Part shown: positions 1 through 64,000 of the stretch, in pieces
Layout of the letters: each line of letters begins with the position of its first letter
Position numbering within the stretch: the stretch's first letter is position 1
From: Turritopsis dohrnii
Lineage: Eukaryota > Cnidaria > Hydrozoa > Anthoathecata > Oceaniidae
NCBI GenBank assembly: GCA_027922465.2
Contig: BQMF02000047.1
Coordinates: forward strand, 186,001 to 250,000
Direction of reading: 5' to 3'
DNA: 64,000 bases
Translations under genes and position numbers: made by a program
Notes under the pieces: model-generated
Database searches by the model: none
Told to the model about the DNA's origin: nothing
Seen by the model: the letters and a program-made list of their open reading frames with translations, nothing else

Positions 1-1443
1 TCTTCTGGCTTAAATGCGCCTCGATAGTGCCGCGGTACGTGCAAAAACTTAGGATTATTCTCTCTTCAAAAACTGAAGCTCGGCAAAACTGCTTGAGGGG
101 ATCACGAGATATATAGACCTAAAGTTGCAATGTTTTCGTTGCATATTTGTGACGTTTTTGCATAATTCTCCCAATTCCTACAGATTATGCATGCTAAGAA
201 CTTTACCCTAACGATCTTTAATCACATTGGAGAATTGATATGAACGAAATTTTCACGCAAGAACGCCAAAATTATAAAAATTATGCAAGATGATAGCAAT
301 TATATGTTATTACACACTGAGGACTTAAACAATGCAGCGCATCACGGATAGTACAATAGCAGATTTTGAGTTCGTTCTCCTTCTGTTTTATACCTCCATG
401 ATAAGATGAAAGAAAAGTAGAAGCCTACATAACACAATCCGTGGTTGTCTCGAATATTCAGAAACAAGAAGTTGGGAACAAGAAGGATTTCTTAAAGAGC
501 TAACCATGGTCATCATTATATATATGGCGACCAGACAAGAGGATCCAATAAGTCTAAAAACACGTAATAATATTACCTGTCGTACTTTGTAGTCTTTATC
601 CGCCATTGCAACACTTATATATACTGTTGTGCGGTAAAAGAATGCTTCATTAGCTTGAAACGCTTATATTGGGAAAAACTCTGCTTATATATCTTAATTA
701 TAGTAATTAAAATGATACTTAAATATTGTTATTTAAATTTGTACAATTACAATGCTTAATAAATTACGTAAAATATAAAATTCATGGAAAATTTGTTTTT
801 TATGTTTTTTTTTGTTTTTTTTCGTTGTTTCTGAAATTCGTACTTCTTAAAAATTTACGAAAATGCAATCAGATGCAATCAGATGGAAATGATTTTTTTG
901 TGGGAAGTTGAAACATTTTGCCAAAAACATTATTCATGTACAACATCACGACTCTTTAGTGAATGAAATACGTCATATGCGATTGATGCCAGAGCTTTTG
1001 GCAATAGTTCACCCACATGGTCGTAATTGTATGCGGAAAATATTCTTTGCTTGTTATATTTGATAAATTGACATAATTTGAAGTTTTAACATGCTGTCAT
1101 CATAGAAAGCGGTGGAGAGTGACGGTGGAAAGAGACGATCAAGGCATTCGTTCGGCTCGACTGTGTAAATCATGTAAAAAATGTTCCGTTCTCATTTTAG
1201 TGTTATGTTATCGTTTTACAAATGAAAATGTTGGAATGAATTGATGAATTGTCATTTCTAACTTCTCATCTTAAGGTGATATTTTAAGTTGTGTTGCAAA
1301 CACTGAAAAATGAAATACACTCAATTTATGTGAAAGATTATAACCGATACATTTCAAATTTAAATCTTTTAGGAATATTAATGACGGTCTTTCAGATGAA
1401 AAACACTAACCGTCCATAGCTTTATACAGTGTTATCAAAATTT
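1..1443. other. No gene recognised
   Basis: AT-rich sequence with only short open frames of up to about 70 codons, none resembling a known protein and none flanked by convincing splice sites. I see no RNA gene here. It borders the first inverted-repeat element and is probably intergenic. Confidence 0.5.
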
Positions 1444-2591
1444 CTTATCCACCAACTTTTCAAGGCGTATTTTTCATTACATGTCTGATATAATATTGTG
1501 AATTTTATATCACAAGGAAAAAGTTTTCGCGCCCTATCCATTAATATAAAATGTTTGCCAAAACATTTGTTCTTCGAAAAAGTACTGAAGAAAAACTCAA
1601 CGATCTGGTTCATTAAATTCTTAAAAGTCAATTAACTCAATTTACAATGCCATTTAAGCTTGGTTTCCAATAACAAAAAATTATCGTGCGATCGTCGTGC
1701 AACAAATGTTGTGCGACTTGTCGCACGACTTTTTGTTGCACGACAGTCTTGTTTCCATTACACGATTTTGCATGGTTTGTTTACAAATTTTTGGCGAGAA
1801 ATTCAAAATATTATTTCAAATTGGACAAGCGTTTGTTGTTAACTTATCAGCTTTCTCTTTGTGCAACGTTATTGAGCTTCTTAAAACGTTGAAGAAATAT
1901 GCAGAGAAAGAGAAAGTACTCTTCCTGGGTTTGCAGGCTGTTTAAAAGTCGTTCAGTAACAGAAGCATACCACCTTTTTTAGTAGCCGAACTCAGTTTCA
2001 TGATCGTGAGTTGTTTTTTTATCAATATCTGCGAATGTCACCCAACATGTTTGAGCACTGGCTATTGCAACTGTAGCACGACTGTCGTGGAGATAGAATT
2101 TTTTCTATCTCTACGACATTGTTGTGCGACATCAAAAAACGTTGCACGATCTTCCACATTTTGCACGACAAGTGTTTCCATTACGTCGTGGGACTGTAGT
2201 ACGACTGTAGTGCGACAATTGCACGATAAAATTTCTTTATTGGAAACCATGCTTTATAAACACAATAAAAAATTAAAAATCATCACACAGTAAAAAATTT
2301 TTTAGATTAATTGTTATGGGAAATTAATACGCAGAGCTATACTTAAACCTTTTTTAAAGGTTTCATCAGCAGAACAAAAGATAATTACTTCATTAAAAGG
2401 TCATTAGCATGTCAGTTAATGGACTTTTAAGAATTTAATGAACCAAATCGTTGAGTTTTTCTTCAATATCTTTTCGAGGAACAAATACTTTGGCAAACAT
2501 TTTATATGAAAAGCTCTTTCTTGTGATATAAAATTCGCAATATTTTATCAGACATGTAATGAAAAATATGCCTTGAAAGTTGGTGGATAAG
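1444..2591. mobile_element. Foldback-type DNA transposon with long terminal inverted repeats
   Basis: The left arm (1444-1631) and right arm (about 2422-2591) are inverted complements of roughly 170-190 bp. The outer ends read CTTATCCACCAACTTT on the left and its complement on the right. No transposase frame is present, so the copy is non-autonomous. The arms have diverged by scattered substitutions and small indels, indicating an old copy. The centre is occupied by a second inverted-repeat element (1660-2256). Confidence 0.75.
1660..2256. mobile_element. Inverted-repeat element nested in the foldback element
   Basis: The ends AGCTTGGTTTCCAATA and AGCATGGTTTCCAATA face each other, followed inward by imperfect copies of a GTCGTGCAACA/TGTGCGAC motif in both orientations, so the whole segment can form a complex hairpin. 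TTTA lies outside each end and could be a target duplication. It appears to have inserted into the foldback element. No protein is encoded; the small frames over it are by-products of the repeat. Confidence 0.6.
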
Positions 2592-3456
2592 ACATTTTAA
2601 TACACACTGTACATATAAAAGTGTTTTTATTGGTCAGCGCGATAGCAGCTGATCTTTCATCAGCATTTTGTGCGTCCGTAATAAATTTTTGTCCCTAGTT
2701 GTAGGCTGATACCACTAAACTAAGGAATAGAGGCTATTGTTGATCGTAGCTTAATTCAGAATTGTTTAGTAATAACTCATTACAACTATTTTATCAGGGT
2801 GAGTGCGGCATCCTGCAAATTTGAAATACACGCACACACTGAGGGCAGTTTTTCTTTGGGAATATTCTAAAGACGAAACGCAGATCAATTCTGAAGTTTT
2901 TTCTACCAGAGAAACAAAGGAATTCTTAGTCATTATGGCTGTATATTATAAGTGATCATGTAATTTTATACTGCCGAGTTTCCCTGCTCATGACTGTATG
3001 TGATCCTGTGATTATAAACGGATGTGTTTTAGCTACTGATTTCGTGTTAGTGTGTTTTGGTTAGACCTTAATGGAGATATAAGAGCTCTGCTGCCTCCAA
3101 AAGGGGCCTATCTTATATTTGATATGAATATGTTGTTTTTTGTCTATTTATGTAATTCTATGCATAAGTATAAGATGAGATTTCAATGTAAGCCATGTCT
3201 ATAAAACAACTAAAAATTAAATAAATGGCGCTATTTCCTTTTGGCACTCCCCACTCCCGTCCAGAGTGTATGTATTCGTATGTATTCGTACAAATGTGTC
3301 CATCAATATAGTCGAGTTTTCAATGTTACTTTACCCTTTCTAAAATAAAAATTATAAAATGAGAAATTTATCTAGTCATCCACACAAAAATAAACAGACA
3401 ACATCGTGAAGTTTATAGCTAAAGCATTTAAATACTCATGTAAGTGTAATGTAATG
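2592..3456. other. No gene recognised
   Basis: AT-rich spacer between two inverted-repeat elements. A short direct repeat of a GTATGTATTC motif occurs near 3270-3290. I see no coding potential or RNA gene. Confidence 0.4.
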
Positions 3457-3458
3457 TA

Positions 3459-4140
3459 CCGTCTTCGTGTCTAATTACGGACAGCCTTCGTAATTACGGA
3501 CATCAAAATGTAAACAAACATTCTTGTCACGAAAATAGACATGCGTTCTTGCCAAGTTCACCACGAATAACTGAATAAAATGTTTTATGAAACAGAGCAA
3601 TCCAATAGAGAGCAATTAGCACTAACACTTGAGAAGAATAATAATAGACCGTGAAAATCATAATGGCCTATATTTCAATACTCAGTAAAAAGTGTCCTCC
3701 CCCACTGTGATTGACGTACAAAAACTTTATTTATTTGACGTGTTTTAACTTTCTAAAAGCATGATCTAAAAACATTTTCATTCCTCAATTCATTTTTAAA
3801 CATGAATTTTCGACCTGTCGATATTTCATGCCGGAGGTGGCCATTATTATTTTTTATCCGTAAATGTGGCTACCATAGTACACACGGAGCTCATAAAAAT
3901 ACGCATGATTCTCAAGAGGGACGCAGTCTAATTTAAATCTGTAAAGTTTAGAATAATAAATTCTAAATGGCATATTGGTAATTTTCTCTAGCGTTAATTA
4001 TCTCTCTCTCTGAAGTTTGTTTTATTACAGTTTGGTTGACAGTACGTGATGTGCCGTGTTTTTAATTTACAGACGGTTGGAATTATGTTTTGATCATGTC
4101 CGTAATTACCAAGGCTGTCCGTAATTAGACACGAAGACGG
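3459..4140. mobile_element. TA-flanked MITE, copy 1 (Tc1/mariner-like ends)
   Basis: Terminal inverted repeats begin CCGTCTTCGTGTCTAATTAC and are followed by subterminal repeats of the TCCGTAATTAC motif. The element is flanked by TA on both sides, the target duplication typical of the Tc1/mariner superfamily. It is about 682 bp and has no transposase. A second copy lies at 4938-5624 with high identity across the full length, so the family was recently active relative to other repeats here. Confidence 0.85.
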
Positions 4141-4937
4141 TAGTATTTACCAAGCAAAAGAACGAAATATATATGTTTATAAACTCTACATCCCTTTTTT
4201 CAACATTTTAATGAATAAAATACCTATGCGTAGTCATTTAAGCAGAAAAGCTCTTCACATATTTTGAAAAGTCTTGTCATTTTTGTTTTCAATTTTGTCA
4301 CGTATTTTTAAATTGTTTTTTACACTCTCTCTGCATGACCAGCAGTCTCTTTTGATTTTTTAATCTTTAAAATAATCTGCAGTTGTTTTTGCATGCTTTT
4401 TTTTCATTTTCAGTGAAGAAGGGCAAAAATTATGAATGGCATCACCACTCATCATACAAGCACTTGTATATGTTTTTTTTTTAAATATATCAGTTATCTT
4501 TGTAATGTGTGTGAAACGTTTGTTTTTGAACTCTTGTCTTGTCACTTTGAACTCTTTGTTATCATTACGGTCTGCATGAAATTTACTTCAGAGGTATACT
4601 CTAAGCATTTTTAAGGAATTGGTTACTTCTTTTGATTTTAATACAAGCCTGTTTTATTCGCAATCCGATTTTATTCAATTCACTTCAAAGATAATCCCAT
4701 TTGTTTCATTGTAAAGACGTCCTTAAATATAGCATACATAAAACTGAACACAAAACTCAACGAGACATTGATAAGTGTTTGATATGCTTTGTATCTTTAA
4801 TTTCTAGATAAACATTTTTTTGAATTAAGTTTTGTTACAATGACACAGGTACATGGACACAATTTTGAGAGCATACCTGTTTGGTTTTTATCATTAAATG
4901 TCTTATTCCCACTATTACATCACTATTACTTCAGTTA
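4141..4937. other. Spacer between two MITE copies; nothing coding seen
   Basis: AT-rich sequence of about 800 bp between the two related TA-flanked elements. Small open frames on both strands are low-complexity, Phe/Lys-rich and unsupported. Confidence 0.4.
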
Positions 4938-5624
4938 CCGTCTATGTGTCTAATTACAGACAGCCTTCGTAATTACGGACACAAAATGTAAACAAACATT
5001 CTTGTCACGAAAATAGATATGCGTTCTTGCCAAGTTCACCACATATAACTGAATAAAATGTTTTATGAAACAGAGCAATCCAATAGAGAGCAATTAGCAG
5101 CAACACTTGAAGAATAACGGACCGTGAAAATCATAATGGCCTATATTTCAATACTCAGTAAAAAGTGTCCTCTCCCACTGTGATTGACGTACAAAAACTT
5201 TATTTATTTGACTTATTTTATGATAATTAACTTTCTAAAAGCATGATCTAAAAACATTTTCATTCCTCAATTCATTTTTAAACATAAATTGTCGACCTGT
5301 CGATATTTCATGACGGAGGTGGCCATTATTATTTTTTATCCGTAAATATGGCTACCATTGTACACACGGAGCTCATTAAAATACGCATGATTCTCAAGAG
5401 AGCGCAGTCTATTTTAAATCTTTTAAGTTTAGAAAAATAAATTCTAAATGGCATATTGGTAATTTTCTAGTGTTCAAATAAATTTAATTATCTCTGAAGT
5501 TTGTTTTATTACAGTTTGGTTGACAGTACGGGATGTGCTGTGTTTTTGATTTACTGACGGTTGGAATTATGTTTTGTCGATGTCCGTAATTACGAAGGCT
5601 GTCTGTAATTAGACACATAGACGG
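4938..5624. mobile_element. TA-flanked MITE, copy 2
   Basis: Same family and orientation as the element at 3459-4140, with TA at 4936-4937 and 5625-5626. Terminal repeats read CCGTCTATGTGTCTAATTAC. The copies differ by substitutions and by small indels, for example about ten extra bases near 5220 and a different segment near 5475. No protein is encoded. Confidence 0.85.
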
Positions 5625-5837
5625 TATCTGCTTCAGTTAAACATTTTTCAACTTTGGCGAAAGTGCTGACCTTCAGGCCTCTTGGCCTCTTGTTTAAGTG
5701 GAGAATCAAACAAAGTAGCCATGAAAGACTGAACGCTGGCGAAATTATCAAACTGTACTGTTTTTGTGCACGAAAACATCTAAAAAGAAAGTTCTTACTT
5801 GTTCCACATTCACCGACATGTTTTGCTGGTTTATTAC

Positions 5838-7160
5838 TTTATTATTATTATTATTATTATTCATTTATTTGGTAAAGAAGGTCATATACAAAAGGCAGTG
5901 AAAAATACACTGATGTGGACCTACTAAAAACGTAAAATTAAAAACAATATAAAATCAGTATAAAACAGTATATTTGGTAAAATCGTGCAGACTTCAGATA
6001 GAGCGAAATTAAGTAAGTAATTGTGAAAACCAACTGGGAACACAATTTTACCAAGGGCCTAGTAGTATACGAGCACATTGGACTCTGGGACTCAGCAACT
6101 TAGAGAATTTGAAAAAGAAATTATTGTATAAAAATTTAAGATATAATTTAATAGTGATATTTACAAAATAATAATTATGCACAGCATAAATAGTAATAAA
6201 GTTTATAAAAAGGGACGAAGAAGTTGTGAAAATTAGAACTTAAGAAAATTAGTGGTCTACGGATGAGGACCAACATAAGAATATTATAGATTTGACAAGA
6301 AAAGCCAGAATTGCAATGAACCTGGGGTCACTCAACATAGTAGGAATTTATATTTATCTTGAAAGACAATAGTGTGAAACTAAAGTTTTACATAATGTTC
6401 AATAATATATATAGGCATCATCTAAAGCTATACCGGTAGAACTGAAATTTATCTTGTCGAGAATGTCCGATTTCTGCAATTCTGATTTGAAGGAAGCATA
6501 AGATGGCTTTTCTTTGATGTCATTTGGGATAGAATTCCAGATTTTCGCTGCTCTATAGCAGAACGAGTGTTTGTAGAAAACATATTTAAATGAAGGGAGA
6601 TTTACACCTTGATGATTTCTGGTTCGTCTGCCTTGTTTAAGTTTAATTAGCTCTGATAGCCGTGGTGACGCAATTTTATTTATTATTTTGAAGGCTTTAC
6701 AGGCAATACTTCTTTTGTAGTAAAATATAATTGGCTTCCATTTACATTTTTCGAGAACTTGATGATCAGGTACATTTTTCTTTAATCGACATATGTATCT
6801 AGCAGCTCTTCGATGGATCGATTCAATGTTGTTGAATAGGGTTGTAGCACAGTTACCCCAGACTTGAATCCCATACAGCACTGAGGGAAGAATACCTTGG
6901 AAGTAAACTGATCGGATAGTGCTTGTTGACAACGATCTCATTTTGTACAATTTCTTTACTTTGCAGCTGAATTTGCGACATAAGCTGTCAACTTGTACTG
7001 ACCAGTTTAGTTTATTGTCTATATGAAGACCTAGACATTTAGCACTGTTAACCACTTTGATGCTTGCATTTCCAAGACGAACATCTTTTAATGGACCGAT
7101 AAATGCTTTTCTCGACAAGATTAGAATTTCGCACTTTTCGAGATGAATTGTCAACGAGTT
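5838..7160 (-). mobile_element. 5'-truncated non-LTR retrotransposon
   Basis: Read on the minus strand, this holds the last part of a reverse-transcriptase polyprotein (6399-7154) followed by about 500 bp of 3' untranslated sequence that ends in an AAT microsatellite (5839-5861). A microsatellite tail and 5' truncation are typical of target-primed non-LTR insertions of the CR1, Jockey or RTE groups. The catalytic part of the reverse transcriptase and the endonuclease are absent, so this copy is dead. Confidence 0.75.
6399..7154 (-). pseudogene. Reverse transcriptase C-terminal remnant
   Basis: An open frame of 251 codons covers the region C-terminal to the catalytic motif of a non-LTR reverse transcriptase. 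The segment KCLGLHIDNKLNW corresponds to the conserved YLG-x-x-D-x-L-W block after the palm, followed by the usual thumb helices and a tail containing RAAKIWNSIPNDIK, commonly seen at the end of such ORF2 proteins. The FADD catalytic box and everything upstream are missing. The frame is intact but cannot encode an active enzyme. Confidence 0.8.
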
Positions 7161-7934
7161 TGATTCAGAATACCTTCAAAATTTAGTCAATTTCTGCCGA
7201 CTTTTTTTTACCGATAAGGTATACCAATCTTAGTCATAGATCTTTGTTCCAATAAATTTTCAGTATAGATATAATTTTGACAAGATAATGCTCTAATAAG
7301 ATCCAAGCTAGGCATAATAAACTAATTTCTCGCATTTGTTTGTTTTTCGAGGTGGAACTTGACTGGTTATTAAAAAGGTTTCACTGCATACAATTCTATC
7401 TATTCCTTCCAACAGTTCCCCGTTTGTCGCGATAACTGAAACATCGTTGATGTGACGAACGTCATGGCGAACATCATTGACTTTAAAAAGTTTCCAGCCA
7501 CAGGAATTAAGCAAGAATTTTCAGAAATTATTACTCACGAGAATAACAACAGATTACTAAGGTAATTAAACTTGAGTGTGACCACAGATCAATTCGAGAT
7601 AATGAAACAATCGGTCGTTCTCAAACCGCAGTTATTTCCTTATGACGTCGTACCATTACCACACTGCGCAATGAGCGATCATATAACTACCACGAAATTA
7701 AAAAAAATCACCAATAAAACGTTTAACGAGCAAAACAAGTCCGTTTTCCACTTCTGGAAAATTGTCCGTGGACAGAAACGGAACTAATGAATGCTAGAGA
7801 AAGAACTTGATTGGCTTCTTCCGTTTGTTCCGAGGGCTCAACAAATCTGTATTATCGAAAAAGGCCCTGATGTGCCAAGAAAAAATGTTTGAAAATACTA
7901 CCTCTAGATTGCTTATAAAACAGAACGGAAAAAA
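7161..7934. other. No gene recognised
   Basis: Short open frames occur on both strands (for example 7308-7514 minus and 7572-7787 plus). None shows a recognisable motif. It is spacer between the retrotransposon and the next inverted-repeat element. Confidence 0.4.
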
Positions 7935-7936
7935 TA

Positions 7937-9070
7937 CCTTATCGGACAAAACTTAGTCGGACAAAAGTGACTAAATTTTCTGGAAGTGACTAAAATTTTG
8001 TCCGACTAATAATTTTGCCCAACTAAAATGTTCTCCGACTAATTATTTTGTCCGACTTAATATTTGAAAGCTGACATATTGATTTCAAAAGCAAAGAAGG
8101 AGATCTTGAAAGTATGTTTGCTTATATTCCTCCTGTTGATGTTGCTTTTATAAGACCCTGTTAAAGTGAAAAAAAAAATAGCTTTGGTACCATTTTATGC
8201 AATTTATATTTTTAAACCATATATTCATAGATTGTGTTACATTTTTTAGGGTTAAGGTTAGCTATTTTGTCAATTGTTTTTTGGCTGAGTCCTTTGTATG
8301 TCCTCATGGGACATATTATTTACATGACCTGATTTTTGAGATTTTATTTAAACTGCAGAATTTTAATGCACTTTTAAGACTTTATCAGCATCTTATGTTC
8401 TTCTACAGTCGCCATTTTAAAATTACAATAAAAACAAACGATCTCTACTATTTACAAGATAGTCTTATAATGGTTTTAGGCCAAATCAACAACCTCGTAT
8501 CAACCTGTACATAGAATAACTCGTATTTGCATGGCTTTTGGAGATAGGACATGATAATTTTACCGGGTGATAAAATTATTAGCCTGAAAACAATCGAGGC
8601 TCATTTTTTCCAAAAATGGAGATAGAACAAAAAATTCTCAGCTAACGATATGAATATGATGCAATGAATCAGAATCGGATTCAGATGAGGAAAATAACGT
8701 GTTTATCCAAGAATCTTCACATGAGAGTGACAGTGAAGTCATGAGGAATCCACGGGAAAAGAGAAAGGCACTGGTAATAACAGAAACTTCCGATGAAAGT
8801 GATAGCGAGGTGGTTCACAAGAAAAAGACGACAGCCATAATAGAAGAAACGCCTGAAACCAATGCAGGAATCAAAATAGATTTTTATACTGATCAGGAAT
8901 ATGACATTGAAGTTGAAAAATAAAATTATACTATCATTTTTTTTAATTGCCTCCCAAAATTAAGTAAGTTACGAAATTTTAGAAAAGGACCAAAATTTTA
9001 GTCGGACAAAAGTGACTAAAATATTTGGAGGTGACTAAAATTTTGTCCGACTAAGTTTTGTCCGATAAGG
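7937..9070. mobile_element. TA-flanked inverted-repeat element carrying small open frames
   Basis: The ends read CCTTATCGGACAAAACTTAG and its inverse, each flanked by TA (7935-7936 and 9071-9072). The motif GTCGGACAAAAGTGACTAAA is repeated subterminally in direct and inverted copies. The interior is unusual for a MITE because it holds an acidic open frame (about 8675-8923) and other short coding-like stretches. Whether these derive from a transposase or from a captured host gene is not clear. Confidence 0.8.
8675..8923 (+). pseudogene. Acidic Ser/Asp/Glu-rich open frame inside a transposon
   Basis: About 80 codons open between stop codons without an early ATG. Two related blocks, ESSHESDSEV and ETSDESDSEV, lie about 20 residues apart and are followed by a lysine-rich stretch and an acidic end. 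The composition resembles disordered N-terminal regions of transposases or nuclear proteins. No domain is recognisable. It could be the end of an old transposase or a captured exon. Confidence 0.3.
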
Positions 9071-9605
9071 TAGTTGCTAAGACGAAGGAGACATTTTTCC
9101 ATTCCCGTTGTTGTTGTACTCGCATTAATTCGATCAACAATGATACAATCCCAACTAAAAAGTAATTTTCCACATATTAAAAAATCTATTTACACAGTAA
9201 TAATTCTTATAGCTCGGATTGAAAGGAAAAAATCACACTGATCGACTAAAAAAACATTTTTTCATGGAAATCTAGAAAACATATAACAAGTTCGAACAGA
9301 ATTTTAGGGAAATCAACGAAATGACCTTTTATTATACAGATTACACTCGCTTACCCATTCAGCATATTGAATTATAATATAAAACAAAAACAGAATAGAA
9401 GAGACACAAAAATCAAAGCAAAATTCTTCCTTTTAAACTATGGCGAATAAATAAAAAAGGATATTTCTAAAATACATCTGGGTAAAAGAGAGAATTTCTA
9501 TACTTGGACTCTGTTGGCCAAATCAAAAAGCCATAAAGTGCAGACGGTAAAATCGCGAGCAAACAGTACAATAAAAGGACGAGAAAACAAAATTTAGAGG
9601 TGATA
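9071..9605. other. 3' flank of the RGS12-type gene
   Basis: This region is downstream of the minus-strand stop codon of the RGS12-type gene. A possible polyadenylation signal (AATAAA on the minus strand) lies at 9328-9333, about 275 bp past the stop. Otherwise only AT-rich sequence is seen. Confidence 0.4.
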
Positions 9606-12600
9606 TTACACGAATGTAATCTTTTCATTCTGTCGACCTCGTATCGTCTCCCCTTGCAGCAGTTTACTTTTTTCCGGTGTCGGTATAGCGTTCGATTCGA
9701 ACACACTCTCTTCCTTAATAGGAAATCGTTTTTGTTCTATTGCTAGCTGTATTCGACTCGCTTCGTATGATCTGGGCGATAGATCATATTCCAACAAATC
9801 GACGGAACCGATTCGTTCATTGTTGATGTTTCGACGTATATCTACTTTTAAAGGTGGAGCAGAGTGCGCACTATCCAGTGTTTTTTTCTGAACATGACAT
9901 CCTCCGTTCAACGAGACACTGTTCGTTAAGGTATTAGCGGTACACGGTTGCGAAGGTAAACTGGAAAATGCCGAGTTTACAAAACCGTTCGTATTGCTTG
10001 AGTAATGATGCTCAATCGAGCCGCTTGGAGTTTCTGGAGATCTTTCCCTTTCCGATTGGATGACATCATATCCTGCTACTTCCAAACCTCTCAGGATGTC
10101 GTTCTGATTAAACGTGTTAATCGGTTGTGGTCTATTGTTGGGGAGTGTGTTATAACGCACATTGGACGTCGCATCTTTCTCAATATCGATTGTTTCGAAA
10201 CTACGGGACCGATTACGATCGATGTTGGATTGAGGATCTGTTATCACAGCTGTTTGCACTGGAAATAAATTCGTCTTTAGAGGCACCGAGTTGCCTTTTG
10301 TTACTGTCGGCTTCATACTGTGTTTTATCAATGCCGGATCACTTCGAGAAATTTCTAATAGAGTCTTTCTATCTTTTAGCGAACAGTCCGTTGTAGGCGT
10401 TAAGTTTATACCTTCCCTGCTCGTAAACGAACTGTCGATTAGTTCTCGGTCAGGACTCGGTAGTTCTTTCCAGCTTCGTACCGAACATAGACTCGGCCGA
10501 GCACTATTCATGGAGCTGTTTAACGATAACGAAAGGTCGGCTCTATCGAGAGATTCTTCGCTTCGTTTGAATTCAGGAAGTCGATCGATAATAATAGGCG
10601 TTGCAGGGTACGTGCTACTATGGGCAGGGCTACTCTGTGTGGAATTGGTAGTTTGGGCAAATGTTTGAATAGGTTTACTTCGGATTGGAGATGGGGTGCC
10701 AAATGTTACTTTGAGAAAATCAGGTAATTCTAAATCTCGTGTTAGCATACCCCGCTGATCATCCAACCGTCCACTTTGTGATTTTTGAAGAACTGTCATC
10801 AAAGCTAAAAAAAACATCCATTTAAGAATTGTCGGCAATCATATATCGTAAAAAGTTTGACGCTAAGTAATGGTCAGAATTTTCATACAAATATTTGACG
10901 TTTTCTTTGAAAGAAAAGAAACAGATATAATTTATTAACAATACTAACCATTTGCCCCGTCATCATCGGCACTTTTCGTTCGGCCTAAAATAAGATGTTT
11001 AACTTCGTTCCCGAGTTTACGGCCGAATTTTTCGTCGTTCTTGAAGTCGTCGCTTTTCTTGTGGGCAAGCCGCTCTTTTTCAAGTCGGTCCAACGAACCA
11101 CGCCTGTCAGTTCTATGCTTTTCGTCTTTGAAACTATTCGTCCGAAACCGACGAAATGATGAACGAAAATCTTGCGAAGGCTTACCGACAAGACTGTCCG
11201 AGTTTTGTTTTTCTAAATGTATCATAATGGTGAACAAGAAGACTGAATGATACTTAGTTAGACAGAACTGATCAATATGATATCATACCTAACTTTTTAT
11301 GTGCCAGCTTGGTGACAATACGTTTATTCTCGACGCTGGATATACTTGTGTCAAGACATATACCGACTTTACAGTTCACCTACAAAATAGAATTTGCGAA
11401 GATTTTTATTCTTCAACCTTTCAAAATTGAAACAGGCAACCATGTTTGTCAAACAATTACGACAAATATAATGTTTGTGATGAAACTTACGACATGCACT
11501 GTGAAATTATCAATGTCAAATCCATTTTTCTTGAGAACGGGTTGAAGGACATCCCGAAGTGTTTTACTGGGATTTGCTTTGATGCCGACTGATCGACCGT
11601 TTGGCAAATCGAATCTATTAATGAAAAAAAATGATGAAAACCACGTGACCACCTCGTGTCTTGATACATAAAAAAAATCGAAAATAGCAAGTACGAAGTT
11701 CCATCGAGAAGTATCGATTGAAAATTTTCTTTCTTCATCGTGACGGTAGCCGAAAATATAACTCACCTAAACAACACCCTTCTTTCCAAAAATATGACAT
11801 TATCGGTTACCGTGGATATGTCATTATCCAAGCATGCTACCTAGATGTTAAAAAAAAACACACAAAAAAAAACATAACATAAAAAACATTATTCTTGAAT
11901 ACTAAAAAATCGCGGGAAATTTTCGTCGACAAACCTGCTTATCGAAGCCTGCTGTGACGTCATAAGTGGCAAGAGAGATTTTTTTCCGTTCGCATGTATC
12001 ATGCAAGCATTGTCGGATGGTCTGACCACTGATCGCTACAACCATGGTCGAGGCGCCGTCTGGTAAAATAACACGGATGAAAGAACTTTTCGATTGTGAA
12101 TTCAAACCATCCCATAACTAAAAAATAACAAGGGAAAATTTGTTTGAAAAGAAAAAAAACCCGTCATGTTCTGCATCTCTGCGTTTCTATTTCAAATCGA
12201 GGCAAATATGGCAGGGAGTTTTAAGGTGTATGAAGTTTTCATCAATAAAACTGCCAGGTAAGATTTCACAACAGCATTTGTAGAATCAAAGTGAAAACAA
12301 AAAGTAATCAAAACGTTAATGGTCGTTTTGCGGTTCGGTAAAATACTTTATTTCGAAATAGAAACTCATCTCGAGGTCTCTTTTTTATGTGAATCCTTAA
12401 AAATCTCACTCCACCCAAAACCAACATCACTGCGCATGCTCAAGCGTGGTTACAGTGTGGCTGAAACACTACGGACCTTGCGAAACTACGACAACAACGA
12501 AGATGATGATGCATAAGATATTCATATTCAAAGAATCACAAAACAAAAGAAATTTTACACAAGGGTGAAGAAGTCTGTTTATAGTGTTTATGAAGTTTGT

Positions 12601-15600
12601 TCCTTGAACTTAGAGGGACATAATCATGAAGGAAGCAAAGGAAATCAATTCGTAATACTGCTTTTCTCACGTCTTCAAAATGCTACTTTTAACGCTCTGT
12701 GTGGAACGTGCAAATCTGACAATTATATCAGTAAAACACTTCCGAATAATATATTTAGTCTGAAATATACTTCCATTCTAAAGCAAATATAACGAAGTAA
12801 AGTGAATCTTTTGTTTGTCTCACGTCGTTGTTCTCGCTACCGTCGTAGTTTCGTAAGGTCCCTACTATCTAATGTTGTTACGACCTTCCCCTAAATTAAA
12901 ACGTTCCGCCCACGAGATAAAAATTTTTATGGAGGAAAAAATTATCTAGTAACGGCAGGCATTTTGCCACTTAAACCAAATTTCCACGCAAAACTTCATA
13001 TATAACTCCATGTACATCTTCGAAACAATTTTTCAAACCACACTCACTTGAGAGTCCTTCTCCATATGATTGCTGGCGTCAGCAAGAACGCCATTTCTTC
13101 TGTTCATTTCATCTACCGCCCCCAACGACGAAGATCGGTCTATAAACAAAAGAAGGGACATTAGAAGCAGTGTACGTAACATCACTATGGGTGGCCAATC
13201 ATTCGATTGATGTGTGGAAAAATTTTGCGAGAGGGATCTGTTTATGACGGATTGGGGCAGAGGTGGAATAAGGAACGGGAAAACGGGGCAATTACCTTTT
13301 CTTAATTTATCTGGTTCATGAGGTTTTGGGCTTCGTCCTATAAACACATCAAATTGACTTACATAAACCACTACGTAAAACAATAAAAGAAAGAAGAATG
13401 GAACCGAATTTACCTTTCGTAAGAAAGTTCAACAAGTTTCTTTTGCGTTCATGATCGAGGGCTGAGGGTTTTGATTTTTTCGCCCATGCCGGCTTCAAGA
13501 GAAAATAAACAGGGAATGTTAAAACTGTGGTTCTGCAAAATTATACCACAGAACAACATCTTGCAGTATAGTTACCTTTTTCCGTAATTCTTCGTCAATT
13601 TCGTCTTCAAAAGGAAATAGTCGGTCTTCGTTTTCAGCCAATAAACATTCGTTATACAAGTCTGATTTCAAAAATCGATTGTAACTATCAAATTTCATCA
13701 GTTGATAGACCTAGGAAGAGAACAATCTTCTCATCATCCGAGATATACTACAATCAAAATAAAAATTGTGGAGAGCTTGCACAGCAGAAACTCTCCTCCA
13801 ACGATGATCTTATGATTGACATTATGATGTATAAGAGAGCTGGGAGAAAAATGCAAATGAAGTGTTACCTGTTCTTGCGGTATTGTAAACATGTTTATAT
13901 TTGGTGTGTTGAGATTCTCTTCGGCTTTCTTGACAGCTGTCTGGTTAACATTTACCAGGTACGGTGCTTGATGAGATAAATAATTGCGAAAGATTTCGTT
14001 GGCACATATTTTCATCTGAAAAAAAAAAAAAAATAAATAAATAAAAAAATTCCCTTCACACCATCTCACAGCTGATCTTCAAATCAAGTTTTATGTTCCT
14101 TAAATTACACACATACCTTATCAAGGTCGGTGCTCAATTTGAATCGCTCACAAGCAATCCAGAATAGAACGTTTTCTTCGCTGAATTCCTTCTTCAAAAA
14201 TTCCTGGAAACAAACCAAAGAATGTCTCACATGACAGGCATTCGATAAATTTGTCTTTACAGAAGTTGGTTAATCTATATGATCTATATGATAAATCAAA
14301 ACATACTTGAAAACATTTTAAACCGACCGCGTCTGTCAAAAGCCTCTCAAACGATTTCGCCCACTCTTCGACTCGCGACGTCGCATCGTTTAACGATAGT
14401 TCGCTCGAAGCGCTCGACAAGCTGAGTCGCTTCAAATTCTCATTCGTGTCTTTTCTCGGTTCTAAAAAGTAACAAGAAATAAAGTCCATACGGACTGGTG
14501 TCGACTGCATATCAACTAAAAATATCCCACAAATTACACAATGTCCTACACAAACAAATCTTGAATTGCCTAATCAAATATAGAACAAAAAATACGTTTT
14601 CAGAAACAAAAACGTATCTGAAGATTTTTTACTACTGATAGAAAATTTATCAACAGCAGACGCAATCTACTGATGTAGTAGTCTTCAGAAACCTCCTTTA
14701 TACAGACAGGTTCACGATGATGAGGTGAATTTATAAGGTAATTTTGGACATATTTTAGATAATGCTTTGCTAGTATATGATGGCCAAGTAATCCCTGTTT
14801 TAAATCGTTGAAGGTATGTGGATAATAATGAAGTAGTTTGTAATTCATTCCACCTGTTGAACTGACGTTGGGAGGATCAGGAAAAACATCATCGTCACCA
14901 GATTCTTCGACCACTGGCAAGTTCGTATCAGCCGTGTCTTCCCACGGGAAAGTGCTGAAATAATTTCCGTATTCCGGGAATGATTCGGCATATTTGATTT
15001 CGGCCCGGATTTCCCTTAACAATTTTTCAGCTTCGTAATGTATTCGTTGTTCTTCACTTTCGAAGATATGTTCCAACACAGCTGGAGAACTTGTTTTACG
15101 ACTTTTCTCTTCATAGCATTCCATAAGGTTTTGGAAACTGTTTTCATAAACCATTTGATCTTTTTTTAAAAGTTTTAATTTTTATTGTATTTTATGTATT
15201 AAAAATCTAAGTCCGAACGACAAGAAAAAATAATTTGAATAATTTACGTAAAACATAGAAACTGTACACGCCACCTCGATCAACTAATTTCATTCAGTTG
15301 ATAAAAAGAATCCATGGAAATGAAACGCGCTCATTTTTTTTTCGAATTCATTATGTAGTAACCTCAAATAAGAATTTATGAACCAAAAGTTATTTTTACA
15401 ACTTGCATACGAGAAAGGAAAAACGTAACAAAGGCAAAACCTAATGAAAGTAACTGCATGAATTATTAAAAACAACAGACAAAAATAAAGAAAAACATGA
15501 TTTCTTTTCCCAAAGAATGAAGAAATAAGTAGAAAAACTCGTGCTTCGAAGAAATTCGATAAAAAATCATAAGTTCATTCGTCATTCGACCAAAGATCAA

Positions 15601-18600
15601 TGTGAAATGAACAACCACGTTCAACAAAATCTACACGTCAGTGATTTTAGAGAGCACCTTTATTTGTGGGAAGAAGTCTTCTTTAGAATTTCACAATCGC
15701 ATAAAAATTCCCACATAAACTTATGTTTACAAATTTTCTCATAATATTTTGTAACACTTGTAGCATGGTATTCCTTTACGGGATACGATGATCGAAATAC
15801 TCTCTTGATGAGCAAAACACTCTCTTCAGAAATATAAGTAAACCTCAAAATTAAAGATCTGCAAATGAAGTGATGGATAGATCATGATTATTTTCAAAAC
15901 TATAAAATGTTTTGTTCAAAACCAATTTTACGACCTTCCAACTTTTGATAAATTAACATAAAAAGAATAACAAAAAAAACGTTGAGGAACTTTCTTTCCA
16001 TCTTCTTTGTGAAGGATTAAAAAACAGCATAAAATATCGAAAAAAAGACATATAAACCTTAACTGATGAGATAACAGCTCCTGCTTTCCCCAATACTTTC
16101 AAATATCATAAACAAACAAATGAAATAAATTTTATTAAAGCCTGAAATACATTATACATTTAATGGATCAGTTTAAATTAGTTGAAATAAAAGAAAACGT
16201 GATACATATAGCGAATTAAATAGAAATATAGTCCCCGTGGGCAAAACCGTCAAAAATAGAACAATTTAAAACAAGTTAAACTGATCCATTAAAATGTATA
16301 ATGTATTTCAGCCTTAAGACGTGAGGGAGAGTAACTGGCGTGGTCAATTTCAAATAAATATTTCGTGCATATTTGCGTGTTTTTAGCAGGATCACCAAGT
16401 TGAAAACGAGAAAGAAAAACTTCACTTTTTGGAAACAACTGCCTATCTTCATGTTGTTTTCTGCTGAAAATCCATTCAACAAAAGACTTTATTTATCTCG
16501 ATAGCGAAACTTAGAAATACCAACCAACCGAAAATACTTTACAAACCACATCGAAATTGTTCGGAAAACATGTTCGAGTCGACATAAGCATAAAACTTCA
16601 CAAAAACAGTACTCGTATCATCGTCAGGCAAACCAGATAAGTTACGAAAATTATCATTCAGATAATGTTTAAGAAAAATGTTAACGACCTCGACGAAGAG
16701 TAAAAACGCTAAAAGAGCAAACCATTTCAATTGTTAAGCCAGAAATTTCCCCTTTTAAAAAAACAAAACAAAATCTGTTAATAGCACACTGAGGAGTCGT
16801 CTTTCGTGTCGGTAATGACAGATAAATGTCAATAATTTATTAAGAACTTGTAATAATATTTGGATTAATCCATTTTAGACTGACAGTTACAATGGAGTTT
16901 AGTTGTCTTCATAGGGCTTTATTTTATAGGAATGAACCCCCAGATTAAAAGAATAGTTTAAGTAATAATTTAACAAATTATCTTAAATATCACGGGGGGA
17001 CGAAAATGTTTATTTTCTGTAGTAAGGAGAACTTAATTAGATTTTTTAATTAATAAGTTTTGAAAGTAATCTTGTTCACAAATGTTGAAGAACAACGCGA
17101 TATATAAACGAAACAATCAATGATTGAGATGGATGTCAGTGATAACAAGGAGCCACTGCAAGATTAGCCTTGAAAGAAAAAGCGATGTACATCATCGGTC
17201 TGGTCGAGTTCAATCCGATAAGAATATTTTTAATAGAGTAAAATAACAGAACTTTATAATGAGATTTTTGTGTCTTTTTTGTGTGCGTGTTGCAGCGGAA
17301 TGTTGAAGTAGAGTGTTGAAAATATCGTAGTTAAGAGGAAGAAAAAAAAATCATATTATACAGATTACCAAAGCAAACATATAGCTGAAAAGATTTTCTT
17401 TTATAGCCTGTGAAATGAACTGGCTAGCCTGTGTTGATATGTCAATCAAAGTCTGTGTTGATATGTCAATCAAAGTCTTTCTTAAAACACAATCCATCTG
17501 GATTAAAATTTTTTGAAGTTTATATAAAAAGGAAGTTATTACTACAGACTGCTTGAGGTAATATGTAAACACACGAATGAAAATAAAATCAAGACAGCAA
17601 TAGATATCGTGAGCCTTCTTCATGTTTGTTTTGATAAAACAGTAGTTGTAACAGTTTCTATTTAACTAGCAGCGTCAAAAGAAAATCCGAATCGGATGTA
17701 GTTTCCATCTAAGTATCCCGATTTTGTTCTGTTATAAAAGCCAAAGTATTTAAAATCGTACTTCGAGTAAAAGTCATCAATATCTATTAGAAATTCATGT
17801 CATCGAGAATTCAAATTCATGGAAACTTATGCAAATTTAACTAAGGCCTGAGTGGTATATTCAAGCATAGAGTTATGAGAAGAATATTCTAAGATTCAAG
17901 ACCATATTCTTCATTATAGGGAAACTAGAATATTATAAGCATATTAAAAAACACTTTTGGATGAGATGGCTGAGAAGTCGGAAGCAAGTTTTCAGAAACC
18001 TAAATACTTTACCTTAAAATAATATTTTTAGTCAGAAGTCATGAGAAAGTTGAATACGTATAAAAACAACGAAAGTGGAGAGTGCAAAAGACATTGTATG
18101 ACGTCATAAAATGGTCATTCCCTCACATGCTACTTCTGAAAGTAAACACCAAGCTGAAGTGAGAACTTGAATCCAAATCGATATTTCATCGATACTTCAT
18201 CGATATTTCATCGATATTTCATCGATACTTCATCGATATTTCATCGATACTTCATCGACCAAATAAATTACGTATTATGCAGTTTTTGTGAATTATATTA
18301 TCATTCAAAAAAAATATTATTTGTAAGAAGTAAGAGAATCTGCAAAAAGTACCAAATGCTATCGAAAGAAATAACTCCTCAGCCAGGAGCATTTCCATCA
18401 AATCATCAACACAATTATTCCAACAAACAGATCATAGATTATAATATAGTATTAAAATCCATAACGAAATTTTGAAATCGTTTCCTTCTGTACTCCCTGC
18501 AGTAAATACAGGTGTGTTCACTTCAATTTGACGACGAAAGCAGAATCGAAGAATTGAATAAAGCCGGTCATAATAGATTTCATAAGATTTCAATTTCATC

Positions 18601-21600
18601 AAATAAAACAAACTGAACACCTGATGAAAGAAATGAATATAAAGCGAGAATTAAACGTAAGTAAAAATAAATGAACAAGAAAAAATTCGGAAAAATGCAA
18701 AGACTTAAAACAATGTTTTGTGTCTTCCACAATAACAAATTTTCTTTCTTTCTTGTTTACTGTTTCATCCACATTTTTACGAATAAACAAACTCGCCTCG
18801 CCAATCGGAGGTGAAAACACTAAAGATCACACCACTGCATACACTTGCCATAGTTTTTACAATCTCAATAAATTTGATATACAATATAGCATGCCTTATG
18901 TTGAGACATAACTTCCAGCTCAAAGTCAAACAAGAAAATTTGTAAATTTTCAATAATTCATTGTGTGTTCAATGTAAAACTGAATAGCCATGCAACAAAT
19001 TCTTGTGGTGGCATTGACATCAATCCACCTCAGTGCACATGGCTTCCACAGCAAAAAACCCCATTACATAGGACTTTTTAAAGTTGATCAAATAGTGTTT
19101 GACAAAAAAAACCTTTGAAAAGTTAAAAATGCTTGGTTGGAAAGGTGTCACGTCAGGTTTTGGGGAGATAGGAACTAAAGGTTTCGTGAGAGCAGAAAGG
19201 TTTCGTGAGAGCAGAAAGGTTTCAAACAAAAATAAAGAACAACTAAATGTAAATATTGATTTGACCTTGACGTAACAGCAACTTGTCGGCTAGTGAGTAT
19301 ATAGGTACAAACAAAAAGTAGAAATTTGAAATGAAAAATATCAAAATTAAACATGATTTTTTTCTCCAGATCGACATGAGTAACAAAACGTGCATGATAT
19401 CAACATGATTGGAAACCATATGGAAGATGAAAATTAATATCCAGACAAATAATAAGTATATCATTATAAAATTATTCAGAAAACACAATATTTCATAGAA
19501 TGGAAGAAACATTAAAAAACACGAAGCAAATTAACTAATTAACAGTTTAATTAGAATAAACTAAAATTAATTAGAATGTTTTTTTTTTCTTTCTTTATTC
19601 TTCTTGATCGAAATGGTTTTCAACCAAACAATACACACCCACATGGCATGATTGAAAGCTATTGAAAGGTTTTTCTTTGTAAGAAATAGCAAAAGTACCA
19701 GTCTTTGTTTACAAGCATGCTTCATATGAGTGTGAAAAGCTATGAACTTCTGTATAGAATCTTTTGGCTAATTGAATCAAAGCACAGTTGGATGAACAAG
19801 CTGAGGGCTCGATAACTCACAAAAATTGGTTTTCAAAAATGTTTTAGAAAACTTTCAAGTGTTATACCTGCGGAATATTTTGCACCCGTCTAAGCAAGGT
19901 GGCGCTAATTTGAACAAGGCGTTAATTCAACACCCTTAAAATAACCATTCATGAGAATATTAATCGTCTGGTTTTCAAATAACATTTTATTTGTAAGAAT
20001 GAAATGCCATACAATTTAGTTAATGAGCAGCAAGCAATGGCATGATTTCCAGAAAAATCATGCGCAGTGTGATTCCACGACAGTTATCCGATGGTGTTAT
20101 CAGAAATTTTATGCAGGATAAGTGAGAAATACTGTCCCGTTCCTAAGATACATTTTGACTAATGCCACTTATCGTGAAAAGTTGTTAACCTTTAGTATAT
20201 GTCACACTTGGTGTTAACCTTTAGTATATGTCACACTTGGTTGTTTCCGGGTTAAGAAAGTTAGAAGTTGAAATTGCGTCTACTGGAAGTCAACTTAAAT
20301 CAGCAAGTGTCAACCACAGGAATTACAGCAGGAATCACCCATCAAAAAAGGGTCACGACCAAGAACGCAATCAGCAATCAAACGAAAGAAATTTTGACGC
20401 AGAGTTCATCGATCATACAAAAAGCACAAAGCTTACCAACATTTTGTCAACATTTCTCTTTGATATTTTATGGAAATCAGAATCACTGTGGGTGATAAAT
20501 ACTAGCAAAGCATTTGATTGGTTACTTGTGAAAGATACCTTGATCGAAGATAATAACATAAACTATTGGTTCATTTCAGTAACACTGAAGAAAATCAAAT
20601 AAATATGACAAAAAAATATAATAAAATAAAAATAATAAAATGTATGGTGATTCTTACCATATCTTGCCACACTTTGTGGTGTTTCCTAAAAGTAAACAAA
20701 CAAACATTACAAACTAAATAAAAACAAAGAGTAGTCTTTATTCTAGAGCAACAGAATCGCTCCAGGTGAGTTTCCAAAAGAAAATAATTTGGACCTCAAT
20801 CTCCAACAAAACCACGAGGTCATTTAAGTCACGAGGTTATTTAAAAAGTTTCAAACAAAAAAAAAATGTCCAAGGTTCTTAAAAAAAAAAAAAAGAATTA
20901 CAAAAAGTCATCGCTCATAACCACCTGCAATAGCAACAAATCAAAAAATTCAGTATCCCATAAACAACGACGCCTGGTCAAGTCTTTTCTATGGTCTTCT
21001 TTCATGTTTGTCTTTGAATAGTACTACTAAGAGCATTCAACAAAAACCAGTGTGGATAAAGTCAAAAAAAATTAAGAGACACCATCAAAAGCTACAGATC
21101 AGGAAACATTTATTACTGAAGAGTTATATTTGTACGTTAATGAATACCTTAAAGAATTTCAATGATCGTAAAGAGAGGAATATATAATGCTCGTTAAAGC
21201 AGAGTCAATCTTTTGTTGAATTGACCAATAGCTAATGTTTCAATGAAGCGCTAAATGCTATGTCTTCCTGTCACTAATCTCTCCAACACCACTGACGACG
21301 GCAAGTATATTATAAACCAAACAAAACACACATCGCTGTTACGAAGCAACTATTTCCTTAAGATTATCTTTCAGTCTCGATTTTAATAAACCTTGTACGA
21401 GAATCAACAGTATCTATTTTTCAGGTCTTAAGTAAGCAATTTTAGTTATTGAAATTGCAGGAGATAGTACTGAAATCAAAAGTACGCAAGCAATTTCATA
21501 ACATTTTGACAACACAAACTTTTCACAGAAGAAACCTAATTACTTGTTTTCATACAATGGTTACATCTTAAGAAAATCATAGTTTGGTTTGTCTTCATTC

Positions 21601-24600
21601 AGTCAAAACAGTTATGTGGGTCATCGATAGATCAATAAAATCGATTAAGGTTTATGTAAGAACATTATGAAACCAAAACGAAACAAATTGCAATTTGTTT
21701 ATAAAAAGGAACAAAGAAACATAACACTAGTGACTTCTTAACAGAATTATAAACTAAATTTTCCATCAAATCAAATAGCCATCACAATCCTCTCTTTTGA
21801 ACTTGAGATACTTTAAGCTAACAGACGAGTAATACTTTTTTAATCAAGAAATATCTGATAAACTGATCGCTAATAGGTTTAAAAAACGATATATTGTTTT
21901 CGTAACAACTTCTCTTAGCAAATCCTCCTCTTCACTACACAGACATTGGAAATCGCTAGATTAAAACAATAAGTGAATCATATACACAGTTAACGATCAG
22001 GATTTCGCTAAGAGGTAAAATTCATAAGAAAACAGAAACACAAAGAAAGATTGATAAGTTCTTAATTGACGATTAACTATTTAATTGAAATGTTTATACA
22101 AAATCTAGTTTCGCCATAGTTAGTTATGTTGGCATTCTTATAGAGAATAAACACGTAATTTGTTTCAATATACGAGACATATACAATTATGAATGCTTAT
22201 TATCTATAAAGTGTAGGAGTCATTGGTGATGTCAGCATTTTATAGGGAACCTGGTGAAATCGGAATCAGAAGCAAGTAATATAATGATATAACGGTATAT
22301 GTTATAACTTACATAAACCAAACTGTCAATAAATATCAACGGCCAGTAAATAAGTATGACATAAAATGGATCCTCAGATATTCGATAACATAAAACATTA
22401 TAGCGAAGTAGATCCATATTAGATACAATGAAAGGGGTTCATATATATTAGATATAATGAAAGGAGTCCATATATTAAATACGATGAAAGGGGTCCATAT
22501 ATATTAGATACGATGAAGTGGATCCATATATTAGATACGATGAAGTTATGGCAATAATGATAAAAAGGGTTACGTACCGGCATAGGTTTGAACCTCATAT
22601 TTCTTCCAAATAATTTATTTTGTAACCATGAAAATAACAATGCCAACATTTCAATTATGGCCATCATTTTGTTCAGTTTTAATATTATTACCCTAACTCA
22701 GTGTAAACAACAAACTAAGACCAATCCTCACAAAATGTTGCCTGTAAGTTTCGGCACTGGCTGAATGTATATGTTGAATTTTTCTACGATCATGATAATG
22801 AAAAAATAAAAATAAGTTTCCAACTTTTTAATGAGAAAGAGTGATAAGATCAGTAAAGAATGATTCAGTCATATATGTCTCATTGAAGAAATTTCAATGT
22901 TATTCTTTCAATTCATGCCAAAATTCAATACAAACTTTTAAAATCATTTTGGTATTATAATACCCATGCCAAGTCAAACCATTTTCGTAAATAAGTGAAT
23001 CCTGTGATTCCATTATTCAATAGTTTAATCACAACTCCACTCGTTTACGTAATTACTGTCACAATAGCAAATGACATAATTAATTAGACATCAATAGAAA
23101 TCATTAAACTTCATTACGATAATGCAATTATTCATGTTTTGTTTAAGTTTAAGTTAAGATATAGACTTGCATTGATTCTTGATTATAAGTAAACTACATT
23201 TTACAGAAGGCAGAAAAACAATAACAGTCACACTCCAAACCTCAAACTATCCAATGCACCTGCAATAAATTTAAAAACTAAAAAGCTATAAATTTTTTAG
23301 ACTATGGCTTTCTAAATCAATTAAGATGGAACTAATTTCGTGAATTAGCAAGAAGTATTATACACAAAAAAAATACTAATAATAATAAGTTAAAAATATT
23401 TAAAAAAAGTTGAAATTAGTTAAAGGATAAATGGAAATAAATGGAATAAAAAATGATGTTGTTGCAGGCCAATAAACGTTAAACTTACCCAATCAGAAAT
23501 AAACTTCTCAATTGGCAATTGTATAGCACTGTTTTCACACAGAATACGCCGAGATGGAAATGAATGTCTGTTAACATTCTTCATTGCACAGTAAAAATTT
23601 TCTAGTGAGAATCCACCAGAACATATCTTGGTAAAGTTCACATGGAAATCAGAAACAACATCATGTTTTGGTGTGGCGTCAAATTTGATTCCACCTATAG
23701 CAAACCACATTGAGACGAATTAAGTCAAGCCACCAGGAATGCTATTGTTCAGATGTTAAATTACCAATGATGTCGTTTTAGACTCGAGTATGCATCATGG
23801 TTCAACAGTAGACATCAATATTTCATGGTAGACTTTATGTTTATACATGACTCTATGGAAGAAATACTTCCAGACATTCAGGCTTTGATATTTACCTTAG
23901 TAGAACATCAAGCTGACATTACGCAGTCAAATGATCAAATTTTTTGAACTTGGTTTTGTAGAGCCTTCTAATGAGAAACCCTACTACAAGTAAATTTCCA
24001 TTCATTGTAGTCTCTGGGCTGATCTAGTGTAAGATTCCTTGATTTTCCACAATTTATGTTCACATTTTAAACATTTTAAAAGTTTCGATTTTGTTGAAGA
24101 ACTTAAATTAATATGCCACAAGTATCAAATGCTCTCCTAATACATGCAACAACTTGTCGATCTCAATAAATTTGATTATTATAATGCTTGAAATAACAAA
24201 ACAACAGCAGACCATTGCTGTAGAGAATGAAGCTAATGAATATGTCGAACTTCACAATTAGAAACAATTAGAAATACAAGCTTTGAAACAATGTAACCAA
24301 ATTTTCTCAAGTTCCTATAACAAAAGAAAGATTTGATAGGCTGAAAAACGATGAGATCATAAAACCAGAACTTGTTTTTCTTTTAAAAATGCATCACAGA
24401 ACTGTCTCTAAGTCTTCAACAACTGCTCTAATAACTTTCTTTCACTGGATATCCTAAATAACTGCCTTACACCAGCAAACAAACAGCTAATTACTGGGCT
24501 AATTGATCCATCAAAGAATCACAAAAGAGTAATAAGTACTGGTAAATGATAGGTTTTGATATTAGCCACCCTATATTTACAAGGTCATAATGTTATTAAT

Positions 24601-27600
24601 GGCTTTTAATGCCATATCATCTCCAGATTAGTGTAAGGAAATTATAAAACCAGAACAGGAAAGTTGAAAATAATTTCGGTTCTAATTTTTAATAGTTTTA
24701 AAGTATCAAAAACAGAAGGAATGCATCATAGAGTGACAAAAATATGAGAAGCACCATGTTGCAATATCCTATTGTGGTAATTACTTTTGTATTAATTAAA
24801 CCAACAAAGTAAAATTATTGCCTAAATCAAGAATGAATGGAAAAAAAAAAATGAAAATAAAAGAATGATTTCTTGATTTCTTTAAATTTTAGTCTCACCA
24901 AAATGTAAACACAACTTTTAAATGCAGCTGTTACTTCCGAAATAAACCATGGTAATCATCTGTTTTATTGCAAAAGATAGGTTTTGAGGTAATAACAAAA
25001 AACCCTTCATTTCTATTAAAAAACAGTTATTACTATTATTATTATTATCATTCTTTATCAAGTAACTATATCAATCCATGAAAGACCTTTCGTATAATTA
25101 AAAAAAAAATCAAAAATAAAAAGATGAGGAAGACTTCTGGGAATAAAAACCCCATCTTATCCTGTTCACTGTTTCTGTTACATTTGGTATGTATAAAAGT
25201 TGTATAATGTGGATGAATTTGACAGAGGTATTTTTGATACCAGAGAAAATACAGCAGAATGAACTGATAACTTCAACTAAGAAAATTACCTTAACGGCTT
25301 TCTCTTGATATATAATGAACTACAAGTGAAAGCTAAAGGAAACAAACATTATACCTCTTTTCATAGGTTCAAAATTGGACTGGTTGCCATGGACTGTCAG
25401 AGAGTCAAGGTAAATGGTTTTATTTTCTTTTAAAAACATTTAAACCTCAAACAAAAATTAAAAAAACCCGAAAACTGCCAAATAGAAAATCAAGCAGAAC
25501 GTCCCTGCATTGTAACAAAATAATCATTGCTAGTACACTTTTGGTGATAAGGAATGGATAAACAGTGATGAAAATCTTTACCTTTGGATAACAAGATGAC
25601 AAACAAGCTAGCATGTTTCAGACATGTTTCACTCTTGATTGTTCAAAAGGTTTTCGTCAGTAAAAAAATAAACTTCAACTTCTATCAGTTATGTTGATGT
25701 CAGCAATGTAATCTAATCTTGTTGAAAAAACATTTGCTTGGACACTTCATTTTGACAATCTACTTTTACAATGTCAACAACAACTTATACAACAGGAATT
25801 TTACGACAAATCAAGGAAGTAAATAACTTTATTGACATCAAACACCAAATTTCTCCCAAACATTCTTTATTCACACTACCTGCATTATCATATGTTTTTC
25901 TTATAAACAAGTATCAACATCAAGTTGGTCATTATATTGGACAATCAATGGCATTGAACATTGTTGGGTGCCGGAAAATCTGTTTTTATACCCTGGCACT
26001 TCAATCAAGCCAATACCAGCAGCAGATTGTTGTGACATCATGCGTTACCATCCGCATCCTGTATACCAAAGCAACTGGATGGAAACAATCACCACAACAG
26101 GCTTGTGTTTCTCAACAAAGCAAGAGACAACACTTCATGGAAATTTGATAGTAACATTAGATGAAGGTAATTATTTGACATTATAATTATATGTTACTAA
26201 AGGCTGGTAAGATAAGCTCCATAAAGAAATTCATGAAATTTCCCATTTAAATACCAACCTTACAAACCAGAACAATAATAACTGATCATTTCAGATTGCA
26301 GTACTCACTCATTTCATGGACGAAACGATGGGAAAATGGCGTTAACAGAAAAACCCGACTACTGTATGGACTTCAAAGATGGATATAACATTTTATCTGA
26401 ATGTAGCAAAACAAGATATTTACCTGACGGAAGTAAGTTAAGTTCACTTGTGTAACTGTTTAAGACAATGTAACAGACACGCCAACATTTTGAGAAGTGA
26501 AAGAGGGAGATTTCATTTGTGATTTACGGCTATTCGCAGCTTTGTTGTGATGATGCCCATCACATGATATCAGAGGCGGTCTGAGCGCATGCAGACCTGT
26601 ACATAAACTTAACACATGATGAAATTAGGTGACAACAAACAAGAAAAGTGGAATTAAAAAGAACTGATAACCTAAAATAGTTTCACAGTTCAAGGTTTCA
26701 AAAATCAGGAGAAAAGTAGGATATTTCCATAATCGTGCAGGACGTTTTTTTAACGTTCATAATCGGGAGAGTTGGGATGTCTGATATAATCATAATGGGA
26801 GAATTGCAAAGAAACACAACAAAAAATGTAGCTTGTCTGTTTTTAGAAGACTGTTCTTCGAAAAACTTGCTTGTGTCATACCGAGTATCAATCCCGATCA
26901 AACCATCAAAGTTCATTCGAGGCAGTTATTCAATATTCCACTACATGGATAGAATGATATCAGTTGCATCATCAACAATAAATACAACATCAGCAACAAT
27001 TAAGCATAGCAACATGGCAAATCATACATCCATAAAGAAACTTCAAACAACTTCACAGCCGTTTTCAACTAACGTTAGATACAGAGATCACTCCTTTATA
27101 ACGCGACAGAAATCAAATAACATAATAAGTCTTATTCATAAAGATGACAGTCCCACAGCTATTACTAAACAGTCTGGCAGATCTGTCAGCTATCAGCCAT
27201 CAACAACAACTAAAACACAGACCACAGACCAAATCATGTTACACAGTATCACACAGCAGAAACTGAAAAGTAGTCCATCCACACATGAAAATCAATTTAC
27301 AAAAATGTCAGAGTTTGAAAATTTCACTGAAAATTCAAATTTCGTTTCATTTACTCAAAGAATGCAGAATCCACAACAAAGCCAGAAAGCCAAGCACCTA
27401 ACAAGATCAATCCATAAATCCAAATCAACTAACAGTACACAACTTTACAAACAAATTGTTTATAGCCAATCAACCAATTCCTTTCCTGTACAAACAAACA
27501 CTCCTGTATTCACCAGTACAGTACATAACAAGGAGCAAAGAAAAACAATCGCAACATCAATCGAAACAATATCTCAACCAGAATATACTTTAATCAACGA

Positions 27601-30600
27601 ATCAACAGAGAATTATATCCGGTTGAACCCCTCAAGCAAGTTATACTTTGAACAGTCAAGTAATACACCTACGTTGATTGTCTCCAGTCAGTATTCAGGT
27701 GAGATGTCAATCATAAATTATTACCTATTAATTATTTTCTTACCCATTGTGAAGTGTTTTGATCCTTTGACATTTCTTTTAGATCCAACAAGCAGCTTAT
27801 TGACAAAAAAAGGTTTAAAAGTCTTCGGCAGCATCACAAAGGCACAACATAATCTGCAATACACCAGCAGAAAACAAAACCAATCAGAATTGTCACTTCA
27901 TCTGAGTATTTCAACAACAGCAACAACAAACAGAAAGAAGGAAATACATTCATCAGTTTTACTAAAACACAGTTATTCTACAACAAAGAAGCAACAATTA
28001 AAAAGTGTAACTGAAATCGGTTAGTTATTGCTTTCCTCCTTTTACTTTTAAATGTTTGAATTTACAGTTTCTCCCCTTGCCAATAGACGCAAACTTGTCA
28101 CAATGGGCTCCCTGGTCAAACTGTCTAACCAGTTGTGAAGAAGGGGTGCAAGAACGATTCAGACAAAATTGCACAAAACTCAAACCGTGTGACAGATTGG
28201 AAAAGGAAATTAAATCGTGTTTTCTCCAACCATGTCCAGGTACGTTATTATTTCTACAAAAGTGTAACAACCATAAAGAATTGTAATGAAAAAAGTTTAT
28301 TTGGGCAACAAGCATCTAAAATGAAATCTGTTCTAGTAAATGGTGGCTTATCACAGTGGAGTAACTGGTCAGTTTGTAGCAAATCATGTGAACAGGGATA
28401 CATGGTAAGAAAACGTTCATGTACGCAACCCACACCAAAGTTTGGTGGTGAAGACTGCTTAGGTGTGGTTGAAGAAAAAGAAATTTGCAATACACACTTA
28501 TGTCCAAGTAAGAATAAAGTCAAAGTCTTTTCATTAAATGCTACATTGATGATAAATCACATTTCCTGAACACACATCAATTTCAGTTGATGGTGGATGG
28601 ACAACATGGTCGCCATATACCAAATGCAATAAACCATGCAATATCGGTCGAATAATACGCACGAGGTTTTGTACAAATCCAACCCCAGCTAACAATGGCA
28701 AAGAATGTGAAGGAGTTAAAAGTCAAATTAAACTTTGCCATAAAAGAATATGTTACGGTATGATATTTTCAAAAATGAGTTTACAATATAAAATCATAAA
28801 CACAATTTTAAAATCATTAGGTAAAAATTGGGTTTTTTTATTACCAGGTCTAACTTCGAAATTAGTTTTATCGCTGGACCAAAATGAGTGGGGTATTTCA
28901 AACAATCACATATCAACTGAAAAGCATACGAAGATCAAGGACAGTGTGACACAAAATGTAAGTCGGTTTTCATTTGACGGTAGTATTCTTTCAAACGTTT
29001 ATATCTGCCTTACAAGTTGGGTTTTGAATATAAAGATGGTAGAATGAGAAGTTAGATGGTTTTTAGTGCAATTCTAGTAAATTTTGTTTACCTCGCTTAA
29101 TATAATCAACAACAGTGACTGTCTTGTAAAATAAAAAAACTGGTACAAAACTGATAAAGAAGCGGATAATATTCTTCAACATTCAAAATTTAAATTTGAA
29201 AAAATGTTTTTACTCTCAAGATTGAAGAATTCTACAATTTTGCAAACATCTACTCAAATGATAGCAATGTTGCAGTTCTCCAAGATGTCCAAGTCGACAA
29301 AATCAGGTAATGTGCATTCAAAGCATTCGAAAAACTAATATGTGGAATTGCATTGCATTATGGGAAACCAGGAAAATCCTAACATTGTACAATCGTAATT
29401 TTAGTTACTCGAACAGCTCCATAGAAGTATCAGTCTATCTTGAATTTACTGCGTTGGATTCAGGGCAACTGATATTATTGGTTGATGAAATGGAACGATA
29501 TCAACAAATTGAAAAATTAAGTGTTCTTGATTTTAATGTTTCAACTCAATATGGTGAGTTAAATCTTAACTTCAGAAACAAGGAAGAAGAGAAAAACAAA
29601 GAGAGAAGAAAATTAGAAAAATTTTAAATTTTGTACCATTTTTCCACTTAATGTTCAATGCACTATTTTCAAAATTTTGTTTTAGTACCACAAGGAAAAC
29701 CTCATAATCTAACCGGTTATAGTCTGTCAAGAACTGAAATATTTATTAAATGGGAAGTGCCAGAAAAACAAAGAAATTTAACATATGTTGTATTCATCAA
29801 GAAAAGAGAAGAGTCTTCATTGAACTATAATAGCATTGGAACAGACTGCTGTAATGCAACCATTATTGGACTACAACCAAGCCAAAGGTATTGGTTGAGA
29901 GTCTTGGCTTACAATCCACACGGGAATGGAATTCCTAGTAATCACATAGAAATTCAAACAACAATGGGAGGTAGATGTATAAGCAGATGTATAAACTTCT
30001 AAGTTTTCCATAAGAAGTTATCGTTATTTTCTAATTAGTGCAAGGAACAAACAATATAACCTTCATAAGAGCTTATGGTGTTCCTTTTAGCACCTTCTCT
30101 TCCACCACACAACATAGACGTAACAACACAAGGCACATCCATATTTATGGAATGGGACATAGATCCAAGTGAAGTTGATCTAGTTTCTGGCTACACTCTT
30201 CAAATCAAGAAAACTGGAAGCGATTTCAGCTGGGAGTACACAACAGTGCATAGACAATTTTTCCTTGAAGGAATGAAACCATCCACATCTTATATAATAG
30301 ATATTTGTGCATTTACAAGTTTTACTTGTGGACCGAAAGCGCGAGTGACCACAAAAACAAAAGCGTCAGGTTATTTCCTTATTACCACCCTCAAAAAGTC
30401 TATTATACAGTTTTACATAACATTCTAAAAACGGATTGTCGTTGGTACTGTATTTCCTTTCTTAGGTCCAACAATGTCACCTTTAAACATTATGGCTGTT
30501 CCAGTGCTTGGGGAAGGTTCTCTATTAATAAGGTGGCAACATATCCCAAATGATGAAGTAAACGGAGTATTATTACATTATGTAATATCCTACAAAAGAT

Positions 30601-33600
30601 TTTCACCACAGTCAGACATAACAGATCACCCAACACTGACTATAAATGTATCAAGCCGTGTGAATTCAACTAAAATCAGCAGTTTGGAAACATATCAGAC
30701 ATATCAAATAAAAATGTGGGGAGTAAATCAATATGGCTTTGGAGAGAAGTCAAAATCCATCATTGCTTGTAAGGCTCTAAAGCAAGTCAATAGAAGAGAA
30801 TCCCCCCAAAATCTAAAGTTTTGGTCTAATTCAGCTAAAAACTATGTTCGAAAAAATACAGAGAATATCGGAAAAACAGAAAAACGATAACCATATTAAT
30901 CTTGTTTTTTTAGCCACAGACAAATGTCCAACACAAATAAATACGAATTATGTCAACCTTCACCCCTACATATGCATTGGTGAAAGATATCAATGTTTAT
31001 TCGAGGAATTGATAAGAAATTTTACTGGCGAAATTTGTAGTTATGATTTATCAAGAAATAAAAACCTTCTTAACACCATCACCAACGGCAAAGGTGGTTG
31101 GGCAACTAAGTCTGATATTTTATTAATGAAAGCAGACCTGAATCACGATGTTGGTGAGACTGCTACTACAACAGATCTCGTTATAAACTATTAAAAGTGG
31201 TCAAATCAACAAAAATCATTGTTTGTTTATTTTTAGATTTATCTTTTCCTGTCAATGCAAACAAAGAAGTTCTGTATTACGCCCAAGGTCACTTCATTCC
31301 CATAATTGAGCATCCTGGAGTAGTTGTGATTACGGCCAAAGAGGAAACAGAACAAGTCATTAAAAGAATGTTAAGCGCCATTGTAGGATGTTGGCCAATT
31401 CTGGCATTTAACGTCTTGTTAATCATCTCATCAGGAATTATCATGTGGTTCATAGTAAGTCCTCACACACAATTTTGGGTATATGTTATTTTTATGGTAT
31501 TCCTTATATTAAATCCCACTGTACATGTATCAACTTTTTGAATGCTCATTACATTGGTTCTTGGGGGCTACTATCTGTTATTATCTTTGGAAACAAAGTA
31601 AACCAAATTTGGCTTTCATTACAGGAGAGTGGGCAGAACAATGAGGACTTTCCACAACCATTTGTACAAGGTGTTTTAAATGGTATGTGGTGGTCTTTTG
31701 TGACCAGTGTTACATTGGGATATGGGGACAAATGTCCAAAAACATTCCAGGGACGATTGTTTGGAATAGTTTGGACAATCATTGGTATCATAACTGTGGC
31801 AACGCTTACTGGCTTGTTGACGTCATCACTCAATGCTTATAACGTCAAAACATCATTTTCGATTTATGGAAAAAAGGTGTGTCTAACATTGCATTTTTAC
31901 AAAAATTTAATCAAAGCTAATAAAATATAAAAGCAAATGGAAATTAAAAGACATCAGATACACCAAAAATTCTCCAGAACTTTAGTATAGTTCTGCTAAA
32001 GCTGATTTTCCTTTGAGACTAGGTATTAAAAAGTATTGAAAGTCATCTTTAAAATGTGAAAAAAAGATATCTTTATGAAATACTTTAGGTTGGTGCATTA
32101 TCAGGATCAATTGGATATAAAATAGCAGTGAGAAGAAATGCAAAAGTGAATGAAGGTATGTTAGAATTAATGACAACTAATCATTCACGTTTATTATTAT
32201 TATCATGTTTATTCATTAATTCATCATCATTATCATCTTTCCTACAACAAGAATTTCAAATAAATGTCATGAAAAAATGAAGTGATAAGAGTGATCACTG
32301 TTCCCCGGATTTGATGTTTACACACGTGTTACAACAGGATACAAATTGAATAGAAAAAGACACATAAGTTTTATTCCACATAATAGTTTTCAGCTGAATC
32401 AAAATTAAGTGTATAGACAAAGTTTGAATGTAAAACACAGTTCATAAAAACCACAATTACTTTCAAAATTTGTAAAAGGAAATCGTTTGAATTCATTAGT
32501 ACTTTAATTACTTCGACAGCTTTTATTTTAATAATGTTTAAGATCATAGGCTTATAGTATACAGATGTTTAAAAAAATAATTTTTGTTTGGAATTGTTTA
32601 TTTTGCAGACCACCAGTACTTAACAATATCTGAACTTATTGAAGCACTTGAAGCAAAACAAGTTGAACACATACTTGTAGATGCATTCACCGCAAAGTCA
32701 AACAGGAAAGTATTAACACACCATTCCTTTCTTGTATCCAAAGTCATAGAGGAGCGTTCAATGTATGGCTTTGTAGCATCATCAAGGCTAGGCAGATTTT
32801 CATCAATGCTCAGGGAATATGTCAAATCAAATCAGGGAGCTGTTTACAGGGCATTAGAGGCATACTCAACTCCTATAAAGGTATGTAATACAAGTAAAGT
32901 TCTCATCCAACAAGCAACAGATTAATGAGCAAGCACTTGAAATGAAGATCAATTTAAGAATACACATTATCCCTTCCATGGATATTTTTAGGTTTATCAA
33001 GAAACAACACAGGTGGTGTCACTATTTAATAATGAAATCAGTTCATTCAAAATGTCTATTCAAGTCATGGGCTTAACACTCTTGATTGCAATAATGTTTG
33101 GGGTAATTTCCTACCTCCAGCGTAGAAGACAGGTGCAAAAAATTGATCCAAGTAAGTATAGGTTTAATGCTGAAGTTCTTTCGAAATAAATTAAGAGAAT
33201 GCGATTAATTTGATATGGGGTTATGCCTTGAATCGATCCTTCTACTTCCTGTTTTGAATAATAAATAATAGTCTACAATTTTTATCTTTGTTATTATTCA
33301 GGAATATCCATCAGCAAACTGAAATTATACAATGACTTGATAGAGCTGCATAAGGAGATTAACTCAACAAAAGCCACACTAGAAGCTGGCATCAACAAGA
33401 TCGTAAATGATTACATGCAGTATGGAAAAGTACCAATACGGCACAAGAATGTGAGTTTGAATCAAAATGATATGAATCAGTTTATGGGAGTACAAAACAA
33501 AGTCAAAATGAACAAAGACAACAATCAAAGTATGACCATTGAAATTCCCGATGAATTCTTCTTACTATCACGTCAAGTGAAAACAGAATGGGACACAGTT

Positions 33601-36600
33601 CCAAAATGGTTTCTGATGAACAAATACGACATGAAGAAGAATGGCTACGATTAATAGTGGTCCAAAAAGCACCATCCAAGAACATAAAACAATGTTTCGG
33701 TGACACAAAACTGTAAGATAAAAATTTGTAAACAAAACCACAAAACATACCTTAACAGGAATGAGAATATATTCCATGGCCATTTTTAAACTTGTTCTCT
33801 TAATTCGTTTCATTTTCTCATGAAATACTGCAAACACAAACTGAAACTGGTGGCAAATGTATGGATTTCAAAATCACAAGATCAGAAAAAAATACAAGTA
33901 ACTAAAATTAACTGATAAGACATCCTATTTGTATTGTTGGTTGGAACTAATGAGTTGATTGCGTTATGTCATTAAACTAATCTTAACAAAAGGTCAGGTT
34001 ATAATTAGCATGAATTTGAAAGCACAACAAGGAAAGTTAATTATCTAACAGACACGATACCGAACAACAACACAACAACGTGTTAAGTCAGTTCAATTAA
34101 TAAGTCTGAAATAAAGATGTTTATCAAAACAAAAAATAAGTACAACAATATAAGAATATAGAATTGTTATTGTAATTTTGGGGATCAATGCTCTTATGGC
34201 CAAAGAATGGATTTTTTGTTTGCTGTGACAATCTTGAAACAAAAACAAAGATACTGCCTGTAAATCAAAATAATCATTACAATACTCATAAATCATTAAT
34301 TCATTTCTGTAATTTCAACAATTACTAATAAGTTATGTAATATGGTTTTCCACACTAGCTATTATATTTGATTGTTGGTGAAAAAGTAACGAAAACATTA
34401 AAGTGTTCCATTTCAACAATAATCATCATGGTACCTCTACAATGATCTTATAAAAGTAATTGGTAAGGGACATAGAAACAAAATTATTATACCTGTCTCT
34501 TTGATAAGCTTCCCTTCAGGAAATCTCTGAGGCCTGGACTGGGAGAAAGGGCTGCTCCCTCACTTTTTCGTCGAAATGTACGTTTTAATCCACTAAAGAA
34601 GTTTACGTGCTGATTCTTACTCTCGCTTTGTTCAACTGTGTTGTTTTTGAAGTTTCGAATTGGTACAGGAGGTTTTCTACTTTCCAGACGAAGAGAATTT
34701 GTTAATGAATATCTAAATATAAAATCAGATCAATCACAGAACCTATACACATAAAAATACACATAATTTGAATGAAACAATGCATTTTTACCCTTTCTGT
34801 AAGCTATTATAATGCTTCGCCACATTAGTGCATGCCCTAAAGGATAAAGAATTGGATAAAACAGTAACTAAAAGTAAATCAACAATTCCTCACAGATCTT
34901 AAGGTCAATAAGCATGTGCAATATACTATTCAGGATGGAAGATTGGAATGAAAACTTATTTGTCAATATTAAATTCTTTGGAAGCTCAACACACTTTATG
35001 GAACGCCTCATGTACTGCCAACATCAAAAATAAAATAATCAAAATCCCTTACTCTGTATCTGGAGCAGATTTTCTTCGTCGGGCTCCATCACGAGGGTGA
35101 CTGTGATAGTAATCACTAGAAACAGATAGATATTTCATTGCCAATGTGTTTGAAGCAACTCTAAGAATCAACTCTTGAAGAGTTCCCCATGTTAATTAAA
35201 ATTCCAATGTTTTTGAGAGAAATATATATGTCAAAAATCCACCTGTTCTTAAGTCTTGTTTATTAACTCTGCATTATGAAGGTATTATGAGTAACTTAGC
35301 CAAAACATGATAAAATGATCTGCTTGATCCGAAAGCATTGTCATAGTATCAAATTCTATTTCTGTTCTTGTAATTTTGAATAAAATTTCTTCGTTTCTAA
35401 GGACAGGGCATTTGTTTTTCACACTCATAGAAATGTCTGATGTAGCACCATGCAAAAAAGACTGAATAAGAAGTGTTAATCATGATATAAATAAAACATA
35501 AATCACAAAATCGTCTTAAAATGGCAGATGGTTCGGGACAACTCCTATGAAACATCATAATAAGTATTTAAATGATATAAAGAACAAACAGATACCCTAG
35601 TTCCATGAATAATTTTACAAACACACAGAATTATGTGTGCTTCTGAGCTATTTTTCAAACTGGTCGAATGAAACTTGGTTGAAATATCAATCATCCATCA
35701 TAATCACCATGTATGTAATGAAGAAACACAAAGTAGGAACTTACAAGATTGATAGAGAACACATGTTTCTCAGTACAGGAAAACATTGATTGTCAAAATA
35801 ATTATGTTAGAAAAACAGTAAGGAATTTGTGAAGATTAGTAAACAGAAAGATGTAGACAACTACCTAAGCCGTGGTTATTAGTGGACTGGTGTTTCAATC
35901 TTTATCAAGGTTTCAATATTATGTCATAAAATTTCAAAACAGGTTTAAACATGGCCATAAATCAATGTTTAAACAATAAGTGATTTTAATAAAAAGCTTC
36001 ACAAAAGCCTCACACATTTTTAAGAAGGAATTAGATGGTTTGAGAAAGTTCAAAGAACCAAACATGCAGAAGTAATGGAAATCAGTTCAGTTTTCCAACA
36101 AAGTCACAATTATTTGCTTTTTGATTAAAATCAGATGAATGTGAGTTTATTGTCAGATCTTTAGGTACTGCATTCCAGTTTTTAACCAGTTAAAAATTAA
36201 CCATCAAACACTGTTACAGATTAAGTGTTGAGAAATTGCTGGCTATAGTAAACAAAAACATTATACCGCACGCCATCAAAACTTTTTCTTCTATTACTGC
36301 GTTGAAAAAATCCAGATGAAACTGTTGAAAAGCTTCCCATTCCTCAATAAAAATTTATCAAGACTTGTTCATCATACTGTTACTGAAAACTGTTTGATTT
36401 AGTGTAAAGATATTTTTTCAAAAATATTTTTTCACATGAATGAATGATGGTAGAAATCATGACATTCTCTTTTTTCTTATTATGAAATTTACCATTCATC
36501 AATTTTGTCATACATTTGTTTATTTTTCACGGCTGATAAACATAACTTCAGCAAAATAAACAACCAATTTAATTCAACACAACTCAAAAAAACCACATGT

Positions 36601-39600
36601 ATCACTTTTGGCCCACAAAATTGTACATCTTGCAATATTCATAATCATTTACAAAAACCTGACTCTCAAATGTCTGAAACACTCACAACAACTGTGATTG
36701 AAAGTGTTCTTATGAAGAATTTTGATATTGTTTGCATCAAAAATAATTGGCAGCTCCGATGAAGATTATTTATTTTCCTGTAGCCTTTTAAAAAGAACAA
36801 AAAAAAAACATTCAAAAAATACCCTATACTATACTATACTTAAGTTTGAAAATGTGTACTTTATCAGAAGAAATTCCATAAGCTTGTATTTTTTTAAGCA
36901 TAAAGCTTATAAGCATACTGAGGATGAAGATGCTCAAAATTTTTAGCATACCTGAAGGATAACACAAGCCTGCAAAAAACGTAAGCATTATATATTATAC
37001 TAGGCTATTTTTTCTAGATATATACTGAAAAGTTAAGAATGTCCAAAAAAACCAAAACAAAAAACAAGCATTCTAATTTTTTTTTATTCCTATGTTGATT
37101 GGTCCAAATCTTTAGCTTATTTCCAAAATTTCAGGATTCAATAACATTTTAGCATTTTTCTTTCACTTTCATTTTTCACCACTTTTTTTATCTTTTATGA
37201 TTTTACATTTAATTTCATTTGTTTGTTTGATAAATAAATGTTGGTTTATTTTAGCCTCGTTTGGATTGTCCATATTTCTGGAAGTTTGTGGGATATTGTT
37301 ATCAGTTATGATTTTGATCATATATATACCTTTTTATGCTAAATGCTGACATGGACCTACAACAACAAAATTTAATATGTACCCTTTCATTATATTCATG
37401 GAGTGTTATTTTTACACACACGTGTACCTGTCACAAAACTAAAATTAAAAGAAAAGCAATCAAATCAAATTTTCAATTAAAAAAGTTTAGAAACAAGAAA
37501 AAACTGAAAATAGAAACAAAAAACTGAAAATGAAAAAGGTAAGAAAAATAAACAGTTAAAATTGAAAATGAAAAAAAAAAAAATAAAGATAATTATAAGC
37601 CATCACACAGGTGGGACATTGAACCATGGCTTCCTTGATTGATGTGTTGAGCAAAAAAATCAGAACTTTTTGATCCCATTGATATATCCATATGGTATAG
37701 TCTGTTCACCACATTTATGGCCAAATCATTAGTTTCAGTCTGATAAGCTTTCTCATTAGCACATAAATTAAAAAATATAAAACATAAAAAATATGACCAT
37801 AGTATGTTTTAAAACGAGGGTTGAACATTTTTTCCATAATTGCTACATTGTGTCCTTTAAAAAACCTTGTTCTTTTGAAATAAGTGTTACATTGAATGTA
37901 TTACTCACATTTCATCGAAAGCCTATTGTTCTTATAATTTCATTAAAACAACTTATGCACGGTGCTTTAGTATTCATAAATTATCTACGATGTGTGTATC
38001 CAACCTTCTGAAAATTCTAAAAGTTCAGACATAAGAGTTAGCTTTATTTATGATAGCGATCATTAAAGTTTGAAAGGTCACTGCAGCATTCAGCCGTGTT
38101 TGTACATGAATGTAGTGAAGAAACTATATAAAGATATTTGTGGTAAAAGAAATGGAAGCCCAAAAGTATTTGTATGACCAATGGAATTTTACTGGTCATA
38201 ATGGGAAGTTGTTCGGTAATTTTGTTACCCACACCCAAATTTAAAAAAGTTTATGAAATACCTATCTTCATTTGAATCACTCTCTGCATCTTTCTGTGCT
38301 TCAATTTCTTTAAGAATTTCACGTTTCTCCTCCTCATTTAATCCAGTGAGTGATGAAGGTGGATTTACCATTAACTTTTTTGTATCTATTGGAGAGCTAC
38401 CATTGAAAGAATTTCCACGTATACGTTCCAATGTATTTGTTATTATTGTCCTTTCAGGGGATGATGAATATGAAAGTGATTTTGCTGGTGAAGCTGAAGA
38501 ATTATGAAAAAGACTTTTCCTGCAAATTAAAACGAATTGTCACTTAGAAGTTTTGAATTACACAAACAGAATTATAGGATGTTCAAATAGTGCATCCTTT
38601 TGTCTTTTGTGGTTGAAACAAGAAATCACACTGGAATTCAAGGACAAACCCACCTTTCCTCATAAAAATTATTCAATTCATGCAATATGTAAGATGATGA
38701 CGTAGGGAAAGCTGAACATCCCTGGAATTTGGTAGCTGGTTTGCATGAGAGATCAAATAATGCAGCACTACCAATATGTGCATCATGACTCACCAAATTT
38801 AAGTCAATCATAAAAACATGACAAGAACATAAAACAACATTACGACCTTTTGATATTACTGGCGAATTTGAATGATTAGAAGACATGGCAGGTGACTGGT
38901 CCGATAGCACCTTACGGGTTACAAGAGCAAAAAAACGCTGGTCATCAGGGCATATTCCACTAAAAACCAATGTTCGCAGTGGATACGTAACAATCTCTTT
39001 CCCTAACGGATTGGAAAGCTTGACACCTTGAGAAGAAAGAGTCAATAGAACCAAACTTCTAGATGATTTGGAACTACGTTGTATTTTATAAACACAACTG
39101 TTTAAGGTGTTTAAGCTTGCTGAATGAAGATTTTGTGCATTTGGGATTTCAACAGTACATTGGTAATAAACTACCACATTATAAGGGTGCGTTCGTATAT
39201 GGCATTCACTTTTAATGGGTGTTAGTTTTGAATTGATGCCAATCTGTGCTAAAGATTCTACATCTGTATTTTTTTCAATACCAAATAAATTGGATAGATT
39301 CAAGGCATGTCCATTCTGTAATTGATTATCAATCAATGTCTTGGAAGAATTTGGTGGTGAACTATCTATCTCTTTTATTACTCTTCTTTTTGATAAACTT
39401 GTAATATCATAACGTCCTTTTTCAGTTTCTGTGCGCAAACATAATTTCTTATGGTTAGTAGAACAGGTATCAGCCAAGCAATTGTTACTGCCATTCATTT
39501 CACATTTATGTGGTGTAGCTGGACTTCCAAATATAAGACTAGTTCTTCTTGCTCCCTTAACAACTCGATTGATACTATCAAATAAGCTATTTCGTCTGTT

Positions 39601-39882
39601 GACAGTCTCACCAGGAAACTGTGTGTTGGAAAATGTTCTGACAGTTACATGGATAGATTGTGAATCATAAAGTAAAATTTGTTTAACAACATCATCATGT
39701 TTAAGTTCTGCTACATCTTCATCATTCACTTTAATGATTTCATCACCAGGTTTTAATCCAGCCTTGTCTGCTGGTCCATTTTGATTTACAGAACTGACAA
39801 CGCATGGACCTTGACTTGACAAAATAAAACCTAAACCATGCTTTCCTCGTTGAATTGTCATTCTCTTAATAATAGGAATCAT
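9606..39882 (-). CDS. RGS12: RGS12-type regulator of G-protein signalling (PDZ-PTB-RGS-RBD-RBD-GoLoco)
   Basis: This is a scaffold that speeds GTP hydrolysis on Galpha-i/o and links it to Ras-MAPK signalling. Exons read as 39882-38654, 38519-38262, 35115-35053, 34836-34792, 34712-34493, 20685-20658, 14461-14307, 14203-14117, 14015-13869, 13710-13576, 13492-13414, 13337-13296, 13139-13048, 12117-11935, 11840-11767, 11614-11491, 11379-11289, 11212-10949, 10804-9606. All phases match, giving 1504 codons. Domains are PDZ (about residues 7-85), PTB (230-408), RGS (643-768, with [18 protein letters not shown] and [13 protein letters not shown]), tandem Ras-binding domains (861-1017), GoLoco (about 1106-1128, SGRLDDQRG) and a Ser/Thr-rich tail ending ITFV, a class I PDZ ligand. 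PDZ plus PTB separates RGS12 from RGS14. Length is close to that recalled for vertebrate RGS12. The start is the Met just before the PDZ. The exon at 11212 could instead begin near 11248 in the same phase. Confidence 0.93.
12450..12865. repeat. Short inverted-repeat element in an RGS12 intron
   Basis: The sequence GGACCTTGCGAAACTACGAC near 12473-12492 recurs inverted at about 12845-12862 (GTCGTAGTTTCGTAAGGTCC), with ACAACAACGA-like sequence inside each arm. The arms are about 30 bp and the interior is AT-rich. It looks like a small non-autonomous element. Confidence 0.5.
14600..15154 (-). CDS. Uncharacterised 184-codon open frame within the RGS12 intron
   Basis: An uninterrupted frame with its own ATG lies 139 bp upstream of the exon that opens the RGS domain, on the same strand. 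The composition is protein-like: an amphipathic Glu/Arg-rich stretch (about residues 28-55, including [16 protein letters not shown]), an acidic linker and a His/Tyr-rich region (about 105-145). I do not recognise the family. I see no signal peptide and no membrane segment. No internal splice donor in the phase needed to join the RGS exon was found, so it is more likely a small nested gene or retrogene than an RGS12 exon. No polyadenylation signal is evident downstream. Confidence 0.45.
   Translation of the reverse strand: MVYENSFQNLMECYEEKSRKTSSPAVLEHIFESEEQRIHYEAEKLLREIRAEIKYAESFPEYGNYFSTFPWEDTADTNLPVVEESGDDDVFPDPPNVSSTGGMNYKLLHYYPHTFNDLKQGLLGHHILAKHYLKYVQNYLINSPHHREPVCIKEVSEDYYISRLRLLLINFLSVVKNLQIRFCF
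16136..16316. repeat. Hairpin-forming inverted repeat
   Basis: Arms of about 40 bp (16136-16176 and 16276-16316) are near-perfect inverted complements around the core CTGAAATACATTATACATTT. They are separated by about 100 bp. It could be a miniature element or the arms of a folded intronic RNA. No coding content. Confidence 0.65.
17432..17479. repeat. Two tandem copies of a 24-bp unit
   Basis: Two adjacent 24-bp copies beginning TGTTGATATGTCAATCAAAG differ only at the last base. It is a small intronic duplication. Confidence 0.8.
18178..18258. repeat. 11-bp tandem repeat (TCGATATTTCA / TCGATACTTCA)
   Basis: About seven head-to-tail copies of an 11-bp unit alternate between two variants that differ by one base. 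Each unit carries ATCGAT. Because 11 is not a multiple of 3, any peptide read through it shifts frame, so it is not coding. It lies in an RGS12 intron. Confidence 0.9.
20183..20240. repeat. Two tandem copies of a 29-bp unit
   Basis: Two identical adjacent copies begin TGTTAACCTTTAGTATATGT. This is a recent intronic duplication. Confidence 0.85.
20658..20685 (-). other. RGS12: 28-base microexon of the RGS12-type gene
   Basis: The 28 bases are bordered by acceptor TTTTAG and donor GTAAGA on the minus strand. The upstream exon (34712-34493) ends in phase 0 and the next (14461-14307) needs phase 1, so an exon of length 3n+1 is required. This one fits and reads [10 protein letters not shown] across the junction, joining the basic linker to the segment before the RGS domain. 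It is isolated by introns of about 13.8 kb and 6.2 kb. The call rests on splice consensus and phase only. Confidence 0.65.
22411..22547. repeat. Degenerate 27-29-bp tandem repeat, about five units
   Basis: Successive units share the core CCATATATTAGATACGATGA and vary in length by 2 bp. The array is intronic and not coding. Confidence 0.8.
22578..22667 (-). other. Candidate alternative first exon of RGS12 (short isoform)
   Basis: Two in-frame ATGs start a 30-codon segment with a hydrophobic or amphipathic N terminus ([20 protein letters not shown]) and a basic end. It is followed by a strong donor (GTACGT) in phase 0. The next downstream minus-strand exon, the 28-base one at 20658-20685, accepts phase 0. 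A transcript starting here would make an RGS12 lacking PDZ and PTB, like vertebrate short forms and RGS14. There is no direct evidence that it is expressed. Confidence 0.35.
23489..23694 (-). other. Orphan minus-strand exon candidate
   Basis: A 206-base open segment is bordered by an acceptor (CTATAG) and a strong donor (GTAAGT). It is open in the frame entering in phase 1 and leaving in phase 0. It encodes a Cys-containing peptide with [14 protein letters not shown] and [16 protein letters not shown] do not recognise it. The entry phase does not match the neighbouring RGS12 exon, so it belongs to an alternative transcript, another gene or no gene. Confidence 0.25.
25124..33654 (+). CDS. TSP1/fibronectin III receptor fused to a glutamate-receptor-like potassium channel
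   Basis: Exons read as 25124-25186, 25367-25409, 25912-26166, 26295-26432, 26847-27698, 27783-28019, 28087-28239, 28337-28507, 28587-28757, 28848-28957, 29221-29306, 29405-29553, 29686-29970, 30091-30369, 30466-30768, 30914-31153, 31237-31454, 31625-31876, 32089-32155, 32609-32880, 32992-33151, 33302-33654. All phases match, giving 1618 codons. In order: signal peptide (1-21); Cys-rich head (22-167); Thr/Ser-rich stalk (167-529); TSP1 repeats (530-580, 581-637, 638-695); SEA-like region (695-810); fibronectin III domains (810-904, 905-997, 998-1098); ligand-lobe S1 (1099-1224); TM1 (1225-1251); re-entrant pore with TLGYGD (1281-1286); TM2 (1294-1318); lobe S2 (1336-1460); TM3 (1470-1490); cytoplasmic tail. 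The order S1-TM-pore-TM-S2-TM is that of ionotropic glutamate receptors; the filter is that of potassium channels, as in GluR0. It probably acts at the cell surface. The first two exons are the least certain. Confidence 0.85.
26847..28019 (+). other. Ser/Thr/Gln-rich stalk exons of the channel gene
   Basis: Two exons (26847-27698 and 27783-28019) encode about 360 residues dominated by Thr, Ser, Gln, Asn and Lys, with few hydrophobic residues. This looks like an extended, O-glycosylated, mucin-like stalk that would hold the Cys-rich head away from the TSP1 repeats. The first exon follows a strong pyrimidine-rich acceptor ending TTTTTAG, which decides its start despite the frame being open further upstream. 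Confidence 0.7.
33655..34492. other. 3' flank of the channel gene inside the RGS12 intron
   Basis: About 840 bp separate the channel stop codon from the nearest opposite-strand RGS12 exon. A candidate AATAAA signal lies at 34110-34115 on the plus strand. Nothing else is recognisable. Confidence 0.4.
35116..38261. other. RGS12 intron, no further gene seen
   Basis: Intron between the exons at 38519-38262 and 35115-35053. It is AT-rich with poly-A and poly-T runs. Plus-strand frames (for example 36505-36762 and 37336-37527) are short, Lys/Asn-rich and lack splice support. Confidence 0.5.
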
Positions 39883-39975
39883 TGTGCATAATGAACTTCT
39901 TCAGAATTTACCTCGTTGAATTGTTATTGTCTTATAATAGGAATCACTTTGCATAATAAACTTCTTCAGAATTTA
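39845..39975. repeat. Tandem duplication covering the RGS12 start codon
   Basis: Two adjacent copies of about 66 bp (39845-39910 and 39911-39975) share most positions and both include CTTCTTCAGAATTTA. The copy nearer the gene carries the ATG and first codons of the PDZ-PTB exon. The outer copy lies in the presumed 5' leader and carries a short upstream reading frame of about 17 codons that ends before the main start. Confidence 0.85.
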
Positions 39976-42202
39976 AGAAAATAATCTTGATATGTAGCAT
40001 AGCAACCTATATACAGAGATTTATCAACCAGACCATAGAAACTAATCCTCACAACAAAGGTTAATGAACTGCTTTATAAAATCTACTATATATTTCAAAA
40101 TTTGCTATACAAGGGTTATAAGCACAGGTAGCAATGTCACATTTGCAACTATAGACTACATGAACACGATAAAGCAATATTCAGTGCCAATGTTTTAAAC
40201 ATTTCTCAATACACTCTCAATTTAACTATATATTTTTCAAAAAACTATGTATTACTTTTTTTCTTGTAAAATAAAAAACAATTCCCAAGTTTTTTTTCTC
40301 TCTTCTGCTTATGTTCTATTAGACATTGATTCTGTAGATAGATTGTTGTTTTATGAATCACAGTAAGAATATACAAATAACAAAGAGAATACGATTTCAC
40401 AATTGTGAAAATATGCCCTTATGTTTGTTTGTTTGTTTTTTACACAATACAAAGCTAGTACACCAACAAAGTTCGTAGTTTCGGTATGCAGCACAGATTA
40501 GAATTCCCAAAAATGACCAGGAGAAACAAAGTGAAAATATTTTTTATTTAATAAAATTTTGACTATTTTGCTTTGTTTGTATGTCATCATGGATTTATGG
40601 GAATTGTGTCAAAAAAAAGATTTGACACAACTTTCTTCTTTAGCTACAAATATTTCCACTTTTACTTCTGGCTCGAGTCTAGCTAATTTATTCTATTTTA
40701 CGTTTCAATTTACATGTCGAGTAAGAGTTAGACAACAACAAAAATTGAGATGAGGTATGTTTTCCTCACTGTGAACTGGCGTATTGGTAATATTTTTTGG
40801 ACAGTTCAAAAGATCAACATCATAAAATTCATTCCAAAACAAACAAATATATTTTGCAGAATGATTCACGGCTAAGAATGGAATTGATGTAAAAACGTTC
40901 TGTGTTTTAACGCTAGGAGGAAGCATGGATTAGCTCAGATTACTCTGGCGCCATTTATTCAAAAATGACTACTTCCCACCGACTGCACGCGACATGCAAA
41001 AATTAAAAAAAATTTTACAATCTAGATATTTTCTCTCCCATGCTTTTTTTTTGACCAAAAACAAAAAGTTCATCGCTGACTTTTTGCATGAAATTTTTTT
41101 ATCAAAGAAATGTGACTTTACAGCGGAAATCAAGCACATAAGATCTGTGATAACTTTCCATTCTCCTTTAGTGTGCCGCTTTTATGGTTGTTTTGTTATC
41201 AGAAAACTCTGAAAGATTTAGTTATCACCAAATTAACTCGGACTAAGAGAATAGTATATAAACAAAAAAACAGATTTTTTTTGTTGATTATCATCGTAAT
41301 CCTTCAACTCATTAATTGCTTATTTTGGAAACACAATGACTCAAATCTATGTGTGACGTAAAACAGTATTATGAAACCCTATTCATAAATTTAAACTACT
41401 ACGTTCATCGGCTCGTTTGTAGGCTTGGTAATCATTATGAAAGAATTTCGTGGAACATTTTTCCAAGATAAACAAAACAACGCAAACATCATTATATCAG
41501 GTAGTATTTGATAAGAAGGCATTTGATATTGTGACGTATAAACGTGAAAAAACGAGGCAAGAGGCGTTTATAAATTCCTCCAGCACCCAAACAAATTTTA
41601 TAAAGTTTATACATATACATATTGATAATTTGAGCGGGCGGATTATTCATCAGTGCTAATTATGATTATCCAGTGGGTAATGCTCCGTAGGCAATATTAT
41701 AAAGGGAGGTGGGGGGAATTGTCCTGAAACCTTTCAGATGGTTTTTTTTTACAAACAGCGCTTCGTGTCTAAGTTTATGAATTATTACGTGGTTAGCCTT
41801 TAATAAAAGAATTTCGTGAGAATGTTTTTCCTGAGGTGTCGCTTCTCTTTGTAAACGGCGCAAACGTCATTAATATTCACCTTGAAAACGAGACATTGTT
41901 TGTTGTGACGTAATTCATGAAAAAGGTCTATCAGAGCGTCATCAACTACTTGTAAATGTTGCTTTTATACTCATTTTATAGAAGAGGTTTGAAAGTTTAT
42001 GACTATCTATACAAACAATAACATTTTCAGATCCCATAAATAGATGTCCATACATAATTCCAGATTCCAAAGTAATTACAAAACTGAACATAAATATTGA
42101 CGTCACAACCGAGTCTATCCCTTTCAATCTTTTGTTGATTCGGTGTCGTCACGAAGTTCGGGTGGATAACACTCATCAGGTGGAAACATGTTTGAAATCT
42201 TT
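39976..42202. other. Intergenic region between the RGS12 and Scm-type genes
   Basis: Both neighbours are on the minus strand, so this holds the RGS12 promoter region and the Scm-type 3' end. No strong TATA box or CpG-like segment stands out. A weakly similar pair of segments (about 41440-41480 and 41805-41860, sharing GAATTTCGTG and CAAAC.TCATTA) suggests an old duplicated repeat. No gene is recognised. Confidence 0.4.
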
Positions 42203-45200
42203 TCACGTGAATTTCTCTTGCACCAGTTTCAATTCTTCGATGAGATCGAGCAGTTTGACAGCAGGTCCTAGCTTAAATCCCATATGGCTGAGTACCAAAT
42301 CACGTTGGAGAAGCAACAAAGCTTTTCCGTCGATCTCCTAAAAGGTTAGGATTACTTGATTCGTATCCTGTACATTAAAATTATTATACTTATCTCGAAT
42401 CTCTCCAAATTTGACAACCAGTCTAAGGAAAACTCAAAACTAACAACTGAATGCTTTAACTTACATTTTCTTTGAACTTTTCAATATAATCTTTTAAATC
42501 TGTTTGAACAACGAAGGCAGTGACGTCATCTATGCTCCATAATTTTGGAGCAGTAGTAACCTCTATTCCACCAGCTAAAAGAATAAAGATCGTTAATGAA
42601 CAAAACAAACCAAATCATGCATTATTGCTACCAATAAGTATTGGTATTGATGAATACCAAAATAAAATATAACGAAATAACAGCTTGCTTTAATTCTATG
42701 AACTCAACATCAAGTTACTACCGATCTTCTTTTCCGTTTTCTTCTTTTTGCTAGCTGGTTCCTCAAACCCATCAACATCTACAGTTATTTCTGGTTCGTA
42801 ACGGCTGTCGCTCAAATTGCCTTCCCCACGTCCTTTGCCGCCATTATCTTCACGCGAATGCTCAAAAACCGAGTCGGAGCGCGATATACTCGATTCGGAT
42901 CTTGGGGCGAGGTACGAAACCATTGAATATGAAGAAGTTTCATATGTTTTATCTCTACGGTGAATGTTTTTATAATAGTCCAGATTAGTTGGTCCAGAAG
43001 AGGATGTTCGGGTCCGTGAAATTGATGCAGCAGGTTGTGAATATGATTGGCTGTTAGTTCTTTTGGCTTGTTGAATGATACTATGGCTTGAGCGATTGTT
43101 AGAGCATCGTCTACAGGAACGTAAGTCAGTACTTGAAAACAAGTTACTACAACACCTTAGATTGTCCGAAAACTGCTCTAGTACTGTCCAAAACTTTGAG
43201 ACACGATCCACGCTATTCAAACAACATTGGTAAGTCACTCCGTCACATAGTGCCGTTATAACACAATTTCCACGACCTAAATATGAATGATGGAAGCTTA
43301 TGGAATTAACTGCCAACACAGAAAAAGTCACCAACACAATTTTGTTTCGCTCTTACCTGGTTTCAGGAACCCAAATACAGTTTTGGGGTCGGTGGCGCAT
43401 TTGATCGTATCTTCCAAAATGTTTTTTAATACTGATACGATACTGCCACGATAAACTCGAGGTAAACGTTCAAATTTCTGCGCTTCAATGTATGGCCCAC
43501 AAAAGCAATCACCATTCACAAACACTTCAACTGCAATAACAAAAGAAACGAAAGTCAACAAGATCTATATAGCAAAAAATGATAGCAACCATACCATGAA
43601 TAAAAACATCAATAATAATGAACTCAACCGATCGATCGTTGTTCAAGGTTCACCTTATGTTCTTTTTGGATCAATGATCAACTGACCCCATTTTATTCGG
43701 ATGGATTACATGTTTAGTTATTTCGGTTAGCTCTACATGTTTCTTTTTATAAGCAGCACTAGTAACTTTTCTCAAAAACTTAAGCAACAGTACTACAAGA
43801 ATCTTAGATGAATAAGCAACATACAATTTTGAAACGATGAAACACTAGCATAGCCACAGCACATTTCTTAAAATTGTTACACTATGTTGTTACACTAAGT
43901 TGTCGGACTAGGTTTTACGCTCTATGTAATGATTTGAATGTCCTAGACTTTATACTTGGTATTTTTAATTAAACAACTAAAACGTTTTTCAAGGTTTTCA
44001 AGATGGGACATATATGTATTATCGATTAATGCTTAGCAACAAATTAAGCAACATTACTACTAAAAAATGGTCATTTTTTAAGCAACATTACTACTAATGT
44101 CTGACCTTGGTTGCTTATAAAAAAAACGTGTACTTCACTATTATTTGAACATTCAATTCAAAATTTACATATTTACAAATAAAATATTTACAAACGCAAT
44201 TAAGTTCTACCATTCTAATCCTGCTAAATTATATATTATATACTATATATTATACACTATATATACTATACAAACAACAAATACGGTAACTCACCGTTAT
44301 TAGGCAAGCTTAGCTTGTCTTTCCAAGTGCTTGTGCTACTGACACTCTCCCTCTGAGCTGGCAACGAAATACTGTTACGAAGAGGGGCACTTGTTTGGTT
44401 GGTGTTTTCGCTAGAAACGTGTGGAGGAGAGGTAGATCTACCTTGACTTCTTGGTAAACTAAAGAAATTCGCGAATTTTCTTTTGAATTTGAAAGTCATT
44501 CACTCAATTAAAACTGATGATCAACATCTCTGATAGTGATGTCCTCCATGTAACATATAAATAAAAAGGTTTTCACTGAAAATGGTGTTTTCTGATTGGT
44601 TCTCTGTCATGCGAAGTGATCTCTGATTGGCTCTCGTGCATGAGAAAAAAGTTTAATCACTCAAAATTTCGGTTGGCCTTATGTAGGAAACCTTTCATGA
44701 ATAAATTATGGTCAGTACTAAAACTTTAAAGAAACTCTTCTTTTTGGTATGGAAAACTTTGAACGGAAGATTGTTTTAAGTGGTCCAATATAGAACGTAC
44801 CTTGTTGATGTTTCATCGTTTTTGGTTTCTAAAGAAAAATATTATTAGATTTTCAAAGACACACAAAATGATAATATTGATCAGCAGTTCGATTCCTATG
44901 TGAAAAGTTCAACATGCAAAAAAAAAAAAAAAAAAAAAAAAATAAAATATTCATCTTTGATAAGAAGTAATCCACAAACCAGGTGGTGGTTGCAAATGGT
45001 GATCAGCCCGACCACACCAGCCAGCCGGAAAGAGGTCCCGGCTAGCATAATGACACCAAAACCCAACACCTTTATAACCGTCAAATTCGATTCTTAATTG
45101 TTCGCCATCCACATTGACAACCGTTGCTACACCAATAACCGATGGCTTTTGACGGTTCACTGCTTCTAGCTTCATTCCAGGACTAAAGTAGTTCTCCATT

Positions 45201-48200
45201 GGAATTGTGGGTTCCTGAACCAACACGTGAAAATGCTCACAATACAGTCCAGTTAAAAAACAAGAGAATGAAATGAACAAGATACCTTTTTGAATAGCCT
45301 TGCAGGAGCAATATCGGCAGTGTGAAGACTCGATGCGAAGAAGTTGCTGTAATGTGCTGTATCAAACTTGAAGCCTGAAATTAAAATTCAATATAAAATA
45401 TGACATCCAAACTGAGTAGATGAAAATCCTTTGCCAAGTCTAAAATCATCAAATGTTATTTAGCACCAATGAGGATATTTTTCTCGAAAAGCTTCTGCTA
45501 ACTTTTAATAAATAAATATCTCGTCTTCTTTTTTTTACATAGTGACTCAATCGATTATATCGTTTATCTTCAATAACTTCCGCACTTACAAATAACATTT
45601 TGCTAAAGCAAATGATTATCAGTCCTTGTGCTTCTAACAGCATTAAAGAATTGAATTTCTTACCAACAGGTGGACGAAGCTTCGATCCGTCCGTCCATCC
45701 AACGGGGTGAATGTCACCAGAATCAGGCATTTTCCACACATCAGAAGACGTGTCCGCACCATCGAAATGCAACAACATTCTTGAGCCTTGTATAGCAACG
45801 ACTGTAGCTAAACTATACAACTTTGACCCGTATTGCTCATTGACAGATGCTTCGAGTTTCATGCCAACAACAAAATTGTTTTGAGGTGGATTACGACTCT
45901 ATAATTAGAACTCTACAAATCAACTTCAAGTTTATCAATATTTTAACGAACCACTAGTTATTTTTAGTGAGTTTTCATAGGAGAATCTATACAAAATACT
46001 TATATCCCTAAATATTTCACAGAATGTTATACATTATATTGTAATATTGAATAATAATATTGAAATGGTAGACCTCTCACACTTAGTAAAACTTCTAATG
46101 CAGGTAAAGTTTCTCAGCTTTTTTAATTGTATAGCAAATGTTTATTTTTACATAATTATTGTCAGAAATCTGCTACAGTGAATAATTGCTAATCACTACA
46201 GTATGTGTTTGCACCTTTATATGGTAATTACTTTTGCAACTATTAATCTAATGTAAATAATACGATCAGGAACCTGTTTGAAATAAATCCATGGTGCGGC
46301 TGTGGCTTGGGTTTCAGTCAGGTAATGATCCCAATTGAATGTTAGACTACTTGCTAAAGAAAATTATCAATAAAAAAAAAATATGCTAGTATAAATTCAA
46401 TGCAATTTACTTGATCGAAGGATAAAGACTTACTTGCAACACTTGCAACAGTACTGTCAGAAGCCGGAGAATACCTCACATCATCATGGTACGCTAAAGT
46501 TGGTCGGGTACTTCTTACATACCTAGGCTTACTACTACCACCTTCAACGCTACAAATCTGCTTTACCGCTTCATTAAAACACTTCTCCGAGCACAAACCG
46601 GTACAATAAATTTCACGTCCATCTTTAACCGTTGAAAAATCTTGTAGGTATGATCGAATTTTACACCAATGACAGTAACCAGACTGCCCCATAGAATTAG
46701 ATTTTCCACTTTCTTGAGTAGCCTTTCCTTGTGCAGGTGATTGAGGTTCTGAAAACAAGTTATATGTCTTATTAGAAGAGTGAAAGGGCTTGTGACAGCC
46801 ATTAGCACGATTAATGCCAAACTCACCTATTCTTAAATTGATATTTTCAACAAATGACAGCAGGTGGGCTGAAAAAAGAAACTGGAAAAATGGAAATAAG
46901 TCCACGTAGGATCTCAAAAAACAAAAAAGACAGATAAGCATGATCGTTACCTGGAGTTTTCTTTTCTTGCATCCAGTCACGTTTCGAAGATGGAAGGTTG
47001 TAATGAATCTGCATAGCTTCATTATATTCTTTCATATCTTCTTCATATTGGTCTTCCCAAACCTAAAAAAAACCTCAAAACTGATGAATAAACACACACA
47101 CAAAAAAAACATGTCAAAAATAAAAGACTATGTGGAGAAATGTTAAACTGGGAAAAGCAAAGAACTTTTTAGATTTTCACAATACAAGTAAAAATTAATC
47201 TTTTCTGAAATTTTTTCCCAGATCGCAGAGGTGCACTACGAACTGAAACAATATCAACACAGGAATATTGTTAAAGATATTGTTATTATCAAGTGACATT
47301 TTCATTAACCAATCAGATTTCAATCAAATCGTATCATTTACCGCTTAACAATAACTAACACTTGAAATCATCCCGATAGTTACACAACTTCAAACAATTT
47401 TTGGGGGGATTAAAAGATGTTTTTAATTGCAATTTTGCAGATAGAAAAGAACAACATAAATTATTTATAAAAACATATTCCAGCAGGTTTTTTGCAACAA
47501 CATCATGGTGTATATTCATTTTCATTTAGTAGTATCATTTAACATCATAAGCAATGCTTTTCCATGGGGATTTGAGGTTCAGAAAATTAATATTTTTACA
47601 TAAGATTCAAGTTTTAAAACAGACGAAAAGTTCCAAGTTCCAGTCTGTTCCCCTTTTTCTTATTTTTTCCTGTTTTCACTTTTTTCAAAGAGAAGCTTAT
47701 GTTTTAATGTTTAAGGTGCTACGGTTGTAAGTCACAAGCCATCATTACTGAAAATCTCACAGTTGATGAATTCAGAATTAGACTGCAGTGTTCTGTTGTT
47801 CTGATACTATTGTGATGCATAAATGTTTTAAGCATGCTATATATTATGGAGGATAGTCGAGATCCAGACAACTGATCAGTAAGAAGCGGTTAAACAACCG
47901 ATAAAGACAGTAACATTCTATATTTATGATGGCTTTTAGAAGTGTAAAAATAATTCTAGTTCAATAGTTGAAAAGGAAAACAGATGCGGAAAAGTTAAGA
48001 TTTTACTGGACCAGGATAATGTTTTTTTCTTTGTAAATTCTTATCTAAAAATACTTTAATTCCACAACAACTGCTTATTAAGAAACTATATGATTTTGTG
48101 AATGTAAAGTGATAAAATGTTGACTTCCTTTGTAATTGAAAGTAATTTCAAGAATCCTCAATACAAACTTAATCCAAAAGTTAACAAATGAATGTATCAA

Positions 48201-50822
48201 TTATGCCGATGCCTTGCATTTTATAATCGCTACAAAATCAGTTCTTTCAAGCTACAATAAAACAAAGGTTGTTATTGGTAGCAAATAAAACTGCCAGCAA
48301 AAAATTCATCAAAAGGTTATGTTGCAAATATTCTAGTCCTTGAATTTGTTTACCTTTCTTTCAGAATCTGTCAACTTACTCCATTTACTGCTGATCAAAC
48401 ACGCTAGATCATATGGTGAACAGCCTGGATATTTGTGTTTGATTTCTTCAAATATCTAGAAAAATCGCATGTACAAATTGTAATGACTTGAAAAAATATA
48501 TGCTCTTCTCTAAACTGCATAACCATCACCATTATTTACTTGATCGATGTCCATCCTTCATGACCTCCTTCTGAAATGCACTCCTTGCCATTATCGCATG
48601 ATATCGCATACTATCACATACTTTACACTTCATCAGCAAGGATGACACTGCCTCTAATAATCTGTCATTTTGTCAGCACTATTGTCTTCTGCAGCTTTTA
48701 CCACTTCTAAGATTTTGACTGAGATTAATAGTGCTCTTTCATCTGTATTACTCTGTTTGAAGGCCATTTTTATTCTTACTCTGTCATATTCTATATTCAA
48801 ACTATCTTGTAATGTCACACAAGTTTTAAATGATCTCCCTCAAAATCTGACTTTAAAAAAATAACACGATTTCAATACCAATGACTGACTAATGTTTCTA
48901 AAATTTCTTTTCTTCACTGCCGGAAGTTTGTAAAAATCTGGACCTGTAAACTACCAGCTAGTTTTGTCTGGCTGGATCTTTCAAAATCCCCAGCCGGACA
49001 TTTTGAACATCGGGCTGAGCATCAAGACATCCAGTCAGGACTTTGCAACTGAGTGGCGTAATGGTTTGCTTCCACCCGCATATTGGATGTCCAGCCAGAT
49101 ATCTCAAACGTCCAGCTGGGGATTTTGATATGTCTTGATTGGTGTTTCAAGACTAGCTTCAAAACTCCGGGCTGGACATCTTAAACTCTTGGCCAGGCGT
49201 TAAGACACCCAACTGGATGTCTGAGATATCCAGCCAGACTTCTTGTTTCCAAACTCACAATTATGATGTTCAAATCTGCCACGGTACTTACTTCTCATAT
49301 TTCATTATCTAATAAACATTGAAATTTTCATTTGTTTGATCAGTATTCATAATTATTGACCTTGGTACATATTCAGGTACATTTCATGACAACTTTTTTC
49401 TTGTGACAAGCTGAGAGAACTTTGTTTATCTCTTTAAAACAAGCTGTTAAGGTTTTAACAAGGTTTTAATTTCAAAAACGATGCGTGCAAATCTCCCGTG
49501 TTGAAAATTGGATCACTGAATCTTCAACGGAAAGTATACATGCCATAATAGTGCATGAAAAACTGAGCAAAAAATGTCTGGGATTGTTTAGCTATGACCA
49601 ACTGTCACTGAGATATTTATGTCACCGATACTAATGGTAAAAAAAATGCTCTCTGCCTCTATGTGGTTTTGTGTACTATTATGGAGAACTTGACCAGAAA
49701 TATAAAGAAATTTATTACACTCCAAAATAAGACACACTATAGCAACATAATAAATTATATGTTTTGCAAGAAGAACTTACAAGTTTCTAGATACATACCA
49801 TGTTTCGATATCTCATGTATGGTGTCAATGGCCTTCTTGGTGTACCTGGAGCTTTCGATGAGTTTTCAAAACTCGAAGAAGAAGATTTCTAAAAAGGTTT
49901 TATTTCATTTTTCTGTACAAAGAATACAGCAGTTGACAGAACATATAAAAACAACAACAAACAACTTACAGAAGGAAGGTTTGTTGAATCTAAAGATTGA
50001 AGTGGCATAACTGTTGCAGTTCTGGGAGCAGGACTGTTATTCATAGAGTATCTGTCTCGCTCATCACCTTTACTTATTACACCATCACCTATAAAATCAT
50101 AAAAAAACATTAGAAAAATTCATCGACATTTTACCAGATCAAGATGATTTGAGCTATTATTCAAAAAAAATAAAATCTCACTTAATGCCAGTTAATCATA
50201 CTGTGATGGCCAATTTTTTTAAGGAGCAAGAATAAAACGTGCTATTTATGACACCAAAAGAAGGAAACTAACAAAATTGAATACTCCATTTCGAAAAATA
50301 AATATTGTCTAATAAGTTTAGTTTGCATTATGAACTTAATCATTTCAAAAACTTTTTGAAATAAATATTTCACTAGGGCTAGATTGTGAGGGTGACAAAA
50401 TTGAAAGGATCAAGCAAACAAAACAAGAACATCACTTCACCTTCAGTTTCACTTGGGCCATCAGAAAGGACAGAAGATCTTTCAGGTTGATCATCAGTTG
50501 GTGTTGTTGGTTCACTTTTTATCGAAGATCGAAGTATCGTTTCCGTTGTTACATGATCATCGTAACCATACATTTTCAAGAAGCTGTTCATGGTGTCTTT
50601 GGCATAGTCCTTTAGTGAATAAATAGTGATAATATGTTAACAACAGTACAACAAATTATGGTAGCATCACAATTCTTTCGCACTAACCATGACAGATTCC
50701 GAGGTTTTCTTGAATCCTTCCTTGTTTGTACTGGAACTCTGATGGTCTTTACAAGCATTTCCCTGTGATACATTATTCTGCTGTATTGATCCTGAACTAC
50801 TTTTATCTTCATCCTCCATCAT
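42203..50822 (-). CDS. Scm-type Polycomb protein with an added HMG box (HMG-FCS-MBTx2-SLED-SAM)
   Basis: Likely a chromatin repressor that reads methyl-lysine and links to Polycomb complex 1. Exons read as 50822-50688, 50609-50441, 50088-49970, 49888-49799, 48455-48354, 47062-46951, 46868-46827, 46748-46434, 46353-46274, 45898-45664, 45374-45286, 45214-44980, 44828-44801, 44458-44295, 43530-43357, 43276-42722, 42574-42465, 42337-42203. All phases match, giving 962 codons. Domains are an HMG box (about 155-228, with [11 protein letters not shown] and [11 protein letters not shown]), an FCS-type zinc finger (about 282-325, CHWC then CSEKC), two MBT repeats (about 362-466 and 467-575, with [20 protein letters not shown]), SLED (about 639-740, with CFCGPYI) and a C-terminal SAM (about 893-962, with [10 protein letters not shown] and [12 protein letters not shown]). 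FCS, two MBT, SLED and SAM match Drosophila Scm and vertebrate SCMH1/SCML2. The HMG box resembles SMARCE1 and is unexpected there. Confidence 0.9.
44918..44942. repeat. 25-base poly-A run beside a splice donor
   Basis: The run lies about 40 bp past the donor of the second-MBT exon (44980) inside a short intron; on the transcribed strand it is poly-U. It may be a length-variable site. Confidence 0.9.
47063..48353. other. Scm-type gene intron, no features recognised
   Basis: Intron of about 1.3 kb between two HMG-box exons. It is AT-rich without inverted repeats or coding frames of note. Confidence 0.5.
48950..49250. repeat. Cluster of TCCAGCC/GGCTGGA motifs in both orientations
   Basis: Within about 300 bp the motif GGCTGGACATC and its complement GATGTCCAGCC recur roughly ten times with variations, interleaved with TCAAAATCCCC and AAGACAT. 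The segment is richer in G and C than the surrounding intron and can fold back on itself. It lies in the Scm-type intron that splits the HMG box. It is probably a degenerate element. Confidence 0.65.
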
Positions 50823-51764
50823 TCAAGTTTATCTGCAAGATAGAAGAAAATCGGGTAAATACAAAGAATGAATTTAATTGAATTTTATAATAGCACTATC
50901 TAATAAATTTACTGAGTGTCCAATATGTGCAAGCAAAAAGAACTTAATTTTCTTTATCAAATTTTTTCAAGAACAGGTGCTGTACATATTTAAAGATATT
51001 TTTGCCAAACTGATAAGAAAAGAAAAGTCATTTCTGCATATTAAAATCTAAAAGTAACATCAACCATCATACACAATGATCATTTATATACCCCATAAAA
51101 TACCAAAATCAAGTGCACCAGATCATAAGTACACCAAATCCTTACAAAAATTTTATTCCTGCTTTATAAGAGTACCCATGGATAAGCACACCTTCAGATA
51201 ATGATAATATTCAAGGCTATGTTACATGAAAACCAGAAAGCAAGTCAGCATGCGTAACTGGCAACAGAAATTTGTGTTTTAGTTTGATTGATTGTAGGAG
51301 ATGTGTATGATTTTTAATTTACCATACATAATAAATAATATTTTCTGGATTGGTGTTAATGATTAGGAAAGCTGTTCATAGTTAGGAATATTGACAGTAT
51401 GTTGTAGCTTTCTAATAATTTAATATTTCAAAATGAAACCTAAACGATCATATCGATTTACATGAATGTCCTAGTAGGTATTTTAAATGTTACTTTCGTA
51501 CTTTAAAAAGTTTCTGTCGAGTTCTAGCAGCTTCACTTATACTTTATTAGATATTCAGAGTTTTTCCACTTTTTAGAGGATATATGTAAACATGTTATAT
51601 AACATTAGGTCTATTAGATTAATATTAACCTGATAGAAAACATTTGACAATTATATAGTTAGCACACCCGTGTGCCGATTGCTGTGTAATGTATATGTGT
51701 ACATGATTTGTTTATGATGTTTTTTTTGGTTTTTATTTGTCTTGATAACAGGTTGATTTCCAAT
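50823..51764. other. 5' flank of the Scm-type gene
   Basis: Presumed leader and promoter of the minus-strand gene. It is AT-rich; no core promoter motif could be assigned with confidence and no repeat family was recognised. Confidence 0.4.
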
Positions 51765-52800
51765 AAAGTATAAAGCAGGCTGGCTTTGATCAGTAAAAAC
51801 AAACTGTTACAATAAAACTATGAAATTAAAATGCAATTTTCACATCTTTAAATATTTACATTTAGACTCCTATTGTGGAATTTCATCAAAATCCTCTTCC
51901 AGCATAACAATCCATTTCTTCTAAAACTAACAACAAAAATAATCAAAATTTCACCATTCACAGTGAAGTATGGCTGAATTTAAAGATAATTATATGCCTC
52001 AAAAGAATTCTAATCTTGACTGTCATATTCTGTTTTTCTGTTTTTCGATAATATCATGTTTACAAAAACATGAAAAAATCAGATGTTTTATATCAGCAAC
52101 TAACTACATGTTCACAAAAACTTCGTGAAATGTCGTCATTTCTCATAGGAAGTTTAAAGGACTTGGTAAAAGAAATTTCCAATGAGCACGCTTTTTCTAG
52201 TCTCAAAAGAATTGGCAATTACGGACAAGAAAAAGCGGAAGTTTAGAATGTGCAATGCATCCCTAAATACTTCCTTCTTCCATACCAAATTAAATCTATA
52301 ACATGTGATTGTATATAAAGGCAGAGTCATCTAACAACCAAGGACTTGTATGGGGATATACCAGCTATCACAGAGACCATCAGAAAGAATAGGATGAGAA
52401 TAGGACATTGTTGGCGAAATAAGGAGGAACTGGGGCTGATTTTATATTATGGCTACCTACTCAAGGAAAGCGAAAGAGAGGACGACCTCCAATGACATAT
52501 GACGACCAACTCATGTCAGATGATGGCTGCTCTATAGAAGAACTGAAAGCAAAAATGTCCAAAAGGAAAATCTGGAGGACTTTGTGTCAAGAGATGCCAA
52601 GTTAGCTTGATGTAGTAGTAGTGGTAGTATAATATATAAATTGAACTATTGTTATTATTAAAAATCTCTTCCAACAATAAATTTTGTATGAATGAATGTT
52701 AATTTTGTTTCGTATTTAGGAGGGTCACACATGTGTGACCTCATAAATATCTTTTGTTCTACTAATATTCATTGATCTTACGGAACGAAAGTTTCACCCT
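51765..52800. mobile_element. Diverged copy of the GATCAGTAAAAA inverted-repeat element, interrupted by a retrotransposon piece
   Basis: The left part (51765-52230) and right part (52690-52800) align in order with the element at 57922-58894, for example around CTTTGATCAGTAAAAACAAA and GAGGGTCACACATGTGTGAC. Identity is clearly lower than between the two MITE copies at 3.5-5.6 kb. Between the parts is a foreign block with retrotransposon coding remnants (52300-52640). Confidence 0.65.
52300..52640 (+). pseudogene. Non-LTR retrotransposon 3' fragment
   Basis: Read with a frame break near 52440-52490, the segment encodes peptides such as ITETIRKNRMRIGHCWRNKE and MTYDDQLMSDDGCSIEELK, followed by MSKRKIWRTLC and a stop. 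This order (an R-R-IGH block, a GRPP-like block, then W-R near the end) is characteristic of the extreme C terminus of non-LTR reverse transcriptases. A GTAGTAGTAG-type tail follows. It is strongly 5'-truncated. Confidence 0.65.
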
Positions 52801-53270
52801 TTTCTATAGTAATCAGTGTTTAATTAAAGGCGAGTTAAGACACATTGACTGTCAATTTCAACTGCTATTTATTATGCTTGACGCACTTTACAATAGCATT
52901 CACAATTCAAAGAAGTGAACCCCAAATATAAAAAATGTGAGTGATTGCCATTGCAATTTTTAATTTTTTGAACGAAGCACAAAAGGCACCATAATTTTTG
53001 TATGTTCTATCTGCACTCTGAATTAGCCTTAAGATAGTAGCAATTTGCTACAACTTGCATTTAGCTTACTTTGAAGTCTGACAACCTCATACACAGTAGG
53101 TTTTCCTGTCTTTCCAATCAATTATAGTGGAGGGCCGGCAAAGTCACATTATGGCATCTCTGTTAAAGGGAGTTCTGTGTGTATTCGTTTGTATGGGGTA
53201 ACTATCGACTGATCTATAGGTTTTTGAAGGCAGGGATTTTTCCAAGCATTTTTTACTGCCATTATATGGC

Positions 53271-53880
53271 GGTTTATGGGAAAAGGATAACAAGCGAAAA
53301 AGCGATTTGAAGCACTTTTCATGCTGAAGTCGCGATAACAACAACATCTTTTGAGAGTGTAGACATCTTTATCAATAAAAAAATGTTTTTCATAAACGTT
53401 TTATTTTTATTTGGCAAAATAGCAATTAGATATAATACTCCCGGTTATGTTCCAACTTCGAAAACTGGCGCATGGGAATATGAAAAATATAAACATACAT
53501 AGACATAGTAAACATAGAAACGTAGTAAGTAGTTGAATCCTACTTTTCATATTCTAACAAAATACCGTTACTTTATTTTATTTATATCGTTTATCAAAAT
53601 CCCTTGGATGGCCACATATATGAAACATGGAATCTATGATGTAAACAAATAATCTTATTATGGCGATTTTTAGTTTTTATTTACATTTTCTTTTCGAAAA
53701 AGATTTTTTTCTCTTTTGCAGCTCATGCAAGTATATTTCTTTTGTTATAAATTCTGGTTATTAATTAAGCTACGTTTACATTAGTGAAAGACCCAATCAC
53801 ATCCTTTCTCTAGTATTCATCGAGTTTATTTTGTTTGTGATGAGTGTCATGGGAAGACTTAATGTAACTGGCCTTAATAA
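53271..53880. mobile_element. Partial copy of the GGTTTATGGGAAAAGG element
   Basis: It starts with GGCGGTTTATGGGAAAAGGA and continues through a segment that is the inverted complement of about 56560-57140. Compared with the fuller element at 56196-57720 it lacks the 21-bp tandem array, so the end joins directly to the interior. Confidence 0.7.
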
Positions 53881-54118
53881 TGCCTCTAAAGTTAAGTTTC
53901 CTGCAATCTAGAGAGTTCAAAAATACACTTGTAAACATAATGCAACTAAGTGCACTTGTAAACATAGCAGAAACTCAATCTTTGAAAACAAAAACGGTGG
54001 TAGCATAAAGTGCTTGGAAAAATCCCTGATGATAATTTGGTTGATGTGGGTGATTCACAGTATATTATAATTTCATGCAGGTAAAGACTTGAGTTCATGC
54101 ATCATCGTGAGTGATGAG
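53881..54118. other. Spacer between repeats
   Basis: Short AT-rich spacer with nothing recognised. Confidence 0.3.
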
Positions 54119-55289
54119 CAGTTAGGACCACTCGACCAAAACTTGCGATAAAAAGTGTTTCATACTACTTTATGACAGCCACACGACGAAGTGCATTCAC
54201 AACGTTTTCTACTGATTTGAGAATACAAGATTGAGAAAGGTATTGTAAAATCATGAAAGAAGTAATTATCAATCTGATTTAATTTGTAACTTAGGACTCT
54301 TTACTTTGTACATTCACGTTGATATAAATAAACTGTCCAGAACAAATTATTTGTGTTTTTTCTATGAGGCCTGAGGATATGTGAATAGAATTCGTCGAGA
54401 CACAGACGAAGTTCATTGTAGGTACAAAAGATCGGGAATACAAAAATTCTCACGACTTTTGCGATATTTTGCTTTTTTAGGATTCACGACTTTATATGCA
54501 AACATTTCACGAATTTGCAGCCATTGAAGTGTGCTCGTGACTTTTTGTGTTATTTATTTTCGTATTCAGATTGAATAAATTCGTTTCCAGATCCCCAAAA
54601 TAAGTAGGCAGTGGCGTAACTCGGGGGTTGCTTTGGGTGCGATCGCACCACCCTCGGATTTAGTGGGCCTTCTGTTTTTACCAAGCAATTTTTCAAGCGA
54701 TATTGCCAAACATTTCTAGAACACTAAGTTTAAGCTAAGGGGAGGACTGAGCGTATAATTACGAAATATATGTTCCAGTGAAGCATGTAATAACCATTCG
54801 TTCGTTAGAATTATTCATTCCGCCGAATGCTTCTCCCGAAAATTTATTATTGCAATGTTTGATATTGTTAATGTTAATGATTTTAATAATCGTTTTGTCA
54901 ATACGCCACACAATACTGTAGCGCAAATTTAATTTTACGACCATTATTGAAACTTATGCTAATGTATCACTAGAAAAGCGGTACTCCTCCGAAGATGTAG
55001 AAATTGTTCGTTTTCTTCTTTCTTCATTTTCTGAAGAACTAAGCCGAAAGGGAAATTTTGACACAGTAAAAAGTTTTGTTTTTGCATAAAGTTTCATCAC
55101 CCCAAAAATAAAAAAATTTACCGTGTCGAATTTTCCCTAGAGCTATGTTTCTATGCGGTTGCTATGCTAGATCGTCATCATTCAATCGGATGTATTCAAA
55201 TAGGAGAGTAAAATAAAATTATCGAGGCAATTCTTTATAATAAATCACGATTATTTTAGCGACGAATTCTGGTCGAGTGGTCCTAACTG
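54119..55289. mobile_element. Inverted-repeat DNA transposon with ATGAG target duplication
   Basis: The ends CAGTTAGGACCACTCGACCA and its exact inverse complement bound 1171 bp. The pentamer ATGAG directly flanks both ends (54114-54118 and 55290-55294). No transposase is readable. A possible second transposon end, CAGTGGCGTAACTCGGGG, occurs inside near 54608. A small hairpin lies at about 55045-55140. Confidence 0.75.
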
Positions 55290-55390
55290 ATGAGTTCATG
55301 AGTTGACATGCTGCAAGCCTGAGGGAATAGTAACCTCAAAAACCATAATTTAAATAGTGTTTTCTTTAACATTTTTGAAAGACACCTATA

Positions 55391-56020
55391 AGGCCGATGG
55401 AAATTTTATATTAGTTTAGCGTCACTTATTTCCTGAAAATGTCATGCGGCATGTTTTCATTTTTCATTATTCATTAATTTTGTTCAGTGCCATAAATAGC
55501 CGGAGAACACATCAAAAACGCCATTTTGCATTATTATAATCACCGAGACCCCGCCCGTCGGATTCGGTATTAGCTCGAGCTTTCAAGTAGCTTGAGACCT
55601 GCTTTTTCTTCAATCGCATTTAAAAAAAAGAAATTTGCATGAAACTTAGTTTCGCAAATTAGGTAATCCGCAAAGTTGGCTTTTTCAGCATGTATATGAT
55701 AGAAATCGAAACTATAACTCTGTTGTTCCAAAACGCATCAAAAATTAATGTCTACTTCGATTACGTAATTGAATGTCAAAATTTCGCTACGTTTACTAGA
55801 CGGAACACATTGGTGAAGTCAGACGTGCGGGAAGAGCAACTTGATAGTATGATAGTCAGTGAGTGGTGGGTAGGCAAGCAAAAATGAAGTGGATGACGTA
55901 TTGTTCGTTTTAAGAATTGTCATTTTGTATTGGAATAATGAAATTTTGTAAAATAATGAACTTTTTTATGCGGGCACTTAATCTGACTAATTTAAACTAA
56001 TTTAAAATTTCCATCGGCCT
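55391..56020. mobile_element. Short inverted-repeat element (AGGCCGATGGAAATTTTA ends)
   Basis: AGGCCGATGGAAATTTTATA at the left recurs inverted at about 55994-56020. The enclosed 630 bp carries no significant protein; the frame at 55690-55887 is unsupported. TA lies next to each end and may be the target site. Confidence 0.65.
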
Positions 56021-56239
56021 AAAGCAAAAAAAGCAAAAAGGGCATAATTTAAAAAAATAAACAAACATTAATTTTATGTTGACACTTTCGTCAAAAGTAT
56101 CGAAATGATGTGGTCCATTATTGATTCAGCCATGTCAGCCGTCCAATGTTCAAACAACCTAACCTAATATCGTCATGAAAGGAAGGCTTAATTGTGACGG
56201 TTTATGGGAAAAGGATAACAAGTGAAAAAGCGATTCTTT

Positions 56240-56405
56240 AAAAGCGATTTATCGCTGCAAAAAAGCGATTCATTAGAAGCGAAAAAGTGATTCTATTGAA
56301 GCGAAAAAGTGATTCAAGTGAAGTGAAAAAGTGATTCACGTGAAGCGAAAAAGTGATTCACGTGAAGCGAAAAAGCGATTCATGTGAAGCGGAAAAGTGA
56401 TTTCG
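56240..56405. repeat. 21-bp tandem array GTGAAGCGAAAAAGCGATTCA, left
   Basis: About seven imperfect units vary mainly at the GCGAAAAAG/GCGGAAAAG and GATTCA/GATTCT positions. The unit equals seven codons, so open frames through it are artefacts. Confidence 0.85.
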
Positions 56406-57507
56406 AAATCGATTTGGAAGATATATAATAAGAAGAATAAAAAATGATTCGTAAACAAGAACCAAATGGTGAAAAACGGTATTATAAACTGGCGCAATAA
56501 TATGAATAGATACAAAAACTAAAAAAAGATTTTATTTTTAGACTAAAGGCTGTTTTCCACTTTTGGAAAATTAATGCGGAAAGAAACGGACGAATACTAG
56601 AGAAAGGACGTGATTGGGTCTTTCGCTAATGTAAACGTAGCTTAATTAATAACCAGAATTTATAACAAAAGAAATATACTTGCATGAGCTGCAAAATATA
56701 ATTTTAAAGACAAATGTGCGCCAAGAGAGAAAAAAAATATTTTTCGAAAAGAAAATTAATGTAAACAAAAACTTAAAATCGTTGCTATCGCCGTAATAAG
56801 ATTGTTTACATCGTAGATTCCATGTTTCATGTATGTGACCATCCAAGGGATTTTGATGTCAAACGATATAAATAAAAAAAGTAATGGTATTTTCTTAGAA
56901 TATGAAAAGTAGGATTCACCTACTCACTACGTTTCGTTCATTCAACGTCTGTGTATGTTTATATTTTTCATATTCCCATGCGCCAGTTTTCGAAGTGGAA
57001 AGATAACCGGGAGTATTATATCTAATTGCTATTTTGCCAAATAAAAATAAAAAGTTCATGAAAAACATTTTTTTCATTGATAAAGATGTCTACACTCTCA
57101 AAAGATGTTGTTGTTATCGCGACTTCAGCATTATTTTGAAAACTCAATGTGACGGATGTATAATTACAGGTAGCACGCGTTAGTGTTTAATACTGAACTG
57201 ATTACCTGGTTCTTATTCAGTTAGAGATTAAGGAAACAACAGTTTGTTCTCAAGTTGCTACAAATAGAAACCGTCTGCTATAATTCTTTTGTGTTTAAGT
57301 TGTTCTACCGCTTTTATGTGAAATGAACGTGGTTCACATTCACTTTAAGAAAAAAGACAAAAAATGTTTGTTTTAAAGCTATTGCCAATAGGAACCGTCC
57401 CTTATGATTCTTTTTTGAGTTGTTCGATCGTTATTTTGGTATATTCCTTGGGGGGAATGTTTATCAGAACTTTAATCAACACTTGAGTGAGTGATATAGA
57501 ATCAAAA

Positions 57508-57670
57508 AAGCGATTCATTAGAATCGGAAAAGCGATTCATGTGAAGCGGAAAAGCGATTCATGTGAAGCAGAAAAGTGATTCATGTGAAGCGAAAAAGCG
57601 ATTCATGTGAAGCGAAAAAGCGATTCATGTGAAGCAGAAAAGCGATTCTGTGAAGTGGAAAAGCGATTAA
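57508..57670. repeat. 21-bp tandem array, right
   Basis: About seven further units of the same repeat, in the same orientation as the left array even though the element ends are inverted. This suggests array expansion or conversion after insertion. Confidence 0.85.
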
Positions 57671-57921
57671 GTGCTTCAAATCGCTTTTTCGCTTGTTATC
57701 CTTTTCCCATAAACCGTCACAATTGCAGTTTACCTTATTACATGAATATTACGAGACATGATGTAATTAACACGAATGGAAAACTTTTGTGTTAGTAAAA
57801 ACCCCGTTAATTTTTGAATAGTTTTCATGGAGATTCATTAATTGTCTGTTCCTTCAGTAGCTCCCTTACTTTGCTTCTGTTTTAAGTATCTTTTTGACAA
57901 AATCGTGTTAATTATTAAGTA

Positions 57922-58894
57922 CCGTAAAGCGGGGTGACTTCGATCAGCGGGGTGACTTCGATCAGTAAAAATAAACTGTTTAAACTCTGAAATTAAAGTG
58001 CGTTTTTCACATTTTTTAAGATTTTCATTTAGATTCTTATTGTAAAATATCATCAGAATCGTCTTCAAGCGAAGCAATCAATTTCTTCCGAAATTAACGA
58101 CGAAAAACATCAAAATTTTCACCGCTCACATTGGTCATCGCTCTACGTCGTATTCAAGAGTCTAGCCTTGACATTTTTGGTAGATATGTGAAGTATAGAG
58201 GCTGGTGGTAAAGAAAATTATAATATGTCTGAAAGAAATCCTGTTCTTCACCGCTATATTCTGTTTTTCTTTTCCTTATTCCTTTATCGATAATATCGTG
58301 TTTATAAAAACACGAAAAAAACGAATGTTTTATATCGCTATAAGTTACATGTTCGCAAGAACTTCGTGAAAAGTCGTCGTATCTCATGGGAGATTTAATG
58401 ACTTACCGAAGAAATTTTAATAAGCGTGCTCTTTCCCATTGATGATAGATCTCAAACATTTTGTTTGAGATACAATGAAATTTCAATGTTAATTTCGTTT
58501 CGTATTAACGAGGGTCACATGTGTGAACGTCGTAAATATCTTTTGTTTTACTAACATTTGCTGATCTTTTGCGGTCGAACACTTACCGCGGATGACAAAT
58601 GGTGGTCTGTTAATATTGTAATAATGGCGCTTTAAAAACATTGTCAAATATAATTATAAGTAATTTGGCGCTTCTCGTAAGCTGATCGAAGTCACCCCAT
58701 AATCGATATTGTCGTTTCTTGGAAAGATCAGGTTATTTCTCTGGAATTACAAGTTTAGTTAATGTAAAATTTTGCAATGAAATAGAAGAAATATGTAATG
58801 TAATGATTCCAAAGTTTCAGAAGTAATGGTTTAGTATTTCGGAAGTTACTTTTAAAATAGTGGCAAAATTGATCGAAGTCACCCCGCTTTACGG
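57922..58894. mobile_element. TA-flanked inverted-repeat element (CCGTAAAGCGGGGTGACTTC ends)
   Basis: Terminal inverted repeats of about 25 bp begin CCGTAAAGCGGGGTGACTTC, with TA on both sides (57920-57921 and 58895-58896). The left end has a tandem duplication of the GGGGTGACTTCGATCAGC segment. No transposase frame. It resembles Tc1/mariner-type non-autonomous elements by its TA target. A diverged relative lies at 51765-52800. Confidence 0.85.
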
Positions 58895-59352
58895 TACCAT
58901 TTGAATTCTTAAAAGGTGTTATTCGTGTGTTAATTACCACTCACTCTAAAGTTTACACCTGGCCATTCGTGTTAATTTCATGTCGTGTTGATTTCAAGGC
59001 CGTTAAATACTTGCCTACTTATTTTCATGTAATAAGGTACTAATTATTGACCAAATCTGTAAGCCTCTGTGTCAAGGTCTCGGAATGTTCCCAATCCAAG
59101 ATCTACCATTTTTGTTATGGAAACTTACCTCCTCATTTTGCTCCGCATAATAACACTGCGGAAGGAGAACCACATGTGAGAACTAATTTTTTTACTGCAT
59201 TTGTCTTAAATTGTGTCCAATTCATTTAACTGTGTTGGTCCATTTCCCGAATTTCTAGATACTTCATTCTTTTCCTCTTAAGTGAAGGAACTTTAACTGC
59301 TTTGTAAAATTTCACCTCGTAATTATTGGGCTTTTTGTCACCCCCAGAGAGT
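58895..59352. other. Spacer between repeats
   Basis: AT-rich sequence with a 60-codon frame (59047-59229) that has no recognisable motif. Confidence 0.35.
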
Positions 59353-59353
59353 C

Positions 59354-60983
59354 ATAAAACATGAACCAACCAGAACTGACAAGAACCCAGAAGGAACCCA
59401 CCAAGAACCGACTAGAACGCAGAAGAGACCCACCAATACAGACTCTGCAATCAAAGGTGGTACCCAGGACGCAGGACCTTACCTAAAAGTCAAAGGTGGT
59501 ACCCCCGGGACCCCCCCCCCCCCCCCCCCCCCCCAGGACCCTCAAAAGTCAGACCCAGGATTGGGGTGCCAAAAGTGTACACAAAAATTCTCAAAAACAA
59601 TTTTCTTGAAAAGATAAATATTAGCACACAACAATTTTGTTGTCTTGTGCCGTAATAATAACGTATTGCAATATATGTAGATTTTCAGCTTTGCAAAGTG
59701 GATCTATTTGTAGCTATTTGAAAGTGCAGTAATTTCCTTGACTAGTACCGAGTAAACAAGTCATATTGTGACTCATTAAAATTTATTTGTGCACTACTTA
59801 AATCGTTAAAAGGTGCAGGCCTTGACATAAAGAAATCTCTCCCGCGCGACTAATCGCACGTCTAAATTGACAACAACTAATTGGCCTGCGCGATTCCAAA
59901 TTGCGTTACAAATGATGGAATTTGACTTATTGAAGTCGGGACGATTTAACCAGTGAACCCCAAACACTGGAGGCATTACAGCCTCCGAGTGAATCATTGC
60001 TCGGGTGATGCAAGAAATATTGAACTTGTGTGCGTGTTTGCATGCGCGCAAGCGATCACGCGCCTGTTAAGACAAGGCCTGATGGTGGGTGATTTTTCGT
60101 TATGTAGTAATTAAATCATTATGTGATAAATAAAAGGCATATCGTGTAAAAGTGGGATCCGGGAATCGAGACTCCCAACCCTACATACAAGGTGAGACCT
60201 AACTATAAATCGCTCAGATAAATTGTTGTTTATCAAAGCTGGGCGAGTGAATCATTGCTCGGGTGATGCAAGAAATATTGAACTATGGTGCATATTTGCG
60301 TGCGTGCAAATCATTATGTGATAAAAGGCGTATCGTGTAAAAGTGGGATCTGGGAATCGAGACTCCCAACCCTACATACAAGGTGGGACCCAAGACCAGG
60401 GAGCCTATATATGTGATAGGTGGGACACCGCGGATTCAGATCCTTTCCTTTATACATTTGTTATTGTTATAGTTGTTAATGTTATGCGAATTGGTTTTTT
60501 GAAAGTTTAACTATAAACCACTGTGATGAATTTTATAAACTACAAGAGAGCTTTGAAGCACCAGATGTCACCAAAAACAAACTTTTTAAATCATAAGTTT
60601 ATTTCAAGCGATGATTCCAATTGGGTGAAAATCAAGTTTTCCATTGTGTTTTTGCAAGGGAAGGGACCTTCATAGACTGCAAATCATAGGCTAACTATAA
60701 GGTAAGGTATTCGCTTTCACTGCTAATGTCATAAAGATATAACGGTTTCATGTAGAAAATAATAGTGCGGCCGTACTTTGTTGAAAGGAAGCAAAAAACA
60801 TTTCTGTAACACGGAGAACTTTCTTTCTTTCTTGTTAACTTCATACCTGGAGCCACATGTGATAATGTATGTTAATCACTTTTAACAAAAAGTGTCAAAT
60901 CATCCGTATTGGTGGGTCTCTGATGGGTTCTGGTCGGTTCTTGGTGGGTTCCTGCTAGGTTCTAGACGGTTCATGTTTTATAA
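59354..60983. mobile_element. Inverted-repeat element containing poly-C and an internal direct repeat
   Basis: Arms of about 80-100 bp (59354-59450 and 60905-60983) are inverted complements rich in GAACC motifs, for example GAACCCACCAAGAACCGACT on the left. Inside are a run of 24 C (59511-59534) and a pair of segments near 59985-60190 and 60243-60385 sharing GTGAATCATTGCTCGGGTGA and GAATCGAGACTCCCAACCCT. No protein was recognised. Confidence 0.65.
59511..59534. repeat. 24-base poly-C run
   Basis: An uninterrupted cytosine homopolymer in a locally G/C-rich stretch with GGTACCC and CCAGGACC motifs. Its length may be inexact in an assembly. It could form i-motif or G-quadruplex structures. Confidence 0.9.
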
Positions 60984-62535
60984 AGTACGATCTTTGCACT
61001 GTTTTCCACATGCGAAGTAAATTACACGTTTATTTTTTTATAAGCATTGTGTTTTTGTGAGTGAGCCTCAATATGTTAAGTCTCGTAATTGAGCCTCAAA
61101 TATGCTTATGATATGCTTATTTTGTGTTAAAAAAAACATTCTCAAAAATCAAATAAACCATCATGTTAATTGATAATTGATCATAAAGTGATATATTCAC
61201 CTGAATATACAAAAAGAGTCAGATGTGAAAATGGATGGAAAGAAAAAATCACTCAACTCAAACAATTTTGTTGTGTTTATTATTTCAAGAAAGAAAATCT
61301 TAAAGATTTATAACATATCAGGGCTTTAGCCAGAACTTAATAAAATACTGCATATTACCAGAATTGGAAATTGTTGTTGCCAAATGGTTGGGTGACAAAG
61401 AAAATTTTGGGATCTAGACTCTCTAAAACGTCTTTAAAATCAACTTCTCTGTGATTTTTGAGCATATAAATAACAACCCAACATTATTAACTTCATCGTT
61501 TTTTCATTCATTTTTTTGACCAATAGATTTTTTCTTTCCAGTCTTGTCATTATGAGGCGCACTCCTAGAGTTAGTTAAGACGCGCTTTTAATCGCACACA
61601 TAGATACGCTTTAAGAACATGCTTAACTTATTATATTATTTTTGATGCTCAATTGACAGTGAAGGATAACTTAGGTATATTAAGTGATTATTCACCAATT
61701 TGCTGTTGCTAGGGAGAATGGCCACCGTTGCTAAGGTAAATTTGAAATTTCGTTATATGAATTCATTTGTTCACCTAACGAAAGAATATGAAAACATAAG
61801 TGGTACCAGTAGGACCTGTTTTCGTGTTATTCAATGAAATTGAAAACCATCTTAGTTTCCACTCCCTTTACAATCAGAGAAATGGAAGCTTAACCGAGGT
61901 TTCCACAAACAGAAATTTACGAAACTTATGCTCAAAATGATAACTAAAACATCGTTGATGGAACTCATTTAAAATGAAATGATGCAAACAAAAGAAGATG
62001 TTGAATTGGAAGAAAAAGAATCAAAATAGAAAATTGATCTCAGCCAGCTGACTTTCAGCTTTTAGTTGAATTGATTTCTTCATTCGTTAGTTCGGATATA
62101 TTTTGTTTTGCGAAGTTGTTTACGTGCTCGTTACCAACGAAGGTATGGTAAATTTGGCCTGTAAAGTATTTGTTAACATATTAATACTTTTTCCTACAAT
62201 AACATAAAAATATTAAAATTTTATCAAATAGGAAAACGTAATGTATACAAATTTGGGAATTTTCTGACAATTGTTATACGCGGTATGACAGGGCTGGCTA
62301 AAGCCATGCATATTACAGTTTCTGCCATTGAAACTACAGAACATTACCTGTTGCAAACTATTCAAATCAATATATAATACAGATTTACTTGATGCATCAG
62401 CTCAAGTCAGAAATCAGTTCTTATACTACTGTATGTGTTTGGCTATCAGTATTATCAAAGATTTTAGCATAGTGTTAGTTGCTGTTGGCTCATTTTTTTA
62501 CATTCTCACAATTCAAGTTTTCTATTTTTTTCCAG
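60984..62535. other. 5' flank and possible untranslated exon of MRPS9
   Basis: AT-rich region upstream of the MRPS9 coding exon. A potential short leader exon ends at a donor after 61735 (ATGGCCACCGTTGCTAAG then GTAAAT), and a strong acceptor TTTTTCCAG lies at 62527-62535. The ATG at 61718 would enter the coding exon out of frame, so I treat the upstream part as untranslated or unrelated. Confidence 0.4.
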
Positions 62536-62549
62536 CAAGAAATCGAATT

Positions 62550-63671
62550 ATGTTAAGAAGATGCCTTAATAATCTTCTTGGTAAAAAGGATCTGCAATTT
62601 GTAAGAATATATCTCACTGCACCATCTTATATTGCTAAGGCATGCCGTCCCCTTCAAGTGTTATCATACAGTCGTAGCTTTTTAACTTATGCACATTTGA
62701 ATGCAACTGAACTAAGTTCAAGAAGACCTGATTCGAAAAAGTTAGGTAATAATGATGCTGATGACCCTGACTATGAAGGAGAAACTGATCCATTCCTGAG
62801 AAATGAAATTAAGAAATACAACTTAGGTATGTATTATGTTTGTATTTTTACATTGTTTTTAGCAGTGGTATTTTGGTATAGCCATATTCCACTGCCATTC
62901 TTCTCAATAATCAATTTTATTTTCATAATGTTGCATCAGAAATATATTGTTTTAAGAACAGGTGAGGTCCACCTTTTTCCATAGTGCTGAATGGGAGTTA
63001 ACATTCCAAGAGTTTTGTATATATGTAGTTTTCAAGGGTTGGTCATTTTGTGAAAGATCTTGTGCCATAATGTTGCATAGCACTTTTCATCCATGTTATC
63101 TGCAACATATGGTGTCAGTGGGGATAGTTTATGACTTTTTGACAGAGATGGACATGAGTCTATTCATTTTGATTTTTGAAAATATAAAACCTAAAAAAAA
63201 ATGTTGTGGCATTTTAAGTGTGTCAAACATGAGGTTTCATTACCCAAGTTTTGATATATTTTGATCAAAAATCGAGAAATGATCCCATTCTTCTGAAACG
63301 TTGCATGTGTTTCATTTCATGGTGCTGATTTCAAAATTTGGCTCCTTTAGCTTTTTCTAGAGTTCTTTATTGATTACATGTTGAAGGGAAAGCTGGCTAT
63401 GACGAAAACTGTTAAAGTTTGTTTCTATTAAATGCTGCATCATCAAAACTTTTTTTTCACGTGGATGTCATACAGCTGAATCTCACCTTCTTTTCTCTTA
63501 CCAGGAAAACGATGGTTGGCAAGAATGATGGGTGAGGATCCTGACAATTTCACACAGGAAGATATAGATGATGCAATACAATATTTATTACCAAGCCATT
63601 TGTTTGCAAAAGATGCCCGACCACAGATGAGGCACCCTTATGAAGTTTTCCCTCGACCTAAAGAGTCGCAG
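62550..63671 (+). CDS. MRPS9: Mitochondrial small-subunit ribosomal protein uS9m, N-terminal part
   Basis: A component of the mitochondrial 28S ribosomal subunit, needed for mitochondrial translation. Two exons are visible: 62550-62826 and 63505-63671, joined in phase 1. The first begins [13 protein letters not shown], rich in Arg, Lys and hydrophobic residues, as expected for a matrix-targeting presequence. The joined text around [20 protein letters not shown] and [12 protein letters not shown] matches the conserved N-terminal extension of animal MRPS9, and [14 protein letters not shown] continues it. The conserved S9 fold itself would be downstream, beyond the window. The ATG was chosen because the upstream frame lies across the acceptor at 62535. 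The 3' donor after 63671 is GTGCGT. Confidence 0.88.
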
Positions 63672-64000
63672 GTGCGTATGAGCTTAACAACTCAAATTAT
63701 AATCCTACACATCTTATTTTGTTATTTTGTGACCTGCTATAGGTAACATCACCATAATTATGGAAATGAAAATTATGAAAATGACCTCAAAATGCGAATT
63801 CATTGTTACAAATTTTCATTTAAATTGAAGCAGCCACATAATTGAGGCCTTATTGACAGAAAAATCGTTGCATGTAAAAGCATCAGACCCGAATTTTCTC
63901 TAAAACGTGTTTTAAAAAAGATTCCCGTAAATGTTTGCGATCGTTTAGATGAAAGGCTGAAATGACGAAAGTTTTCAGCATACTGAGTCAGTAAAAAGAG
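63672..64000. other. MRPS9 intron, continuing past the window end
   Basis: Sequence after the second coding exon; the next exon is not seen before the window ends. Confidence 0.5.

Follow-up and report, generated by a model that had tools for sequence, protein, structure and literature searches.

Animal ionotropic glutamate receptors (iGluRs; AKDF, NMDA, Epsilon and Lambda) combine a split ligand-binding domain with three membrane segments and a pore loop, and the insect Ionotropic Receptors (IRs), which derive from them, have altered ligand pockets but keep cation-channel pores. Large adhesion-type ectodomains on a channel-like membrane part are known from proteins of the polycystin-1 type. 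According to the available portions of the literature examined, glutamate-receptor relatives that bear a K+ signature occur in bacteria and, among animals, in one rotifer protein. The bacterial type is represented by GluR0 of Synechocystis (slr1257) and its relatives, and GluR0 is reported to sit in the membrane with an orientation opposite to that of the canonical K+ channel (PMC13099474). The rotifer protein, AvGluR1 of Adineta vaga, is described as iGluR-like and as bearing a K+ signature (PMC12332018), and a second source says that it resembles bacterial iGluRs and is gated by amino acids (PMC12226733).

The window, a 64,000-nucleotide stretch of Turritopsis dohrnii DNA, contains a gene whose product, as read from the genomic sequence, very probably unites ectodomain modules and a channel in one protein. 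With GluR0 and its relatives this gene shares the M1-pore-M3-S2 order, the K+ filter and the pore sequence, but it has an M4 (the GluR0 type has two membrane segments), an adhesion ectodomain and introns, and is without the agonist Arg. With canonical animal iGluRs it would share the plan of split domain, three segments and pore loop; it differs from them in having the filter TLGYGD instead of a Q/R/N site, in its absent agonist Arg and, by Pfam, in carrying thrombospondin type 1 (TSP1) and fibronectin type III (FN3) domains rather than a periplasmic-binding-type amino-terminal domain. The reading of the earlier note, in which an animal iGluR has had its amino-terminal domain swapped out, is disfavored because the nearest kin are of the GluR0 type, which has no amino-terminal domain. 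AvGluR1, likened here by description only, has the K+ signature in common but is amino-acid gated, and its available text mentions no TSP1/FN3 ectodomain. IRs are similar in their altered pocket but not in their pore, and polycystin-1 type proteins are similar in overall plan but have an unrelated membrane part and unrelated modules. A search of the literature, with animal proteomes outside its scope, found no description of TSP1/FN3 domains joined to a GluR0-type channel.

The gene model comprises 22 exons on the forward strand (25124-33654) that join into a single frame of 1618 codons plus stop (4857 nt), with every intron bounded by GT and AG and the splice phases consistent; on rechecking of borders, phases and frame, the exon count, phasing and length previously proposed were reproduced exactly. 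Across the exons the coding frame contains only its terminal stop, compared to 104 and 102 stops in the other two forward frames, and an open frame through the 852-nt exon has a chance probability of p ~ 5e-9, although these figures are somewhat too favorable because exons were picked for openness. A Pfam search of the joined protein recovered the three TSP1 domains (TSP_1, E=2.2e-23, three stretches, 82.7 bits against a cut-off of 21.6), three FN3 domains (fn3, E=1.7e-23, three stretches, 83.1 bits against a cut-off of 25) and K+-channel pore (Ion_trans_2, E=1.5e-11, above cut-off) that the earlier note had named, placing adhesion- and matrix-type modules in front of the channel.

The product would be a 1618-residue type I membrane protein that opens with a 21-residue signal peptide (exon 1, 25124-25186), the sole phase-fitting, signal-peptide-like first exon in a scan of 24.5-30.9 kb. 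Exons 2-4 (25367-26432) encode a Cys-rich N-terminal region with no known domain (residues 22-166), and a Pfam search with the Cys-rich stretch, residues 28-169, gave no match. By composition, exons 5-6 (26847-28019) encode a stalk (residues 167-529) that is indeed Ser/Thr-rich (residues 201-529 contain 31% Ser+Thr and 35% Ser+Thr+Pro, and the whole protein 19% Ser+Thr), but the label "mucin-like" was generous; a tandem-repeat search of these exons at default score found no array. The three TSP1 domains (exons 7-9, 28087-28757, PF00090) and three FN3 domains (exons 13-15, 29686-30768, PF00041) each occupy their own 1-1 exon. Between them, exons 10-12 (28848-29553, residues 695-809) may encode a SEA-like domain, a likeness seen by eye in a region with nothing above Pfam cut-offs and no SEA match up to E=10. 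A phase-1 intron (30769-30913), our proposed docking intron, separates the FN3 domains from the channel cassette, S1-M1-pore-M3-S2-M4. Exon 16 (30914-31153) would supply the first part of S1, exon 17 (31237-31454) the end of S1 and M1 (residues 1222-1254), exon 18 (31625-31876) the pore loop with TLGYGD and M3 (residues 1291-1322), exons 19-20 (32089-32880) the substrate-binding-protein lobe S2, exon 21 (32992-33151) the end of S2 and M4 (residues 1464-1492), and exon 22 (33302-33654) a cytoplasmic tail and the stop codon. Exons of a putative RGS12/14-like gene on the opposite strand (9609-39900) flank the channel gene, which would sit inside one of its introns; Pfam assigns PDZ and PTB to 38641-39900, RGS to 13737-14078 and GoLoco to 9609-10838, with the PID and GoLoco matches below cut-offs.

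With its TLGYGD filter and an S2 after the pore, the channel half is by sequence nearest to the bacterial GluR0 type, and the three hydrophobic segments and pore loop follow the order expected for M1, re-entrant loop, M3 and M4. The K+ pore, S2 and M4 bear out the glutamate-receptor-like K+ channel of the earlier note, but this is not a canonical glutamate receptor, and the Pfam Lig_chan match of the joined protein (24.0 bits) lies below its cut-off of 30.8. A GluR0 family profile aligned with the window gene over 173 columns (hhalign probability 99.5%, E=4.3e-22) and, in hmmsearch, gave a single match of 111.3 bits running from M1 into S2. A profile of the animal family aligned with that of GluR0 over 295 columns from S1 to S2, exon 16 included (99.9%, E=1.2e-35), and family S2 matched GluR0 S2 by itself (97.3%, E=1.7e-11; five column-shuffled controls, E 0.13-0.74). 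S1 taken alone scored E=0.014, no better than a mismatched control of family S2 against GluR0 S1 (E=0.0077), and its assignment therefore leans solely on the 295-column alignment. Searches with the joined S1 and S2 of the window gene against PDB sequences and against Pfam returned no ligand-binding-domain match up to E=10, because single sequences are too divergent; profiles found S2 but not S1 alone. A predicted structure of exon 20 alone was set aside (pLDDT 49). In a database of 5.8 billion proteins, whose animal content is uncertain so that the result is not read as absence, the channel core drew 3834 candidates with none at E<=0.001, and the whole protein drew 3110 over residues 1096-1501 with none at E<=1. 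Given the TLGYGD filter, we predict with good confidence that the channel is K+-selective.

At least 25 relatives without introns (24 distinct in one listing plus one more) occur in the 436-Mb genome, and family counts are lower bounds since 150 of 214 candidates were scored and part of 144 matches was read. None of the 23 intronless relatives read whole has an adhesion ectodomain, and 22 of the 24 listed have, by eye, a signal-peptide-like start. Intron-bearing relatives are also present: L071 has four EGF domains just upstream of S1 (4/4 exons scanned), and L072 and L074 have a CUB domain (4/4 exons scanned) and a weak Ig match in that position. Recognized outer modules occur in three of nine intron-bearing loci read, a count that includes near-copies and amounts to only two distinct genes. 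A phase-1 intron precedes S1 in all four genes modeled, following FN3 in the window, the signal peptide in L010, EGF in L071 and CUB/weak Ig in L072, although the borders chosen before S1 in L010 and L071 were not always the best-scored in the splice scan. This shared intron fits exon shuffling into one docking site and counts against two adjacent genes. By eye, the five modeled introns of L010 match introns of the window gene in phase and lie at near positions.

In a tree built without seven rows of canonical iGluRs and a single long Kv row, the window gene, on a long branch (1.18), groups with L010 and L069-L072 at 86/94; the intronless group adjoins at 94/88, bacterial GluR0 falls outside the animal family, and Kv is furthest. 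A first tree that included these rows placed the seven canonical iGluRs, from the same genome, on a separate branch (99/96) and did not resolve the window gene and L010 against GluR0 and Kv. The pore of the window gene is 36-41% identical to that of its nearest kin. Among further candidates, L009, L012-L014 and 19 of the 20 loci L035-L054 proved to be other channels and were dropped, L049 being a family member. Recent bacterial transfer of the window gene is unlikely given its introns, its M4 and the large paralogue family.

The locus most likely encodes a surface K+ channel anchored or, we infer, gated by matrix or contact, and on balance we favor the whole of this explanation: one gene, shuffled outer modules and coupling to matrix or contact. 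The gene would belong to an expanded channel family whose members read whole are mostly bare, and in the intron-bearing branch outer modules would have been shuffled into the phase-1 intron between signal peptide and S1, namely TSP1+FN3 in the window, EGF in L071, and CUB and perhaps Ig in L072/L074. By analogy with the family, four subunits would form the K+ pore, with the orientation that glutamate receptors have. The TSP1/FN3 array would tether the channel to matrix, glycan or a neighboring cell, and binding or pull would be relayed to the S1/S2 clamshell, whose closure would open the pore and hyperpolarize the cell. Contact anchoring seems to us an evenly balanced proposal, and gating by contact or a non-amino-acid stimulus a more tentative one that falls a little short of it.

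The adhesion channel might instead join its bare relatives as an accessory subunit that contributes little to gating and places or tethers channels of mixed composition. Mixed tetramers are common among iGluR and K+ channel subunits, the many intronless relatives carry the same cassette, and the filter of the window gene deviates at one site, with Leu where Val is found in 23/23 intronless relatives and 17/17 GluR0 rows aligned. The pore sequence of the window gene nevertheless looks complete, and we consider such a role possible but rather unlikely. An ordinary receptor, with glutamate or a different amino acid as the ligand of S1/S2 and modules that merely hold the channel in place, is improbable. 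AvGluR1 and GluR0 do, in the available text, combine a K+ signature with amino-acid gating (PMC12332018, PMC12226733), and the window gene has Asp at the column of the GluR0 lobe-2 acid, D311. Against this, 25/25 animal members aligned (the window gene, L010 and 23 intronless) lack the agonist-binding Arg of S1, in an S1 alignment that is uncertain. This Arg is kept in 17/17 GluR0 rows and also in L055, a canonical iGluR with Gln at the aligned pore column. The residue of the window gene at the Arg column is Val in the computed alignment and Asn by eye, neither being Arg, and in two of the intronless members an Arg stands three columns before it. Since the agonist Arg is absent, an amino-acid-gated receptor is not indicated for this gene.

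Two adjacent genes misjoined by the model, one for a TSP1/FN3 protein that is secreted or anchored (exons 1-15) and one for a bare K+ channel (exons 16-22), are less probable still. The bare organization of the 23 intronless relatives and the exon 15 frame, which stays open for about 40 codons beyond its donor, would suit such a pair, but a simple scan of 24.5-30.9 kb, with thresholds set low because a stricter setting missed even exon 1, found no other exon that pairs a signal peptide with a phase-1 donor. Nor is there an AATAAA or ATTAAA between exons 15 and 16 (30768-30914), and a separate start near 30.9 kb, which the earlier note had said would indicate two genes, was looked for and yielded only an in-frame ATG upstream of exon 16 that opens a hydrophilic peptide. 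In related genes, the EGF or CUB exons can be spliced to S1 with an identical phase, and a single gene for ectodomain and channel is thus supported. Least probable, by a little, is a locus that through alternative splicing or decay mainly makes a secreted TSP1/FN3 protein and rarely or never uses its channel part, as the 22 exons are free of internal stops and frame breaks and the pore, S2 and M4 are intact.

Together with the relatives that carry other outer modules, the window gene suggests a little-known channel family, for which contact of the cell with its surroundings may provide anchorage or control. One animal genome here holds at least 25 intronless members and a branch with introns, where three or more genes carry differing adhesion modules upstream. 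We tentatively propose that this animal lineage, probably Cnidaria, has a class of adhesion K+ channels. In it, a GluR0-type cassette with a phase-1 docking intron and exchangeable TSP1+FN3, EGF and CUB/Ig modules would, with amino-acid gating lost, have given rise to receptors by which contact with matrix, prey, symbionts or neighboring cells leads directly to hyperpolarization. If expressed as modeled, the window gene would provide a one-protein route from cell contact straight to lower excitability and a clear case of exon shuffling that diversifies receptors built around an ion channel, and it would offer fresh material on the origin of iGluRs from K+ pores and binding proteins.

The 22 exons of the Turritopsis dohrnii channel gene (25124-33654, + strand) join into a single frame of 1618 codons plus one stop, as the earlier note had described, with AG...GT at every internal border when splice sites are set in frame, and a Pfam search of the joined protein confirmed its three TSP1 domains, three FN3 domains and ion-channel pore. 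Stops within the exons number 1 in the coding frame and 104 and 102 in the other two. Exons 3-10, 13-17, 20 and 22 start in phase 1, each TSP1 and FN3 domain occupies a phase 1-1 exon of its own, and a further 1-1 block is made up of exons 10-12 together. As read from the sequence, this architecture is firm. The window lies at C47:186001-250000 (contig BQMF02000047.1) of a 435.9 Mb assembly of 891 contigs. On its - strand, Pfam searches point to GoLoco (9609-10838), RGS (13737-14078) and PDZ+PTB (38641-39900) exons, the GoLoco and PTB matches being below their cut-offs, which suggest one RGS12/14-like gene (9609-39900) with the channel gene nested on the opposite strand of a large intron. The same strand holds SLED and two MBT repeat exons of an Scm/SFMBT-like chromatin gene (42699-45898, Pfam) and an open frame (6402-7175) that lacks a Pfam hit at E<=0.01 and looks by eye like the last part of a LINE-type reverse transcriptase. 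Two tandem arrays with related 22-base units lie 1.1 kb apart at 56260-56402 and 57506-57668.

Sequence searches with the pore match many K+ channels, and the Pfam model Lig_chan matches the protein below its cut-off only. A profile of GluR0, the bacterial K+-type glutamate receptor, built from 17 bacterial proteins picked among 32 hits, aligns with the window protein over 173 columns (hhalign probability 99.5%, E=4.3e-22) and gives a single hmmsearch match of 111.3 bits extending from M1 across the filter and M3 into S2; this is a much closer fit. Bacterial GluR0-type and window sequences have in common the line N-E-x-F-P...G..NGMW...VT...GYGD..P.T..G, and three segments found by hydropathy (residues 1222-1254, 1291-1322 and 1464-1492) are read as M1, M3 and M4.

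Ion_trans_2 has at least 144 matches in the assembly (150 of 214 candidates scored); stretches were fetched around part of these, so the family counts are lower bounds. The family of the window gene includes at least 24 distinct open frames without introns, each scoring at least 119 bits, and one more in locus L068. All but one of the 24 listed were read whole (405-494 residues), L018:8961 running off its fetched stretch; GYGD is present in all 24, and a signal-peptide-like start is seen by eye in 22, the exceptions being L030 and the incomplete L018:8961. Intronless K+-type glutamate-receptor-like genes are clustered on contigs C86, C139, C120, C220 and C34, in what looks like a lineage-specific expansion. 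The family profile A2, comprising 23 intronless relatives and the window core, gives a 295-column alignment with the GluR0 profile that spans S1 to S2 (probability 99.9%, E=1.2e-35). In Pfam, each of the 24 A2 rows hits Ion_trans_2, Ion_trans and Lig_chan at E<=0.01; one row hits a phosphonate-binding protein as well, and one has a weak hit to an inward-rectifier family. With the pore removed, S2 against S2 gives a probability of 97.3% and E=1.7e-11, as against E 0.13-0.74 for five column shuffles. S1 against S1 reaches E=0.014, and the values for the mismatched pairs are 0.0077 (S2 against S1) and 0.076 (S1 against S2); because the S2-against-S1 control scores better, the likeness of S1 to GluR0 is carried by the longer alignment rather than by S1 itself.

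Canonical iGluRs are present in the assembly (ten loci read) among 49 Lig_chan matches that include K+-type members; the genome also holds several Kv-like genes without introns, and NMDA-like iGluRs. In a first pore tree, seven canonical iGluRs form a branch apart from the K+ types, with support of 99/96, and with the window gene and the intron-bearing relative L010 left without resolution against GluR0 and Kv. A second tree, of 111 columns, with a long window branch and with canonical iGluRs and one Kv row left out, groups the window gene with L010 and L069-L072 at 86/94; this clade is sister to the intronless group (plus L073) at 94/88; GluR0 follows, and Kv is outermost.

In L010 and its near-copy L011, a signal-peptide exon can be linked to S1 with nothing in between (modelled in L010). 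All five modelled L010 introns (before S1, within S1, M1/pore, within S2 and S2/M4) have window counterparts of the same phase, exact at M1/pore and within about 4 residues elsewhere by eye, although at two of the five a phase-1 border was chosen over the top-scored one; the window gene has two further introns, located between M3 and S2 and downstream of M4. The other intron-bearing relatives are L069, L070, L071, L072 (with near-copy L074), L073 and L075, the last with the second pore exon only. The models of L071 and L072 place an intron inside the filter codons, TTVG|YGD, and such an intron can also be seen in L069, L070, L073 and L074; it is absent from the window gene and L010.

Outer modules were recognised in three of the nine intron-bearing loci (two distinct genes); for all nine, the sequence covered reaches about 3.3-5 kb ahead of the pore. 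In L071 (contig C353), four EGF_CA exons lie directly upstream of S1 at 67-1216 (Pfam E 8.5e-11, 6e-8, 2.4e-9 and 8e-11). Upstream of the channel in L072 (C126) and L074 (C4), a pair of exons matches opposite ends of one CUB domain (Pfam E 1.2e-6 and 2.1e-4, and 8.1e-7 and 1.8e-4, respectively), and an Ig match under the Pfam cut-off comes next. A light check recognised no upstream module in L010, L011, L069, L070, L073 or L075; it consisted of Pfam for a single frame of L069 and of L070, TSP1/FN3 profiles for L069-L075, a tblastn of the window protein against L010 and L011, and reading by eye. Phase-1 joins are possible from EGF to S1 in L071, through a donor of middling quality, and from CUB to S1 in L072, with Ig-like exon borders left unset. 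A signal-peptide scan between modules and S1 gave no candidate in L072 and one poor phase-1 candidate in L071, overlapping an EGF exon in another frame; by eye, L071 has a weak candidate at the S1 exon. L072/L074 also have signal-peptide-like exons at positions 1334 (phase 0, upstream of the CUB exons) and 38 (phase 1) of the joined stretch.

These loci bear on whether exons 1-15 and 16-22 of the window gene are two adjacent genes wrongly joined, which we regard as very improbable. The proposed phase-1 docking intron between FN3 and S1 (30769-30913) has parallels in the related genes, though these are sequence-based gene models too. A separate start for the channel half, which the earlier note had named as a sign of two genes, did not emerge: in a simple hydrophobicity and donor scan of 24.5-30.9 kb, none of the signal-peptide candidates has a phase-1 donor, those at 24744 and 24756 being phase 2 and exon 1 phase 0. 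Upstream at exon 16, the in-frame ATG begins a hydrophilic peptide that is no signal peptide, and the interval from 30768 to 30914 lacks a polyadenylation hexamer.

The observation of the earlier note is real, and it extends beyond the single gene to a family. By sequence, the window gene belongs to a family of putative GluR0-type K+ channels, and exchangeable adhesion ectodomains seem to be present in some of its members. Among the open-access matches listed, no title or abstract described a protein of this kind. The available portions of PMC12226733, PMC12332018, PMC2950845 and PMC6307864 name GluR0 and AvGluR1 as K+-signature receptors, and in those of the metazoan phylogenies among them a cnidarian K+ family is unmentioned.

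The filter predicts K+ selectivity. Most family members have S1 after a signal peptide, so the pore should be oriented as in glutamate receptors, an orientation reported for GluR0 (PMC13099474). The agonist-carboxylate Arg is present in 17 of 17 GluR0 rows and in the canonical iGluR L055, and in none of the window gene, L010 and the 23 intronless relatives, the S1 alignment being uncertain; no alignment reading of the window S1 was found that places Arg at this site, so amino-acid gating is not indicated. At the lobe-2 acid column, the window gene, L010 and 6 of the intronless relatives have D, and the other 17 have N. TSP1 and FN3 are typical modules for binding matrix and cell surface. The outer part they form may anchor the channel or gate it by contact, and the output of such a contact-driven channel would be hyperpolarisation.
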